A DNA stretch of 64,000 bases from positions 4,092,001 to 4,156,000 of the forward strand of contig NZ_AP028669.1 in NCBI RefSeq assembly GCF_041154485.1, in the 5' to 3' direction. A program made the position numbers and the translations under genes. Under the pieces are notes generated by a model. The model was not told where the DNA came from and ran no database searches. It saw only the letters and a program-made list of their open reading frames with translations. The DNA comes from Variovorax sp. V93 (GTDB lineage: Bacteria > Pseudomonadota > Gammaproteobacteria > Burkholderiales > Burkholderiaceae_C). The stretch's first letter is position 1. Each line of letters opens with the position of its first letter. Shown one piece after another: positions 1-64,000 of this stretch.

Positions 1-33
1 CGTGGCTTCAAATTTCCAAAAGCGATTTTTTGT

Positions 34-64
34 GATTGAATAAGATGAATAAAAGTATTCAATC
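34..64. promoter_or_regulatory. Inverted repeat ahead of LysR gene (candidate operator)
   Basis: GATTGAATA (34-42) and TATTCAATC (56-64) are a perfect 9-bp inverted repeat with a 13-nt spacer, ending 14 nt before the LysR start codon. An inner repeat, TGAATA/TATTCA (46-61), shares the right arm. The area is AT-rich in a GC-rich neighbourhood. An autoregulatory LysR site is a plausible reading, but no binding data are implied. Confidence 0.4.
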
Positions 65-78
65 CAAGGGCCTGCATC

Positions 79-1002
79 ATGATGACCTTCAAGCAGCTCG
101 AGGCCCTGTACTGGATCGCCAAGCTGGGCGGCTTTGCGCAGGCGGCCAACCAGCTCCATACCTCGCAGTCGGCCGTGTCCAAGCGGGTGCACGAACTCGA
201 GCTGCTGTTCGACACCGAGCTGTTCGACCGCAGCCAGCGCACCGCGCGGCTCACCGAAAAGGGCGAGGAGATGTTCGTGCTCGCCTCCCGGCTGCTCGAG
301 CAGCGCGACGCCGCGGTCGAGCAGTTCAGCAAGCCCGGCGTGGTGGAGCGGCGGCTGCGCATCGGCGTCACCGAGCTCACGGCGATGACATGGCTGCCTC
401 GGCTGGTGGGCCTGATCCAGCAGCACTACCCGAAGGTCATCCTCGAGCCCGACGTGGACGACAGCCTGCAATTGCGCGACAAGCTGCTGGCCGACGAGCT
501 CGACCTGGTGATCGTGCCCGACACCTTCGCCGATTCGCGCATGCAGAGCAAGGCCATCGGCGAAGTGAAGAGCGCCTGGATGTGCAAGCCCGGCGTAGTG
601 CGTGCCACCGGCGCCGTGCGGCTGCACGAACTCGCGCGCCACCGCATGCTGGTGCAAGGCAGCAATTCGGGCACCGGGCGCGCCTACGACGCCTGGATGA
701 AGGACCAGGGCGTGCAGCCCGCCGACACCATCGTGGTGAGCAACCTCGTGGCGCTGACCGGGCTCACGGTGTCGGGCCTGGGCGTGAGCTACCTTCCACG
801 CCAGTGCCTGGACCCGCTCGTCTCGGCCGGCATGCTTGCGGTGATCGACGTGGCGCCCGCCCTGCCGGTGGTGCGCTACGTGGCCATGCACAAGGGCGAG
901 CACCGCAGCGCGCTGACCTCCTCCATCGTGATGCTGGCGCAGGAATGCTGCGATTTCACGCGCATGTTCCAGGCGCAGGCCGACGAAGAGCCTGCAAAAT
1001 GA
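79..1002 (+). CDS. LysR-family transcriptional regulator
   Basis: A 307-residue LysR-type regulator. The N-terminal winged helix-turn-helix (about residues 1-65, with FAQAANQLHTSQSAVSKRVH as recognition region) is followed by a periplasmic-binding-protein-like effector domain (about 90-295). Length is normal for the family. The start follows an AT-rich stretch with an inverted repeat. Its stop codon overlaps the start of the SET-domain gene (ATGA), so the two are probably translated from one message. LysR genes usually act on a divergent neighbour, but what lies upstream is outside the window, so the target and inducer are unknown. Confidence 0.9.
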   Translation: MMTFKQLEALYWIAKLGGFAQAANQLHTSQSAVSKRVHELELLFDTELFDRSQRTARLTEKGEEMFVLASRLLEQRDAAVEQFSKPGVVERRLRIGVTELTAMTWLPRLVGLIQQHYPKVILEPDVDDSLQLRDKLLADELDLVIVPDTFADSRMQSKAIGEVKSAWMCKPGVVRATGAVRLHELARHRMLVQGSNSGTGRAYDAWMKDQGVQPADTIVVSNLVALTGLTVSGLGVSYLPRQCLDPLVSAGMLAVIDVAPALPVVRYVAMHKGEHRSALTSSIVMLAQECCDFTRMFQAQADEEPAK

Positions 1003-1478
1003 GCGGCATGAAACCCCGCAAGCAGACCTCGTCCACGCCCCACATCCGCGTCGGCCCCAGCGGCGTGCACGGGCTCGGCGCCTTCGCGACACGCGACCTG
1101 CCCGCCCAGGCCTTCCTCGGCCTCTACGAAGGCCGGCGCTACACCCAGCAGGAGATCGCCGCCAGGACGTGGAACGACCAGCTCACCTACCTGTTCACGC
1201 TCTCCAACCAGGAAACGATCGATGGCGCCAAGGGCGGCAACGGCACGCGCCACCTGAACCACGCCTGCGACCCCAACTGCGAAGCGGTCGAGGAGTACGA
1301 CGACGCGGGTGAACTGATGCTCAAGTTCCAGACCCTCGTGGCGGTGGACGCGGGCGACGAGTTGTTCATCGACTATTCCCTGACCGCGGACGATGGATCG
1401 ACCGCCGAGAAATACCCCTGCCATTGCGGCTCGCCGAACTGCCGGGGGACGATGCTGGCTCCGGTGGACGCGGATTGA
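999..1478 (+). CDS. SET-domain protein with post-SET cysteine cluster (putative lysine methyltransferase)
   Basis: A 159-residue protein made up almost entirely of a SET domain. It shows GVHGLGAFATRDL (22-34), the RHLNHACDPNC core (84-94) that in SET enzymes lies near the S-adenosylmethionine pocket, the GDELFIDYS segment (119-127) with the catalytic-type tyrosine, and a post-SET motif C141-x-C143-x4-C148 followed by RG. These are the hallmarks of SAM-dependent protein lysine methyltransferases. The start is fixed by a 4-base ATGA overlap with the upstream LysR stop. The substrate cannot be told from sequence. Histone-like proteins or ribosomal proteins are possible by analogy with other SET enzymes, but that is inference. 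Confidence 0.85.
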   Translation: MSGMKPRKQTSSTPHIRVGPSGVHGLGAFATRDLPAQAFLGLYEGRRYTQQEIAARTWNDQLTYLFTLSNQETIDGAKGGNGTRHLNHACDPNCEAVEEYDDAGELMLKFQTLVAVDAGDELFIDYSLTADDGSTAEKYPCHCGSPNCRGTMLAPVDAD

Positions 1479-1500
1479 CCACCCGCCGAAAAAGCACCTG

Positions 1501-2337
1501 CTAGAGCATGTCGCTGGCAGAGATCGAGGGCGTCTGGGCGATGCGCTCCGAGATCACGCGACAGGACTCCAACAAGGGCGCGACATAGCTCTGCAGCGGA
1601 TCTTCCTTCTGGCGAAACACTAGCGTGCTGACACTGATCGCCGCCACCGGCGCACCGCCCGCGCCGCGGATGACGGCCCCGAAGCAGTAGATGCCGGGTT
1701 CGTTTTCCTCGTTGTCCACCGCCCAGCCACGCTCGCGGGCCTCGCGGATCAGCGCGTGCAACTGCGCCGGGTCGACCGGCGTGTTGGCGGTATAGCGCGG
1801 CATCGGCAAGTCCTTGAGCAGCTTCTTGACCGCGCTGTCATCGAGTGCTGCCAGGTAGGCCTTGCCGACGGCCGTCGAGTGCAGGGACACGCTGGTGCCG
1901 ATGCGCGAGGCCATGCGCACCGCACTCGGGCTCTCGAGCTTCTCGATGTAGACCATGCTCGTGCCGTTGGGCACGGCCAGGTGCACCGTCTCGCCGGTGA
2001 TGTCGCGCAGGCGCTTGAGTTCGTCCACCGCCGCCAGGCGCAGCTCGGAGCGGCCCCAGCTGCGACTCGCCAGCTGGATCAGGCGCGGTCCCAGAGCGAA
2101 GGTGGCGCCGAGCGCCTGCTCCACCAGCAGGCGCTCGGCCACCAGGGCGGCGACGATCCGATGCACTGTCGGCCGCGGAAAGCCGGTCGCGCGCATCAGG
2201 GCCGCAATGTTCATCGGCTCTTGCGCATCCGCCACGAGTTGCAGCACCTGCATGAACTTGGAGAACGCAGCCGTGCCCGCCACTTGCGGCTTGACGGGCG
2301 CCGGCGCGGCGCGGGAACTGGACGATGCGGGCATCAA
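1501..2337 (-). CDS. IclR-family transcriptional regulator
   Basis: A 278-residue IclR regulator. An N-terminal winged HTH (about 25-85; motif IAALMRATGFPRPTVHRIVA) is joined to the IclR effector-binding domain (about 100-265), including the typical HSTAVGKAYLAAL and NEENEPGIYCFGAVIRG segments. It lies 102 bp behind the last gene of the leftward SDR/Bug/cupin operon and on the same strand. It may be co-transcribed or have its own promoter in the gap. The context makes it the likely local regulator of that operon, responding to a small aromatic or carboxylic acid. The ligand is unknown. Confidence 0.88.
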   Translation of the reverse strand: MMPASSSSRAAPAPVKPQVAGTAAFSKFMQVLQLVADAQEPMNIAALMRATGFPRPTVHRIVAALVAERLLVEQALGATFALGPRLIQLASRSWGRSELRLAAVDELKRLRDITGETVHLAVPNGTSMVYIEKLESPSAVRMASRIGTSVSLHSTAVGKAYLAALDDSAVKKLLKDLPMPRYTANTPVDPAQLHALIREARERGWAVDNEENEPGIYCFGAVIRGAGGAPVAAISVSTLVFRQKEDPLQSYVAPLLESCRVISERIAQTPSISASDML

Positions 2338-2439
2338 ACGACGATCGGAAGGAGGGACGGCTCGGGTGGAGGCCTTCGATTATCCCCACGAACTCCGTCA
2401 TGCAACTTCCTTCAGCCAGGTCGTGTCGGCGAGGCGCTC

Positions 2440-3159
2440 TCAGCTCACCATATAGCCACCGTCGACCGGCAGGATCACCCCGGTCATGAAGGCCGCGGCC
2501 GGCGTGCACAGGAACATCGCAGCGCGCGCCACATCGTCCGGCGTGCCCCAGCGGCCCATGGGCGTGCGCGCCAGGATGGGACCGGCGCGCGCCGGGTCGT
2601 CCTGCAGCGCCTGCGTCAGCGGCGTCGCGATCCAGCCCGGTGCCACCGCGTTGACGCGGATGCCATCGGCCGCATAGGCGATCGCCAGCGACTTGGTGAG
2701 CTGCGCCACGCCACCCTTGCTGGCCGCATAGCCGGGCACCAGGCCGCCACCGAAGAAGCTCAGCATCGAGGCCGTGTTGACGATGCAGCCACCGCCGACC
2801 TTGAGCCGCTCGCGCGTCGCGCTGCACACCCGCATGGTGCCGGTGAGGTTCACCGCGAGCACCTTCTCGAAAACTTCGAGGTCATGCTCGGCACCGCGCT
2901 GGATGATGCCGGCGCAGTTGAAGACGATGTCGAGCCGGTCGATGCCTGCCAGCGCAGCGTCGAGGCTTTGCGCCGAGGTCACGTCGGCCTCCTTCACCTC
3001 GACGGTGGCGTCCAGCGTGCCGTCGCCCTTGCCCAGCCCGATGGCGGTGACCCGGGCACCCAGCGCGGCCAGATGGTTGGCGATGACGGCGCCGATGCCC
3101 TGGGTCGCACCGCTGACCAGCGCGCGCCTGCCGTTGAAAAGTCCTGCTTGATAGGTCAT
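2440..3159 (-). CDS. SDR-family oxidoreductase (classical)
   Basis: A 239-residue classical short-chain dehydrogenase. The cofactor motif SGATQGIG sits at 16-23, NCAG at 81-84, and the catalytic triad is S131-Y144-K148. The C-terminal PVDGGYMVS is typical of FabG-like and sugar or hydroxy-acid dehydrogenases. It follows the Bug protein gene by 13 bp in the same leftward operon. It probably oxidises or reduces a hydroxyl/keto intermediate of the substrate brought in by that transport system. Cofactor preference (NAD or NADP) was not resolved. Confidence 0.85.
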   Translation of the reverse strand: MTYQAGLFNGRRALVSGATQGIGAVIANHLAALGARVTAIGLGKGDGTLDATVEVKEADVTSAQSLDAALAGIDRLDIVFNCAGIIQRGAEHDLEVFEKVLAVNLTGTMRVCSATRERLKVGGGCIVNTASMLSFFGGGLVPGYAASKGGVAQLTKSLAIAYAADGIRVNAVAPGWIATPLTQALQDDPARAGPILARTPMGRWGTPDDVARAAMFLCTPAAAFMTGVILPVDGGYMVS

Positions 3160-3172
3160 GGCGCCGGCACTC

Positions 3173-4156
3173 TCAGTTCTTGATATCCAGCTTGCCCATC
3201 AGCGCCTTGAAGTAGGCGTTGTCCTTGGCCATGTTGGCCTTGAAGGCCACGTCATCGGCATACGAGAAGCCCAGGTTCTGCTTGTCCAGCACCTCGCGGA
3301 AGGCCGGCTCGCCGGCGGCCTTCTGGCTCAGGTTCTTCAGGTAGGCCACGACTTCCGGCGGCGTGTTCTTCGGCGCCGCAATGCCCCGCCAGGTACCGAT
3401 GACCAGATCGATGCCGCGCTCCTTCAGGGTCGGCACCTTGTCGAAGCCCTTGACGCGCTGCTCGGCCATCACCGCCAGCGTCTTGAGCTTGCCGGCCTGC
3501 ACGTACGTCGTGACCTCGGCGGGGCTCACTGCGACGGCGTCGATGTGGCCACCCAGCAGCGCCAGCACAGCCGGGCCGGCGCCCTGGAACGGCGTGTGGT
3601 TGAACTTGGCGCCGGTCTTGTCTTCCAGCGCGGCGGCCGCGAGATGCCAGATGGAGCCGTTGCCGGCATTGCCCATGCTCAGCTTGCCGCTGTCCTTCCT
3701 GGCCGCGGCAAGAAATTCCTCGATGGTGTTCCACGGGGCATCCGCGCGCACGGTGATGGCGGACTGGTCGGCGTTCAGGCGGGCGATGGGCGTCAGGTCC
3801 TCATAGGTGAACTTCGCGAGGCCCATGTGCGGCAGCGTGGTGAGTTCCACCGTGACGACCGCCAGGCGATAGCCGTCGGGCTTGGCGTTGACCACGTCCT
3901 GCCAGCCGATCGCGCCGCTGGCGCCCGGCTTGTTGACGATGATCATGCTCTGCGGCATGTGCTTGCGGGTGGCATCGGCAAAGGCACGTGCCAGGGCATC
4001 GGTGCCCCCACCCGGCTGGAAGGGCACCACCAACTCGATGGGCTTGCTCGGAAAGCCGGCCGGCTGTGCCGACGCGGTGCCGGCAGCCAGCACGGCCGCG
4101 GCGGGAAGCATGCCGAGCACCGCCAGGCGGCGCAGGCGTTGGGCGAAGCGAATCAT
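3173..4156 (-). CDS. Bug-family tripartite tricarboxylate transporter substrate-binding protein
   Basis: A 327-residue exported binding protein of the Bug/TctC family. The start ATG at 4156 gives a clean Sec signal peptide (RRLAVLGMLPAAAVLAAG, cleavage after ASA near residue 30). The mature protein opens with the family motif FPSKPIELVVPFQPGGGTD, and KPGASGAIG follows in the binding domain. It binds small carboxylates in the periplasm. No TctA or TctB membrane subunits are next to it, which is usual for the expanded Bug families of Burkholderiales. It sits between two SDR genes and probably shares their substrate. Confidence 0.9.
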   Translation of the reverse strand: MIRFAQRLRRLAVLGMLPAAAVLAAGTASAQPAGFPSKPIELVVPFQPGGGTDALARAFADATRKHMPQSMIIVNKPGASGAIGWQDVVNAKPDGYRLAVVTVELTTLPHMGLAKFTYEDLTPIARLNADQSAITVRADAPWNTIEEFLAAARKDSGKLSMGNAGNGSIWHLAAAALEDKTGAKFNHTPFQGAGPAVLALLGGHIDAVAVSPAEVTTYVQAGKLKTLAVMAEQRVKGFDKVPTLKERGIDLVIGTWRGIAAPKNTPPEVVAYLKNLSQKAAGEPAFREVLDKQNLGFSYADDVAFKANMAKDNAYFKALMGKLDIKN

Positions 4157-4209
4157 GGACAAAGTCTCCGTGGTTGTAAAAGGAAAGAAGGGAATCCGTC
4201 GGCGCTCGG

Positions 4210-4953
4210 TCAGTACGTGGCCCGTCCTCCGGACAGGTCGAACACGGCGCCGGTGTTGAAGCTGCAGGACCCCGAGCAAAGCCAGGCCACCATCTCGGCC
4301 ACTTCGCTGCTTTCGCCCAGCCGCTGCATGGGGCTCTTGTCGATCATGGCCTGCACATGGGCGGGCGCCATCTGCTCCAGGATGGGCGTGCGCACGGCCG
4401 CCGGCGCAATCGCATTCACCAGGATGCCCGTGCCCGCCAGTTCCTTGCCGAGCGACTTGGTCAATGCGAGCACGCCCGCCTTGGCCGAGCTGTAGGCGGA
4501 GGCGTTGGGCGTGCCTTCCTTGCCGGCCAGCGAGGCGATGTTGACGATGCGCCCCGCCCCGGCCCGGCGCAGATGGGGCACCAGCGCGCGGCAGGCGTGA
4601 AACGTGCCGACCAGGTTGACATCGACGATGCGGCGCCACATCTTCGGGTCGTACTCGGCCAACGGCACGGTCGGGCCGGCAAAGCCCGCGCTGTTCACGA
4701 CGAAATCGATGCGGCCGAAACGGGCCGCGGTTTCGCGGGCCGCGCCCTCGACGCTGGCCAGGTCGCTCACGTCGACGCGCCAGGCGTCGTCGTCGCTTGC
4801 ACCAGGCTCGGCCAGGTCCCACACGGCGACATGCGCTCCGCTTTCTCGAAGGCGTTGGACCACTTCCGCGCCGATACCGCTGGCGCCGCCGGTCACGACA
4901 CCGAACCGGCCCGCGAAGTCGTAGCGGGCCATTGCAAGGCGCCCGCCGGTCAT
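4210..4953 (-). CDS. SDR-family oxidoreductase (classical)
   Basis: A 247-residue classical SDR. TGGASGIG is at 21-28, NSAG at 87-90 and the triad is S141-Y154-K158; the tail FNTGAVFDLSGGRATY is family-typical. The start at 4953 is chosen because its ATG overlaps the stop of the upstream cupin gene (ATGA), implying translational coupling. An internal ATG eight residues in (MARYDF) is the alternative. It is the second SDR of the operon. Two dehydrogenases with a cupin oxygenase suggest a short aromatic-ketone or keto-acid pathway. Confidence 0.87.
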   Translation of the reverse strand: MTGGRLAMARYDFAGRFGVVTGGASGIGAEVVQRLRESGAHVAVWDLAEPGASDDDAWRVDVSDLASVEGAARETAARFGRIDFVVNSAGFAGPTVPLAEYDPKMWRRIVDVNLVGTFHACRALVPHLRRAGAGRIVNIASLAGKEGTPNASAYSSAKAGVLALTKSLGKELAGTGILVNAIAPAAVRTPILEQMAPAHVQAMIDKSPMQRLGESSEVAEMVAWLCSGSCSFNTGAVFDLSGGRATY

Positions 4954-5477
4954 CGAATGAACTGCTTGGCGTAGTCCGCGCCCAGACCGACGGACTCGAA
5001 GTGCTTGCGGCACATGTCGATCTTGGTGAACACATCCTCGTAGCCCATGCCCTTGCCCCAGGGATCGGTGTAGTACATGACCCCGTTGACCTGGAAGTAC
5101 GTGATCATTTCCTCGACGTCTTCGGGAACGTAGAGCGTGTGCGTTTCGCCCGGCGGCTCGAAGACGTAGCTGCCTTCGGTGGCTTCCCAGTCATGCTCGA
5201 GGTAGCGCCAACGGCCCTTCAGCACGAAGCCATGCACCGCCTGCGGATGGCGATGGCGGCTCAGCACGCCCGACTTGCGCACGCGCAGCAGATTCATCCA
5301 GTAGCCCTGGCTCGCATTCAGGCACAGCGGGCGGAACCAAACGTTCTCGGCCTGTGGCACCCACAGGCGCTCGTCCGTCGGGATGGCGTGAGGAACCACG
5401 ATCTCGGGCAGTGCATCCGGCGGGTTCGGGTATTGATAAGGGGTCTTCGGGTTCGCGTCGGAATCATCGAGAGGCAT
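4950..5477 (-). CDS. Cupin dioxygenase-like protein (2,4'-dihydroxyacetophenone dioxygenase family)
   Basis: A 175-residue single-domain cupin, first gene of the leftward operon. Metal-ligand candidates are H75, H77 and H113 (SRHRHPQAVHG and GETHTLYVP). H82 and E94 lie in the same fold region. The size and motif order fit the 2,4'-dihydroxyacetophenone dioxygenase family, which cleaves a C-C bond in a side-chain ketone using Fe and O2. That assignment comes from remembered family resemblance. The true substrate is not shown and other cupin roles remain possible. It overlaps the next gene by 4 bp, and its promoter region holds repeated ATATATG-containing elements. Confidence 0.75.
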   Translation of the reverse strand: MPLDDSDANPKTPYQYPNPPDALPEIVVPHAIPTDERLWVPQAENVWFRPLCLNASQGYWMNLLRVRKSGVLSRHRHPQAVHGFVLKGRWRYLEHDWEATEGSYVFEPPGETHTLYVPEDVEEMITYFQVNGVMYYTDPWGKGMGYEDVFTKIDMCRKHFESVGLGADYAKQFIR

Positions 5478-5483
5478 ATGCGT

Positions 5484-5563
5484 TGTCCATATTGTGGATA
5501 TATGTCCATATTATAGATTTCACTGTTTGAAGGTCCCTCAGGGAATCTACGGATATATGATCC
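5484..5563. promoter_or_regulatory. Repeated palindromic elements between cupin operon and NCS1 permease gene
   Basis: TGTCCATATT occurs twice as a direct repeat (5484-5493 and 5503-5512, 19 bp apart). GGATATATG also occurs twice, each time followed by TCC or ATCC, giving imperfect palindromes GGATATATGTCC (5496-5507) and GGATATATGATCC (5551-5563). The block lies just upstream of the leftward cupin operon in an otherwise AT-rich promoter. It is a likely operator array, perhaps for the IclR regulator at the operon's end. Which protein binds is inference. Confidence 0.4.
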
Positions 5564-5591
5564 GCCGGATGGACTTGATTGCACACTGTTT

Positions 5592-5601
5592 TTGTATACA
5601 A
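5592..5601. promoter_or_regulatory. GntR-type operator palindrome TTGTATACAA
   Basis: A perfect 10-bp palindrome, TTGTATACAA, lies 77 bp before the NCS1 permease start. Palindromes of this TTGTnnACAA type are common targets of FadR-subfamily GntR repressors, and such a gene ends this transcription unit (7990-8745). A near-identical site lies at 11982-11991, before the NCS2 permease gene. Confidence 0.5.
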
Positions 5602-5678
5602 ATAACGCACCCGATAGCCGGTGCGGAAATTTGCGCTGGAACGGTCCCTCCATCCACCCATTCGCACGAGGAAAGACC

Positions 5679-7172
5679 ATGAGCACAGTCGTCAGCCAGG
5701 CCCCCGCGGGGGCAAGCGAAGCCGGCCATGCGCCGCATGCCGAATCCAATGCGCTGATCAAGCCCGGCTACCACCCGCGGCTGACCAACGAAGACCTGGC
5801 CCCGCTGCGCAAGCAGACCTGGGGCCAATACAACATCTTTGCGTTCTGGATGTCCGACGTGCACAGCGTGGGCGGCTACATCACGGCCGGCAGCCTGTTC
5901 GCGCTGGGCCTGTCGAGCTGGCAGGTGCTGGTGTCGCTGCTGGTGGGTATCGTCATCGTGCAGTTCTTCTGCAACCTGGTGGCCAAGCCGAGCCAGGTGA
6001 CGGGCGTGCCCTACCCGGTGGTGTGCCGCGCGCCCTTCGGCGTGCTGGGCGCCAACATCCCGGCCATCATCCGCGGGCTGATCGCGGTGGCCTGGTACGG
6101 CGTGCAGACCTACCTGGCCTCGGCCGCCTTCATGGTGCTGGCGCTGCACATGTTCCCGAACCTCGCGCCGTATGCCGACGTGGCCCAGCACGGCTTCGTG
6201 GGCCTGTCGACGCTGGGCTGGGTGGCGTTCATGATCATGTGGGTGCTGCAGGCCTTCGTGTTCTGGCACGGCATGGAAGCGATCCGCAAGTTCATCGACT
6301 GGGCCGGACCGGCCGTGTACGTGGTGATGGCCGTGCTCTGCGGCTGGCTGGTGTGGAAGGCCGGCTGGAGCAACATCGACCTGAACCTGGGCGGGATCAA
6401 GTTCCAGGGCTGGGACGCGCTGCCCGTGATGCTCTCGGCCATTGCACTGGTGGTGAGCTACTTCAGCGGCCCGATGCTCAACTTCGGCGACTTCTCGCGC
6501 TACGGCAAGAGCTTCGACGCGGTGAAGAAGGGCAACTTCTGGGGCCTGCCGGTCAACTTCGTGTTCTTCTCGCTGCTCACGGTGATCACCACCGCCGCCA
6601 CGCTGCCGGTGTTCGGCGAGCTGATCACCGATCCGGTGCACACCGTGGGCAAGATCGACAGCACCACCGCCGTGGTGCTGGGCGCGCTGACCTTCATGAT
6701 CGCCACCATCGGCATCAACATCGTCGCCAACTTCGTCTCGCCGGCCTTCGACTTCTCGAACGTGGCGCCGCAGCACATCAGCTGGCGCACGGGCGGCATG
6801 ATCGCAGCGGTGGGATCGGTGTTCCTCACGCCGTGGAACCTCTACAACAGCCCCGAGGTCATCCACTACACGCTGGACGTGCTGGGCTCGTTCATCGGCC
6901 CGCTGTTCGGCATCCTGATTGCCGACTACTACATCGTGCGCAAGCAGCAGATCGACGTGGACGCGCTCTACACCATGAGCCCCAAGGGCGAATACTGGTA
7001 CAGCGGCGGCTACAACCCGAAGGCGATCCAGGCGCTGATCCCCTCCGCGCTGGTGCCGATCCTTTGCGTGATGGTGCCGGCGCTGCGCGGTGGCGCGAAC
7101 TATGCATGGTTCATCGGCATGGCACTGGGCTTCGTCATCTATGCCCTGCTGAACCGCAACAACAAGACTTGA
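5679..7172 (+). CDS. NCS1-family nucleobase/allantoin/hydantoin:cation symporter
   Basis: A 497-residue inner-membrane permease of the NCS1 family with about 12 membrane segments. The N-terminal NEDLAPLRKQTWGQYNIFAFWMSD and the following GGYITAGSLFALGLSSWQ region are characteristic. The ATG at 5679 is preferred because GAGGAAAG (5668-5675) is a good ribosome-binding site; upstream in-frame codons lack one. The next gene encodes an allantoin/hydantoin-type racemase, so allantoin or a hydantoin is the likely substrate rather than uracil or cytosine. A GntR palindrome lies in the promoter. Confidence 0.88.
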   Translation: MSTVVSQAPAGASEAGHAPHAESNALIKPGYHPRLTNEDLAPLRKQTWGQYNIFAFWMSDVHSVGGYITAGSLFALGLSSWQVLVSLLVGIVIVQFFCNLVAKPSQVTGVPYPVVCRAPFGVLGANIPAIIRGLIAVAWYGVQTYLASAAFMVLALHMFPNLAPYADVAQHGFVGLSTLGWVAFMIMWVLQAFVFWHGMEAIRKFIDWAGPAVYVVMAVLCGWLVWKAGWSNIDLNLGGIKFQGWDALPVMLSAIALVVSYFSGPMLNFGDFSRYGKSFDAVKKGNFWGLPVNFVFFSLLTVITTAATLPVFGELITDPVHTVGKIDSTTAVVLGALTFMIATIGINIVANFVSPAFDFSNVAPQHISWRTGGMIAAVGSVFLTPWNLYNSPEVIHYTLDVLGSFIGPLFGILIADYYIVRKQQIDVDALYTMSPKGEYWYSGGYNPKAIQALIPSALVPILCVMVPALRGGANYAWFIGMALGFVIYALLNRNNKT

Positions 7173-7202
7173 AACACTGAAAGAGAAAGAAAGGGCCGCG
7201 CC

Positions 7203-7940
7203 GTGCGCATCAAGATCATCAATCCCAACACCACCTGGAGCATGACCGAGAAGATCGGCGCCTGCGCCCGCGCGGTGGCGAGCGCCGGCACGGAGATCGT
7301 CGCGGTCAGCCCGGCCATGGGGCCGGTCTCCATCGAGAGCCACTACGACGAGGCGCTGGCCGTGCCCGGCCTGCTGCAGGAAATTGCGGCCGGCGAGCGC
7401 GAGGGCATCGACGGCTACGTGATCGCCTGCTTCGGCGATCCGGGCCTGAAGGCCGCGCGCGAGCTGGCGCGCGGCCCGGTGGTGGGCATTGCCGAGGCGG
7501 CGATGCACCTGGCCAGCATGGTGGGCAGCCGCTTCAGCGTAGTGACCACGCTGGGCCGCACGATGGGCCAGGCCTGGCACCTGGCCGAGATCTACGGCAT
7601 GGAGCGCTTCTGCGCCAAGGTGCGCGCCTGCGAACTGCCGGTGCTCGAACTCGAGGAGCCCGGCTCCAACGCGCGCGAACGCATCGTCGACGAATGCCGG
7701 CGCGCGCTCGAGGAAGACGGCTCCGACTGCATCGTGCTGGGCTGCGCCGGCATGACCGACCTGTGCGAGCACATCGGCGGCCTGCTCGGCGTGCCGGTGA
7801 TCGACGGTGTGGCCGCGGCCACCAGGCTCGTCGAGTCGCTGGTGGCGTTGAAGCTTTCGACCAGCAAGCGAGGCGAGCTGGCCCATCCGCTGCCCAAGGC
7901 CATGAAGGGCGCGCTCGAGGGCTTCACGCTGCGCGGCTGA
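7203..7940 (+). CDS. Asp/Glu/hydantoin racemase family (allantoin or hydantoin racemase)
   Basis: A 245-residue cofactor-independent racemase with a GTG start. The fold begins IKIINPNTT. The two catalytic cysteines expected in the family are present at C76 (IACFGDPG) and C181 (LGCAGM), so it should be active. Family members interconvert enantiomers of allantoin (HpxA) or 5-substituted hydantoins (HyuE). It is 30 bp behind the NCS1 permease and followed by a GntR regulator. This resembles the ureide loci of enterobacteria, although no allantoinase or hydantoinase is in the window. Confidence 0.85.
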   Translation: MRIKIINPNTTWSMTEKIGACARAVASAGTEIVAVSPAMGPVSIESHYDEALAVPGLLQEIAAGEREGIDGYVIACFGDPGLKAARELARGPVVGIAEAAMHLASMVGSRFSVVTTLGRTMGQAWHLAEIYGMERFCAKVRACELPVLELEEPGSNARERIVDECRRALEEDGSDCIVLGCAGMTDLCEHIGGLLGVPVIDGVAAATRLVESLVALKLSTSKRGELAHPLPKAMKGALEGFTLRG

Positions 7941-7989
7941 CGGTGCCCGGCGCGAGCGCGGCGGCCACCCGCTGAGCCACAATCTGCGC

Positions 7990-8745
7990 ATGCCCCGCGC
8001 CAGCACCAAATCCACCGCACCCCCTGCCACCGCCGCTGCGGCCGAGAACGCAGCGCCCGCCAACGACAAGGCCAGTTCCATCGAAAGCATCGCGCAGGAC
8101 ATCGCTACCGCGATCGTCGAGAAGCGCCTGCCGCCCGGCACCTGGCTGCGCGAGGAGGCGCTGGGCCGCGTCTATTCGGTGAGCCGCACCAAGATTCGCG
8201 CGGCCTTGCTGATGCTCTCGAAGGACAAGCTCATCGAGATGATTCCCGACAAGGGCGCTTTCGTGTGCCAGCCCACGGTGCAGGAGGCGCGCGAGGTGTT
8301 CGCGGTGCGCCGCATCCTCGAAAGCGAAGTGGTGCGCCTGTTCATTGCCAATGCGCGGCCGCGCGACTACCAGGTGCTGGAGCAGCACATCCGCTTCGAG
8401 CGCACCGCGCTGCGCCAGACCACCACCACGGGCACCGTGCGGGAAAAGGTGCTGGGCGATTTCCACGTGGCGCTGGCCGAGGCCACGGGCAACAAGACGC
8501 TGGCCGAGCTGGTGCGTGAGCTGGTGGCGCGCAGCTCGCTGATTGCCATGCTCTACCACTCGTCGAACGACCCGCATTGCTCGTCGGACGAGCACTCCGA
8601 TTTCCTGCGCATCTGCCGCAAGGGCGACACGGAAGGCGCGGTGGCCTGCATGATCGACCACCTGGAGCGCATCGAGGCCAGCCTGGAGCTCGGCACCGAG
8701 AAGCCCGACCGCCAGCTCGACCTGGTGAAGGCCCTGCTGGCCTGA
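7990..8745 (+). CDS. GntR-family transcriptional regulator (FCD/FadR subfamily)
   Basis: A 251-residue GntR regulator. A low-complexity N-terminus (1-30) precedes the winged HTH (about 38-105; LGRVYSVSRTKIRAALLML) and an all-helical FCD ligand-binding domain (about 120-235). In that domain the metal-type residues D and H appear in GDFHVALAE, with further H in the C-terminal part. It is 49 bp behind the racemase gene. Probable role: repressor of the permease-racemase unit, acting at TTGTATACAA. HpxS-like control of allantoin use is possible, but the inducer is not known. Confidence 0.88.
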   Translation: MPRASTKSTAPPATAAAAENAAPANDKASSIESIAQDIATAIVEKRLPPGTWLREEALGRVYSVSRTKIRAALLMLSKDKLIEMIPDKGAFVCQPTVQEAREVFAVRRILESEVVRLFIANARPRDYQVLEQHIRFERTALRQTTTTGTVREKVLGDFHVALAEATGNKTLAELVRELVARSSLIAMLYHSSNDPHCSSDEHSDFLRICRKGDTEGAVACMIDHLERIEASLELGTEKPDRQLDLVKALLA

Positions 8746-8763
8746 AAAGGGCTTCCCGAGCCC
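8745..8763 (-). terminator. Small intrinsic terminator after the TetR gene
   Basis: On the minus strand a GGGCT-CGGGA-AGCCC stem-loop is followed directly by TTTT. It lies in the 28-bp gap between the converging GntR and TetR genes. The stem is short, so strength is uncertain; it would mainly serve the leftward TetR transcript. Confidence 0.45.
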
Positions 8764-8773
8764 CTGTTCCAGC

Positions 8774-9469
8774 TCAGCGCCTGGTTTTCGCAGCGCGCTT
8801 CTTCGGCTCGCGCGCAGCGGGGCCATCCGATGCGACGGCAACCGCTTCCAGGCCTTGCGCACCTGCAATCAGCCCGCGCAGGAAAACCATGATCAGGCGT
8901 CCCGAGGGATCGGGGCGCGTGCTCATCCGCTGCAATGCCAGCCCGTGCGACAGGGCCATGAAGGCTGCGGCCAATTCGTCCGGTGCGGCAGGAGGCGTGC
9001 GCCCGAGCTTGTCGAACAACTGACCGATCACGCCGCCGATTTCGGATCGGTGCCTGTCCCACACCTTCTGGTACTCCTGCGCGAAGCTTCGACTGCGGTT
9101 GGCATGCAGCTGAAGCTCGATGGAAAGCATGCACCAGTCGGCATCGCGATTGAGCGTGGAAGCCCAGGCTTCCAGCTCGGCAAGCATCTGCTCGGGCTCT
9201 TGCCGCTCGTCGCCCATGACCTTGAAAAGCTGCAACGCTTCGGCTTCCATGTGCCGCCGCAGCAACTCCAGCAGGACGTCCTCCTTGCTCGAAAAGTTCG
9301 AATAGAAGGCGCCTTGGGAGTAGCCCGCCTTGTCCGCGATGTCGCGGATCGACGCGCCCCCATAACCGTTCGACACAAACAGGTGCTGCGCGGTCTCGAT
9401 CAAGCGCTCGCGCGTCTGCGCCCGGCTTTCCTCGCGGGTCAGGCGCGTTTTTGCTGTCGTCGGGGTCAT
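8774..9469 (-). CDS. TetR/AcrR-family transcriptional regulator
   Basis: A 231-residue TetR regulator. The HTH domain (about 12-60) has IETAQHLFVSNGYGGASIRDIADKAGYS-type spacing and the GAFYSNFSSKEDV signature. The C-terminal half is the variable ligand-binding domain and the tail is Lys/Arg-rich. ATG at 9469 is preferred; a longer frame exists but would begin inside the operator region. It is divergent from the SDR/hydrolase pair, with three related 24-bp palindromic sites between the two starts, so it very probably represses itself and that pair. Confidence 0.9.
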   Translation of the reverse strand: MTPTTAKTRLTREESRAQTRERLIETAQHLFVSNGYGGASIRDIADKAGYSQGAFYSNFSSKEDVLLELLRRHMEAEALQLFKVMGDERQEPEQMLAELEAWASTLNRDADWCMLSIELQLHANRSRSFAQEYQKVWDRHRSEIGGVIGQLFDKLGRTPPAAPDELAAAFMALSHGLALQRMSTRPDPSGRLIMVFLRGLIAGAQGLEAVAVASDGPAAREPKKRAAKTRR

Positions 9470-9474
9470 GGTCG

Positions 9475-9599
9475 AAAAGATATCACATGAACTTTGAATA
9501 GCGCCTGCCTTCCAGGTCACAGTCCGGAATCTCACATTCGAATATCACTTGATATTTGAAAACGGCGAAGGTACATTCAAAACTCATTTGATTTTTGAA
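9475..9599. promoter_or_regulatory. Three related 24-bp operator-like sites in the TetR/SDR divergent promoter
   Basis: Site 1 (9537-9560) is an 11-bp-armed palindrome, TTCGAATATCA/TGATATTTGAA, with one mismatch. Site 2 (9576-9599) runs TTCAAAA to TTTTGAA and matches site 1 at 19 of 24 positions. Site 3 (9475-9498) matches site 1 at 16 of 24, keeping ATATCAC and TTTGAA. Sites 1 and 2 are 39 bp apart centre to centre. Site 2 ends 11 nt before the SDR start and site 3 begins 5 nt from the TetR start. TetR binding is inferred from position. Confidence 0.6.
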
Positions 9600-9610
9600 G
9601 TTCGATTGAT

Positions 9611-10669
9611 ATGGAAAATCCAAAGCCCCTGAGGACCGCGTTCGTCACTGGCGCGACCGGCCTTCTCGGCAACAACCTCGTGCGCGAGCTGGTCGCGCGC
9701 GGCGTCTTCGTCAAAGCCCTTGTTCGCTCGAAGGCCAAAGGCCAGCAGCAGTTTGCGGGGGTGAAAGGCGTCGAGCTGGTGCTGGGCGACATGGCCGACG
9801 TGCCCGCGTTCTCCAGTGCGCTGCAAGCGTGCGACGTGGTGTTCCACACCGCCGCGTTCTTCCGGGACAACTTCAAGGGCGGCAGCCACTGGGAAGAGCT
9901 CAAGCGCATCAATGTGGACGGCACCCGGCAGCTCATCGAGCAGGCCTACGGTGCCGGCATCCGGCGCTTCGTCCAGACCTCGTCCATCGCGGTGCTGAAC
10001 GGCGAGCCGGGCGTGCCCATGGACGAGACCTGCCTGCGCGAGCTGGCGGATGCCACAGACGACTACTACCGCAGCAAGATCATGGCCGACCAGGTCGTGC
10101 GGGCCTTTCTGGGCACGCACCCGGACATGCATGCGAGTTTTGTCCTGCCCGGATGGATGTGGGGACCGGCCGACATCGGTCCCACCTCGTCAGGACAGTT
10201 CGTCAACGATGTGGTGCTCGGCAAACTGCCCGGGCTGGTGCCCGGCAGCTTTTCCGTTGTCGATGCCCGCGATGTGGCAAAGGCGCAGATCTCGGCCGCG
10301 GAAAACGGCCAGCGCGGCGAGCGCTATCTGGCAGCCGGGCGCCACATGACGATGCAGGAACTGGTGCCCCTGGTGGGAAAGATCGCGGGCATCCGCACGC
10401 CGACACGCCACCTGCCCTTTCCGCTCCTGTACCTGCTGGCGGCGGTGCAGGAACTCTATGCGCGGGCCACCGGAAAGCCCATCTTGCTCAGCCTGGCCAC
10501 CGTGCGGCTGATGCGCAAGGAGGCAGGGCGCAGCCATTTCAACCACACCAAGAGCGAGCAGAAGCTTCACCTGAAGTTTCGCCCGATCGAGCAAACCGTG
10601 GCCGACACGCTCGCCTGGTATCGCGGCAATGGCTGGCTGCCTGGTGTGCCGACCCGAACCGAATCCTGA
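9611..10669 (+). CDS. Extended SDR, NAD-dependent epimerase/dehydratase-like
   Basis: A 352-residue extended SDR. The Rossmann motif TGATGLLG is at 13-20 and the catalytic pair Y152/K156 sits in DDYYRSKIM, a layout like dihydroflavonol reductase or 3-beta-hydroxysteroid dehydrogenase relatives. The C-terminal region carries a hydrophobic stretch (FPLLYLLAAVQELYA). It is the first gene of a unit under an inferred TetR operator and is followed 15 bp later by an exported hydrolase gene. The substrate is unknown. Reduction of a ketone or aldehyde by NAD(P)H is the most that can be said. Confidence 0.8.
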   Translation: MENPKPLRTAFVTGATGLLGNNLVRELVARGVFVKALVRSKAKGQQQFAGVKGVELVLGDMADVPAFSSALQACDVVFHTAAFFRDNFKGGSHWEELKRINVDGTRQLIEQAYGAGIRRFVQTSSIAVLNGEPGVPMDETCLRELADATDDYYRSKIMADQVVRAFLGTHPDMHASFVLPGWMWGPADIGPTSSGQFVNDVVLGKLPGLVPGSFSVVDARDVAKAQISAAENGQRGERYLAAGRHMTMQELVPLVGKIAGIRTPTRHLPFPLLYLLAAVQELYARATGKPILLSLATVRLMRKEAGRSHFNHTKSEQKLHLKFRPIEQTVADTLAWYRGNGWLPGVPTRTES

Positions 10670-10684
10670 ACAAGGGGAAAAACC

Positions 10685-11947
10685 GTGACGAACAGATTGA
10701 TCCTGAAACTCTCGACAGCCTTCGCAGCTTTTCTTTGCATCGCAGCAGCGCCGCAAGCATCCGCGGCCCGGAGTCTCCCGGCCGCCAAGGCCGCGGACAG
10801 CATGGCCGAGTTCTGCAGCAAGGGGCAGGCGGAGTATCCGCAGGGCATCGCCCGCATGCACCCCTCGTTCAAATTCAACATCTGTTGGTGGCTCGAGGAT
10901 GCCGGCATCGATGCAAGCACCTTCGACGACATCGCCGCAGCGCTGCCGGAACACGGCGGGCCATCGCAGGCGATCTGGCAGGCGACCTTCAGCCAGCCCG
11001 CCCAACTGCACCTGGAACGAGCCCGCGCATCCGAAGCGCGAGGAAACAATGCTGCCGCATCGGTCGAATACAGGAAGGCCGCTTTCTACCTGCGGATGAA
11101 CCGGCTTCCCAAGCGTGTTCCCACCGCCGATCTGCAGGCGACCGAACGAGCCCATGCGCTCCTGGGAAAGCCGCTCCAACGCATCGCATTCAAGACCGGC
11201 GCGAAAGAATTCACCGGCTACTTCCGGGCGCCGCCTGCACGAACAGGCCGCAACGAGAAGCTGCCGGTACTGGTGATTCTCGGCGGCCTCGACAACCTGA
11301 AGACCGAGATGATCCGGCACAGTGATTACTTCATGGGTCGTGGCTTCGCAACCATCATTGTGGAAAACCCGGACACCGGAGAGAACCAGCTCGGGTTCCG
11401 GCCGGAGTCCCATGTGATGTTCGACGCCGTGGCGGACTACATCAAGACCCGCAGCGACCTGGACGCCAGCCGGGTGGCCTTGTACGGCTGGAGCATGGGC
11501 GGCTATCTGGGAACGCTTGGCGGGCTGAGCAACGACTTCTACAAGGCCGTGGTCAATGTGGGCGGCCCCAGCGATGCGAGCTTTGGACAAGCGCATTGCA
11601 AGGTGGCGCCTGCCTGGATCGTCGCGCCCTACACCGTGTTTGCGAACATGAATCCGCAGACCACACCGCGTGAAGCGATGTGCGAATACTACGAAGCATT
11701 CCAGCTCTCGCGCCAGTTGAAGATGCCGACCGCGGTGCAGCTGCGCAAACCCATTCTCATGGTGAACGGCGCGCACGAGGATCTCGTCTCCAGAGATGAG
11801 CCCGCCGCTCTGGCAGCGCTCGGCTTCAACGTGACGCAACTGGTGTTCGGGGATGACGGCCACACGGCGGAATCGAACATGAGTGAGCACTTCGAGTTCA
11901 CGGCGAACTGGCTCATTCGGCGACTGAAGATCGAGATGGGAGACTGA
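10685..11947 (+). CDS. Exported alpha/beta hydrolase (FrsA/DUF1100-like)
   Basis: A 420-residue alpha/beta hydrolase with GTG start and a clear signal peptide (LILKLSTAFAAFLCIAAAP, cleavage near ASA, residue 27). The N-terminal about 150 residues form a helical cap-like region. The hydrolase core follows, with nucleophile S270 in GWSMGG, an acid candidate in NGAHEDLVS and the histidine in GDDGHTAE. The arrangement resembles FrsA-like and pseudooxynicotine-type C-C hydrolases. It probably acts in the periplasm. It is co-transcribed with the SDR before it; the pathway is not identified. Confidence 0.78.
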   Translation: MTNRLILKLSTAFAAFLCIAAAPQASAARSLPAAKAADSMAEFCSKGQAEYPQGIARMHPSFKFNICWWLEDAGIDASTFDDIAAALPEHGGPSQAIWQATFSQPAQLHLERARASEARGNNAAASVEYRKAAFYLRMNRLPKRVPTADLQATERAHALLGKPLQRIAFKTGAKEFTGYFRAPPARTGRNEKLPVLVILGGLDNLKTEMIRHSDYFMGRGFATIIVENPDTGENQLGFRPESHVMFDAVADYIKTRSDLDASRVALYGWSMGGYLGTLGGLSNDFYKAVVNVGGPSDASFGQAHCKVAPAWIVAPYTVFANMNPQTTPREAMCEYYEAFQLSRQLKMPTAVQLRKPILMVNGAHEDLVSRDEPAALAALGFNVTQLVFGDDGHTAESNMSEHFEFTANWLIRRLKIEMGD

Positions 11948-11981
11948 TTCGGGTTTACCTGAATCCGGATTGCCGCATAAA

Positions 11982-11991
11982 TTGTATACAG
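11982..11991. promoter_or_regulatory. GntR-type operator-like site TTGTATACAG
   Basis: This site differs by one base from the perfect palindrome upstream of the NCS1 permease and lies 81 bp before the NCS2 start (77 bp in the NCS1 case). No regulator gene is adjacent. The GntR at 7990-8745 is the obvious candidate to act here, by inference. Confidence 0.4.
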
Positions 11992-12072
11992 TTTCGCGTA
12001 CACAACTGGTGTGCGCGACGGCTCTGCGACGCGCATCACTGCTCGTTCCCCTCGCCGCGCCAGGAGACAACG

Positions 12073-13563
12073 ATGACGGCAGATTCCCTTTCCAGCAATG
12101 TCCATCCCGTGGACCAGCGCCTGCCTTCGGGCAAGCTCGCGGCCCTCGGCCTGCAGCACGTGCTCGTGATGTACGCGGGGGCCGTCGCGGTGCCGCTGAT
12201 CGTGGGCCGTGCGCTCAAGCTCTCGCCCGACGAGGTTGCGCTGCTGATCTCGGCCGACCTGTTCTGCTGCGGCATTGCCACGCTGATCCAGGCGCTCGGC
12301 GCCACGCAGTGGTTCGGCATCAGGCTGCCGGTGATGATGGGCGTGACCTTCGCATCGGTCGCGCCCATGGTGGCCATTGCCAATGCCAACCCGGGGCAGA
12401 ACGGCGCGCAGCTGCTGTTCGGCGCCATCATCGGCGCGGGCGTGGTGTCGATCATCATCGCGCCGCTGGTGAGCCGCATGCTGCGCTTCTTTCCGCCGGT
12501 GGTCACGGGCACCATCATCGCGGTCATCGGCATCAGCCTGATGCGCGTGGGCATCAACTGGATTTTCGGTAACCCGGTGGGGCCGACGGCGCCCGCGCTG
12601 GTCGACCCGGTGTATGCGAAGTGGCTCGCGGAAGTGACCTCGCCGGGCAGCTCGATTCCCGCGGTGCCCAAGGGCTTCGCGATCATGCCCACGGTGCCCA
12701 ACCCCAAGTACGCGGACCTCTCTGGCTTCGGCGTGGCGGCGCTGGTGCTGGTGTCGATCCTGCTGATCGTCAAGTACGCCAAGGGCTTCATCGCCAACAT
12801 CTCGGTGCTGCTGGGCATCGTGATCGGCGCGGTGGTGGCCTCCATCACCGGGCTCATGACCTACGAGAAGGTGGGCAAGGCCGCCTGGGTCGACATCGTG
12901 CTGCCCTTCCACTTCGGCATGCCGCAGTTCGACCCGGTCCTGATCCTCACGATGACGCTGATCATGATCGTGGTGATGATCGAGTCGACCGGCATGTTCC
13001 TCGCGCTCGGCGAAATGACCGACCGCAAGATCACGCAGAAGGACCTGGCCAAGGGCCTGCGCACCGACGGCCTCGGCACGCTGATCGGCGGCATCTTCAA
13101 CACCTTTCCGTACACCAGCTTCTCGCAGAACGTGGGCCTGGTGGCGGTCACGGGCATCAAGAGCCGCTACGTCTGCGTGGCCGGCGGCGTGATCCTGATC
13201 GTGCTGGGCCTGCTGCCCAAGATGGCGGCGTTGATCGAATCGCTGCCCACCGTGGTGCTGGGCGGCGCGGGGCTGGTGATGTTCGGCATGGTGGCAGCCA
13301 CGGGCATCCGCATTCTCTCGGGCGTGGACTTCAAGACCAACCGCCACAACGCGATGATCGTGGCGGTGTCGATCGGCATCGGCATGATTCCGCTCATTGC
13401 ACCCAACTTCAAGCAGTGGATGCCGCATGCGATCCACTCGCTGATCGAGTCGGGCATCCTGCTGGCGTCGATCAGCGCGGTGCTGCTGAACCTGTTCCTC
13501 AATGGCGCGAAGCACGACGAAGAGGCCGTGATCGCCGCGGCCAAGCAGGCCGAAGCCCACTAG
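12073..13563 (+). CDS. NCS2-family xanthine/urate permease
   Basis: A 496-residue inner-membrane nucleobase:cation symporter of the NCS2/NAT family with about 14 membrane segments. The family signature QNVGLVAVTG begins at residue 352, and ESTGMFLALGEMT precedes it. The VDFKTNRHNAMIVAVSIGIGM region agrees with the xanthine/uric-acid branch rather than the uracil branch. It drives proton- or sodium-linked uptake of oxidised purines. It stands alone rightward, with a GntR-type palindrome upstream, and converges on an aldo/keto reductase gene. Confidence 0.88.
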   Translation: MTADSLSSNVHPVDQRLPSGKLAALGLQHVLVMYAGAVAVPLIVGRALKLSPDEVALLISADLFCCGIATLIQALGATQWFGIRLPVMMGVTFASVAPMVAIANANPGQNGAQLLFGAIIGAGVVSIIIAPLVSRMLRFFPPVVTGTIIAVIGISLMRVGINWIFGNPVGPTAPALVDPVYAKWLAEVTSPGSSIPAVPKGFAIMPTVPNPKYADLSGFGVAALVLVSILLIVKYAKGFIANISVLLGIVIGAVVASITGLMTYEKVGKAAWVDIVLPFHFGMPQFDPVLILTMTLIMIVVMIESTGMFLALGEMTDRKITQKDLAKGLRTDGLGTLIGGIFNTFPYTSFSQNVGLVAVTGIKSRYVCVAGGVILIVLGLLPKMAALIESLPTVVLGGAGLVMFGMVAATGIRILSGVDFKTNRHNAMIVAVSIGIGMIPLIAPNFKQWMPHAIHSLIESGILLASISAVLLNLFLNGAKHDEEAVIAAAKQAEAH

Positions 13564-13569
13564 AGACTG

Positions 13570-14427
13570 TCAGATCATCGCCAGCGGCGCCTTGCGGCGC
13601 GGCGGCGGATAGAGGCGCTCCAGTTCGGCGAGGGTGGCCGCATCGAGCTTCAGGTCGGCAGCGGCGAGGTTCTGCTGAAGGTGCGCGCTGCGCACCGCCT
13701 TCGGAATCGCGGCGACACCGGGCCGCGCGAGCACCGCGGCCAGCGCAAGCTGCGCGGCGCTCATGCCGAGCCGCCTGGCCAGCTCCTGCAGCGCCTCGTC
13801 CGAAGCCAGCGCGCCCTGGTCGATCGGGCTGTAGGCCATCAGCGGCATGCCGTGTTCGCGCAGCCAGGGCAGCAGGCTGAACTCGGGGCCGCGCTCGGCC
13901 AGCGACAGGTACACCTGGTTGGCCGCGCAGCCGGGGCCTGAATCGGCGAGCGATGCGAGCTCCTGCATGTCGTCGGTGTCGAAGTTGCTCACGCCCCAGC
14001 GCGCGATGCGCCCCTTGGCCACCAGTGCCTGCAGCGCATCGACCGTTTCGCGCAGCGGATGGCTGCCGCGCCAATGCAAGAGGTACAGGTCGATCCTGTC
14101 GAGGCCGAGCCGCTTCAGGCTGCGCTCGCAGGCCTCGGGCGTGCCGCGGCGGCTCGCGTTGTGCGGGTAGACCTTGCTGACGATGAAGAGCTCCTCGCGC
14201 CGCACGTCGCCCGCGCGCAGGGCCTCTGCAATGGCTTGGCCGAGCACGGTTTCGGCGCCGCCCTCGCCGTACATCTCGGCGGTGTCGATCAGCCGGTAGC
14301 CCATGGCGATGGCTTCGCGCACGGCGGCCACTTCGGCGGCATGCCGGCCCGCAATCTCGCCCATGCGCCAGGTGCCGAGGCCGAGCACCGGCATCTCGCC
14401 GCCGGTGGGGAGTGAAAGGGTTCGCAT
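13570..14427 (-). CDS. Aldo/keto reductase
   Basis: A 285-residue NADPH-dependent aldo/keto reductase with the (beta/alpha)8 signatures. The catalytic tetrad is D48, Y53 (RLIDTAEMYGEGGAE), K85 (FIVSKVYP) and H118 (YLLHWRG). The cofactor-binding end is IPKAVRSAHLQQNL. Start at 14427 gives the usual MRTLSLPTGGEMPVLGLGTW opening. It resembles YeaE/2,5-diketo-gluconate-reductase-like enzymes with broad aldehyde specificity. It is a single gene, divergent from the histidine kinase gene by 85 bp, with no obvious pathway partner. Confidence 0.9.
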   Translation of the reverse strand: MRTLSLPTGGEMPVLGLGTWRMGEIAGRHAAEVAAVREAIAMGYRLIDTAEMYGEGGAETVLGQAIAEALRAGDVRREELFIVSKVYPHNASRRGTPEACERSLKRLGLDRIDLYLLHWRGSHPLRETVDALQALVAKGRIARWGVSNFDTDDMQELASLADSGPGCAANQVYLSLAERGPEFSLLPWLREHGMPLMAYSPIDQGALASDEALQELARRLGMSAAQLALAAVLARPGVAAIPKAVRSAHLQQNLAAADLKLDAATLAELERLYPPPRRKAPLAMI

Positions 14428-14512
14428 GAGGGCGATGGTACGGCGGCCCTGCCGGCCGATCCGGGGATCAAGGCAAAATCCCGGTCGCCGCTCCGGTCGG
14501 CCCCCGCCTCCC

Positions 14513-16693
14513 ATGCCGCCCCTGTCTCCCCTTCCGCCCGAAACGCCCACGGCCCGCTCCCGCCCCGGCCGCTGGCGCACGCTGCTCGCCTGGGCGGCCG
14601 CCGTGGCCGTGGCGCTGCTGCTGATCGGCGCGGCAGGCCAGTGGGCCGCGGCCCGCGAGGCCAGCTTCCAGGCGGACTCGATCCGCCGCGCGATGGAAGT
14701 CCACGTGCTGGGCCTGCGCGATGCCGCCGGCAAGTACGGCTACCTGCCGCGCACCGCGGGCATGCACCCCGACGTCTTCGACGTGCTGGCCCATCCGCGC
14801 GACCCGGCGGCGCAGCAGCGCGCCAACCGCTACATCGAGGAAGTGAACCGCCACGCGGGCTCGGACGCGCTCTACCTGATCGACCTGCAGGGCCTCACGC
14901 TGGCGGCGAGCAACTGGGCCACGCCGCAGAGCTTCGTCGGAGAGTCCTATGCCAACCGGCCCTACTTCATCGACGCGCGCGCGGGCCGCAGCGGCCTCTT
15001 CTACGGCGTGGGCCAGACCACTGGCGAGCCCGGGCTCTTCATGTCGGCACCGGTGCGCTCCGAGGCCGGCGCCGTGCTGGGCGTGCTGACGGTCAAGATC
15101 AGCCTGCGCCAGCTCCAAGAGGCCTGGACCTTCGCGCGCGAACCGATCCTGCTGGCCGATGCGCGCGGCATCGTGTTCCTGAGCTCGGTGCCGGCGTGGA
15201 TGTACCAGGCCAGGCGGCCCCTCGCCGCCGCCGACCTGGAGGGCATGAAGCGCGACCAGCAGTACGGCGCCCGCACCGGCTTCTTGCCGCTGCCATGGAC
15301 GGTGGAGCGCGAGGAAGGACACCCGGGCTACCTCGTGCGCACCGAGATCGGCGGCAAGGCGCGCCGCTTCCTCGCACTCGACGAGCCGCTGGCCGACCTC
15401 GGCTGGACCTTGACCGTGATGGCCGACCACGCCGAGGTCACCCGCGCGCGCGAACGCGCCTGGATGCTCGGCCTGCTGTGCGCGGGCGTGCTGCTGCTGG
15501 GCGGGCTGTACTGGCAGCTGCGCGAGCGCCGCTTCGCCGAGCAGCGCGATGCGCGGCGCGACCTGGAGCGGCGGGTGCGCGAGCGCACGCACGCGCTGGA
15601 CGAGGCCCACGCCTTCCGCAAGGCGATGGAAGATTCGCTGCTGGTGGGCATGCGCGCACGCGACCTCGAGGGACGCATCATCTACGTCAACCCCGCCTTC
15701 TGCGAGATGACCGGCTACGGCGCCGACGAACTGCTCGGCCGGCTGCCGCCCTACCCCTATTGGCATCCCGACGACGTGGCGCAGCACTGGCTGCACTACC
15801 AGGCCATGATGAGCGGGCAGCCCGCGCGCTCGGGCTTCGAATCGCGCCTGCGGCACCGCGACGGGCATGAGGTGATCACCATGGTCTACACCGCGCCGCT
15901 CATCGATGCCGACGGCCGCCACAGCGGCTGGATGAGCTCGGTGGTCGACATCACGGAGCAGAAGCGCGCCGAACTGCGACAGCGCCAGAACGACGAGCAG
16001 CTGCAGCATGCGCAGCGCCTCGCCAGCCTGGGCGAGATGGCCTCCACGCTGGCCCACGAGCTGAACCAGCCGCTGATGGCGCTGAGCAATTTCGCGAGCG
16101 CCGCCAAGGCCTTCGCGGAACAGGGCAACCAGGCGCTGCTGGCCAGCAGCCTCGACGAAACCATGGCGCAGGCCCGGCGCAGCGCCGAGATCGTGCGGCG
16201 CATCCGCGGCTTCGTGCGCCAGCGCACCATCGGCACCGAGGATTGCGCGGTGGCGTCGCTGGTCAGCAACGCGCTGGCGCTGCTGCAGGGCGAGATGCGG
16301 ATGCGCCAGGCGCGCGCCGAGGTGCGCCTGCGGGCGGACCTGCCCGAGGTGCGCGGCGACCGCGTGCTGCTGGAGCAGGTGCTGCTGAACCTGCTGTCCA
16401 ACAGCCTGCACGCCATGCAGGCCGCGCCGCCGGAGCAGCGGCTGGTGGAAATCGACGCCGAGGTGAGCGAAGGCCGCATGCACATCCACGTGGCCGACCG
16501 CGGAGCGGGCATCGACGCAGCGCTCGCCGAACAGGTGTTCGCGCCCTTCTTCACCACCAAGGCCGGCGGGCTGGGGCTTGGGCTGAACATCTGCCGCACC
16601 ATCGTCGAAGCCCACCGCGGCCGGCTGTCCTTTGCCAACCGGGCCGGCGGTGGCACCGTTTTCACCCTCGAACTGGAAATCTCGGCGCCATGA
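14513..16693 (+). CDS. Membrane sensor histidine kinase (Cache-PAS-HisKA-HATPase)
   Basis: A 726-residue sensor kinase. One membrane segment near residues 24-42 is followed by a periplasmic double-Cache-like domain (about 50-300; SYANRPYFIDARAG and GLFMSAPV are typical of DctB-like sensors). A second membrane segment (about 312-330), a coiled coil, a PAS domain (about 370-485), the phosphoacceptor box AHELNQP with H515, and an HATPase domain ending with LGLGLNICRTIVEAHRG complete it. It probably senses a carboxylate and phosphorylates the regulator that overlaps its stop codon. The MFS symporter downstream is the likely target gene. Confidence 0.9.
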   Translation: MPPLSPLPPETPTARSRPGRWRTLLAWAAAVAVALLLIGAAGQWAAAREASFQADSIRRAMEVHVLGLRDAAGKYGYLPRTAGMHPDVFDVLAHPRDPAAQQRANRYIEEVNRHAGSDALYLIDLQGLTLAASNWATPQSFVGESYANRPYFIDARAGRSGLFYGVGQTTGEPGLFMSAPVRSEAGAVLGVLTVKISLRQLQEAWTFAREPILLADARGIVFLSSVPAWMYQARRPLAAADLEGMKRDQQYGARTGFLPLPWTVEREEGHPGYLVRTEIGGKARRFLALDEPLADLGWTLTVMADHAEVTRARERAWMLGLLCAGVLLLGGLYWQLRERRFAEQRDARRDLERRVRERTHALDEAHAFRKAMEDSLLVGMRARDLEGRIIYVNPAFCEMTGYGADELLGRLPPYPYWHPDDVAQHWLHYQAMMSGQPARSGFESRLRHRDGHEVITMVYTAPLIDADGRHSGWMSSVVDITEQKRAELRQRQNDEQLQHAQRLASLGEMASTLAHELNQPLMALSNFASAAKAFAEQGNQALLASSLDETMAQARRSAEIVRRIRGFVRQRTIGTEDCAVASLVSNALALLQGEMRMRQARAEVRLRADLPEVRGDRVLLEQVLLNLLSNSLHAMQAAPPEQRLVEIDAEVSEGRMHIHVADRGAGIDAALAEQVFAPFFTTKAGGLGLGLNICRTIVEAHRGRLSFANRAGGGTVFTLELEISAP

Positions 16694-17304
16694 CCGCCCT
16701 TGCCAACCACCTGTGCATCGTCGACGACGACGAGGCCGTGCGCCGCTCGCTGGGCCTTTTGCTGCTGTCGCGCGGCCATGCGGTGCAGGCCTTTGCCTCG
16801 GGCGAGGCCTTCCTGGCCGGCGCCGACCTGCAGCGCCCGGGCTGCGTCGTGCTGGACCTGCGCATGGAGGGGATGAGCGGACTGCAGGTGTTCGATGCGC
16901 TGCGTGCGCAGGACAGCCCGCTGGTCGTGATCTTCCTGTCCGGCCACGGCGACATTCCGATGGCCGTGGAGGCGGTACAGAACGGCGCCTTCGGCTGGCT
17001 CGAGAAACCCTGCAGCGACGAGCGCCTGCTCGACAGCATCGCCAAGGCCCTGCAGAAGGCCGAAGAGATCGCCGTGCGCCGGCAGGCCCGCCAGGCCGCC
17101 GAGGCCCTGTGGTCCAAGCTCACGCCGCGCGAGATGCAGGTGGCCCGGCTGGTCGCCCAGGGCCTGGCCAACAAGCGCATTGCGCAGGAGCTCGCGCCGC
17201 TGGAGCAGCGCACGGTGGAAACGCACCGCGCCCATGTGTTCGCCAAGCTCGGCCTGTCGAACAGCCACGAACTCGACCGCTTCCTGCGCGAACACAGTTT
17301 GTAG
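16690..17304 (+). CDS. FixJ/NarL-type response regulator
   Basis: A 204-residue response regulator. The receiver domain (1-120) has acidic residues D12-D14, phosphoacceptor D56 (VVLDLRMEGM) and K106 (GWLEKP). The LuxR-type HTH (about 140-200; LTPREMQVARLVAQGLANKRIAQEL) binds DNA. The start is set by the ATGA overlap with the kinase gene. Together they form a two-component system that presumably activates the downstream MFS symporter gene in response to its substrate. Confidence 0.93.
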   Translation: MTALANHLCIVDDDEAVRRSLGLLLLSRGHAVQAFASGEAFLAGADLQRPGCVVLDLRMEGMSGLQVFDALRAQDSPLVVIFLSGHGDIPMAVEAVQNGAFGWLEKPCSDERLLDSIAKALQKAEEIAVRRQARQAAEALWSKLTPREMQVARLVAQGLANKRIAQELAPLEQRTVETHRAHVFAKLGLSNSHELDRFLREHSL

Positions 17305-17313
17305 CGCTTTCTA

Positions 17314-17340
17314 GGTATTTACCCTTGCGTACACGTACGT
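17314..17340. promoter_or_regulatory. Candidate response-regulator sites before the MFS gene
   Basis: The gap between the response regulator and MFS genes contains GGTATTTACC (17314-17323; GGTA/TACC arms) and the palindrome ACGTACGT (17333-17340) within CGTACACGTACGTA. Short TACGTA- or TACC-containing elements are typical of FixJ/NarL-type regulators. Assignment rests on position and symmetry only. Confidence 0.35.
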
Positions 17341-17451
17341 AGCGGCGCGGCGGGCGCCTACGGACGACAGCGCCGCCGCGGCGGCACAGACTCGCTGGCA
17401 CGGCTTTCCGCGGCTCCGCGGGGCGCCCCAGCCAGAGACAAGGACCCCCGA

Positions 17452-18804
17452 ATGACCGCCATTGCCAGCGCCACCGCCGGTGCCTCCAGCCCGGACGCGA
17501 CCAGCGCCAACGTTCCCAACACCACGCACTACACCTTCGAGGAAAAGCGCAAGCGCATCTTCGCCATCTTTGCCGCCTCGTCCGGCAACCTGGTGGAGTG
17601 GTTCGACTTCTACGTCTACGCCTTCTGCGCGATCTACTTCGCGCCCTCGTTCTTTCCCAAGTCGGACCCCACGGTCCAGCTGCTGAACACAGCGGGCGTG
17701 TTCGCCGCCGGCTTCCTGATGCGCCCGATCGGCGGCTGGCTGTTCGGCCGGCTGGCCGACCGCAAGGGCCGCAAGACCTCGATGGTGACCTCGGTCGTCA
17801 TGATGTGCGTGGGCTCGCTGGTCATCGCCTGCCTGCCCACCTATGCGCAGATCGGTGCCTGGGCGCCCGCGCTGCTGCTGGCCGCGCGGCTGCTGCAGGG
17901 CCTGTCGGTCGGCGGCGAGTACGGCACCACCGCCACCTACATGAGCGAAGTGGCTATGCGCGGCCAGCGCGGCTTCTTCTCGTCGTTCCAGTACGTCACG
18001 CTCATCGGCGGCCAATTGCTGGCCGTGGTCGTCGTGGTGGTGCTGCAGCAGCTGCTCGACGAGGCCGAGCTCAAGGCCTGGGGCTGGCGCATTCCCTTCG
18101 TGCTCGGCGCCGTGGCGGCCATCGTGGCGCTGATGCTGCGCCGCACGCTGACCGAGACCGCCAGCACCCAGACCCGCGCCGCCAAGGGCGCCGGCAGCAT
18201 CGCCGAGCTGTTCAAACACCACAAGCGCGCCTTCTTCGTGGTGCTGGGCTACACGGCCGGCGGCTCGCTGATCTTCTACACCTTCACCACCTACATGCAG
18301 AAGTACCTGGTGAACTCGGCCGGCATGTCGATCAAGACCGCCAGCAACGTGATGACCGCCTGCCTGTTCATCTACATGTGCATGCAGCCGCTGTTCGGCG
18401 CGCTGTCGGACCGCATCGGCCGCCGCAGCAACATGCTGCTGTTCGGCGCGCTGGGCGCACTGATGACGGTGCCCGTGTTGAGCAACCTGCAGAGCGTGGG
18501 CAGCCCGCTGATGGCCGGCGTGCTGATCACGCTGGCGCTGGCGGTGGTGAGCTTCTACACCTCGATCAGCGGCATCGTGAAGGCCGAGATGTTCCCGCCC
18601 GAGGTGCGCGCGCTGGGCGTGGGCCTGTCGTATGCCGTGGGCAATGCCATCTTCGGCGGCAGCGCCGAGTACGTGGCGCTGGGCCTGAAGTCGATTGGCC
18701 ACGAGTCGTACTTCTACTGGTACGTGACCGCGATGATGGGCGTGGCCTTCATGGTGAGCCTGCTGCTGCCGCGGCAAGCGACGTACCTGCACAACGACAA
18801 GTAG
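17452..18804 (+). CDS. MFS transporter, metabolite:H+ symporter type
   Basis: A 450-residue major facilitator with 12 predicted membrane helices. The motifs [16 protein letters not shown] (helix 1), the loop motif [14 protein letters not shown] and [21 protein letters not shown] mark the ProP/KgtP/shikimate-type metabolite:H+ symporter family. A 147-bp leader separates it from the two-component genes. The probable substrate is a carboxylate such as alpha-ketoglutarate, citrate or a relative, since the upstream kinase has a carboxylate-type Cache sensor. That link is inference. Confidence 0.9.
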
Positions 18805-18809
18805 CACAG

Positions 18810-18857
18810 CGCGGTCGCCCATGACCGCGGGATCCGCACAGACGTACTCCCGGATCC
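18810..18857. terminator. Two tandem hairpins after the MFS gene
   Basis: CGCGGTC/GACCGCG (18810-18829, 6-nt loop) is followed at once by GGATCCG/CGGATCC (18830-18857, 14-nt loop). Neither has a T-tract, so they are not classical intrinsic terminators. They may act as a transcript-end or mRNA-stability structure for the MFS message. Confidence 0.35.
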
Positions 18858-18888
18858 GCCGAGCCACCCGCAAGCATGAGGGCAAGCC

Positions 18889-19251
18889 ATGTCGAGACGG
18901 ACGGTCCACAGCGCAACCATCACCTTGAAACTGCCCTTCGACATGGGCACCAGCGCGCGGGTCGCGGCACTGCGCGCCGCGGGCATCCCGGTCGACGCGG
19001 AAGGCAACGCACGGCAAGGCTTTCTCTTCGTGCGGCTCGTCGACGGACCCATAAGCCAGACTCACATCTTCCGATGGTTCGCCGGCGACGAAGTGGGACA
19101 CGACCCGCGCGACGCCGGCACCGCCCCGCGCCGCCGCGAACGCAAGGCCGCGCCTCCAGGCCCCACACTCGATCTTTGGCTCACCCGCTTCCCGCCGGAC
19201 GCCGCGCACCCGCACGGTCCCGCATTGCAGTGCGAGCCGGACGGAGCCTGA
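18889..19251 (+). CDS. Hypothetical small protein
   Basis: A possible 120-residue protein with no recognised family. The first about 65 residues (MSRRTVHSATITLKLPFD) read as a compact alpha/beta sequence. The remainder is proline-, arginine- and charge-rich (RRRERKAAPPGP). A weak AGGGCAAGCC upstream could serve as a ribosome site. It stands alone after the MFS gene and its hairpins and before the converging outer-membrane protein gene. Codon pattern is not strongly discriminating, so it may be spurious. Confidence 0.4.
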   Translation: MSRRTVHSATITLKLPFDMGTSARVAALRAAGIPVDAEGNARQGFLFVRLVDGPISQTHIFRWFAGDEVGHDPRDAGTAPRRRERKAAPPGPTLDLWLTRFPPDAAHPHGPALQCEPDGA

Positions 19252-19326
19252 TGCCCGCGCTGGCCGGGGCAAGTCCGGCCCACGGCGGTGAACCCCGCCA
19301 GGCAGGAGGCCCGAGGAAGCCCAGGC

Positions 19327-20286
19327 TCAGAAAAGGATCACCCACTCGCCGCGCAGGTACCGGTACTGGTAGCTGGGCCCCGAGAAGGTGGTGCTGCGGC
19401 TGTAGCCGGCGCCGAAGCGAAAGACCTGCGATCCCCTGACGGGGCTTTGCAGGTTCACATCCAGCAGTCGCGTCGGCTGCCGGAACTCGTGGTTGATCGT
19501 CTCGGTGCCGAGCCCGGCCGTGACCGCGAGGGTCCAGCCCGCAAAACGCTGCCGCCAGCCGACCGCCAGCATCGCCTCGCTGTAGTTCTTCGGATTGAAA
19601 TAGGCCCTGTCCACGTCCTCGTGGCTGCTGCGGTAGGTTCGATAGCGCGCCTGCAGCGTCAGCCCCAGGTCGAGCGACGGCTGGTAGATCAGCCGCAGGC
19701 GGCCGTGGTCGCGCCGGTTGCCGTCGGAAAAATACTGCTGCGCCGCCAGCCCGACCAGGGTCACGTGGCTTCCAAGCCCCTGGTCCACGGCCACCCCGAC
19801 AAACGAAAAATCGATGCCGCGGTCCAGCGACTTCGGGGTCTCCACCCAGTCGCGCGTCACGAGGAACTCCACCGCCGTGCTCTTGGTGGGCGACAGGCGA
19901 TAGCTGCCGTCGAGCGTGAGCAAGGTGTGCCCGCCCTGCTCGAACGCGCCGACCTCGATCGCGCCTCCGTCGGTGGTCTTCGTTTCGACCGAGCGGGCCA
20001 GGAACGAGATCTTCTTGCCGGCCCTTTGCCAGTGGTCCTGCTTGTACTGGTAGTCGCCGAGCCGGAACCCGAGGTAGCGGTCGGCATTCTCAAAGGCGGG
20101 AAAGAATTCCACCGACACCCGGCGCGACTGGAAATTGTCGCTGTCGCTGGTGAGGAAGAATTCCGGGCCAAAGGCCATGCCGGCCGGTTTTTCGTTTGCT
20201 TTTTTTTCTTCCTCCGCCCTGCAGGGAGCGATCAGCACCAGGCAACCCAGCGAAGCTGCGGCAAGATACCTCGGCAGCCCCGTCAT
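19327..20286 (-). CDS. Outer-membrane beta-barrel protein (YaiO/PgaA-C-terminal-like)
   Basis: A 319-residue protein with signal peptide (YLAAASLGCLVLIAPCRAEE). The rest is alternating aromatic/hydrophobic strands (LGLTLQARYRTYRS, RYLRGEWVILF) ending in phenylalanine, as outer-membrane barrels do. It resembles YaiO-like or PgaA C-terminal barrels, which pass exopolysaccharide. The start overlaps the stop of the upstream glycosyltransferase gene (ATGA). It is likely the export or anchoring partner of that polymer synthase. PgaA's TPR half is absent. Confidence 0.7.
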   Translation of the reverse strand: MTGLPRYLAAASLGCLVLIAPCRAEEEKKANEKPAGMAFGPEFFLTSDSDNFQSRRVSVEFFPAFENADRYLGFRLGDYQYKQDHWQRAGKKISFLARSVETKTTDGGAIEVGAFEQGGHTLLTLDGSYRLSPTKSTAVEFLVTRDWVETPKSLDRGIDFSFVGVAVDQGLGSHVTLVGLAAQQYFSDGNRRDHGRLRLIYQPSLDLGLTLQARYRTYRSSHEDVDRAYFNPKNYSEAMLAVGWRQRFAGWTLAVTAGLGTETINHEFRQPTRLLDVNLQSPVRGSQVFRFGAGYSRSTTFSGPSYQYRYLRGEWVILF

Positions 20287-21620
20287 TTGGTTCCCCAGGC
20301 CTTGGGCTTCCTGAACAGTTCGTCGAGGTAGCCGAGCACGCTGGCGGGCTGCAGGATCAGGCTGTACAGCAGCACGTAGACAAAGAAGCCCTGGACGTTC
20401 TTTCGCACCACCAGGCCGGTCTTCCGGAACATCCGGCGCTCGATCCGGAACATGAGCAGGCTCAATGCGAACGTGGCCGGTATCAATGCAAGGGTCATGA
20501 TTCCCACGATCCAGTAGTGGCCGAAGAACGCGAGAATGATTCCGGGGATGAAGCCGATGGTGCATGCCAGGTCCAGCCACGGAAACAGCAGGTTCCAATA
20601 AATGAAGAAGGTCGACAACCGCGGCTTGACCAGGATCCCCGGGTGCTTGATGAAGGCTTCCGCCATGCCGCGCGCCCATCGCTGGCGCTGCTTGACCAGT
20701 TGCTTGACGGTGGTGGGCACATTGGTGAACAGGCACGCGTCCTCGCAGTGGCCCACCCGGTAGCCGGCCTTGAGCAGGGCCCAGGTGAGCACGATGTCCT
20801 CGCCCACGCATTCGGGCCATCCGCCAACCTCGATCAGCGCGGCCCGGTCGTAGATGGAAAACGCACCCTGGGCCACCAGGGTGCCCTGGAACAGCGATTG
20901 CACGCGCTTGATGGCCGCAATGCCATGGAAGTAATCCCATTCCTGGCAGCGGGTGATCCAGTTCAGCCGCGAGTTGCGGACCAGGATTTTTCCCGCCACG
21001 GCCCGGGTATGGGGCGGGTCGGCGCGATAGCGCTCGACGATGCTGGCCAGCGCGCCGCGGTAAAGGAAGGAGTCCGCATCCACGGTGATGACCAGGTCGT
21101 GCGCCACCTCCTTGAACCCGATGTTCAGCGCGCGCGCCTTGCCGCCATTTTTTTCCAGGTCCAGGAAGGTCAGCCACGGGTAGCGCTCCCGGGCGCGCTG
21201 AACCACAAGAGACGTGCCATCCGCGGACCCGTCGTTGATCACGATCACCTGCAGCTCGCCCGGGTAATTCTGCCGATCGATGCTGACCAGCGTCTCCTCG
21301 ATGGACGCCTCCTCGTTGTAGGCGGCAATCAGGATGGAGATCGGGGGATAGACGGCCAACGCGGGATGCGCCGGCCTCTTGTCCAGCAGCAGGCTGATGG
21401 CCAGGAATGCATTCATGAAGCCCGGAACGACGGCAATGCCATACACCAGGAAAATGGCCAGGGCCATTCCCACCCGATTCGTCAGATCGGCCAGCCAGGG
21501 GCCCGCGGCCCATATCGAGAACCACATCCAGGCGCTGGCGCCAATCAACGCAATAACAAACTTGCCGGACACCGGCAGGTAAATCATTGGCTGCAGCGCC
21601 TTCTGGCCTTCTTCGTTCAT
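20283..21620 (-). CDS. Family 2 processive glycosyltransferase (PgaC/IcaA-like)
   Basis: A 445-residue membrane glycosyltransferase. Two N-terminal membrane helices (about 20-75) precede the GT-A domain: D130 in INDGSAD, D181-A-D183, the catalytic-type D275 in VGEDIVLTW, and QRQRW at 311-315. Three to four C-terminal helices follow. These are the features of processive beta-linked polysaccharide synthases such as PNAG synthase. ATG at 21620 with GAGAG upstream is preferred over a longer TTG start. It is paired by overlap with a beta-barrel gene; no deacetylase or PgaD is adjacent. Confidence 0.87.
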   Translation of the reverse strand: MNEEGQKALQPMIYLPVSGKFVIALIGASAWMWFSIWAAGPWLADLTNRVGMALAIFLVYGIAVVPGFMNAFLAISLLLDKRPAHPALAVYPPISILIAAYNEEASIEETLVSIDRQNYPGELQVIVINDGSADGTSLVVQRARERYPWLTFLDLEKNGGKARALNIGFKEVAHDLVITVDADSFLYRGALASIVERYRADPPHTRAVAGKILVRNSRLNWITRCQEWDYFHGIAAIKRVQSLFQGTLVAQGAFSIYDRAALIEVGGWPECVGEDIVLTWALLKAGYRVGHCEDACLFTNVPTTVKQLVKQRQRWARGMAEAFIKHPGILVKPRLSTFFIYWNLLFPWLDLACTIGFIPGIILAFFGHYWIVGIMTLALIPATFALSLLMFRIERRMFRKTGLVVRKNVQGFFVYVLLYSLILQPASVLGYLDELFRKPKAWGTK

Positions 21621-21788
21621 GTCGCTCTCGAGTGTTCCCGCCAATGTAACTCCCGACAAATAGTGTGAACAGTCTGGTTACATTCTTGGGGACTGTTAAC
21701 AACACTTGGAAGGCGCTCCGCGCTGCCCTCTCCCCCGTGGAGCCCGGGAATACCCTCTGGCTGTCTCGAAGTCTTCTTGCCTACATTG

Positions 21789-21821
21789 CTTGTATGCAAG
21801 AGAAGCGATCCTTGCATGCAA
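21789..21821. promoter_or_regulatory. Two GntR-type palindromes before the DctA-like gene
   Basis: CTTGTATGCAAG (21789-21800, near-perfect) and TTGCATGCAA (21812-21821, perfect) are centred 22 bp apart, about two helical turns. They sit 30-62 bp before the symporter start. They probably bind the FCD-type GntR encoded immediately downstream of the symporter. Confidence 0.55.
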
Positions 21822-21850
21822 ACATCGCCAAGACATCCAAGGAGACTTCC

Positions 21851-23185
21851 ATGCCTCGCTTCGCCAAATCGCTCTTCGGCCAGGTCGTCATCGCCCTGGT
21901 GCTCGGCGTGCTCGCCGGCCTCTTCATGCCGGAGTTCGCCGTCAAGCTCAAGCCGCTCGGCGACGGCTTCATCAAGCTGATCAAGATGATCATCCCGGTG
22001 CTGGTGTTCTGCGTGGTGGTGCACGGCATCGCGGGCGCCGGCGACCTGAAGCGCGTGGGCCGGGTCGGCGTGAAGGCGCTGATCTACTTCGAGGTGCTCA
22101 CCACCGTCGCGCTGGCCATGGGCCTGGTGCTGGCCTTCGTGTTCCAGCCCGGCGTGGGCATGAACGTGGATCCGGGCAAGCTCGACGCCACGGCCATGAG
22201 CGCCTACGCCTCGAATGCCGACAAGCTCACGAGCGGCGGCACGGTCGAGTTCCTGATGAAGCTGATCCCCACCACGGTGGTCAACGCCTTTGCCACCGGC
22301 GACGTGCTGCAGGTGCTGCTGTTCGCGGTGCTGTTCGGCTGCGCGCTGTCGCTGCTGGGCGAGCGCGGCAAGCCGGTGGCCACGGTGGTGGACGCGCTTT
22401 CGCTGGTGCTGTTCAAGATCATGGGCATCCTCATCAAGCTGGCGCCGCTCGGCGTGCTGGGCGCCATCGCCTTCACGGTGGGCAAGTACGGCATCGGCTC
22501 GCTCAAGCAGCTGGGCATGCTGGTCGCCCTGTTCTACGGCGCGGTGCTGGTCTTCGTGTTCGTGGTGCTCGGGCTGGTCATGCGCATGTCGGGCTTCAGC
22601 CTGTGGAAGCTGCTGCGCTACCTGCGCGAGGAGCTCGCCATCGTGTTTGCCACCACCTCGTCGGACAGCGTGCTGCCGCAGATCATGGCCAAGCTGCGCC
22701 GCATGGGCATCCGCGACTCGACGGTGGGCCTGGTGATTCCCACGGGCTATTCGTTCAACCTGGACGCCTTCTCGATCTACATCACGCTCGCGGCGGTGTT
22801 CATCGCTCAGGCCACCAACACGCCGATCTCGATGGCGGACCTGCTGACCATCCTTGCGATCGCGCTGGTCACTTCCAAGGGCGCGCACGGCGTGCCGGGC
22901 TCGGCGATCGTGGTGCTGGCCGCCACGCTGCACGCGATTCCCGCCATTCCGGCCATCGGCCTGGTGCTGGTGCTCTCGGTCGACTGGTTCATGGGCATTG
23001 CGCGCGCGCTGGGCAACCTGATCGGCAACTGCGTGGCCACGGTGGCCATCGCGGCCTGGGAAGGCGACATCGACCGCGAGCGCGCCCATGCGGTGCTCGA
23101 CGGCTCCTACTCTCCCGACGACGAGCCGCTGGCCGAGCCCGACGTGCCTGCAGTCCCCGTGGGCGCGGGCGCCGCCAGCCGCTGA
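21851..23185 (+). CDS. Dicarboxylate/amino acid:cation symporter (DctA/GltP family)
   Basis: A 444-residue symporter with the family fold of 8 helices and two hairpins. Evident motifs are FATTSSDSVLPQIM (serine-rich hairpin 1), IPTGYSFNLDAFSIYITLAAVFIAQA (helix 7) and TSKGAHGVPGSAIVVLAATL (hairpin 2). The ATG at 21851 follows GGAGACTTCC and gives the typical MPRFAKSLFGQVVIALVLGV opening. It takes up C4-dicarboxylates or an acidic amino acid. It is followed 9 bp later by its probable GntR regulator gene. Confidence 0.9.
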   Translation: MPRFAKSLFGQVVIALVLGVLAGLFMPEFAVKLKPLGDGFIKLIKMIIPVLVFCVVVHGIAGAGDLKRVGRVGVKALIYFEVLTTVALAMGLVLAFVFQPGVGMNVDPGKLDATAMSAYASNADKLTSGGTVEFLMKLIPTTVVNAFATGDVLQVLLFAVLFGCALSLLGERGKPVATVVDALSLVLFKIMGILIKLAPLGVLGAIAFTVGKYGIGSLKQLGMLVALFYGAVLVFVFVVLGLVMRMSGFSLWKLLRYLREELAIVFATTSSDSVLPQIMAKLRRMGIRDSTVGLVIPTGYSFNLDAFSIYITLAAVFIAQATNTPISMADLLTILAIALVTSKGAHGVPGSAIVVLAATLHAIPAIPAIGLVLVLSVDWFMGIARALGNLIGNCVATVAIAAWEGDIDRERAHAVLDGSYSPDDEPLAEPDVPAVPVGAGAASR

Positions 23186-23194
23186 AAACGACCG

Positions 23195-23899
23195 ATGGCC
23201 GCCGACGTCAACCCAACCTCCATCGCCGAGCGCGTGGTCGAGGCCATCCTGGCGCAAAAGCTCGCGCCGGGCGAGCGGCTCGGCGAGCAGGCGCTGGCCG
23301 AAAATTTCGCGGTGAGCCGAACCATGGTGCGCGAGGCGCTCATGCAGCTGCAGGCGCGCGGCTTCGTCGAGGTGCAGTCGCGCCGCGGCTGGTACGTGGT
23401 GGAGCCCTCCGCCGAGGAAGCGCGCGACGCCTTTTCGGCGCGGCGCATCGTCGAGGCGGGCATCCTGGCCGAAAGCGAAGGCCGGCCGCTGCAGAAGGCC
23501 ATCCGCAAGCTGCGCGACCACATCGCCGACGAGCAGCGCGCCATCGAGGGCGCCGACGCGGCCACGCGCGCCTTTCTGCTGGCCGATTTCCACGTCTGCC
23601 TGGCCGAGCAGATGGGCCACCAATTGCTGGTCGACGTGCTGCGCGACCTCACGGCCCGCACCACGCTGGCCGCCACGCTCTACCAGTCGAGGCACGAGGC
23701 CGGGCAGTCCTGCGCGGAGCACGGCGCCATCGTGGCCGCGCTGGAGGCCGGCGACACGGCCAAGGCGCGCCAGCTGATGATCGAGCACATCGGCAACGTG
23801 GAGCGCTCGCTCGAGGTCGAAACCTCGGCCGGGCCCGACGCGCCCGCCCGGCTGCGCGCCACGCTGGCGCCGGTGGCGCTGCCGCGCGCCAGGCGCTGA
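23195..23899 (+). CDS. GntR-family transcriptional regulator (FCD/FadR subfamily)
   Basis: A 234-residue GntR regulator. The winged HTH (about 8-75; LAENFAVSRTMVREALMQLQARGFVEV) is followed by a helical FCD domain (about 90-215) with the DFHVCLAEQMG metal-ligand segment and a C-terminal H in MIEHIGNVE. It follows the DctA-like gene by 9 bp, forming a transporter-regulator unit. The twin palindromes at 21789-21821 are its likely operators, giving substrate-dependent derepression. Confidence 0.9.
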   Translation: MAADVNPTSIAERVVEAILAQKLAPGERLGEQALAENFAVSRTMVREALMQLQARGFVEVQSRRGWYVVEPSAEEARDAFSARRIVEAGILAESEGRPLQKAIRKLRDHIADEQRAIEGADAATRAFLLADFHVCLAEQMGHQLLVDVLRDLTARTTLAATLYQSRHEAGQSCAEHGAIVAALEAGDTAKARQLMIEHIGNVERSLEVETSAGPDAPARLRATLAPVALPRARR

Positions 23900-23985
23900 G
23901 CGCCGGCGCCCCGGGGCGCTTCCGCACGAAGGGGTGCCCACCGACACGGCGGTGCATTCAGGCTCGGCTACAGTCCGAATCACCT

Positions 23986-25068
23986 ATGAATTCACCCCAA
24001 CTCCAGCGCGGCGTGTTCCTCGCCCTGCTCGCCGCCGTCACGGTCGCCTTCCTCTGGGTGCTGATGCCGTTCTTCGGCGCGGTGCTGTGGGGCGTGTCCC
24101 TGGCCATCCTGTTCACGCCGCTCTACAAGCGGCTGCTGAAGAAAATGCCGGGCTGGCACAACGCCGCGGCGCTCTCGACGCTGGCCATCTGCCTCTTCAT
24201 CGTGATTCTTCCGCTGGCCATGGTCGGGGTGTCGCTGGTGCAGGAAATCGTGCAGGTCACGCAGAGCATCCGTTCGGGGCAGATCAATTTCGCGGCCTAC
24301 TTCCAGCAGATCCTCAACGCCGTGCCGCAATGGCTGCTGAACCTGTTCGACCGCTTCAACCTCGGCGACATGGAGGCCTGGCAGGCCCGCATCTCCGCGG
24401 GCGCGGCACAGGGCAGCCAGCTCATCGCCGGCCAGGCGCTGACCATCGGCCAGAACACCTTCGACTTCGTCATCAGCTTCTTCGTGATGCTGTACCTGCT
24501 CTATTTCCTGGTGCGCGACGGCGCGGCGCTTTCCAAATCGATGCGCGAGGCCGTGCCGCTTGCCAGGCCGCACACGCACTATCTGCTCAACAAGTTCACC
24601 ACCGTGATCCGCGCCACCGTCAAGGGCAACGTGGCCGTGGCGATTGCGCAGGGCGCGATCGGCGGGCTGGCCTTCTGGCTGCTGGGCGTGCAGGGCGCGC
24701 TGCTGTGGGCCGTGCTGATGGCTTTTCTCTCGCTGCTGCCCGCGGTGGGCGCGGCGCTCATCTGGGGGCCGGTGGCCATCTATTTCCTTGCCACCGGCCA
24801 TTTCTGGCAGGGCGGCATCCTGATCTTCGTGGGCGTGTTCGTGATCGGGCTGGTCGACAACATCCTGCGCCCCGTGCTGGTGGGCAAGGACACGCAGATG
24901 CCCGACTACATCGTGCTGATGTCGACCATCGGCGGCATGGCGATCTTCGGCATCAACGGCTTCGTGATCGGTCCGGTGATCGCGGCGCTGTTCATGGCGG
25001 CGTGGAGCCTGTTCGCGGAGTCGGGCCAGCTGGAGACCAGCCCCGGCGAGGACAAGAAGGGCCACTGA
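23986..25068 (+). CDS. AI-2E family transporter (PerM/TqsA-like membrane protein)
   Basis: A 360-residue integral membrane protein with about eight helices arranged in the AI-2E-exporter pattern. Two N-terminal helices come first (VFLALLAAVTVAFLWVLMPFFGAVLWG). A central amphipathic soluble part (about 90-150) contains QWLLNLFDRF. Several C-terminal helices include the motif LPAVGAALIWGPVAIYFLATG and DNILRPVLVGKDTQMPD. Family members have been linked to autoinducer-2 export or Na+/H+ exchange. The sequence alone does not decide which. It is an isolated gene. Confidence 0.88.
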   Translation: MNSPQLQRGVFLALLAAVTVAFLWVLMPFFGAVLWGVSLAILFTPLYKRLLKKMPGWHNAAALSTLAICLFIVILPLAMVGVSLVQEIVQVTQSIRSGQINFAAYFQQILNAVPQWLLNLFDRFNLGDMEAWQARISAGAAQGSQLIAGQALTIGQNTFDFVISFFVMLYLLYFLVRDGAALSKSMREAVPLARPHTHYLLNKFTTVIRATVKGNVAVAIAQGAIGGLAFWLLGVQGALLWAVLMAFLSLLPAVGAALIWGPVAIYFLATGHFWQGGILIFVGVFVIGLVDNILRPVLVGKDTQMPDYIVLMSTIGGMAIFGINGFVIGPVIAALFMAAWSLFAESGQLETSPGEDKKGH

Positions 25069-25235
25069 AGCCCGGCGGGCTCGCGGCCGCGGGCCCGCGA
25101 GGCCGCGGAAGCAGGCGCGCCCTGCGCCGGCCGGGCGCATTTCGCGCGGACGTTGGCGCGCTTCGTCGCATGGCGCTGGGCGGCGCGCGGCGCTTGAGGG
25201 ATCGTCGGGGCCTCCAACTTCCGACGAGGCTCTCC

Positions 25236-25667
25236 ATGAACTTTCCTTTGCCCCGAGCGGGCCTGTGCGCCCTGTGCAGCGTCGCGCTGCTCTCCCCGCT
25301 GGCCGCGCTCGCGGCCGACCTGAGCGTGACCGTGGCCGACGGCCCGGCTACCGGCGCCACGCTGTACGTCGCGCTGTACAACGACGCTGCGAGCTATGCC
25401 GACAGCAAGGCCGTGGCCTCGCAGACCGCGCCGATGCAAGGCGGCAAGGCCCGGCTCGTGTTCGCGGGACTGGCGCCGGGGCGGTATGCGCTGCGCGCCT
25501 TTGCCGACGAGAACGGCAACGGCAGGCTCGACGCCAACCTCTTGGGCATGCCGACCGAGCGCTATGGCTTCTCGAACGACGCGAAGGGCAACCGCGCCGC
25601 GCCGGCCTTCGAAGCCGCGGCGATCAGCGTGGATGCCGACCTGCAGACCGTCATTCACCTGCGCTGA
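25236..25667 (+). CDS. DUF2141 exported protein
   Basis: A 143-residue secreted protein: signal peptide (GLCALCSVALLSPLAALAA, cleavage near residue 27), then a DUF2141 beta-sandwich domain with ATLYVALYNDAASYAD, the LAPGRYALRAFADENGNGRLDANLLGMPTERYGFSNDA signature split across residues 85-125 and a short C-terminal strand. The function of the family is not established. Members are often found beside carotenoid or terpenoid genes, and here the next gene, 13 bp on, is a carotenoid oxygenase, so the two form an operon. Confidence 0.85.
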   Translation: MNFPLPRAGLCALCSVALLSPLAALAADLSVTVADGPATGATLYVALYNDAASYADSKAVASQTAPMQGGKARLVFAGLAPGRYALRAFADENGNGRLDANLLGMPTERYGFSNDAKGNRAAPAFEAAAISVDADLQTVIHLR

Positions 25668-25680
25668 GGAGCAAGACGCC

Positions 25681-27180
25681 ATGGAACGACGCAAACTCCT
25701 GCGCCTGCTGGCCTCGGCCGGCGCCCTGCCCCTGTTGGCACCGCTGGCCCGCGCCGCCGGCACTGCCGACGACTGGCAAGCCCGGTTCGAAGCCGCCGGT
25801 GCGCCCTGGAAGACCGGCTTCGCCACGCCCCCGGACGACCTGCCGCTGACCCGCGCCATGGTGCGCGGGCGCTTTCCCGATGCCGTGGCCGGCACGCTGT
25901 TTCGCATCGGCCCGGCCGGCCACGACCTGGGCGGCGAGCGCTACCACCACTGGTTCGACGGCGACGGCATGGTGCACCGCTTCGTGATCGACGGGACCGA
26001 CGTGCGGCACCAGGGCCGCTATGTCGCCACGCCCAAGCGCGTGGCCGAGGTGCGGGCCGGCCGCCGCCTGTTCGAGGCCTTCGGCACCATGCCGCCGGGC
26101 GTCGAGCCGCCGACCTCGGCCGACAGCATCAACGTCGCCAACACCAGCGTGCTGCCGATGCAGGGCGAGGTGCTGGCGCTGTGGGAAGGCGGCTCGGCCA
26201 CGCGCGTCGACGCGCGCACGCTCGACACGCTGGGCGTGAAGACCTGGCGGTCCGACCTCGCGGGCATGCCGTTCTCGGCCCATCCCAAGGTCGATCCGGA
26301 CGGTACGGTGTGGAACTTTGGCGTGAGCTCCGGCCAGGGCCTGCTGGCGCTGTACGAGATTGCGCCCGAAGGCGCGCTGCGGCGCGCAGCCGTGGTGCCG
26401 GTGGCCGACATGCCGATGGTCCATGACTTCGCAGTGACCGGGCGGCACCTGGTGTTCCTGATGCCGCCGCTGGTCTACGACGGCAAGCGCAAGGAGGCGG
26501 GTGCGAGCTTTCTCGACGCCCATGTCTGGCGGCCCGAACTCGGCATGCGCGCCCTGGTGGTCGACAAGCAGGACTGGGAGCGGCGCCAGCTGCTCACGCT
26601 GCCGGCCGGCTTCCTGTTCCACGTCGGCAATGCATGGGAGGAAGACACGCCGCGCGGCACCCTCGTCCACATCGACTACGTGCGTTCGGACAACGCCGAT
26701 TCGGTGTTCACGACCAACCGCGAAGTGATGCGCGCGCGCCGCGTGAAGAGCACCGACCCGCGCCTGACCGTCGCCACGCTGAACCTCGGCACCGGGAAGG
26801 CCACGCAGCAGGCGCTGGCGCAGGAAGCCGAGTTTCCGCGCATCGACCCGCGGCGCGTCGGCCTGCGCCACCGCCATGTGGTTCATGCCACGCAGACGCG
26901 CCCCGACGTGCCGGGCTTCGGCGCGATTGCGCGCACCGATGTCGAAAGCGGCCGCAGCCAGCGCTTCAGCTACGGCGCCCAGGCCATGGTGGAAGAGCAT
27001 GTCTTCGTGCCGGACGGTACCAAGCCGGGCTGGGTGCTGGGCACGGTGCTCGATTTCGGCCGGCAGAAGACCGTGCTGTCGTGCTTCGCGGCCGACCACC
27101 TGGCGGCGGGACCGGTGGCACAAGCCACCCTGCCCTACGCCCTGCCGCTGGGCCTGCACGGCGCCTTCGTGCCGGCCTGA
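25681..27180 (+). CDS. Carotenoid oxygenase family protein with Tat-type signal
   Basis: A 499-residue carotenoid-cleavage-oxygenase family protein. The four iron-binding histidines of the seven-bladed propeller are present: H201 (SAHPKVDP), H248 (PMVHDF), H314 (FLFHVGNAWEE) and H493 (GLHGAF). The N-terminus, MERRKLLRLLASAGALPLLA, is a twin-arginine-like signal, suggesting export in folded, metal-loaded form. Substrates in the family include apocarotenoids, stilbenes and lignin-derived phenylpropenes. Without carotenoid genes nearby, a stilbenoid or plant apocarotenoid is plausible, by inference. Confidence 0.87.
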   Translation: MERRKLLRLLASAGALPLLAPLARAAGTADDWQARFEAAGAPWKTGFATPPDDLPLTRAMVRGRFPDAVAGTLFRIGPAGHDLGGERYHHWFDGDGMVHRFVIDGTDVRHQGRYVATPKRVAEVRAGRRLFEAFGTMPPGVEPPTSADSINVANTSVLPMQGEVLALWEGGSATRVDARTLDTLGVKTWRSDLAGMPFSAHPKVDPDGTVWNFGVSSGQGLLALYEIAPEGALRRAAVVPVADMPMVHDFAVTGRHLVFLMPPLVYDGKRKEAGASFLDAHVWRPELGMRALVVDKQDWERRQLLTLPAGFLFHVGNAWEEDTPRGTLVHIDYVRSDNADSVFTTNREVMRARRVKSTDPRLTVATLNLGTGKATQQALAQEAEFPRIDPRRVGLRHRHVVHATQTRPDVPGFGAIARTDVESGRSQRFSYGAQAMVEEHVFVPDGTKPGWVLGTVLDFGRQKTVLSCFAADHLAAGPVAQATLPYALPLGLHGAFVPA

Positions 27181-27197
27181 AGCAGGCGTGAGCGCGC

Positions 27198-28100
27198 TCA
27201 GCCGCCCCACCAGCCTTCGGCAAAGCGCCCCTGCAGGAAGGCCACGAAGCCCGACACCTTGCCCGGCACCAGCTTGGGCGAGGGGAAGACGGCGTGGATC
27301 TCCTGCTCGGGCAGCTTATGGTCGCCGAGCACTTCGAGCACCTTGCCCGAGGCCAGCGATTCGCTCGCCACGTAGCGCGGCATGAGCGCAATGCCCAGTC
27401 CGTCGCGCGCCGCGGCCAGCACCGCGGAAAGGTTGTTGGAGCGAAAGCGCCCCGAGACCGGCACCGTCACCGGATCGCCCTTGGGCGTGTGCATGCGCCA
27501 GAACTCGTCGCCCACCACGCTGCTGTAGATGAGCGCCACGTGCGCGCTCAGGTCCTGCGCACGCCGGGGCGTGCCGTGCTTCTTCAGGTAGCCCGGCGCC
27601 GCGACCATGGCCCAGGGGTTGGTACCGAGGTAGCGCGCGCCCAGCGAGGAATCGGCCAGCTTGCCCATGCGGATGGCCACGTCGATGCCCTGCGCGATCA
27701 GGTCGACGTAGCGGTCCTCGAAGCTCAGGTCGAGCTGCACCTGCGGGTGCCGGCGCATGTATTCGAGCGCCAGCGGCACCACCACGCGGCGGCCGAAGGC
27801 CACCGAGGTGCCGATGCGCAGCAGCCCCTGCGCCTGGTTCTGGCGCAGCTGCACGATGCTCTCGGCCTCCTCGGCCTCGCGCACGATGTTCTTGCACTTC
27901 TCGTAGTAGAGCGCGCCCGGCTCCGTGAGGCTCACGCCGCGCGTGTTGCGGTTGAGCAGCCGCACCTTCAGCCGCGCCTCGGTGGCCGCGACCTGCTTGG
28001 TCACGGTGGGCTGCGTGGTGTGGAACTCGAGCGCCGCCTTCGAGAAGCTGCCGGTCTCGACCACGCGCACGAACATCTCCATTGCCAACAATCTGTCCAT
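27198..28100 (-). CDS. LysR-family transcriptional regulator of the gcl operon
   Basis: A 300-residue LysR regulator. HTH (about 1-60; GSFSKAALEFHTTQPTVTKQVAATE) and effector domain (about 90-290). Start at the third in-frame candidate (28100, MDRLLAMEMF) fits the family's usual beginning; GTG at 28118 and ATG at 28109 are alternatives. It is divergent from gcl-hyi-glxR with a perfect LysR-type palindrome between them, so it probably controls the glyoxylate operon and itself. Confidence 0.88.
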   Translation of the reverse strand: MDRLLAMEMFVRVVETGSFSKAALEFHTTQPTVTKQVAATEARLKVRLLNRNTRGVSLTEPGALYYEKCKNIVREAEEAESIVQLRQNQAQGLLRIGTSVAFGRRVVVPLALEYMRRHPQVQLDLSFEDRYVDLIAQGIDVAIRMGKLADSSLGARYLGTNPWAMVAAPGYLKKHGTPRRAQDLSAHVALIYSSVVGDEFWRMHTPKGDPVTVPVSGRFRSNNLSAVLAAARDGLGIALMPRYVASESLASGKVLEVLGDHKLPEQEIHAVFPSPKLVPGKVSGFVAFLQGRFAEGWWGG

Positions 28101-28119
28101 GGCCGGCATCGTAATCACT

Positions 28120-28136
28120 TATTCCAGCTTGGAATA
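28120..28136. promoter_or_regulatory. LysR box between LysR gene and gcl
   Basis: TATTCCAGCTTGGAATA is a perfect 7+3+7 palindrome, with TTCC/GGAA giving the T-N11-A pattern. It lies 20 bp before the LysR start and 77 bp before gcl, the usual position for a LysR activation site. Confidence 0.6.
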
Positions 28137-28212
28137 GGTTTTATGGTCCGCAGCCGTCTTCTTCGAATGGTCTCCCCTTCCTACAGTGGACCTCACTCAA
28201 GGAGACAGTCCC

Positions 28213-30006
<1,794 letters not shown>

Positions 30007-30022
30007 GCAAGGAGAAGCACAC

Positions 30023-30802
30023 ATGCCCAAGTTCGCAGCCAACCTCACGATGCTCTTCACCGAGCTGCCGTTCATGCAGCGCTTCGAGGCCGCCGCCAAG
30101 GCCGGCTTCGAGGCGGTGGAATACCTGTTCCCCTACCCCTTCGAAAAGAAGGAGCTCGCGGCCGCGCTGCGCGCCAACGGCTTGCAGCAGGTGCTGCACA
30201 ACCTGCCGGCCGGCGACTGGGACAAGGGCGAGCGCGGCATCGCCTGCCATCCGGATCGCACCGGCGAGTTCCGCGAAGGCATCGCCATGGCCATCGACTA
30301 CGCCACGGCGCTCGGCTGCCCGCAGCTCAACTGCCTGGTCGGCAAGCTGCCGGCGGGCGTGGGCACCGAGGCCGCGCACAAGACGGTGGTCGAGAACCTG
30401 CGCCTTGCCGCCGGCGAGCTCGAGGCAGCCGGCCTGCGCCTGCTGATCGAGCCGATCAACACCTTCGACATCCCGGGCTTCTTCCTGACGCGCACCGACC
30501 AGGCCCTGGCGCTGATCGACGAGGTCGGTTCTTCCAACCTGCGGGTGCAGTACGACATCTACCACGCGCAGCGCATGGAAGGCGAACTGGGCAACACGCT
30601 CGCGAAGCACCTCGCGCGCATCGGCCACATCCAGCTGGCCGACAACCCCGGGCGCGGCGAACCGGGCACGGGCGAGATCAACTACCCGTGGCTCTTCAGG
30701 CACATCGATGCGATCGGCTACGACGGCTGGATCGGCTGCGAATACAAGCCGCGCACCGACACCGTGAACGGCCTCGGCTGGCGCAAAGCGCTCACGCAAT
30801 AA
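30023..30802 (+). CDS. hyi: Hydroxypyruvate isomerase
   Basis: A 259-residue TIM-barrel sugar isomerase-like enzyme. It interconverts tartronate semialdehyde and hydroxypyruvate. Family motifs include MLFTELPFMQRFEAAAKAGF near the start, EPINTFDIPGFFL with the metal-ligand glutamate (about 146), QYDIYHAQRMEGE, and GCEYKP near the end. It starts 16 bp after gcl with GGAG as ribosome site. It is part of the glyoxylate-to-glycerate operon. Confidence 0.94.
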   Translation: MPKFAANLTMLFTELPFMQRFEAAAKAGFEAVEYLFPYPFEKKELAAALRANGLQQVLHNLPAGDWDKGERGIACHPDRTGEFREGIAMAIDYATALGCPQLNCLVGKLPAGVGTEAAHKTVVENLRLAAGELEAAGLRLLIEPINTFDIPGFFLTRTDQALALIDEVGSSNLRVQYDIYHAQRMEGELGNTLAKHLARIGHIQLADNPGRGEPGTGEINYPWLFRHIDAIGYDGWIGCEYKPRTDTVNGLGWRKALTQ

Positions 30803-30830
30803 AAGACAACTTCAAACCGGAAACAGAGAC

Positions 30831-31739
30831 ATGTCGCAATCGCAAAAAATCGGATTCATCGGCCTCGGCATCATGGGCGCGCCCATGGCGGGGCACCTGC
30901 TCGACGCCGGGCACCAGCTCTTCGTGAACACCCAGGGCAACACGCCCGAGCCCTTCATCTCGAAGGCCACCATCTGCGCCTCGGCGGCCGAGGTGGCGCG
31001 CCAGGCCGACGTGATCTTCATCATGGTGCCCGACACGCCCGACGTGGAGAAGGTGCTGTTCGGCGAGCCCGGCACGCAGGGCGTGGCCGAAGGGCTGAAG
31101 GATTCGCGCGGCAAGATCGTGGTGGACTGCAGCTCCATCGATCCGATAGCCACCAAGGGCTTCGCCAAGCGCATCATCGCGCTCGGCTGCGGCTACATCG
31201 ACGCGCCGGTCTCGGGCGGCGAAGTGGGCGCCAAGGCCGCGAGCCTCACCATCATGTGCGGCGGCGACGAAAGCACCTTCGGCCAGGTGCGGCCGCTGCT
31301 CGAGAAGATGGGCAAGAACGTCACGCTGGTGGGCAACGTGGGCGACGGCCAGGTCTGCAAGGTGGCCAACCAGATCATCGTGGCGCTCAACATCGCGGCC
31401 GTGGGCGAGGCGCTGCTGTTCGCGTCCAAGGCCGGTGCCGATCCGGCCAAGGTGCGCCAGGCGCTGATGGGCGGCTTCGCGAGCTCGCGCATCCTCGAGG
31501 TGCATGGCGAACGCATGATCAAGCGCACCTTCGCGCCGGGCTTCCGCATCTCGCTGCACCAGAAGGACCTGAACCTCGCGCTGCAGAGCGCGCGTTCGCT
31601 GGGCATGGCGCTGCCGCAGACCGCGGGCGCGGCGCAGCTCATGAATGCCTGCGCCGCACTGGGCCATGGCCAGCAGGACCACTCGGCGCTGGTGCGCGCG
31701 CTCGAGGCGCTCGCGCAGCACACGGTCGCCCCTGACTGA
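30831..31739 (+). CDS. glxR: Tartronate semialdehyde reductase
   Basis: A 302-residue beta-hydroxyacid dehydrogenase that reduces tartronate semialdehyde to D-glycerate with NAD(P)H. The Rossmann start is IGFIGLGIMGAPMAGHL, the substrate motif is DAPVSGGEVGA (about 124-134) and the catalytic lysine lies in KVANQIIVALNIAAVGEAL. It ends the gcl-hyi-glxR operon and converges on the next gene with a 3-bp gap. The three enzymes together feed glyoxylate from purine/ureide or glycolate breakdown into glycerate. Confidence 0.94.
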   Translation: MSQSQKIGFIGLGIMGAPMAGHLLDAGHQLFVNTQGNTPEPFISKATICASAAEVARQADVIFIMVPDTPDVEKVLFGEPGTQGVAEGLKDSRGKIVVDCSSIDPIATKGFAKRIIALGCGYIDAPVSGGEVGAKAASLTIMCGGDESTFGQVRPLLEKMGKNVTLVGNVGDGQVCKVANQIIVALNIAAVGEALLFASKAGADPAKVRQALMGGFASSRILEVHGERMIKRTFAPGFRISLHQKDLNLALQSARSLGMALPQTAGAAQLMNACAALGHGQQDHSALVRALEALAQHTVAPD

Positions 31740-31742
31740 AGC

Positions 31743-33083
31743 TCAGCTCTTTGCAGCCGCCTCGAGCGATTCCTTGAGGTTGCGCCGCCGCCATGCCCAG
31801 GTCTTCACGGCCTGCGGCAGGATCCCCAGGCAGGACGCGTAGTACGTCACCTTGAAGCCCCAGAAGCGCGGGCCGATGGGCGTGTTGCGGAACAGGTCGC
31901 CCGCCAATATGGACAGCAGCGCCTCCTGCATGCGCCAGATGTTGCGCGGCGCCATGAAGAGCCTGCGGATCGCGGGCGAGGTGATGCGGTAGATGAACCA
32001 CGAGAACATCTTCGGCCCGTGCTTCATGATCTTCTCGTAGTGGCGGAAAGCCTTCTCGGCCTCCTTCATCTCGCCTCTGAGCCAGTGGTCGGCCGCGGTG
32101 GCGGCCTCGAATCCGCTGTTCATCGCCAGGTACACGCCCGACGAGAACATGGGATCGACGAAGGCATAGGCGTCGCCCACCATCATGAAGCGGTCGCCGC
32201 GGCAGAACCTGGAGTCGTAGGCGTAGTTGCCAGTGGAGGTGGCGCCCTCCATCAGCGTGGCGTTCGCAAGGCGCGCGGCCAGCTTGGGCGCGAGCGCAAT
32301 GGTTTCCATCAGAAACTCTTCGAGCGAGCCCTTGCGGCGCTTGAAGTAGGCGGGCGAAGCCACGGCGCCCACGCTCACGGTGCCGTCCTTCAGCGGGATG
32401 TACCAGAACCAGCCATGGTCGAACCAGAAGAGCGAGATGTTGCCTTCGTAGCGGCCCGGCCGGCGCTGTGCATTCTCGAAGTGGCCGAACAGGGCCGCGC
32501 TCGCGTGCTTGCGGTTGCGCTGCTTGGCGTCGAACTGGTTCGACAGCAGCGTGTCGCGGCCGCTCGCATCGATCACGAAGCGCGGCCGCCAGCTGGTTTC
32601 GGTGCCGTCCTCGGCCTTGATCTTCACCAGCACGCGGTTGTCGGGCGTGCCCTTGCCGGCGTCCATGTCCACGCCTATGACGCGCTGGCCCTCGAAGGTG
32701 CGCGCGCCGCGCTTGCCGGCGTGGCGGAACAACAGTTCGTCGAATTCGGAGCGGCGCACGTGCACGGCATAGGGAAAGCTCTTGTCCATCGCCTGGCCGA
32801 AGTCGAAGTGGCTCGAATGGTCGTGCCATGGCGAGACGAACTCGGCGCCATGCTTCCTGAGGCCGATGGCCTCGACCTCGGTGCGCACGCCCAGGCGGTC
32901 GAACAGCGGCATGTTCATCGGCAGCAGCGACTCGCCGATGTGAAAGCGCGGATGGTGCGCCTTCTCGAACAGCACCACGTCGTGGCCCTTGTCCGCCAGC
33001 AGCGCGGCCACGGTGGAGCCCGCCGGGCCCCCGCCGATGACCACGACGTCGGGCTCTGTACTCGTGAAAGGTCCGGGCGTCAT
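31743..33083 (-). CDS. FAD-dependent oxidoreductase of the flavin-halogenase superfamily
   Basis: A 446-residue flavoprotein. GGGPAGS (17-23) is the FAD-binding motif, FHIGESLLP (47-55) and GDAYAFVDPMFSSGVYLAM are shared with flavin-dependent halogenases. The halogenase-type W225-x-W227-x-I-P230 motif is intact, and K77 in GLRKHGAEF lies where the catalytic lysine of halogenases is expected. These features make it halogenase-like, but relatives act as ordinary monooxygenases or reductases. ATG at 33083 follows AGGAGGGG. It is a lone gene with no biosynthetic cluster around it. Confidence 0.75.
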   Translation of the reverse strand: MTPGPFTSTEPDVVVIGGGPAGSTVAALLADKGHDVVLFEKAHHPRFHIGESLLPMNMPLFDRLGVRTEVEAIGLRKHGAEFVSPWHDHSSHFDFGQAMDKSFPYAVHVRRSEFDELLFRHAGKRGARTFEGQRVIGVDMDAGKGTPDNRVLVKIKAEDGTETSWRPRFVIDASGRDTLLSNQFDAKQRNRKHASAALFGHFENAQRRPGRYEGNISLFWFDHGWFWYIPLKDGTVSVGAVASPAYFKRRKGSLEEFLMETIALAPKLAARLANATLMEGATSTGNYAYDSRFCRGDRFMMVGDAYAFVDPMFSSGVYLAMNSGFEAATAADHWLRGEMKEAEKAFRHYEKIMKHGPKMFSWFIYRITSPAIRRLFMAPRNIWRMQEALLSILAGDLFRNTPIGPRFWGFKVTYYASCLGILPQAVKTWAWRRRNLKESLEAAAKS

Positions 33084-33153
33084 GCGCTCCCCTCCTGGGT
33101 CGTTCTTCGTTGTTGACGATGGCCGGCCGCAAGGCCGATGCATGCTGTGTCCG

Positions 33154-33171
33154 CCAAGCGTTAAAGCTTGG
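33154..33171. repeat. Short inverted repeat upstream of maeB
   Basis: CCAAGC-GTTAAA-GCTTGG (6-bp arms, 6-nt loop) in the 221-bp divergent gap between the halogenase-like gene and maeB. It may be an operator or hairpin. Nothing else stands out in this gap apart from AAGGAGA before maeB. Confidence 0.25.
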
Positions 33172-33304
33172 TAACAGCCGGGAGTTTAGCGAGTCGGCAG
33201 GCCGGGAATCCGCGCCCTTTGCACCAAAACCCGTGCCTGCCCGGAGAAGAAGCGGCGGCTTTTTGCGGTAGCCTCATTGCCCGTCAGAAACAAGGAGACT
33301 TTTC

Positions 33305-35608
<2,304 letters not shown>

Positions 35609-35634
35609 GCCACCCCCTCTCCCGTTGAAGCCGA

Positions 35635-35666
35635 CGCCCCGCTGCAGCGCGCAGCGGGGCGTTTTT
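35635..35666 (+). terminator. Rho-independent terminator of maeB
   Basis: CGCCCCGCTGC (35635-35645) pairs perfectly with GCAGCGGGGCG (35651-35661) around a 5-nt loop, followed by TTTTT. This is the clearest intrinsic terminator in the window, 26 bp after the maeB stop. Confidence 0.93.
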
Positions 35667-35751
35667 CATTGCGGCCCCGGCCGGTGCACGCACCGTTTTC
35701 GCCCGCTCATCATTTTTTTGGCTGGCATGCAATCTGCTAATACCCTGATCG

Positions 35752-35766
35752 GATATTTTAAATATC
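35752..35766. promoter_or_regulatory. AT-rich palindrome before the TRAP operon
   Basis: GATATTTTAAATATC is a 7+1+7 perfect inverted repeat, followed by further AT-rich repeats (AATATATT) to about 35782. It lies 67-81 bp before the TRAP dctQ-like gene in an unusually AT-rich stretch. It is probably an operator or promoter; no regulator gene is adjacent. Confidence 0.45.
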
Positions 35767-35832
35767 TTATTAATATATTTAAAGAAACCACGGTCCCCGT
35801 CCTTCGTCAACCTTCCCTTCCTCTCTTCTCAC

Positions 35833-36447
35833 ATGGCAGAACACGCCCTGGAACGCGGGAGCTTCTCCCGCCGGGTGCTCGATGCGTCCGACTTCGTGCT
35901 GCGCTGCGAGCGCCACCTGCTCTCGGCTCTGATGGGCCTGCTCATCGCGCTGGTGCTGCTGAACGTGGCCACGCGCTACGCCGGCGTGCCGATCTACTGG
36001 GTCGACGAAGCCTCGGTGTACTGCGTGGTGTGGCTCACCTTCATCGGCGCCTCGGCGATGACGCGGCTGCGGCTGGACTTTGCGGTGACGCTGCTCACCG
36101 ACAAGCTCGGCGAGAAGGCCGTGCGCATCGCCAAGGCCACCGCCTCCGGCGGCGTGCTGCTGCTGGGCTTCGCGCTGCTGGCGATGTGCTGGCTCTACAT
36201 GGATCCGCTGGGCATCGCGCGCTACGGTTTCGATGCCAAGGAGTACGCGGCCGAGTCCTTCAACTTTCTCTACACCGAGCGCACGCAGACGCTGAACTGG
36301 CCGACCTGGGCCATCCAGCTGATCCTGCCGGTGTTCTCGCTCACGCTCAGCCTGCATGCGCTGTCCAACCTCATCGAGGACCTCGGCCTGCAGCCCAGGC
36401 GCACGCACACCGAGTTCCACGTGACCAACGCTGACGCGGTGAACTGA
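35833..36447 (+). CDS. TRAP transporter small permease (DctQ-like)
   Basis: A 204-residue membrane protein with four predicted helices, including LLSALMGLLIALVLLNVATRY and the conserved WVDEASVYCVVWLTFIGAS. It is the small subunit of a TRAP (tripartite ATP-independent periplasmic) transporter. It is followed one base later by the large permease and then the binding protein, the order usual for such operons. The N-terminal 30 residues are hydrophilic and slightly longer than average. No obvious ribosome site precedes the ATG. Confidence 0.9.
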   Translation: MAEHALERGSFSRRVLDASDFVLRCERHLLSALMGLLIALVLLNVATRYAGVPIYWVDEASVYCVVWLTFIGASAMTRLRLDFAVTLLTDKLGEKAVRIAKATASGGVLLLGFALLAMCWLYMDPLGIARYGFDAKEYAAESFNFLYTERTQTLNWPTWAIQLILPVFSLTLSLHALSNLIEDLGLQPRRTHTEFHVTNADAVN

Positions 36448-36448
36448 C

Positions 36449-37714
36449 ATGCTGACCTCCCTCTTCTTCCTGGTGATCATGCTGGTCGGCGTGCCGATCG
36501 GCGCCTGCCTGTGCCTGGCGGGCATCGTCTACATCCTCAATTCCGGCGACACGGTGCTGTTCCAGTCGTTCCCGGTGCAGATGTTCGGCGGCGTCGACAG
36601 CTACAGCCTCATTGCGATTCCGCTGTTCATCCTGATCGGCGAGATCATGAACGGCGGCGGCATCACGAAGCGGCTGGTCGACCTCGCGCTGGCCTTCATC
36701 GGCTCGGTGAAGGGCGGGCTCGCCTACGTGAACATCCTGGCCAACATGCTGGTGTCGTCGATCATCGGCTCGGCCACCGCGCAGGTGGCCATCATGAGCC
36801 AGATCATGGTGCCCGAGATGGAGAAGCAGGGCTACGACAAGACCTTCGCGGCCGGCATCACGGTGTATGGCGGCATGCTGGGGCCGATCATTCCGCCCTC
36901 GGTGATGTTCGTGGTGTACAGCGTGCTCGCGCAGGTGGCGGTGGGCGACATGCTCATTGCCGGCATCATCCCCGGCGTGATCCTCACGGTGCTGTTCTTC
37001 ATCGTGATCGCGTGCATGGGCTTCTTCTACAACTACCCGCGCACCGAGAAGCGCACCCTCCGGCAGCGCCTGCACACGATGCTCACGGCCTGCCCGACGC
37101 TGCTGATCCCGATCGTGATCGTCGGCTCCATTCTGGGCGGCTTCGCCAACCCGACCGAGGCGGCCGCTGTGGGCGCGGTGGCCGCGGTGCTGGTGGGCCG
37201 CTACGTCACGAAGGAATTCCGCTTCGCGATGATTCCGCAGATCCTGCTGAAGTCGGCGATCTATTCGGCGGTGGTGCTGTTCCTGGTGGCCGCGGCGGCC
37301 GTGTTCTCGTGGCTGCTGATCTACGGCAAGGTGCCGCAGGCCACGGCCGCATGGATCCAGACCGTGGCCAGGGACCCGATCGCGTTCCTGCTGCTCGTGA
37401 ACCTGATCCTGCTGGTGATCGGCACCGTGATCGACGGCATTCCGGGGCTGATCATGACGGTGCCCATCCTCCTGCCCATCGCCACCGAGATCTACGGCAT
37501 CGACCCGCGCCACTTCGGCGTGGTGGTGGTGATCAACCTCGTGCTCGGGCTGATGACGCCGCCCGTGGGCCTGAGCTTCTTCGTGGCCTCCGCCGTGACC
37601 GGCGCCAAGCCCGGAAAGATGTTCATCGTCACCCTGCCCTTCTTCCTGATCTGCTGCGCCGCGCTGGTGCTGCTGTCGCTGTTCCCGAGCCTGTCGCTCG
37701 CGCTCATCAAGTAA
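36449..37714 (+). CDS. TRAP transporter large permease (DctM-like)
   Basis: A 421-residue permease with about 12 helices. DctM hallmarks are IPLFILIGEIMNGGGITKRLVDLA, GSATAQVAIMSQIMVPEMEKQGYDK (about 108-132), GGMLGPIIPPSVMFVVY and the C-terminal GLMTPPVGLSFFVASAVTG. It forms the sodium-driven translocation channel with the DctQ-like subunit. Its start is one base after the DctQ stop codon. The substrate is set by the binding protein downstream. Confidence 0.94.
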   Translation: MLTSLFFLVIMLVGVPIGACLCLAGIVYILNSGDTVLFQSFPVQMFGGVDSYSLIAIPLFILIGEIMNGGGITKRLVDLALAFIGSVKGGLAYVNILANMLVSSIIGSATAQVAIMSQIMVPEMEKQGYDKTFAAGITVYGGMLGPIIPPSVMFVVYSVLAQVAVGDMLIAGIIPGVILTVLFFIVIACMGFFYNYPRTEKRTLRQRLHTMLTACPTLLIPIVIVGSILGGFANPTEAAAVGAVAAVLVGRYVTKEFRFAMIPQILLKSAIYSAVVLFLVAAAAVFSWLLIYGKVPQATAAWIQTVARDPIAFLLLVNLILLVIGTVIDGIPGLIMTVPILLPIATEIYGIDPRHFGVVVVINLVLGLMTPPVGLSFFVASAVTGAKPGKMFIVTLPFFLICCAALVLLSLFPSLSLALIK

Positions 37715-37755
37715 GCGCCGTCGCCCTCCCTTTCCCTTCTCAACCGGAGCCTCGC

Positions 37756-38757
37756 ATGTCCCTCTCTCGCCGCAAATTCGTCGTCCAGGCCGCAGCCGGT
37801 ACCGCTGCCGCGTCGTCCGCTCTCTTTTGCACCGTGTCGCGCGCGGCGGCCGCCAAGGAATTCCGCCTCGGCCTCATCACGCCGGCCGGCCACTCGTGGA
37901 ATCGCGCCGCGGTGGGCTTTGGCGAAGCGCTCAAGAAGGCGACCGACGGCCGCCTGAGCGCCACGGTGTTCCATTCGGGCCAGCTGGGCAACGAGTCGGC
38001 GATGATGCAGCAGCTGCAGTCCGGCGCGCTGGACATGGGCTGGATCCAGGCCGCCGAACTCGGCTCGCGCGTGTCCAGCGTGGCGGCCATCAACGCGCCC
38101 TACCTCGTGCGCTCGACCACCAACGTGGCCTCGCTGGTGCGCACCCCCGCCGCGCTGAAGCTGCTCGACGTGCTGCCGCGCGAGACCGGCACCATCGGCC
38201 TGGGCTGGGGCATCACCGGCATGCGCGTGGTGTTCGCGACCAAGCCCATCGCCACGCCCACCGACCTCAAGGGCATGAAGCTGCGCATCAACCCGACGCC
38301 CGTATACCGCGACTTCTACCAGCTGCTGGGCGCCGCGCCCACGCCCATTCCGACGCCGGCCGTTTTCGACGCCATGTCGAACGGCCAGGTCGACGGGCTC
38401 GAAGCGGACATCGAGTTCTCGTGGAACCAGCGCTTCGACCGCGTCGCAAAAACAATGCTGCCGATGAATGCGCTCTTCATGCCCTTCGCGCCGCTGGTGT
38501 CGGGCCGCATCTGGAAAACGCTCGACGGCAAGGACAAGGCGCTCATCACCGACCTCGTCAAGCAGTCGCTCGATGCGCAGATCAAGGACATCGTGACCAC
38601 CGAGCTCGGCCTGATCGACAAGTTCAAGGCCAGCGGCATCACGATCAAGAGCGATGCCGGCTACAACCCCGCGCCGGTCATCGCGGAGTTCGACAAGATC
38701 TGGCTGCCCAAGGCGCCGCAGATCGCGGAGCTGCGCAAGATCGGCGCGACGCTCTGA
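37756..38757 (+). CDS. TRAP transporter substrate-binding protein (DctP-like, Tat signal)
   Basis: A 333-residue periplasmic binding protein with a twin-arginine leader (SRRKFVVQAAAG, cleavage near AAA at about 33). The mature part shows the DctP pattern FHSGQLGNESAMMQQLQSGALDM and, near 168-178, MKLRINPTPVYRDF with the arginine that usually binds a carboxylate. Ligands of the family are mainly organic acids (C4-dicarboxylates, keto acids, sialic acid). The ligand here is not evident. It is last of the dctQ-dctM-dctP operon. Confidence 0.92.
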   Translation: MSLSRRKFVVQAAAGTAAASSALFCTVSRAAAAKEFRLGLITPAGHSWNRAAVGFGEALKKATDGRLSATVFHSGQLGNESAMMQQLQSGALDMGWIQAAELGSRVSSVAAINAPYLVRSTTNVASLVRTPAALKLLDVLPRETGTIGLGWGITGMRVVFATKPIATPTDLKGMKLRINPTPVYRDFYQLLGAAPTPIPTPAVFDAMSNGQVDGLEADIEFSWNQRFDRVAKTMLPMNALFMPFAPLVSGRIWKTLDGKDKALITDLVKQSLDAQIKDIVTTELGLIDKFKASGITIKSDAGYNPAPVIAEFDKIWLPKAPQIAELRKIGATL

Positions 38758-38845
38758 ACCAGGCCGGTGCGCCGCCGCCCCATCGCGCACCACAACAGTT
38801 CCACGGAAAGGTTCGCACCAATCGCGTGCGGGCACCGTTTTTGCT

Positions 38846-38863
38846 TGAATGCAGAAGCATTCA
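38846..38863. promoter_or_regulatory. Perfect palindrome before the ABC/deaminase operon
   Basis: TGAATGCAGAAGCATTCA is a perfect 7+4+7 inverted repeat ending 17 nt before the binding-protein start. Its right part, AGAAGCATTCA, matches AGAAGCGTTCA (10 of 11) in the divergent promoter of the paralogous module at 47577-47587. It is a probable shared operator, or an mRNA hairpin near the start. Confidence 0.5.
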
Positions 38864-38880
38864 CCTCCAACGGATCCTGC

Positions 38881-39915
38881 ATGAACAAGCGCCAACTGCT
38901 CCAGTCCTTCCTCGCCGCCTCGGCCCTGAGCTTCGGCCTCACCCCGGCCTTTGCCCAAGCCCCGACGCCGATCAAGTTCCAGCTCGACTGGCGCTTCGAA
39001 GGACCGGCCGCGCTGTTCCTGCATCCCGCCGCCAAGGGCTACTTCAAGGCCGCGGGCCTCGACGTGAGCATCGACGCGGGCAACGGCTCGGGCGGCACGG
39101 TCACGCGCGTGGCCTCGGGCGCCTACGACATGGGCTTTGCCGACCTGGCCGCGCTGATGGAATTCCACGCCAACAACCCCGACAGCCCGAACAAGCCGGT
39201 CGCGGTGATGATGGTCTACAACAACACGCCGGCCTCGGTCATGGCGCTCAAGAAGAGCGGCATCGCCAAGCCGGGCGACCTGGCCGGCAAGAAGCTCGGC
39301 GCGCCGGTGTTCGACGCGGGCCGCCGCGCGTTCCCGATCTTTGCCAAGGCCAACAACATCGGCGCGGTCAACTGGACCGCCATGGACCCGACGCTGCGCG
39401 AAACCATGCTGATGCGCGGCGACATCGACGCCATCACCGGCTTCACCTTCACCTCGCTGCTGAACCTGGAGGCGCGTGGCGCCAAGGCCGCCGACATCGT
39501 CGTGCTGCCCTACCCCGACTACGGCGTGAAGCTCTACGGCAACGTGATCATCGCCTCGCCCAAGCTCATCAAGGAGAACCCGGAAGCGGTGAAGAAATTC
39601 CTCTCGGCCTTTGCCAAGGGCGCGAAGGAAGTCATCGCCAATCCTGCCGTGGCCATCGAATCGGTCAAGGCGCGCGACGGCATCATCGACAGCAAGCTCG
39701 AGACCCGCCGCCTTCAGCTGGCCATCGACACCGTGATCAACAGCGCCGACGCGCGCAGCGAAGGCTTCGGCACGGTGAACGCCGGCCGCATGTCGCTGAT
39801 GGCCTCGCAGGTGTCGGACGCGTTCAACACCAAGACCCGCGTGAGCCCCGACGCCGTGTGGACCGCCGCGCTGCTGCCGCCCGCGGCCGAACTCAACGGC
39901 GTCCTGCGCAAGTGA
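38881..39915 (+). CDS. ABC transporter substrate-binding protein (NMT1/THI5-like)
   Basis: A 344-residue exported binding protein: signal peptide ending FGLTPAFAQA (about 26), then the NMT1/THI5-like fold with IKFQLDWRFEGPAALFLHPAAKGYFKAAGLDVSI split over about 31-65, SGGTVTRVASGAYDMGFAD and KLGAPVFDAGRRAFP. Proteins of this family bind pyrimidines, thiamine precursors, sulfonates or riboflavin. It leads a binding protein-ATPase-permease-deaminase operon. The terminal deaminase suggests an amino-heterocycle such as a cytosine- or hydroxymethylpyrimidine-like compound. Confidence 0.9.
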   Translation: MNKRQLLQSFLAASALSFGLTPAFAQAPTPIKFQLDWRFEGPAALFLHPAAKGYFKAAGLDVSIDAGNGSGGTVTRVASGAYDMGFADLAALMEFHANNPDSPNKPVAVMMVYNNTPASVMALKKSGIAKPGDLAGKKLGAPVFDAGRRAFPIFAKANNIGAVNWTAMDPTLRETMLMRGDIDAITGFTFTSLLNLEARGAKAADIVVLPYPDYGVKLYGNVIIASPKLIKENPEAVKKFLSAFAKGAKEVIANPAVAIESVKARDGIIDSKLETRRLQLAIDTVINSADARSEGFGTVNAGRMSLMASQVSDAFNTKTRVSPDAVWTAALLPPAAELNGVLRK

Positions 39916-40775
39916 TGCAGGCGGACGCATCGGGCGCGGCCGCTGCTCCCTTCGTCGACTTCCAGGACGTCTGGCTCGCCTACAACGAGGAGCTGCTGCG
40001 CGCCAACCACTTCGCGGTCGAGGCCATCGACCTGAAGGTCAAGCGCGGCGAATTCATCGCCATCGTCGGCCCCTCGGGCTGCGGCAAGTCGACCTTCATG
40101 AAGCTCACCACGGGCCTGAAGATGCCGTCGATGGGCAAGATCCGCATCGACGGCCAACCCGTGACCGGGCCGCTCAAGATCTCGGGCATGGCGTTCCAGG
40201 CGCCTTCGCTGCTGCCGTGGCGCACCACGGTCGACAACGTGCTGCTGCCGCTCGAGATCGTCGAGCCTTATCGCTCGAGCTTCAAGGCCAAACGCAAGGA
40301 ATACGTCGAGCGGGCGCGCAAGCTGCTGCAGAAGGTCGGCCTTGCGGGCTATGAAGACAAGTTTCCATGGCAGCTCTCGGGCGGCATGCAGCAGCGCGCG
40401 AGCATCTGCCGCGCGCTCATCCACGAGCCCAAGATGCTGCTGCTCGACGAGCCCTTCGGCGCGCTCGATGCCTTCACGCGCGAGGAGCTCTGGTGCATCC
40501 TGCGCGACCTCTGGACCGAGCAGCAGTTCAACGTCATCCTGGTGACGCACGACCTGCGCGAATCGGTATTCCTGGCCGACACGGTGTACGTGATGAGCAA
40601 GAGCCCGGGCCGCTTCGTGGTCAAGCGCGAGATCGAGCTGCCGCGCCCGCGCGAGCTGGAGCTCACCTACACCAAGGAGTTCACCGACATCGTGCTGGAG
40701 CTGCGCGGCCACATCGGCGCCATCCGCAACACGGGCATCAGCGCGGCGCAGACGGCCGCCGCGGTGTCCCACTGA
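39915..40775 (+). CDS. ABC transporter ATP-binding protein (SsuB/TauB/ThiZ-type)
   Basis: A 286-residue ATPase. Walker A GPSGCGKST is at 52-60, the Q-loop in MAFQAPSLLPWRTT, the signature LSGGMQQR, Walker B MLLLDEPFGALD and the H-loop LVTHDLRE. The start overlaps the previous stop (TGATG). It energises uptake with the permease that follows. The subfamily is shared by sulfonate, nitrate and pyrimidine importers, so it does not reveal the substrate by itself. Confidence 0.94.
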   Translation: MQADASGAAAAPFVDFQDVWLAYNEELLRANHFAVEAIDLKVKRGEFIAIVGPSGCGKSTFMKLTTGLKMPSMGKIRIDGQPVTGPLKISGMAFQAPSLLPWRTTVDNVLLPLEIVEPYRSSFKAKRKEYVERARKLLQKVGLAGYEDKFPWQLSGGMQQRASICRALIHEPKMLLLDEPFGALDAFTREELWCILRDLWTEQQFNVILVTHDLRESVFLADTVYVMSKSPGRFVVKREIELPRPRELELTYTKEFTDIVLELRGHIGAIRNTGISAAQTAAAVSH

Positions 40776-40784
40776 AGGCGCGCC

Positions 40785-41555
40785 ATGAAGAACACCAAGC
40801 AAATCGAACGCTGGTCGCCCTGGCTGCTGCTGATTGCGGTGATCCTGCTGTGGCAGGTGATCTGCGCGGGCTTCGGCGTGTCGGACTTCATCTTTCCGAG
40901 CCCGCTGCGCATCTGGAACCAGTTCTGGGAGTTCAAGGAAATCATCGCGGGCCATGCGTGGCGCACCTTCTGGGTCACGATGGCGGGCTTCGGCCTGGCC
41001 ATTGTGGTGGGCGTGCTGCTGGGCTTCGTGATCGGCAGTTCGCGCATCGCGTATGCGGCGATCTATCCGCTCATGACGGCGTTCAACGCGCTGCCCAAGG
41101 CGGCCTTCGTGCCGATCCTGGTGGTGTGGTTCGGCATCGGCGTGGGACCGGCGATCCTCACGGCCTTTCTGATCAGCTTCTTCCCGATCATGGTCAACAT
41201 CGCGACCGGCCTGGCCACGCTGGAGCCCGAGCTCGAAGACGTGCTGCGCGTGCTCGGCGCCAAGCGCTGGGACGTGCTCATGAAGATCGGCCTGCCGCGC
41301 TCCATGCCCTACTTCTTCGGCTCGCTCAAGGTGGCGATCACGCTGGCCTTCGTCGGCACCACGGTGAGCGAGATGACCGCCGCCAACGAAGGCATCGGCT
41401 ACCTGCTCATTTCAGCCGGCTCGGCCATGCAGATGGGCCTGGCCTTCGCGGGGCTGATGGTGGTGGGCGCGATGGCCATGCTGATGTACGAGCTCTTCAG
41501 CGTGATCGAGAAGCACACCACGGGCTGGGCGCACCGCGGCTCCCAGAACCAGTGA
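40785..41555 (+). CDS. ABC transporter permease (SsuC/ThiX-type)
   Basis: A 256-residue inner-membrane permease with six helices. The EAA loop that docks with the ATPase is TLEPELEDVLRVLGAKRWDVLMKIGLPRSMPY (about 147-178). The start lies 9 bp after the ATPase stop. It is the only permease for the NMT1-type binding proteins in the window. The second, solo binding protein (47690-48718) might also use it. Confidence 0.93.
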   Translation: MKNTKQIERWSPWLLLIAVILLWQVICAGFGVSDFIFPSPLRIWNQFWEFKEIIAGHAWRTFWVTMAGFGLAIVVGVLLGFVIGSSRIAYAAIYPLMTAFNALPKAAFVPILVVWFGIGVGPAILTAFLISFFPIMVNIATGLATLEPELEDVLRVLGAKRWDVLMKIGLPRSMPYFFGSLKVAITLAFVGTTVSEMTAANEGIGYLLISAGSAMQMGLAFAGLMVVGAMAMLMYELFSVIEKHTTGWAHRGSQNQ

Positions 41556-41573
41556 TTCGCGCATGATCCACGG

Positions 41574-42056
41574 ATGACCCACGAACAGATCATCCGCGCG
41601 CTTCGCCGCGCCAACGAGGTCGCCCGCCGCGCCATGGCGATGGGCCGCCATCCCTTCGGCGCGGTGCTCGTGGCGCCCGACGGCGAGACGATCCTGGCCG
41701 AGCAGGGCAACATCGACACGGTGAACCACGCCGAAGCCACGCTGGCGCGCCATGCGGCGCAGAACTGGCCGGCGGAGTACCTGTGGCAATGCACGCTGGT
41801 CACGACCTTCGAGCCCTGCGCGATGTGCGCGGGCACCAGCTACTGGGCGCACATCGGCCGCATCGTCTACGGCGCGGAAGAATCGGCCCTGCTCGCACTC
41901 ACGGGCGACCACCCCGAGAACCCCACGCTGAGCCTGCCCTGCCGCGAAGTGTTCGCGCGCGGGCAGAAGAAGATCGAGGTGATCGGGCCGGTCGCCGAGG
42001 TGGCGGAAGAAATGATCGCCACGCACCGCGGCTTCTGGGAAGCGCGCGGGCATTGA
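41574..42056 (+). CDS. Cytosine/guanine deaminase-family nucleoside deaminase
   Basis: A 160-residue zinc hydrolase of the CDA/guanine-deaminase superfamily. Zinc and proton-shuttle residues are H52-A-E54 and C82-AM-C85 (FEPCAMCAG). These enzymes replace an exocyclic amino group by oxygen, releasing ammonia. It ends the ABC operon, 18 bp behind the permease. It shares LPCREVFARG and IEVIGP segments with the deaminase at 48715-49245, so the two are paralogues. The natural substrate is not evident (guanine, cytosine, hydroxymethylpyrimidine and others are possible). Confidence 0.88.
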   Translation: MTHEQIIRALRRANEVARRAMAMGRHPFGAVLVAPDGETILAEQGNIDTVNHAEATLARHAAQNWPAEYLWQCTLVTTFEPCAMCAGTSYWAHIGRIVYGAEESALLALTGDHPENPTLSLPCREVFARGQKKIEVIGPVAEVAEEMIATHRGFWEARGH

Positions 42057-42077
42057 AGCCGAGTCCGCCCGCAATGA

Positions 42078-42569
42078 TCAGGGACGGTAGACGGCGGGAT
42101 GCGACGCATCATGGTCGATCCCATAGAGACTCGTGCTCGCCTGTCCGTGAAGCAGCACCGGACGAACCCTTCGCCCCTGCAACAGCGTGCGCAGCGCATC
42201 GGCCATCGACTCGCCGCAAAGCCAGAACGCATCGTGGACCAGGCTGGCGCCGAACCACCGTCCCTTGCCGTCGATCAAGAGCAAGCTGTAGCCTTGGCCG
42301 ACCTCCGCCACCGTGACGAGGTGCTCGCCGACGGTCGCTTCGTAGAGTTCGTGGCCCGAGTCTTCGAAGGGCTGCGACATGAAGTCGATGTCGGACGTTG
42401 GGCATTCCTCGCCTGCGCCCGGATTGAAAACCTTCAGACCCAGAAAGCTGGCCAGGATGCCTGCCGCAGGATGCCCTGCGGGAACGCCCTCGGGGACCGG
42501 CACCACCCTGCCGGGATACCAGCCAGCAGCAAGGAAGAAGGCTTGGAGGTCGGCTGGAACTTCGGGCAT
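42078..42569 (-). CDS. SUKH-3-like immunity-family protein
   Basis: A 163-residue protein. The start DLQAFFLAAGWYPGR, then GHPAAGILASFLGLKVFNPG, and the later GEHLVTVAEVGQGYSLLLIDGKGRWFG match the layout of SUKH-3 domains, which are mostly immunity proteins against polymorphic or contact-dependent toxins. ATG at 42569 is preferred over a TTG three codons upstream. No toxin gene adjoins it. It converges on the deaminase gene. It could be an orphan or bystander immunity gene; the assignment is from remembered motif patterns. Confidence 0.6.
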   Translation of the reverse strand: MPEVPADLQAFFLAAGWYPGRVVPVPEGVPAGHPAAGILASFLGLKVFNPGAGEECPTSDIDFMSQPFEDSGHELYEATVGEHLVTVAEVGQGYSLLLIDGKGRWFGASLVHDAFWLCGESMADALRTLLQGRRVRPVLLHGQASTSLYGIDHDASHPAVYRP

Positions 42570-42626
42570 GGGGAGCAAGCAGATGGCCCTCGTGTATTGC
42601 GCGTAGCCAAAAAAAGCTCCGCGGCG

Positions 42627-42851
42627 CTAGGCCAGCAACAGCGTGGCCTCGTCGCGCCAGTAGGCCACGGCGGCCAGCCAGCCCTCCCACACGCAGCCGT
42701 TGCAGCCGCGCCCGCAGCAGGTGGTGGGCTCGGGCGGCGGCACGCGCAAGGCGAGCCGCTGCGCAGCGGCTTCCAACTGAACGGCCGCAATCAGCGCCTG
42801 TGCGCTGGCAAGGTCGACTGGAACGGGCAGGTCTTTGTCTGCAAACGACAT
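42627..42851 (-). CDS. Oxidoreductase-like N-terminal-domain small protein
   Basis: A 74-residue protein with the cysteine-rich segment PEPTTCCGRGCNGCVWEGW (about 40-58), the signature of the small Oxidored-like family, in which four closely spaced cysteines probably bind a metal. The function is not established. It lies between the SUKH-like gene and lpxO on the same strand. Confidence 0.75.
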   Translation of the reverse strand: MSFADKDLPVPVDLASAQALIAAVQLEAAAQRLALRVPPPEPTTCCGRGCNGCVWEGWLAAVAYWRDEATLLLA

Positions 42852-42897
42852 GGGCTGGCAGCGGCGCCAAGGCGCCGCGCGGCATCGGGCTTGCGCC

Positions 42898-43794
42898 TTA
42901 CCAGAAGATCCAGAGCGCGAGGCCGCCGAAGATCGACCATTTCACGAGGTAGTACACCCGCTTGTCCCAGGCCTTGAGGCGCTTGCCGATCACGCGGATC
43001 TGGTAGATGTACTTGAACGCACGGTTGATGCCGCCAGTCTTGTCGCCGGCATCATTGGGCGAGGCGGCGGCGGCCAGCAGGTTCTTCGCGAACCAGCGGT
43101 TCACGGCGCTGGCCCAGCGGTACTTCAGCGGGCGCTCGATGTCGCAGAACAGGATCACGCGGTCCTTGTCCGTCGTGTTCTCGGCGTAGTGGATGTAGGT
43201 TTCGTCGAACACCACGGCCTCGCCGTCGCGCCAGTGGTAGCGCTGGCCGTCCACGTCGATGTAGCAGCCCTCCACGCCCGGCGTCCACAGGCCCAGGTGG
43301 TAGCGCAGCGAACCGGCGAAGGGGTCGCGGTGGCGCACCAGGCGGCTGCCCGGTGGCAGCTCGGCGAACATGGCCGCCTTGATGGTGCCGATGCCCTTGA
43401 GCAGTTCGGTGGTGCGCGGGCACAGGATGGCGGCCGAGGGATGCGCCTCGTCATACCACTTCAGGTAGAAGCGCTTCCAGCCGCTTTTGAAGAAGGAGTT
43501 GAAGCCCACGTCGTTGAACTGGCTCGAGGCCTTGATGCTGCCGCCGTTGCGCATGGCGAGCGCCTCTTCGCGGATGACCTGCCAGTTCTCCTCGAGCACG
43601 CGCATTTCGGGAAACTGCGCGGGCGACAGGTACGGCGTGCTCGGCACCTTCGAGAAGATGTACATGAAGGCGTTCAGCGGCGCGAGGAAGGTCGAGTGGT
43701 CGGACAGCTGCCTGAAGAAGCGGTGCCGGACCTGGCCGCGGAAGTGAACGTAGAGCGCGCTGAGCGCGAAGATGGCGAGAATGACCCACTTCAT
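42898..43794 (-). CDS. lpxO: Lipid A hydroxylase LpxO (aspartyl/asparaginyl beta-hydroxylase family)
   Basis: A 298-residue Fe(II)/2-oxoglutarate-dependent dioxygenase. An N-terminal membrane helix (WVILAIFALSALYVHF) anchors it and a C-terminal hydrophobic segment (YYLVKWSIFGGLALWIFW) adds a second. The metal motif is H155-x-D157 (RHRDPFAGSLRYHLGL) with distal H202 (DETYIHYAENTT). LpxO hydroxylates the secondary acyl chain of lipid A at the inner membrane. Length and topology match. It is a single gene. Confidence 0.9.
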   Translation of the reverse strand: MKWVILAIFALSALYVHFRGQVRHRFFRQLSDHSTFLAPLNAFMYIFSKVPSTPYLSPAQFPEMRVLEENWQVIREEALAMRNGGSIKASSQFNDVGFNSFFKSGWKRFYLKWYDEAHPSAAILCPRTTELLKGIGTIKAAMFAELPPGSRLVRHRDPFAGSLRYHLGLWTPGVEGCYIDVDGQRYHWRDGEAVVFDETYIHYAENTTDKDRVILFCDIERPLKYRWASAVNRWFAKNLLAAAASPNDAGDKTGGINRAFKYIYQIRVIGKRLKAWDKRVYYLVKWSIFGGLALWIFW

Positions 43795-43934
43795 TGGTGA
43801 AAGTGTCCTGTAGACGGCGCGGGGGTAGCCGGGTAGTGTAAATCGTTGCCCCAAACCTGGGCTGACCACGCCCTTTGCCCCCGTCCGGGACATGCCGGCC
43901 CCGCAGGCCGCGCCCTGCGCGGGTGGGCGCCGTC

Positions 43935-44333
43935 TCAGGCCCAGCCGGTCTCGATCTCGGTCTTCACCTCGGTCATGAGCCGGTGCACCGGGCACTTGCC
44001 GGCCACGCGCAGCAGCTCGTCGCGCTGCGCCTCGGTCAGCTCGCCGGTCACGCGCAGGCTCGACTTCAGCCGGTAGACGCCCTTGCGCTCCTCGCTGTCG
44101 TCGCGGTCGACGATCACCTCGATGTCTTCCACCGCCATGCCCTTGCGGCGCGCGTAGATCAGCACGGTGAGCGCCTTGCAGGCGGCCAGCGACGCGTCGT
44201 ACAGGTCGTGCGGCTCCGGCCCCGCATCGCTGCCGCCGCCGGCCGGCGAGGCATCGATGGGAATCTCGTGGTTGCGGATCTTGAGAATGTGGCGCGTGCC
44301 CGTGATGCCGTCGCGCCGGACCGAGATGCTCAT
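43935..44333 (-). CDS. OsmC-family protein
   Basis: A 132-residue OsmC/Ohr-superfamily protein with the two redox cysteines, C52 (SLAACKALT) and C114 (AGKCPVHRLM). The glycine-rich insert AGGGSDAGPEPHDLYDASLA before the first cysteine is typical of the OsmC branch. Such proteins reduce organic or lipid hydroperoxides with thiol donors. The 140 bp beyond its stop hold a GC-rich imperfect hairpin without a T-tract. Confidence 0.9.
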   Translation of the reverse strand: MSISVRRDGITGTRHILKIRNHEIPIDASPAGGGSDAGPEPHDLYDASLAACKALTVLIYARRKGMAVEDIEVIVDRDDSEERKGVYRLKSSLRVTGELTEAQRDELLRVAGKCPVHRLMTEVKTEIETGWA

Positions 44334-44388
44334 GCCGATGTCCTTGTGGGGTGTGGATGCCGGGCGCGATGTTAGCCCGCCACCCGCT

Positions 44389-44856
44389 TCAGCGGTCGAC
44401 CGCGAGCATCAGCGTTTCCTTGATCTCCTCCATCACCACGTAGCTGTGCGATTCCGCCGCCACGGGCAGCTTCTTGAGGATGTCGCCCAGGAGGTGCCGG
44501 TACTCGCTCATGCCGCTCAGGCGTGCCTTCACAAGGTAGTCGAAGCTGCCCGAGACCAGATGGCACTCGAGCACCTCGGGCATGTGCAGCAGTTCCTTGC
44601 GCACCTTGTCGAACACCTCGCCCGACTTGGCCGAGAGCTTGATCTCCACGAACACCAGCAGCGTCTTGCCCAGCGCCTCGGGCGACACATGCGCGTGGTA
44701 GCCGCTGATGACGCCCTCGCGCTCCATGCGCTTCACGCGCTCCGCGCAGGGCGATGCCGACAGGCCGATGCGCTCGGCCAGTTCGGTCATGGAGATGCGG
44801 CCCTGGCGCTGCAGCAGGTCGAGGATCTTGCGGTCGATGCGGTCGAGTTCGGGCAT
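44389..44856 (-). CDS. Lrp/AsnC-family transcriptional regulator
   Basis: A 155-residue Lrp-type regulator. The HTH (about 1-60; DRIDRKILDLLQRQGRISMTELAERIGLSASPCAERVKRME in pieces) is followed by the RAM ligand domain (about 70-150). It is divergent from dadA, and two similar 15-bp sites lie between. By analogy with DadR/Lrp systems it most likely activates or represses dadA in response to alanine, leucine or another amino acid. Confidence 0.92.
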   Translation of the reverse strand: MPELDRIDRKILDLLQRQGRISMTELAERIGLSASPCAERVKRMEREGVISGYHAHVSPEALGKTLLVFVEIKLSAKSGEVFDKVRKELLHMPEVLECHLVSGSFDYLVKARLSGMSEYRHLLGDILKKLPVAAESHSYVVMEEIKETLMLAVDR

Positions 44857-44890
44857 TTCACTCCGGGGCTGGCAATTGGCTTGCTATCTG

Positions 44891-44935
44891 CAGTGAATTT
44901 CACTGTCAATCGTCAAAAAACAATGAAATCCACTG
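44891..44935. promoter_or_regulatory. Two Lrp-type sites between the Lrp gene and dadA
   Basis: CAGTGAATTTCACTG (44891-44905, perfect 7+1+7 palindrome) and CAATGAAATCCACTG (44921-44935) share 12 of 15 bases and are centred 30 bp apart, close to three helical turns. A half-site ATTCCACTC follows at 44951-44959. This phased arrangement is typical of Lrp octamer binding. Confidence 0.6.
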
Positions 44936-44985
44936 CATTGTGCACTTTAGATTCCACTCATCCACCTTCATTCGCGTAAATACCC

Positions 44986-46287
44986 ATGAAAGTCATCGTT
45001 CTCGGCGGCGGCGTGATCGGCACCACCACGGCCTACTACCTCGCGCGCTCCGGCGCCGACGTGACGCTGCTCGACCGGCAGACCGGCCCTGCCGAGGAAA
45101 CCAGCTTCGGCAACGCCGGGCAGGTGTCGCCGGGCTACTCGACGCCATGGGCGGCGCCCGGCATTCCGCTGAAGGCCATCAAGTGGATGTTCCAGAAGCA
45201 CGCGCCGCTGTCGATCCGCCCCGACGGCACGCTGTTCCAGCTGCGCTGGATGGCCGCCATGCTGCGCAACTGCTCGCCCGAACGCTACGCGGTCAACAAG
45301 GAACGCATGATGCGCGTGGCCGAATACAGCCGCGGCTGCCTGCAGCAGCTGCGCGCCGAAACCGGCCTGCGGTACGAGCACCGCACCGGCGGCACACTGC
45401 AGCTGTTCCGCACCCAGGCGCAGCTCGACGCGGTGCAGCGCGACATCGCGGTGCTCGAGGAATGCGGCGTGCCCTACGAGCTGCTCGACCGCGATGCGCT
45501 CGCGCGCGTCGAACCCGCGCTCGCCGGCGCGCGCGACCGGCTCGCGGGCGGCCTGCGCCTGCCGAACGACGAGACCGGCGACTGCCATTTGTTCACCCGC
45601 GGCCTGGCTGACATCGCCCGCGGCCTGGGCGTGGATTTCCGCTTCGGCCAGTCGGTCGAAGGCCTCGAGATGGCGGGCGACCGCATCACGGGCGTTCGAA
45701 CCAGTGCCGGCAAGATCCTCACGGCCGACCGCTACGTGATGGCCTTCGGCAGCTACTCGCGCGCCGCCATCGCATCGCTGGGGCTGGACATTCCGGTCTA
45801 CCCCGTCAAGGGCTACTCGCTCACCGTGCCGCTGGTCGACGAATCGCTGGCACCGCAATCGACCGTGCTCGACGAAACCTACAAGGTGGCCGTCACGCGC
45901 TTCGACAACCGCATCCGCGTGGGCGGCATGGCCGAGCTCGGCGGCTTCGACCTGCGGCTGAACCCGCACCGCCGCGCCACGCTCGAGAAAGTGGTGAGCG
46001 ACCTGTTCCCGGGCGGCGACCTGCCGCGCGCCACCTTCTGGACCGGCCTGCGCCCGATGACGCCGGACAGCACGCCCATCGTCGGCGCCACGCGCTATGC
46101 GAACCTGTTCCTCAACACCGGCCACGGCACGCTCGGCTGGACCATGGCCTGCGGCTCGGGCAAGCTCATCTCCGACCTCGTGACCGGACAGCGACCGGAG
46201 ATCCGCACCGATGGCCTGGCGATGGACCGCTACGCGTCCGGCTCATCGCACGCGGCGCACCCGAACCCGGCCACGGCTCACGCCTGA
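44986..46287 (+). CDS. dadA: D-amino acid dehydrogenase
   Basis: A 433-residue FAD enzyme of the DadA family. The N-terminal dinucleotide motif is [19 protein letters not shown], followed by [20 protein letters not shown]. The C-terminal FAD contact is [14 protein letters not shown]. It deaminates D-amino acids (mainly D-alanine) to keto acids at the membrane, passing electrons to the respiratory chain. No alanine racemase is adjacent. Control by the divergent Lrp regulator is likely. Confidence 0.93.
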
Positions 46288-46299
46288 GGCAGCGGCCGC

Positions 46300-47382
46300 T
46301 CAGGCAGCCTTCGCGATCGGAATCGTTTCGCTGGCCATGCCGCGGTAGACCTCGGCCTCGCCGTGCTTCGCCAGCAGCTGCATCAGGTGCTTGCGGATCA
46401 GCATGCCGGGCCGGTCCGACTCCATCGAATACTCCACGCCGCGCCGGCGCGTGTCGACCAAGGCATCGGGGTCGGTCGATTCGAGGATGTCCTTGTCCTC
46501 GCGCGTGACCGCCTCGTCGAAGTCGATCAGCATCTGTGCGGTGCAGTCGGCCTCGGTGTCGTTGCGGAACAGCCATTGGCACAGTTGCATGCGCCCGTCG
46601 TCGATGGGCGTGAAGCAGTTGATGATGATGTGTCGCACGCCGCTCGGGTATTCGATGTCGAGCCGGCGCGAGAACGGCAGGAAGTAGGCGTTGCGCATGT
46701 GGCGCGTGGTGATCGGCTCGGTCACGCCGCTGATGGCGTGGAACTTCACCGGGTTGGCCGCCTCGATCACCGTCTCGGCATAGAAGCCTGAATCGTTCTC
46801 GACCAGTTCGTACTTGCTCGGCTTCGGGCTCGCGGCCACGCCGAAGGTGGCGCGGTGCACGAAGCTGAAATGCGAGTTGTCGAACGAATTCTCGAGCGCG
46901 CGCATCGGGCTGGTCTGCCACTCTTCGTAGAACTGGAAGATGGTGCGGTAGCCCGGGTCGCCGAACTCCGGGATGGCGGGAATGTCGGCGATGGGCTCTT
47001 CCAGCGCCACCCATGCGTAGCCGTAGCGCGCGGTGCAGCGGTAGGCGGTGGTGCGGTACTCCGGCGAGATCTTGCGGTCGGCCTCGTACTGCGGAATGCG
47101 GATCACCTGGCCGCTGCGGTCGTAGGTCCAGCCGTGATAGCCGCACTGGATCGCGCCCTGCCCGCAGGCCTGGCCTTCGCCATCGACGCACCAGCCTTTC
47201 GACAGCTTCGCGGTGCGGTGGCAGCAGCGGTCGCGCAATGCGGCAGGCTGGCCGCCGGCATCGAGGAAGAGAACGATGTCTTCGCCCAGCAGTCTGAAGG
47301 GCCTCGGGCCGCTGGCCAGCTCGGTGAGCGGCATGACGGCATGCCAGAACTTGCGGAAGACGGGTTGTCGGGTGACGAGCAT
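46300..47382 (-). CDS. Rieske [2Fe-2S] oxygenase, alpha subunit type
   Basis: A 360-residue Rieske non-haem iron oxygenase. The cluster ligands are C53-x-H55 and C80-xx-H83, separated by 24 residues, longer than the usual spacing, with an insert rich in Gly/Cys (GEGQACGQG). The mononuclear iron site is D168-x2-H171-x4-H176 (ENSFDNSHFSFVH). ATG at 47382 follows an AGGAGTCC-like sequence. Its size is that of phthalate-, vanillate- or N-demethylase-type oxygenases. No reductase is adjacent. Its promoter mirrors that of the divergent binding-protein gene, suggesting a shared substrate. Confidence 0.88.
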   Translation of the reverse strand: MLVTRQPVFRKFWHAVMPLTELASGPRPFRLLGEDIVLFLDAGGQPAALRDRCCHRTAKLSKGWCVDGEGQACGQGAIQCGYHGWTYDRSGQVIRIPQYEADRKISPEYRTTAYRCTARYGYAWVALEEPIADIPAIPEFGDPGYRTIFQFYEEWQTSPMRALENSFDNSHFSFVHRATFGVAASPKPSKYELVENDSGFYAETVIEAANPVKFHAISGVTEPITTRHMRNAYFLPFSRRLDIEYPSGVRHIIINCFTPIDDGRMQLCQWLFRNDTEADCTAQMLIDFDEAVTREDKDILESTDPDALVDTRRRGVEYSMESDRPGMLIRKHLMQLLAKHGEAEVYRGMASETIPIAKAA

Positions 47383-47427
47383 GCGTGGACTCCTTCTGTT
47401 GTTGCGCGTGGGTACGAACGAACCTGA

Positions 47428-47632
47428 AAGAGCAATTTCCTGCCGCGAGGGCTGAACGCTTCTACTCTGCGCCACCTGCCATGCAAATTGCGCGCCTGCA
47501 TTGTGGCGCAGGTCGGCCGCGCCTCCAAGCACGCGGCCCGCCCTGGCATGGCTCGTGCATCGGCTCCCGCAAGAGTAGAAGCGTTCAGCAGCGCACGCAC
47601 CACCGTTGTGCGCCCGCCCGGAAATTGCTCTT
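47428..47632. promoter_or_regulatory. Mirror-image divergent promoter with two nested perfect inverted repeats
   Basis: This 307-bp gene-free gap holds an 18-bp element AGAGTAGAAGCGTTCAGC at 47572-47589 whose exact complement is at 47451-47468. It also holds a 13-bp element GGAAATTGCTCTT at 47620-47632 whose complement is at 47428-47440. Each divergent gene therefore sees the same two elements in the same order, 10 bp apart on the Rieske side and 30 bp apart on the binding-protein side. A further repeat, CTGCGCCAC/GTGGCGCAG, occupies 47467-47511. This strongly suggests joint control of both genes. Confidence 0.65.
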
Positions 47633-47689
47633 GAAGTGCCTTCCGCCGTGTGCGGAGGGATTCAAGACCCGAGGATTCCGAGGCCCCAC

Positions 47690-48718
47690 ATGCAACGTCG
47701 ATTCTTTCTTGCGGCCAGTGCCGCCACCCTTGCCGCTCCCGCCGTCTTCGCCCAGGGCGGCGGCAAGCCGACCCCGCTCAAGTTCACGCTCGACTTCCGC
47801 ATCAACGGCCAGACCGCGCCCTTCTTCCTGGCGCACAGCAAGGGCTACTACAGGGACGAAGGCCTCGACGTGAGCATCGACACCGGCGCCGGTTCGGTCG
47901 CTTCCATCACGCGCATCGCGAGCGGCGTCTACCAGATGGGCCTGGGCGACATCAGCTCGCTGGTCGAGTTCAATGCGCAGAACCCCGGCACGCCGATGGT
48001 GCAGGCCGTGTACCAGTACTACAACCGCGCGCCCTTCGTGATCATCGGCCGCAAGGACCGCGGCGTCACGGCCGAGTTCAAGAGCCTCGCGGGCAAGAAG
48101 GTGGCGGCCGCGGCCGTCGAATCGACCCGCCGCGCGTGGCCGATGGTGGCGCGCAAGCAGGGCATGCGCAGCGACGCCTTCCAGTGGCAGACCACCGACT
48201 TCAGCGCGCGCGACAACGTGATGGTGCGCGGCGACGTCGACGCCGCCACCTACTTTCATGATTCCGCCATTTCGCTCTTCGCGCGCATGAAGCAGGAAGA
48301 ACTGTCGGTGCTCAAATATGCGGACGCGGGCGTCAACCTGTATGGCAACGCCATTCTCGCGAGCAGCAACATGATCGCGCAGAACCCCAGGGTGGTTGCG
48401 GCCTTCCTGCGCGCCACCAACCGCGCCATCGTCGAGACCTTTGCCAACCCCGCGCCCGGCATCGCGGCCATGCGCCAGCGCGAACCCATCCTGGACGAAA
48501 GGATGGAGCTTGAACGCTGGAGTGTCACGGCGCAATATGTGGGTGCCGCGGATACGCGCAGCCATGGCCTGGGCGACATCAGGAAGCTCACGCTCGAGCA
48601 GCAGGTCGACGAGGTCGCCGACGTATTCGGCCTCAAGGTCAAGCCCTCGTCCGACGCCATCTTCAACACCTCGATGCTGCCATCGCGCAGCGAACGCATG
48701 ATTTCCACCAAGGCATGA
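47690..48718 (+). CDS. Solo ABC substrate-binding protein (NMT1/THI5-like)
   Basis: A 342-residue exported binding protein with an RR-containing leader (MQRRFFLAASAATLAAPAVFA). The mature start LKFTLDFRINGQTAPFFLAHSKGYYRDEGLDVSID (about 31-65, in pieces) closely parallels that of the binding protein at 38881-39915, so they are paralogues. No ATPase or permease is adjacent. The stop overlaps the start of a deaminase gene. It may hand its ligand to the ABC permease 7 kb away. Its promoter mirrors that of the Rieske oxygenase. Confidence 0.88.
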   Translation: MQRRFFLAASAATLAAPAVFAQGGGKPTPLKFTLDFRINGQTAPFFLAHSKGYYRDEGLDVSIDTGAGSVASITRIASGVYQMGLGDISSLVEFNAQNPGTPMVQAVYQYYNRAPFVIIGRKDRGVTAEFKSLAGKKVAAAAVESTRRAWPMVARKQGMRSDAFQWQTTDFSARDNVMVRGDVDAATYFHDSAISLFARMKQEELSVLKYADAGVNLYGNAILASSNMIAQNPRVVAAFLRATNRAIVETFANPAPGIAAMRQREPILDERMELERWSVTAQYVGAADTRSHGLGDIRKLTLEQQVDEVADVFGLKVKPSSDAIFNTSMLPSRSERMISTKA

Positions 48719-49245
48719 ACTCCAGCAACATCAACCTCCATTCAACCCTCCCCGAAGAAGCCACGCTCGACGAACGCGACGGACGCTACCTGCGCAAGGC
48801 CATCGTCTGGTCGCATGCGGCGCGCCGCCGCGGCAACCGGCCCTTCGGCTCGGTCATCGTCTCGGCCGCCGGCGAAGTGCTCGCCGAAGCCGGCAACAGC
48901 AACACCGAGACCGGCGACTGCACCGCGCATGCGGAAGTGAACGCGCTGCGCGCACTCGCGGGGCGCGGCCTCACGCGCGAAGAGCTCGCCGGCGCCACCA
49001 TCTACGCGTCGGGCGAGCCCTGCGTGATGTGCGCGGGCGCCATCTTCTGGTCGAACATCGGCCGCGTGGTGTTCGGCATCGACGCCGAGCGGCTGCGCGT
49101 GTTCCGCGGCGAACGGCAGGACCAGCGTGATGCGGAGCTGTCGTGCCGCGACGTGTTCCGCGCCTCGCCGCATCCGATCGAATGCATCGGACCCGCGCTG
49201 CTCGACGAGGCCAGTGCTGCACACGACGGCGCCTGGGCCAGCTAG
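48715..49245 (+). CDS. Cytosine/guanine deaminase-family nucleoside deaminase
   Basis: A 176-residue zinc deaminase: H72-A-E74 (TAHAEVNAL) and C103-VM-C106 (GEPCVMCAGAIFWSNIGRVVFG). The first 25 residues are an extra leader compared with the paralogue at 41574-42056, with which it shares the LSCRDVFR and IECIGP segments. The start is fixed by a 4-base overlap with the binding-protein stop, so uptake and deamination are tightly coupled. Substrate unknown; an aminated pyrimidine or purine-like ring is expected. Confidence 0.87.
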   Translation: MNSSNINLHSTLPEEATLDERDGRYLRKAIVWSHAARRRGNRPFGSVIVSAAGEVLAEAGNSNTETGDCTAHAEVNALRALAGRGLTREELAGATIYASGEPCVMCAGAIFWSNIGRVVFGIDAERLRVFRGERQDQRDAELSCRDVFRASPHPIECIGPALLDEASAAHDGAWAS

Positions 49246-49276
49246 CCGCTCGGGGCGGGGCGAATAGACTCGTTGG

Positions 49277-50107
49277 ATGTCCTGGCACGCCCATCTTCAT
49301 CTCGACTACCGACAGGAAGCCGCCCGCAGCGTCGCGCGCTTTCGCCATGACGGGCCGCTGCGCATCCTGCAGAGCCTCTATCCCGAGGGCGATGCGATCT
49401 GCCACAACGTGCTGGTGCATCCGCCGGGCGGACTGGTGGGCGGCGACACGCTGGACATCGACATCGAGGCAGCCGGCGCAAGCCATGGGCTCATCACCAC
49501 GCCCGGCGCCTCGCGCTTCTACCGCTCCGAAGGCGAACTCGCGCTGCAGCGCACGCGCATCCGGCTTGCCAAGGGCGCGCGGCTCGAGTGGCTGCCGCTG
49601 GAGGCCATCTGCTACAGCGGCTGCCGCGCAGAGAACCGGCTCACCATCGAGGCCGAGCCCGGCGCCGAGATGATCGGCTGGGACGTGACGGCCCTCGGCT
49701 TGCCGCATGCCAATCAGCCATTCGAACGCGGCACCTACCTGCAGCACATCGAAGTGCCCGGCGTCTGGCTGGAGCGCGGGCGCATCGACGCGGCGGACCA
49801 GCGGCTGCTGCAGAGCCCGCTGGGCTTCGGCGGGCATCGCTGCATCGCGTCGCTGTTCTTCGTGTCGGGCTCGCCGGCCGCGCGGGCGCGGCGCGAGGCG
49901 CTGCTTGCGCTCGCACGCACCGCCATCGATGCGCACGGGCTGCAGCAGAGCGCCGGCGCAACCAGCCCGCATGCGGAGATCGTCGTGCTGCGCGTACTGG
50001 CGCCCGTGGTGGAGCCCGCGATGCAGCTGCTGCGGCAGGTGTGGCAGGCATGGCGCGCGGAGCTGTGGCAGTTGCCGGCGAGCTCGCCGCGCATCTGGGC
50101 GACCTAG
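49277..50107 (+). CDS. ureD: Urease accessory protein UreD (UreH)
   Basis: A 276-residue UreD of full length, recognised by the stretch HNVLVHPPGGLVGGDTLDIDI (about 43-63), TTPGASRFYRSEGE, LEWLPLEAICYSG and GRIDAADQRLLQSPLGFGGHRC. UreD is part of the UreDFG complex that delivers nickel to urease. Here it stands without ureABC or ureEFG: 31 bp behind the deaminase gene and meeting a leftward LysR gene. It may be transcribed with the binding-protein/deaminase pair. The structural genes must lie elsewhere if it is functional. Confidence 0.87.
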   Translation: MSWHAHLHLDYRQEAARSVARFRHDGPLRILQSLYPEGDAICHNVLVHPPGGLVGGDTLDIDIEAAGASHGLITTPGASRFYRSEGELALQRTRIRLAKGARLEWLPLEAICYSGCRAENRLTIEAEPGAEMIGWDVTALGLPHANQPFERGTYLQHIEVPGVWLERGRIDAADQRLLQSPLGFGGHRCIASLFFVSGSPAARARREALLALARTAIDAHGLQQSAGATSPHAEIVVLRVLAPVVEPAMQLLRQVWQAWRAELWQLPASSPRIWAT

Positions 50108-50111
50108 CGTT

Positions 50112-50988
50112 TCAGGCCGGCATGTCGGTGCGCGGCAGCCGCAGGTGCTTCTTCAAGGTTTCGAACACCTGCCGCGTGACCGGGTTCACCACGTGGCTGC
50201 GCACGTACAGGTAGTAGGCGAGGTCGGGCAGGCGCGGCATGCCGTCGCCGGCGCCCAGCACGCGCAGGCCGGCGTCGAGCTGCTCCACGCCGCGCGCCGT
50301 CACGCCGAGGCCGGCGCGCAGTGCGGCCTTGATGCCGATCAGGCTCGACGAGGTGTAGCGCGGCGTCCAGGCCACGCCCGCGGCATCGAGCGCCTCGTGG
50401 CCGATGCGGCGAAAGATGCTCGGGCCGTCGGCCATGATCAGCGGCACCGGCTTGGACGGGTCGTGCACGTAGCTCGCGGCGCACAGCCACACGGTGGGCG
50501 AGTTGCGCAGCACCACGCCCTCGAACTGCGATTGCGCATCGGCGCGGTTGGAGATGATCATGTCGACCTCGCCGCTCTTGAGCGAAGTCATGAGGTAGGG
50601 GCTGCGGCCGATGTGGATGTCCAGCTGCAGCAGCGGCGAGGTGCGCGCCACCTCGGTGAGCAGCAGCGGCAGCATGGTCTCGGCCACGTCGTGCGGCGCG
50701 CCGATGCGCAGGTTGCCTTCGAGCTCGCCCTGCCGCAGGCTGCGCAGTGCCTCGTCGTTGAGCGCGAGCAGGTGGTGCGCATAGCTCAGGAGCCGCTCGC
50801 CATGCTCGGTGAGTCGCTTCTGCCGGCCCTGCTTGGCGAACAGCGCGTGGCCCGCCTGCTCTTCGAGCCGCTGCATCTGCTGCGTGACGGCCGACTGCGT
50901 GCGACCCAGGTGCACGGCCGCCGCGGCAAAGCTGTGGTGGCTGACGACAGCCGCGAAGGAGCGCAGCAGTTCGAGATCGAGCGTGGAC

Positions 50989-50990
<2 letters not shown>
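50112..50990 (-). CDS. LysR-family transcriptional regulator
   Basis: A 292-residue LysR regulator. HTH (about 1-60; HSFAAAAVHLGRTQSAVTQQMQRLE) and effector domain (about 90-285). It is divergent from the thiol dioxygenase gene, with an AT-rich palindrome overlapping its own start codon. It therefore probably controls the dioxygenase-rhodanese-Bug-lyase genes. The ligand may be a sulfur metabolite, by inference. Confidence 0.9.
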
Positions 50991-51687
<697 letters not shown>

Positions 51688-51774
51688 GCTCCTCTTTCAA
51701 CCTCGTCTTCGTTCATGCGGACCGTGCGGCGCGCGGCCCCGCAGGACCGCGTTCGTTCCAACGGCTTGCTTCCC

Positions 51775-53361
51775 ATGACCTCCTTCATCGATCCGAAGAC
51801 CCTCAAATCCTGGCTGCACGACGGCGGCGAGATCGCGCTGCTCGACGTGCGCGAGCACGGCCAGTACGGCGAGGCGCACCTGTTCTACGGCATCCCGCTG
51901 CCCTTCAGCCGGCTCGAACTCGATGCGCCGCACCTCGTGCCGCGCCGCAGCGTGCGGGTGGTGGCATACGACGGCGGCGAAGGCGACGTGGCCGAACGCG
52001 CCGCCCGGCGGCTTGCCGTGCTGGGCTACACCGGCGTGCACGTTCTGCAGGGCGGCACCCGCGCCTGGAAGGCCGCGGGCCATGCGCTCTTCGCGGGCGT
52101 CAACCTGCCTTCGAAGACCTTCGGCGAGCTGGCCGAAGAGGCCTACCACACGCCCCGCGTGAGCGCCGACCAGCTGGCCGAGATGCTCGCGCGCAAGGAG
52201 AAGGTGGTGGTGCTCGACGGCCGGCCGGTGAGCGAGTTCCACAAGATGAACATCCCCACGGCCACCTGCTGCCCCAACGGCGAGCTCGCCTACCGCGTGC
52301 GCCGGCTGGTGCCCGACACCACCACGCCCATCGTCGTCAATTGCGCGGGCCGCACGCGCAGCATCATCGGCGCGCAGACGCTCATCAACCTGGGCCTGCC
52401 CAACCCCGTCTACGCGCTGGAGAACGGCACGCAGGGCTGGTACCTGAACGACCACGCGCTGGAGCACGGCAGCACGCGGCGCTATGCGGACGACAGCGGA
52501 AACACCGACCTGCGGCCGGCCGCCAAGGCGCTGGCCGAGCGCTTCGGTGTGCCCACGGTCACGGCGCAGACCGTGCAGCAGTGGGCCGGCGACGGCAGCC
52601 GCAGCCTGTTTCTCTGCGACGTGCGCACGCCCGAGGAATTCGCGGCCGGCACGCTGCCCGGTGCGCAGCACACGCCGGGCGGGCAGCTGATGCAGGCCGG
52701 CGACCAGTACTTCGGCGTGCGCGGCGCGCGGCTCGTGCTGTTCGACAACGACGGCGTGCGCGCACCCACCGTGGCGCACTGGCTGCGGCAGATGGGCCAC
52801 GAGGCGAGCGTGCTCGAAGGCGGACTTGCGAGCGGGCTGTCGCTGGCGCCCGCCGCCGTGACGCCCGCGCCCGCGCTGGCGACGATCGACGCGCAGGCGC
52901 TGGCCGCCCGCCTTGCGCAAGGCAACGTGGCGCTGGTCGACCTGCGCCCGAGCATGCAGTTCCGCGCCGGTCACATTCCGCAGGCGCGCTGGTCGATACG
53001 CCCGCGCCTGGCCAACGACCTGAAGTCCGAAACGCGCCAGCTCGTGCTGGTGGCCGACGACGCTGCGCTCGCCGCCTGGGCCGCGGCGTCCGAACTGGCC
53101 GGCCGCTCGCCAGCCCCGTTGCTGCTCGAAGGCGGCATGGCCGCATGGCGCGCCGCGGGCCTGCCGGTGGAAGCCACGCCCACCCTGCCCGCCGACGCGG
53201 ACTGCATCGACTACCTGTTCTTCGTGCACGACCGCCACGACGGCAACAAGGAAGCGGCGCGCCGCTACCTGGCGTGGGAGACCGGCCTGGTCGCGCAGCT
53301 CGACGCGCAGGAGCGCTCGGCCTTCAGGCTGCCGGCCGCTTCCGCCGCGCGGCACGTCTAG
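51775..53361 (+). CDS. Four-domain rhodanese-like protein
   Basis: A 528-residue protein with four rhodanese folds: about 1-105, 125-235, 255-360 and 375-470. Each starts with an LLDVRE-, VLDGRP-, LCDVRT- or LVDLRP-type strand. Only the second keeps a catalytic cysteine, C190 in VVNCAGRTRS; the others have aspartate or glycine at that position (YDGG, FDND, VADD). The last about 50 residues add a separate helical tail. It should transfer sulfane sulfur or handle sulfite/thiosulfate, downstream of the thiol dioxygenase gene by 87 bp. Confidence 0.87.
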   Translation: MTSFIDPKTLKSWLHDGGEIALLDVREHGQYGEAHLFYGIPLPFSRLELDAPHLVPRRSVRVVAYDGGEGDVAERAARRLAVLGYTGVHVLQGGTRAWKAAGHALFAGVNLPSKTFGELAEEAYHTPRVSADQLAEMLARKEKVVVLDGRPVSEFHKMNIPTATCCPNGELAYRVRRLVPDTTTPIVVNCAGRTRSIIGAQTLINLGLPNPVYALENGTQGWYLNDHALEHGSTRRYADDSGNTDLRPAAKALAERFGVPTVTAQTVQQWAGDGSRSLFLCDVRTPEEFAAGTLPGAQHTPGGQLMQAGDQYFGVRGARLVLFDNDGVRAPTVAHWLRQMGHEASVLEGGLASGLSLAPAAVTPAPALATIDAQALAARLAQGNVALVDLRPSMQFRAGHIPQARWSIRPRLANDLKSETRQLVLVADDAALAAWAAASELAGRSPAPLLLEGGMAAWRAAGLPVEATPTLPADADCIDYLFFVHDRHDGNKEAARRYLAWETGLVAQLDAQERSAFRLPAASAARHV

Positions 53362-53420
53362 CTCCCCCGGTTTCGCCTTCTCCGTTCGTCGTTGTCAGTT
53401 CCTATTCCAGGAGTCCCGTC

Positions 53421-54431
53421 ATGTCGTCTGTCCTTCGCATTCCGAGTCTTGCCCGTCTTTCGGTCGCTGCCGCATGGCTCGCGGCCATGGCCCTGCAGCC
53501 TGCCGCGGCCCAGCCGCTGCCCGCGCGCAACGGCTTTCCGTCGCAGCCCGTGAAGTTCGTCTCGCCCTTTCCTCCGGGCGGCGGCAACGACGCCACGGCC
53601 CGGCTGGTGACCACGCGGCTGCCGGAAATCATGGGCCAGGCCGCAGTGGTGGACAACCGCGGCGGCGCAGGCGGCAACATCGGCGCCAAGTCGGTGGCCG
53701 AGGCCAAGCCCGACGGCTACACCGTGCTGACCTCCCAGGTGTCGATCATGGCGGTGAACCCATCGCTCTACTCGGCGCCGGGCTTCGACCCGATCAAGAA
53801 CTTCGTGCCGATCACGCAGATCAACGCGGCGCCGCTCGCGCTGGTGGTGGAGGCCCATTCGCCCTACAAGACCTTCGCCGACCTGGCCGCGCGCGCCAAG
53901 GCCAGCCCCGGCAAGGTGACCTATGCCACGCCGGGCAACGGCACGCTCTCGCACCTGGTCGGCGTGGTGCTGCAGAAGGACAGCGGCGTGGACATGACGC
54001 ACGTGCCCTACAAGGGCGCCGGCCCCGCGCTCACCGACCTGCTCGGCGGGCAGGTCGACGTGCTCGTGACCTCGACCTCCTCGGTCGCGGGCATGGTGCA
54101 GAACGGCAAGCTGCGCGTGCTGGCCGTTACCAGCCCGCGCCGCATCGGCGTGTTCGCCAAGGTGCCCACTCTCGAGGAACTGGGCTATGCCAATGCCCGC
54201 TTCGAGGACTGGTACGGCTTCTTCGCGCCAGCCGGCACGCCGCCCGAGCGCGTGGCCTACCTGAACGAAGCCATCGTGCGCACGCTGCGCCTGCCCGAAG
54301 TGACCAAGCTCGTGAACGACGGCGGCAGCGAGGTGGTCGCCAACACGCCCGAAGCCTTCGCCGCGCAGCTGCGGCAGGACATCGACCGCTGGTCGCGCAT
54401 CGTCAAGCTGTCGGGCGCAAAGGCGGATTGA
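53421..54431 (+). CDS. Bug-family tripartite tricarboxylate transporter substrate-binding protein
   Basis: A 336-residue exported binding protein. The signal peptide (LSVAAAWLAAMALQPAAAQP) is followed by FPSQPVKFVSPFPPGGGNDATAR, then NRGGAGGNIGAKSVAEAKPDGYTVL, which are standard Bug motifs. It sits between the rhodanese and the C-S-lyase-like gene. It may bring a sulfur-containing carboxylate such as mercaptosuccinate or a thioether acid to the membrane. TctA and TctB are absent from the window. Confidence 0.9.
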   Translation: MSSVLRIPSLARLSVAAAWLAAMALQPAAAQPLPARNGFPSQPVKFVSPFPPGGGNDATARLVTTRLPEIMGQAAVVDNRGGAGGNIGAKSVAEAKPDGYTVLTSQVSIMAVNPSLYSAPGFDPIKNFVPITQINAAPLALVVEAHSPYKTFADLAARAKASPGKVTYATPGNGTLSHLVGVVLQKDSGVDMTHVPYKGAGPALTDLLGGQVDVLVTSTSSVAGMVQNGKLRVLAVTSPRRIGVFAKVPTLEELGYANARFEDWYGFFAPAGTPPERVAYLNEAIVRTLRLPEVTKLVNDGGSEVVANTPEAFAAQLRQDIDRWSRIVKLSGAKAD

Positions 54432-54466
54432 CGCACCATAGAGGCCCGTGCCCGCTGGAACACACC

Positions 54467-55669
54467 ATGTCCGATTCGCCCAAAGACACCGCAGGCCAGT
54501 CCCTCGACACCCGGCTCGCCCACGCCGGCAAGGCTCCGGCCTACTTCGGCGGCTCGCCGGTCAACACACCGCTGGTGCGCGCGAGCACCGTGCTGTTCGA
54601 CAGCGTGGCCGCGATGCGCGAGACGCGCGCGCGCCGCGGCGAAGAGCGCGCCTTCAGCTACGGCGCGCGCGGCACGCCCACCACCTTCGCGCTCGAAGAT
54701 GCGGTGAGCGAGCTCGAAGGCGCCCACCGCACGCGCCTCTTTCCCACCGGCCTTGCCGCCATCGGCATGGTGCTGCTGTCGTATCTGAAGCCCGGCGACC
54801 ACGTGCTGATGTCGGACAGCGTGTACGAGCCGGCGCGCAAGCTCGTGCATTCCTTCCTCGATCCCTACGGCATCCGCTGCAGCTTCTTTGCCGCGGACGG
54901 CCGCGGCATCGAGGAACTGTTCGAGCCGAACACGAAGCTCGTGTATGCCGAATGCCCCGGTTCGCTGGTCTACGAGATGTGCGACCTGCCGAAGCTGGCC
55001 GAACTGGCGCATGCGCGCGGCGCGCTGGTTGCCGCGGACAACACCTGGGGCTCGGGCGTTCAATACCGGCCGCTCGCACTGGGCGCCGACATCTCGCTGA
55101 TGGCCGCCACCAAGTACCTCTCGGGCCACTCCGACGTGATGATGGGCACCGTCGCCACCACGCGCGAAGCCTGGCAGCCGCTCAACGAGCGCTGCGACGC
55201 CTTCGGCATGACGGTGAGTCCCGACGATGCCTGGCTGGTGCTGCGTGGCATGCGCACGCTGTCCGCGCGGCTGCAGATGCACGAGCGGCATGCGATGGAG
55301 GTGGCGCACTGGCTGCAGGCGCGGCCCGAGGTGGCGGCCGTGTTCTGCCCCGCGCTGCCGCAGCATCCGGGCCACGTGCTCTGGCAGCGCGACTGCCGCG
55401 GCACCAACGGGCTCGTCTCGTTCGAGCTGCAGCCGGGCATCGGCAACGCCGCGGTCGAGCGCTTCGTCGATGCGCTGTCGCTGTTCGGCCGGGGCTCGTC
55501 CTGGGGCGGCTATGAAAGCCTGGTGGCCTGGGCCGACATGCGCGCGGCCCGCAGCGTGACCGACTGGAGCGCGCGCGGCGCGGTCATCCGGCTGCACGTG
55601 GGGCTCGAGGCGCCTTCGGACCTGCTGCGCGATCTCGAAGGCGGCTTCGCGGTCCTGGGTGCCGGCTGA
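54467..55669 (+). CDS. Cystathionine beta-lyase-like PLP enzyme
   Basis: A 400-residue Cys/Met-metabolism PLP enzyme. The PLP lysine is K216 (MAATKYLSGHSDVMMG) and the pyridine-nitrogen aspartate D191 (AADNTWGSG). The substrate loop SYGARGTPTTFALEDAVSELEGA and the C-terminal SLFGRGSSWGGYESL place it with cystathionine beta-lyases (MetC) rather than gamma-synthases. It releases homocysteine, or a thiol from another C-S substrate, plus pyruvate and ammonia. It ends the putative sulfur unit. Confidence 0.88.
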   Translation: MSDSPKDTAGQSLDTRLAHAGKAPAYFGGSPVNTPLVRASTVLFDSVAAMRETRARRGEERAFSYGARGTPTTFALEDAVSELEGAHRTRLFPTGLAAIGMVLLSYLKPGDHVLMSDSVYEPARKLVHSFLDPYGIRCSFFAADGRGIEELFEPNTKLVYAECPGSLVYEMCDLPKLAELAHARGALVAADNTWGSGVQYRPLALGADISLMAATKYLSGHSDVMMGTVATTREAWQPLNERCDAFGMTVSPDDAWLVLRGMRTLSARLQMHERHAMEVAHWLQARPEVAAVFCPALPQHPGHVLWQRDCRGTNGLVSFELQPGIGNAAVERFVDALSLFGRGSSWGGYESLVAWADMRAARSVTDWSARGAVIRLHVGLEAPSDLLRDLEGGFAVLGAG

Positions 55670-55687
55670 AGGCAGCTGCGCTGCGGC

Positions 55688-56524
55688 TCAGGCCGCGACC
55701 GGCTCGGGAAGAATGGCCGTCAGCGCGAAGTCGACCAGATGGAGCCAGGTCGCTTCGAGCCCCATGATGCTGTGGTGGTCGGAGCCGGGCACGGTCTGCA
55801 CGCTGATGGGCGTGGGCCAGGCGGCGATGAGCTTCTGCGAGCGCTCGGGCAGCACCACGTCGTCGCGCTCGGCCAGCAGCACCTGGGTCTTCGCGGCCAC
55901 TTCCTTGCAGTGCGTGAGCGAGTCGAAGCGGTGGCGCAGCAGGAGTGCCAGCGGAACCAGCGGAAAGCGCCTCTTGGCCACTTCGAGCATCGAGTCGTAG
56001 GGCGTGACCAGCTGCAGGCTCGAGAAGTCCTGCTGCGCCACCAGCTGGATGGCCACGCCCGTGCCGAGGCTGCGGCCGACCACGTGCAGGCGCGCCTGCG
56101 GAAAGGCCTTGCGCAGGTGGTTCGCAAACTGGATCGCATCGGCCACGGAGGCGATCTCCGAGGGATGCCCTTCGGAGTCGGCCACGCCGCGGTAGTTGAC
56201 GGCCGCAAATCCGAAGCCCTCCGGCAGCCAGTGCAGCGCCTGCGCGGTGGCGCGAACGTCCTCGCCCCGGCCGGCAAAATAGATGAACAGGTCCTGCAGC
56301 GCGTCTTCGCCCTGCGGGTGATAGACATAGCCGCGCACCATGCCGCCCGGCACGGTGTGGGAGTAGGTGGAGAAATCGTCGGACAGGTGGACGACCGGCA
56401 GTTTCCGGACGTTGAAGAGGATGTGCCCCTGCCGCGCGGCCAGCAGGGTCCAGTACGCCGCAATGCCGCCAATGGCGGCGGCCGAGGCCGAGAGCGCGAT
56501 GCGAAAGGCTTTGGAAGATGACAA
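55688..56524 (-). CDS. Alpha/beta hydrolase, membrane-anchored
   Basis: A 278-residue alpha/beta hydrolase. An N-terminal hydrophobic segment (ALSASAAAIGGIAAYWTLLAA) is a signal anchor. The nucleophile is S152 (VVGRSLGTG), with acid and histidine candidates in LLAERDDVVLPE and PGSDHHSI. The layout resembles the BEM46/YfhR-type hydrolases of unknown physiological role. It converges with the lyase gene and is followed on its strand's upstream side by a DUF1161 gene. Confidence 0.82.
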   Translation of the reverse strand: MSSSKAFRIALSASAAAIGGIAAYWTLLAARQGHILFNVRKLPVVHLSDDFSTYSHTVPGGMVRGYVYHPQGEDALQDLFIYFAGRGEDVRATAQALHWLPEGFGFAAVNYRGVADSEGHPSEIASVADAIQFANHLRKAFPQARLHVVGRSLGTGVAIQLVAQQDFSSLQLVTPYDSMLEVAKRRFPLVPLALLLRHRFDSLTHCKEVAAKTQVLLAERDDVVLPERSQKLIAAWPTPISVQTVPGSDHHSIMGLEATWLHLVDFALTAILPEPVAA

Positions 56525-56537
56525 GGTGTGCTCCCGC

Positions 56538-56870
56538 CTACTTCCTGCAGTCGCCGCCGACGGACACCGTGCCGTCCTTGCACTCCGTCAGTATCTCTTC
56601 GCCGGCCGGGCCCGCGCCCGGGCGCGCCGGGGCCGCGCCTGCTGCGGGTGCGCCTTCGCGCTGGTAGACGATCTTCTTGCTGCCGAGATCGCAGCTGCCC
56701 ACCACCTGTCCGGCCGCTTCTGCATTGGCATCGACGGTGACGACGGTAAAGCGCGTCACGCCGGCCGCGGCAATCTTCGCTTCGATCTGGGTGCGCAGGG
56801 CTTCGCAGTTTTCGGCGCCGTGGGCGGCGCCCGCGAGGGCAAGCGCCATGGGAATCAACCAGGGTTTCAT
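56538..56870 (-). CDS. DUF1161 exported small protein
   Basis: A 110-residue periplasmic protein: signal peptide MKPWLIPMALALAGAAHGA, then the DUF1161 segment ENCEALRTQIEAKIAAAGV and VGSCDLGSKKIVYQR. An Ala/Pro-rich linker and two C-terminal cysteines (TECKDG, GGDCRK) follow. The function of the family is unknown. ATG at 56870 is preferred because the signal peptide starts there; a longer frame adds 11 residues. Confidence 0.8.
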   Translation of the reverse strand: MKPWLIPMALALAGAAHGAENCEALRTQIEAKIAAAGVTRFTVVTVDANAEAAGQVVGSCDLGSKKIVYQREGAPAAGAAPARPGAGPAGEEILTECKDGTVSVGGDCRK

Positions 56871-56994
56871 GATGAATCGGCCTCGCAGCGGAGGGTATGG
56901 CAAACGAAGAGTCTAGCCCTTCATTTTCCAGCGACGCATCCTCGCGCACCATGCGGTAACCAGGCGTCACCGCCCGCACAGCGCATTCGCAGGC

Positions 56995-57414
56995 TCAGCC
57001 GCAGGCGTTCCTGCCGGCCGGGGATTGGCGCAGCCTGTTGAGGAACGCGAGCTGGACCCTGGCCGTCTCACTGCCCTGCGAGGCGGCGCGCAGCATCCAC
57101 TCGCGGGCCTCGCAGCGGTCGGCCCTGATGGCAGGGCCGTACAGTGTCGACCCCGCCAGCAGCACCATGCCCAGCATCTCCTGCGCCTCGGCGTGGTCCT
57201 CGGCCGCCGCTTGCCGAAGCTGTTCGAGCATCGAGCGGTAGTCGCGTGCCGCCTGCGCTTCCAGTGCCAGCTGGAAGCGCTGCTCGGCATGCAGCACGAC
57301 GCCCGCATCGGGCGGCTGCGCCGCGGAAAGCGCCGCTGCGAGGCACAGGGCGCCCGACAGCCCGATGCGCCAGCGCAGCGACCAGCTTGCGATTTGATTC
57401 GATTCGGATGCCAT
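56995..57414 (-). CDS. Exported Sel1/TPR-like small protein
   Basis: A 139-residue protein with a hydrophobic N-terminal segment (IGLSGALCLAAALSA) and about two Sel1-like helical repeats (AAEDHAEAQEMLGMVLLAG, RAASQGSETARVQLAFLNRL). Such repeats mediate protein-protein contact. No specific role can be given. It is separate from the DUF1161 gene by 124 bp, with nothing notable between. Confidence 0.65.
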   Translation of the reverse strand: MASESNQIASWSLRWRIGLSGALCLAAALSAAQPPDAGVVLHAEQRFQLALEAQAARDYRSMLEQLRQAAAEDHAEAQEMLGMVLLAGSTLYGPAIRADRCEAREWMLRAASQGSETARVQLAFLNRLRQSPAGRNACG

Positions 57415-57495
57415 CGGCGTTCTCCACCATTCAGTTGCGTGGAGGCCATCGTGGCAGCAGGCGCTTGCAAAAAGAAACTGGATTTCGCGCAGCCA

Positions 57496-57516
57496 GGCTC
57501 AGCCGGGGCCTGAGCC
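57496..57516 (-). terminator. Hairpin after the TonB receptor gene
   Basis: GGCTCAG and CTGAGCC form a 7-bp stem around a 7-nt GC loop, 18 bp beyond the receptor's stop codon. There is no T-tract, so termination is uncertain. Confidence 0.35.
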
Positions 57517-57533
57517 CTTGCGAGTCATCCTCT

Positions 57534-59693
57534 TCAGAACTTCGCGGTCAGCGCCACCTGCAGCTCACGTCCCGGCCCCGGCATGATCAGGTTGTCGACG
57601 CTGCCGTGCGCGGACACGTAGTATTTCCGGCCCGTGATGTTCTTCAGGTTGACCGAGAGCTCGTAGCGCTCGGTCCTGTAGCTCGCGGCCAGGTCGGCCG
57701 TGACGTACGAAGGCAGCGTCACCAGGTTGCTGAGCGAGGCATAGCGCGCGGCCACGTAGTTCACGCCGCCGCCCGCGCTCAGGCCATGGCCCAGGTCCTT
57801 CATGAGCCACACGAAGGCCGAGTGCCGCGGCGTGAGCGGCGCCACCTTGCCCTGCACCGGCATCGCGGCGCCGACGGGCAGCTGCAGCGAACTCACGGTG
57901 GCCAGCGACTTGACCATGCGGCCGTCCAGGTAGGCGTAGCCCGCGCTGACGTCCCAGCGCCCCGGCAGCTTGCCGGCCAGCGCCAGCTCCATGCCGTTGG
58001 TGCGCTGCGTGCCCACGTTGATCTGCCGTGCCGGATTGGACGGATCGGTGTTCTTGATGCCCGAGCGCTCCAGGTTGAAGACCGCGGCCGTGAAGTTGAG
58101 CGCGCCGTCCAGGAAGTCGAGCTTGGCGCCGATCTCCTTGTTGACGGTGATCTCGGGATCGTTGGCCGCGTTGTTGGCCGACAGCGCGAAGGTCTCGGCC
58201 GAAGGCTGGAACGAGCGGCTGTACGAGACGTAGTAGGACTGCGAGTCGCTCGGCTGCCAGACCAGGCCCGCGCGCGGGCTGAACTTGCGGTCGGTGCGCG
58301 AGAAGGGGGCCAGCGTGCGCTCGAAGGAAGTCTCCTGGCGGAAGTCGTCGTAGCGTCCGCCGACGAGCGCCTTCCACTGCGGCGCCAGCGTGATCTGGTC
58401 CTGCGCATAGAGCGCAGCCGTCTTGAAGGCGGTGTTGCTCGGAATCGCGCTGCTGGCCAGGTAGCTGGCGAGCGGAATGGGCGGCGGCGCGGAGACCGGG
58501 TTCAGGATGCTCACGCGCTCGAAGCCGGTGGCCGAGGACACCGTGTACGCGCGCTTGTCCTGCTTGCCCAGCTCGGCGCCGATCAGCCATTCCTGCTTGA
58601 AGCCGCCGAGCTCGTTGCGCCATGTCAGGTCGGTCTGGTTGAACCAGCCGCTCTCGTCGCGGTCGACGAAGCCGCGGGTGCGGCCCACGGTCATGCGCAC
58701 CGGGTCGGTGGTGCCGCTGGGCAGGGTGTTGAAGCGGTCGAGCTTGTAGCTGTAGTAGCGCGTGGTGTTGCGCAGGCTCAGCGTGTCGCTGAAGCGGTGG
58801 TTGAGCGTGGCGGTGAAAGACTGCACGCGCGTGGTGGTGGTGTCGTCGCGCTTCGCGAAGGCCGAGCCGTAGTAGGTGCCGATCGGCACGTTCACCGGGC
58901 GGCCGTTGAGCGCCGGAATGCCGAAGTCGGTCAGCCGCTGGTCGTAGGCATTGGTGTACTGCAGCAGCAGGTCGGTCTGCGGGCTGAATTTCATAGCCAG
59001 CGAGGGCGCGATGCTGTAGCGGTCGATGAACTGCTGGTCGCGATAGCTGCCCGACTTTTCGCGCGCCACGTTGAGGCGGAAGGCCATGTTCTCGCCGATG
59101 GGGCGGTTGAGGTCGGCCGTGAGCCGCTTGAAGTCGTGGGTGCCCAGGCCCAGCGACACTTCGCCGAAGGGACGTTCGAAGATCGGCTTCTTCGTCACGC
59201 GGTTGATCAGCCCGCCCGACGAGCCGCGGCCGTACAGCACGGCGGCCGGGCCCTTGAGCACCTCGATGCGCTCCGTGTCCGACAGGTCGCGGAAGTAGAG
59301 CGCGTCGTCGCGCACACCGTCCACGAACCAGTCGGCGATGGCGGTGAACCCGCGGATGACCACCTGGTCGCGCTGGCCGTCGCCGGCGTTGAAGGAAACG
59401 CCGGGCGCATTGCGCAGCGCGTCCTGCATGGAGGTTGCGCCTTGGTCGCGCAGCAGTTGCGCGGGCAGCACGTTGACCGCCTGGGGAATGTCGCGCAGCG
59501 GCGCGCTGCCCTTGGTGGCCGTGCTGCCGACCGAGGGGGCATAACCGGGCTCCTGCTCGGAGGTGACGGTGATCTCCTTGAGCGTGGCCTCGGAGGTCTG
59601 GGCCTGGGCGGCGCAATGCAGTGCGGCGAGCGTGGCAAGAAAGAGCGGCGTGCGGCGCAGACGAAGACGCACGGCATGCGGGCGAACGGACAT
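57534..59693 (-). CDS. TonB-dependent siderophore receptor
   Basis: A 719-residue outer-membrane receptor. Signal peptide to about residue 32. A TonB-box-like ITVTSEQ lies near 42, then the plug domain (about 60-165; PLRDIPQAVNVLPAQLLRDQGATSMQDAL in pieces, and VLKGPAAVLYGRGSSGGLINRVTKKP). A 22-strand barrel ends with LQVALTAKF, terminal phenylalanine included. It takes up a ferric siderophore, probably a xenosiderophore of catecholate type, since no siderophore synthesis genes are near. No clear Fur box was found; an inverted repeat lies just before the start. Confidence 0.93.
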   Translation of the reverse strand: MSVRPHAVRLRLRRTPLFLATLAALHCAAQAQTSEATLKEITVTSEQEPGYAPSVGSTATKGSAPLRDIPQAVNVLPAQLLRDQGATSMQDALRNAPGVSFNAGDGQRDQVVIRGFTAIADWFVDGVRDDALYFRDLSDTERIEVLKGPAAVLYGRGSSGGLINRVTKKPIFERPFGEVSLGLGTHDFKRLTADLNRPIGENMAFRLNVAREKSGSYRDQQFIDRYSIAPSLAMKFSPQTDLLLQYTNAYDQRLTDFGIPALNGRPVNVPIGTYYGSAFAKRDDTTTTRVQSFTATLNHRFSDTLSLRNTTRYYSYKLDRFNTLPSGTTDPVRMTVGRTRGFVDRDESGWFNQTDLTWRNELGGFKQEWLIGAELGKQDKRAYTVSSATGFERVSILNPVSAPPPIPLASYLASSAIPSNTAFKTAALYAQDQITLAPQWKALVGGRYDDFRQETSFERTLAPFSRTDRKFSPRAGLVWQPSDSQSYYVSYSRSFQPSAETFALSANNAANDPEITVNKEIGAKLDFLDGALNFTAAVFNLERSGIKNTDPSNPARQINVGTQRTNGMELALAGKLPGRWDVSAGYAYLDGRMVKSLATVSSLQLPVGAAMPVQGKVAPLTPRHSAFVWLMKDLGHGLSAGGGVNYVAARYASLSNLVTLPSYVTADLAASYRTERYELSVNLKNITGRKYYVSAHGSVDNLIMPGPGRELQVALTAKF

Positions 59694-59710
59694 GGAGAAA
59701 TTCCCTCAGG

Positions 59711-59729
59711 GCGATTTTTTCGAAATCGC
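59711..59729. repeat. Inverted repeat in the TonB receptor leader
   Basis: GCGATTT and AAATCGC flank a 5-nt spacer, 18 nt before the receptor's start codon. A second repeat, CTCCAT/ATGGAG, lies at 59747-59765. They could be leader hairpins or operators. The rest of this 208-bp gap shows nothing recognisable. Confidence 0.3.
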
Positions 59730-59901
59730 GAAGCGCCATGCAGCCGCTCCATCGATCGGATGGAGAAACCGCATGCGCCCTGCCTGGAGAAATCTGGGTT
59801 GGGTGCCTTTGCCGGCCCGCCCCGGCACATGGCCGAGGCGTCTCGCAGCAAAAGAGTCGCTTCGCGCGACCGACGGGGATTCTAAATGCCGCCGCCGCCC
59901 T

Positions 59902-60108
59902 TCAGCAGCAGCGCCCCTTGCCCCCGCCGTAGCGCGCCTCGAGCCGCTCGCGGAAGAAGGCCTCGTAGCTCATCGGCGGCTGCTCGGGGTGCGTGGCCGC
60001 CATGTGGGTCAGGTAGGCGTCGTAGTCGGGCAGCCCGACCATGAGCCGCAACGACTGCTTGAGCGAACGGGCGAAGTAGCGCCCTGCTTCCGGCAATGCG
60101 AGACCCAT
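59902..60108 (-). CDS. YbdD/YjiX (DUF466) small protein
   Basis: A 68-residue protein matching the YbdD family: [25 protein letters not shown], then [29 protein letters not shown] with the conserved C-terminal cysteines. These small proteins are encoded directly behind CstA-type transporters and are needed for their activity in enterobacteria. It starts 8 bp after the cstA stop, so the pair is an operon. Confidence 0.92.
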
Positions 60109-60116
60109 GGTGTCGC

Positions 60117-62183
60117 TCAGCGTGCCGCCGACGTGGCGAGCGGCTCGAACGGCGTCTCCTGCGCGGTCGGGCGGTGGGCTGCGCGCGCCGCGAGGCAGGC
60201 CTTCACGCTGTACACCAGCACGCTCAGCACCACGAACATGAAGAGCGCGCAGAGTGCGGCGTCGAGCCGGTCGTTGAAGATGATGCGCGACATGGCTTCG
60301 GGCGTCTTGGCCGGCGCCACCAGCACGCCGTTGGCGAGCCCGTCGACGTACCTGGCCGCGTGCGAGAGGAAGCCGATCTTCGGATCGGGCGAGAAGATCT
60401 TCTGCCAGCCGGCCGTGAGCGTGCAGGCCAGCAGCCATGCGGCCGGCGCAATCGCCACCCAGGCATAGCGCTCGCGCTTCATGCGGAACAGCACCACCAC
60501 GCCCAGCAGCAGCGCCACCGCGGCCAGCATCTGGTTGGAGATGCCAAAGAGCGGCCACAGCGTGTTGATGCCGCCGAGCGGATCGACCACGCCCTGGTAG
60601 AGGAAGTAGCCCCAGGCCGCCACGCACAGCGCCGTGGCAAACAGGTTGGCCGGCAGCGAATCGGTGCGCTTGAGCGCGGGCACGAAGCTGCCCAGCAGGT
60701 CCTGCAGCATGAAGCGGCCGGCGCGGGTGCCGGCGTCCACGGCCGTGAGGATGAAGAGCGCCTCGAACAGGATCGCGAAGTGGTACCAGAAGGCCATCAT
60801 GGCCTGCCCGCCGATCACCTGGTGGAGGATGTGGGCCATGCCCACGGCGAGCGTCGGCGCACCGCCTGCGCGGCCGAGGATGGTGCTTTCGCCCACGTCC
60901 TTCGCGGTTTGCATCAGCATCTCGGGCGTGACCACGAAGCCCCAGCTCGAGATGGTCTGCGCCGCCTGCTGGGCGGTGCTGCCCACCAGCGCGGCCGGGC
61001 TGTTCATTGCAAAGTAGATGCCGGGCTCGATGCACGAGGCGGCCACCAGCGCCATCACCGCCACGAAGGATTCGGCCAGCATGCCGCCATAGCCGATGAA
61101 GCGCGCATGGCGCTCGTTGTCGAGCATCTTGGGCGTGGTGCCTGACGAGATCAGCGCATGGAAGCCCGACACCGCACCGCAGGCGATGGTGATGAACAGG
61201 AACGGGAACATGCTGCCCGACCACACCGGCCCGTTGCCGTTCGCGAACTGCGTGAGCGCAGGCATCTGCAGCGTGGGCATGACGAACACGATGCCCAGCG
61301 CCAGCGCGATGATGGTGCCGATCTTCAGGAAGGTCGACAGGTAGTCGCGCGGCGCCAGCAGCAGCCATACCGGCAGGCTGGCGGCGATGAAGCCGTAGCC
61401 CACCAGCATCCAGGTGAGCGCCTTGCCGTCGAAGGTGAAGAGCGGCGCCCATGCGGGGTCCTGGCTCACGGCCTGGCCGCCGAAGATGGCGAGCATCAGC
61501 AGCACGAAGCCGATCAGCGAGACCTCGCCGATACGCCCCGGCCGGATGAAGCGCAGGTACACGCCCATGAAGAGCGCCACCGGAATGGTCGCCGCCACCG
61601 TGAAGGTGCCCCACGGCGATTCGGCCAGCGCCTTCACCACGATCAGCGCCAGCACCGCGAGGATGATGATCATGATCATGAAGGTGCCGAACAGCGCGAT
61701 CATGCCGGGCACCGTGCCCATCTCCTGCTTGACGAGGTCGCCGAGCGAGCGGCCGTCGCGCCGCGTGGAGATGAAGAGAATGATGAAGTCCTGCACCGCG
61801 CCCGCGAACACCACGCCCGCCAGCACCCACAGCAGCCCGGGCAGGTAGCCCATCTGCGCGGCGAGCACCGGGCCCACCAGCGGACCGGCGCCCGCAATGG
61901 CCGCGAAGTGGTGGCCGAACAGCACGTTCTTGTCGGTCGGCACGTAGTCGAGGCCGTCGTTGTGGCGGTGCGCCGGCGTCTTGCGGTTGCCGTCCAGCCC
62001 CAGCACCTTCTCGGCGATGAACAGGCTGTAGTAGCGGTAGGCGATCAGGTAGGTGCAGACCGCGGCGGTCACCACCCACAGGGCGTTGACGCTTTCACCG
62101 CGCGTGAGGGCCACGGTGCCCAGCGCGAATGCGCCGGCCACGGCCACGACGAGCCACACCAGATGGCGGCGGATGCTGTGCAT
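60117..62183 (-). CDS. cstA: CstA/BtsT-family carbon starvation protein (pyruvate/peptide transporter)
   Basis: A 688-residue membrane protein with about 16 helices. CstA hallmarks include [41 protein letters not shown] (about 67-107, in pieces), SSGTTPKM and [19 protein letters not shown] at 62183 follows AGGAGA. Relatives import pyruvate (BtsT, CstA) or peptides under carbon limitation. It is coupled to the YbdD gene. No LytTR-type two-component genes are adjacent. Confidence 0.94.
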
Positions 62184-62313
62184 GGGAATGTCTCCTGGGA
62201 ATGAACCCGGGAGTTTTGCCGCAGGCGCGCGCGGGCGCATCCGTCGGACCGCGCGGCCCGCGTGCGTGGCTTTGCGTAATGGAAAACCCTCAGCGCCGGT
62301 TGACGCTGCGGCC

Positions 62314-62718
62314 CTATCGCACGGTCGACATCACCGTCGCGCGGCAGCGGGGCTGGTCGCGCGGCGCCAGCAGGTTGCAGTTGTCCAGCGCGCGCTGCTG
62401 CATGTCGCTGAGCCGGGGCTGCTCGCCGGGCGGCGGGCCGTCCCACTGGCGGTAGACCGGCGGCGGCGGCTGTTCGGCCCAGCGCTCGCGGCGTTCGTAT
62501 TCGCGCCGCTGCTCGCGTTCGTAGGCGCGCTGCTCGCGGCGCTCATAGCGCTCCTCGCGGTCGCGCTGGATGCGCCACATGCAGGTGTTGAAGTCGACGC
62601 CGGAGCGGCCGCTGGCGCAATAGCGGCGGTCGTTCTCGTACGAATCGGGATCGCGCTGCGCAAGGGCCGGGAGCGTGGTGGCAAGGCCCAGAATGGCCAG
62701 GACGATGAGTTTTTTCAT
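62314..62718 (-). CDS. Exported Arg/Glu-rich hypothetical protein
   Basis: A 134-residue protein with signal peptide (MKKLIVLAILGLATTLPALA). The mature part has three sections: DSYENDRRYCASGRSGVDFNTC with two cysteines, a highly charged Arg/Glu/Tyr-rich helix (about 50-82), and a C-terminal part with two more cysteines (DNCNLLAPRDQPRC). The four cysteines could form two disulfides. Function unknown. It lies 130 bp upstream of cstA on the same strand but seems separate. Confidence 0.75.
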   Translation of the reverse strand: MKKLIVLAILGLATTLPALAQRDPDSYENDRRYCASGRSGVDFNTCMWRIQRDREERYERREQRAYEREQRREYERRERWAEQPPPPVYRQWDGPPPGEQPRLSDMQQRALDNCNLLAPRDQPRCRATVMSTVR

Positions 62719-62849
62719 GGGGACCTCTCCGAGGTTCGGTGACACCGGCACAGCATGCCACACCGATCAGGCCGCCCCAAGGCAGGCATCCCTGTAGGCC
62801 CATGGCTCCGCTGATCCGTTGAGTTGGATTGAGTGGCGCTTTTCAAGCG

Positions 62850-63368
62850 CTAGAGCCGTCGCGCCTGCATCGGCTGGCGCGACCAGTAGATGCCGTCCAG
62901 CCGGTCGAGCCGCACCTCGCCGCCGGTCGAGGGCGCATGCACGAACTGCCCGGCCCCCACGTAGATGCCCGCGTGCGAAGGCGTGGCGGCGCCGAAGAGC
63001 ACCAGGTCGCCCGAGCGCAGTTCGGACGTGGGCACGGGACGGCCGAAGCCGGCCATGCGCGCCACGGTGCGCGGCGTGGCCTGGCCCGCGCTGCTTCTGT
63101 ACACGTAGCCGATGAGGCCGCTGCAATCGAAGCCGCCCTCCGGCGTGTTGCCGCCATAGCGGTACGGCGTGCCGACCAGGCCCAGCGCATGGATCGCGAC
63201 GTTGCTCGACTGCTCGGCCGTCAGCACGGGAGGTCCGTAGGCGGCCGCGGACTCTGGCACCCGCGGGCCTGCGCAGCCCAGCACCAGCAGGCAGGCGCCG
63301 ATCGGAAGCAGCCGAAGAAGCAGAAGCGGCATGCGGGGGCGCGGCGTGGGGGCGGATGCATCGGACAT
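62850..63368 (-). CDS. NlpC/P60 (C40) peptidoglycan endopeptidase lipoprotein
   Basis: A 172-residue lipoprotein. The lipobox LVLGC places the acylated cysteine at C32. The NlpC/P60 domain has the catalytic C82 (GGFDCSGLIGYVY), H132 (PSHAGIYVG) and H144 (QFVHAPS). It cleaves cell-wall cross-links at the D-Glu/diaminopimelate bond. It is preceded on its strand, 9 bp upstream, by a DUF1801 gene, probably co-transcribed. Confidence 0.92.
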   Translation of the reverse strand: MSDASAPTPRPRMPLLLLRLLPIGACLLVLGCAGPRVPESAAAYGPPVLTAEQSSNVAIHALGLVGTPYRYGGNTPEGGFDCSGLIGYVYRSSAGQATPRTVARMAGFGRPVPTSELRSGDLVLFGAATPSHAGIYVGAGQFVHAPSTGGEVRLDRLDGIYWSRQPMQARRL

Positions 63369-63377
63369 GCGGCTCCT

Positions 63378-63803
<426 letters not shown>

Positions 63804-63907
63804 GTCTGAAGGTGCTTCATTTGCAATGACCGTGGAGGATAGCCATGCATCGAATCAATGCAAAGCGCAGAGGGCCGGCACCGGCCATCGTATGGCACGA
63901 TCGCCGC

Positions 63908-64000
63908 ATGCCCGAGCCCTCCCGCCGCATACCGTACCGCACCTGGCCAGGCGCGCTTGCGGTGCTGCTTGCCATTGCCGCCTACGTAGGCGGCCTGAGC
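63908..64000 (+). CDS. Start of a rightward gene, probably a membrane protein (truncated by window end)
   Basis: An open frame from ATG at 63908 runs to the last base (31 codons). After MPEPSRRIPYRTW it turns hydrophobic (PGALAVLLAIAAYVGGLS), like a first membrane helix or signal anchor. It is divergent from the DUF1801 gene. Too little is present to name it. Confidence 0.5.
   Translation, partial: MPEPSRRIPYRTWPGALAVLLAIAAYVGGLS

Follow-up and report, generated by a model that had tools for sequence, protein, structure and literature searches.

Genes within a 64,000-nucleotide stretch of the Variovorax sp. V93 genome (the window, analyzed at its full length) very likely make up a purine uptake and conversion regulon under two xanthine riboswitches. 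The genes fall into two modules: module A, with a binding protein, an ABC core and a deaminase, and module B, with a second binding protein and deaminase (Table 1). The key observation is that an 11-base motif at module B is the core of two divergent, back-to-back RNAs of the RF03054 class, the ligand of which is xanthine or urate (PMC7373994). Both module B leader RNAs are therefore most likely sensors of xanthine or urate, a prediction that carries the ligand over from the published class. The two aptamers and their conservation were shown here by computation, as were gene order and the linkage of the modules; the ligand and the tie to purine oxidation come from published work.

Table 1. Coordinates in the window of the genes and RNA features discussed
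Feature	Position	Strand	Evidence or remark
sbpA, NMT1/THI5-type binding protein, module A	38881..39915	+	PF09084 127.5 bits
ABC ATPase, module A	39915..40775	+	PF00005 111.5 bits
ABC permease, module A	40785..41555	+	PF00528 86.6 bits
deamA, zinc deaminase, module A	41574..42056	+	PF00383 61.5 bits
sbpB, NMT1/THI5-type binding protein, module B, no ABC core of its own	47690..48718	+	PF09084 124.7 bits
deamB, CDA/TadA superfamily zinc deaminase	48715..49245	+	PF00383 77.3 bits
Rieske non-haem iron oxygenase (Rieske + VanA_C)	46300..47382	-	PF00355 62.8, PF19112 70.2 bits
ureD (urease accessory protein), 31 bases past the end of deamB	49277..50107	+	PF01774 161.1 bits
Xanthine riboswitch aptamer, sbpB-deamB leader	47568..47635	+	RF03054, 54.2 bits, E 2.8e-09
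Xanthine riboswitch aptamer, Rieske gene leader	47425..47472	-	RF03054, 48.3 bits, E 1.2e-07
Proposed expression platform, Rieske leader	47383..47442	-	P1 3' strand and tail (GCUCUUUC) can pair, as computed, with Shine-Dalgarno stretch GAAGGAG
Copy of the 11-mer at module A, probably there by chance	38853..38863	+	Without RF03054 match, poorly kept in relatives

In the proposed mechanism, two divergent mRNAs would be made, one for the Rieske oxygenase and the other for sbpB, deamB and probably ureD. Each would begin with a riboswitch that controls translation in response to xanthine or urate. SbpB, an orphan, most likely passes a purine on to the ATPase and permease of module A, and the deaminase and oxygenase would convert purines to xanthine or urate, the molecules sensed by the RNA. 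We infer the exact substrates, the shared use of the permease, the place of ureD on the riboswitch-led transcript and the switching direction at each gene.

The initial annotation had taken the motif AGAAGCRTTCA to be a promoter element shared by both modules. Its three exact copies, one at module A and two at module B (47577-47587 and its mirror on the other strand), are where it placed them, and they are the only exact copies in the 6.74 Mb genome (the reversed control pattern occurs twice). At least three matches were found in 11 of 100 window shuffles, a lenient comparison because the real copies are exact and the shuffles were allowed one mismatch. The element itself proved not to be shared. 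The two module B copies have 18 bases in common (AGAGTAGAAGCGTTCAGC) and a second box (GGAAATTGCTCTT), and both aptamers exceed the gathering score of the Rfam covariance model (36 bits); the module B leaders hold the only RF03054 matches in the whole window. Sigma-54 and palindromic-operator readings, judged by eye, were abandoned after the second box emerged.

The module A copy looks like a chance match. The RF03054 model has no hit at E <= 10 in the region 38600-39100. In relatives, the exact 10-base core of this copy precedes sbpA at 2 of the 21 named loci with the sbpA start covered (L004 and L007) and at 0 of 29 from other genera (loci L062-L090). It is thus very improbable that a protein regulator common to both modules uses the 11-mer as its operator. 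In favor of such an operator, all three exact copies in the genome do lie near genes of the two modules; this reading was nonetheless rejected on the strength of the structured RNA aptamers at module B and the poor conservation at module A.

A longer riboswitch core is found in 67 of 399 genomes of the family (reversed control, 0). The 3' half of the aptamer is present in 173 of 175 core copies (97 loci), and an oxygenase or a binding protein of the sbpB kind lies downstream of 162 of these 173 aptamer-like copies. The genes downstream of core copies are Rieske oxygenases (65), 2OG-Fe(II) oxygenases (23), sbpB (74) and other NMT1 binding proteins (7). The third riboswitch of the Variovorax genome leads both a binding protein and a 2OG-Fe(II) oxygenase, and the neighbors listed include no ABC genes.

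The gene calls of the initial annotation were borne out, including the homology of the two PF09084 proteins (40% identical, 132/334; both above the 20.5-bit cut-off) and of the two PF00383 proteins (37%, 58/158), and the 4-base overlap of sbpB and deamB. DeamB adjoins sbpB in all 57 named loci. Two genes had been left out: ureD and the Rieske oxygenase gene, which owns the mirrored motif copy. The domain scores of the latter were taken on a longer frame (46300-47532), with the gene start set at 47382.

Because the motif is the core of xanthine sensors, the adjoining genes for uptake, a deaminase and an oxygenase most likely deal with purines; the likely substrates of the system are purines leading to xanthine or urate. 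The earlier suggestion that amino-substituted heterocycles are imported holds loosely, in that purines fit it. A guessed regulon is thereby replaced with a known metabolite sensor that points to the chemistry, from purines to xanthine and urate, and a role is suggested for genes so far recognized only as sulfonate-type transport, TadA-like deaminase and ring-hydroxylating oxygenase.

SbpA and SbpB score at most 50.8 bits against the aliphatic sulfonate family TIGR01728 (curated cut-off 163.5) and at most 34.8 bits against the taurine family TIGR01729 (cut-off 304.25); their place below the curated cut-offs of named transporter families counts against the regulon. DeamA and DeamB reach 52.1 and 71.7 bits with the TadA model NF008113 (cut-off 150 bits). 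Against solved deaminases, DeamB scores 70.7 bits with the CMP/dCMP type, 60.6 with TadA variants, 56.6 with guanosine deaminase and 53.2 with guanine deaminase. Identity of the Rieske enzyme with HpxD, which works with the reductase HpxE to oxidize hypoxanthine, was considered and no assignment was made; its near relatives, in the 120 proteins listed of 2366, are named ring-hydroxylating oxygenases.

The two modules appear to belong to a single system, as had been proposed. Behind the riboswitch of four loci, deamB is followed directly by sbpA, the ATPase and the permease; three are from Comamonas (L052-L054), and the fourth (L137), which may be Comamonas as well, adds no second genus to the count. 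An sbpA orthologue is also present in 15/15 core-bearing genomes versus 58/99 overall (P = 0.00014, for genomes that share ancestry). From gene order and co-occurrence, the orphan SbpB could use the ABC core of module A. Several binding proteins serving one ABC core are familiar from HisJ/LAO with HisQMP. The likeness lies in paralogous binding proteins with one ATPase and permease set, although for the Variovorax proteins the sharing is suggested by gene order and co-occurrence only.

It is also conceivable, if rather unlikely, that the modules are separate, with SbpB using another ABC core or acting as a sensor and the nearness reflecting a common purine neighborhood. Module A has no riboswitch in this genome and is far commoner among the 99 genomes than the riboswitch core (58 versus 15), both of which also count against the regulon, and the binding protein at the third riboswitch likewise stands without listed ABC genes. 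The complete nesting of core-bearing genomes within those with sbpA, and the uninterrupted B-then-A runs, argue for one system.

The layout of the xanthine riboswitches is not the first of its kind, contrary to the initial annotation, which knew of no described system like it. Yu and Breaker (2020, PMC7373994) describe a near-identical layout in Hydrogenophaga intermedia S1, where a pair of NMT1-motif RNAs in opposed orientation is accompanied by pcbC, tadA and two NMT1 genes. Both systems have two copies in opposing orientations, above the RF03054 cut-off, and NMT1 binding-protein, TadA-like deaminase and oxygenase genes under riboswitches. As described there, the divergent gene is pcbC, whereas in Variovorax it is the Rieske oxygenase gene. 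Further differences in Variovorax are that ureD follows the deaminase, that the oxygenase-side platform predicts ON, and that module A, with a deaminase of its own and no riboswitch, is found at a distance of 5.6 kb. The same paper names hpxDE of Klebsiella as purine oxidation genes, a case where a Rieske-type oxygenase is tied to purine oxidation.

The 19 short oxygenase leaders examined exclude the short leader L168 (+), which precedes deamB. Across them, the 3' strand of P1 and its tail covary with the Shine-Dalgarno site (0/50000 shuffles), and P1 formation is predicted to open that site in 16. Covariation of the aptamer closing strand with the oxygenase ribosome-binding site is apparently new, and it predicts ON there versus the published OFF: P1 would take the strand that otherwise hides the ribosome-binding site. 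On the sbpB-deamB side, part of the alternative pairing seems to fall upstream of the ribosome-binding site. Twin riboswitches with opposite outputs, in which a rise in xanthine would turn the oxygenase ON with the sbpB-deamB side OFF or neutral, are nevertheless doubtful, because the leaders of binding-protein genes, too, pair with their own Shine-Dalgarno region, and do so better than shuffled sequences. If true, a single metabolite would shift the cell from importing purines to oxidizing them, and the OFF rule published for the whole class would be valid for one side only.

It is somewhat more likely than not that both riboswitches are OFF, as published for the class, and that direction does not depend on the covarying helix of the oxygenase side. 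In E. coli, a binding-dead mutant of a Hydrogenophaga intermedia leader was expressed above wild type (PMC7373994). Folds in which P1 is forced are 0 to 10 kcal/mol less stable than rival folds, and the 61 nonredundant leaders as a set do not clearly lean either way (22 up, 14 down, P = 0.11), which leaves a class-wide ON reading unsupported. The covariation and the predicted opening in the short oxygenase leaders speak against OFF on both sides, as do reporter passages of that paper that mention no ligand titration, and an ON xanthine riboswitch in some leaders becomes testable.

The position of ureD behind a xanthine-riboswitch operon is apparently new and suggests that urease maturation may be tied to purine sensing. 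It is the single PF01774 match in the genome. A deaminase-urease cluster was considered and rejected, as the urease alpha gene is ~264 kb from ureD; no such gene turned up in the 57 named loci, which span up to 10 kb on either side of sbpB.

Other purine genes lie nearby and support the purine reading. With a standard guanine deaminase (~58 kb before the window) and xanthine dehydrogenase (~28 kb before it) already present in the genome, however, guanine and hypoxanthine need not be substrates of the system, a point against that reading. The window itself also holds a xanthine permease (12073-13563) and genes for glyoxylate carboligase, hydroxypyruvate isomerase and tartronate semialdehyde reductase (28186-31739).

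Both uptake-plus-deaminase modules of the initial annotation are present, by gene coordinates and profile matches: module A with a binding protein (sbpA), an ABC ATPase, an ABC permease and a deaminase (deamA), and module B with an orphan binding protein (sbpB) and a second deaminase (deamB). The homology claimed for the two pairs (40% identity for sbpA and sbpB, 37% for deamA and deamB) and the 4-base overlap of sbpB and deamB (48718 versus 48715) are borne out. A divergent Rieske oxygenase gene had gone unmentioned. Between the modules, at 44389-46287, lie a D-amino acid dehydrogenase gene (above the NF001933 cut-off) and a divergent neighbor resembling an Lrp-type regulator; in many of the loci retrieved from other genera the dehydrogenase gene was not seen at the corresponding place. 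Just 5' of module A are three genes that look TRAP transporter-like by eye (35833-38757).

Features of modules A and B and their surroundings
Feature	Position	Strand	Remarks
sbpA, module A binding protein	38881-39915		profile match
ABC ATPase, module A	39915-40775		profile match
ABC permease, module A	40785-41555		profile match
deamA, module A deaminase	41574-42056		profile match
Rieske oxygenase	46300-47382	-	divergent from module B
Xanthine riboswitch aptamer RF03054	47472-47425	-	48.3 bits, cut-off 36
Xanthine riboswitch aptamer RF03054 (formerly NMT1 motif RNA)	47568-47635	+	54.2 bits, cut-off 36
sbpB, module B binding protein	47690-48718		profile match
deamB, module B deaminase	48715-49245		profile match
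ureD	49277-50107		31 bases 3' of deamB

The proposed shared promoter motif, AGAAGCRTTCA, does occur in three exact copies where it had been placed, and these are all the copies in the 6.74-Mb genome (reversed control: two), but the module B copies are parts of RF03054 aptamers. Both extend to AGAGTAGAAGCGTTCAGC and are followed downstream by a second box, GGAAATTGCTCTT; across the whole window, Rfam gives no other match that passes its family's cut-off. Around the module A copy (38600-39100) the RF03054 model finds nothing, even with the threshold relaxed to E <= 10. The 15-base core of module B, GAGTAGAAGCGTTCA, is found in all 57 named loci of relatives, twice in 54 and once in L011, L055, and L059. 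By comparison, of the 21 named loci with the sbpA start covered, 2 have the 10-base core upstream of sbpA, and among 29 loci of other genera (L062-L090) none does. Most simply, the module A copy would be a chance match.

The riboswitch, the gene set, and the divergent layout are already known. The main text of Yu and Breaker (PMC7373994) shows xanthine binding by a member of the RNA class, with weaker binding of urate; it places the class upstream of dioxygenase and NMT1 genes and, in rare cases, of tadA-like genes. The same text describes a Hydrogenophaga intermedia S1 locus with two such RNAs in opposing orientations, accompanied by pcbC, tadA, and two NMT1 genes. This is nearly the layout seen here, and it counts against the earlier remark that no described system of this kind was known. 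The word urease is absent from that main text. In the literature covered, we found no statement of an ON platform for the xanthine riboswitch or of ureD in its regulon.

A 14-base core occurs in 67 of 399 family genomes and 39 of 141 genera, and its reversed control in none of the 399. With the RF03054 model run under stricter filters over 300 genomes of the order (own genome included), 10 have a match above the cut-off and 14 have one at E <= 0.001. Together, the named loci and 40 further stretches, drawn from 40 of the 67 core-bearing genomes and 37 of the 39 genera, hold 175 core copies with one base left free. The aptamer 3' half is present in 173; the other two (in L159 and L162) lack an Rfam match as well. 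The nearest gene 3' of the 173 aptamer-like copies is sbpB (74), a Rieske gene (65), a 2OG-Fe(II) oxygenase gene (23), another NMT1 binding protein gene (7), or deamB (1), with none assigned for 3. In many genera a 2OG-Fe(II) enzyme (PF03171) occupies the Rieske enzyme's divergent position. The 2OG-Fe(II) oxygenases of family F1 (23 members, including L057, L132, and L137) are unrelated to the Rieske enzyme and share this riboswitch position. In locus L133, two riboswitches accompany a single run of genes that encodes a Rieske enzyme, a binding protein, ABC parts, and an amidohydrolase; the last passes the PRK12393 cut-off and matches 8-oxoguanine deaminase more weakly. The genome itself has a third xanthine riboswitch (60.9 bits), leading an NMT1 binding protein gene (7471-8481) with a 4-base overlap into the 2OG-Fe(II) oxygenase gene behind it (8478-9476). 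The unit spans L172:7276-9476 (C1 ~4.875 Mb), and no ABC genes are among the neighbors listed. In three loci of one genus (L129, L130, L131), a cytosine-deaminase-like amidohydrolase adjoins the riboswitch region; also neighboring it are a TetR regulator carrying a YcdC/RutR-type C-terminal domain and a protein that by eye resembles the creatininase family.

Leaders that do not precede a binding protein and have at most 60 bases from GCUC to the start number 64 (21 nonredundant); setting aside an odd GTG case and the deamB leader, both from L168, leaves 19 oxygenase leaders. In these, the pairing energy between the Shine-Dalgarno region and the 3' strand of P1, the aptamer's closing helix, taken together with its tail, is -11.74 kcal/mol, better than the -9.28 kcal/mol of shuffled partners (0/50000 shuffles; all leader shuffle tests are inflated by related sequences). 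The 10 leaders outside the named Variovorax set give 32/50000. The variable tail alone gives 715/50000 (19 leaders) and 98/50000 (10). For strand plus tail with the deamB leader kept, the values are 0/50000 (20 leaders) and 3/50000 (11). Controls gave 6176/20000 (codons 2-7) and 16111/20000 (aptamer segment) with 20 leaders, and 1207/20000 (codons 2-7) with 11. Variant anti-Shine-Dalgarno helices include CUCUUUC/GAAGGAG, CUCUUGAUA/UAUCAGGAG, and CUCUUCGG/CCGAAGGAG. When P1 is forced, predicted Shine-Dalgarno openness rises in 16 of the 19 leaders and falls in 3, the deamB leader staying flat; in L004, the named copy closest to the window's Rieske leader, the value climbs from 0.00 to 0.52. From this computed opening we predict that xanthine turns translation ON on the oxygenase side.

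Several results argue against an ON switch. The published reporter result for the class is OFF, the reporter leader being one of two (PMC7373994, main text). Computed P1-forced folds are 0 to 10 kcal/mol weaker than their rivals, in a program that ignores ligand and tertiary contacts, and the Rieske leader in the window shows no unusual stability (z 0.14). No clear trend emerges when both kinds of leader are pooled (61 nonredundant; 22 up versus 14 down, P = 0.11), and binding-protein leaders alone (n = 28) give 5 up and 11 down. In a set of 31 binding-protein leaders the same strand pairs with the stretch 15-34 bases 5' of the start (6/20000) and also, above shuffles, with the Shine-Dalgarno region (64/20000); in the other set (n = 28) the latter pairing is not better than shuffles (3382/20000).

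Seen as a whole, the window resembles a region for purine catabolism, with genes for a xanthine permease (12073-13563) and for glyoxylate carboligase, hydroxypyruvate isomerase, and tartronate semialdehyde reductase (28186-31739). The simplest idea, in which deamB and the Rieske enzyme do no more than convert guanine and hypoxanthine to xanthine, is weakened by the presence of standard guanine deaminase and xanthine dehydrogenase genes (~58 kb and ~28 kb 5' of the window). Both deaminases fall below the TadA cut-off, and the closest solved relatives of deamB represent several different activities. Modified purines are possible substrates of deamB or the Rieske enzyme.

In four loci sbpA, the ATPase, and the permease lie directly 3' of deamB, on the same strand and behind the riboswitch; L052-L054 are Comamonas (two C. 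testosteroni and one Comamonas MAG), and L137 may be as well. In a subset of family genomes (G001-G099), 58 have an sbpA orthologue (>= 66% identity) and 15 have the core, and all 15 core-bearing genomes have sbpA (P = 0.00014, among genomes that share ancestry). All 57 named loci have sbpB next to deamB, as do 22 of the 24 other loci holding sbpB. Given these joint runs, this nesting, and this adjacency, sbpB may well use the ABC core of module A.

A search of the genome with ureD gives no match other than ureD itself, and the urease alpha gene lies ~264 kb away. The ureD gene stands within 300 bp of deamB on one strand in 38 of the 57 named loci and 6 of the 40 others.
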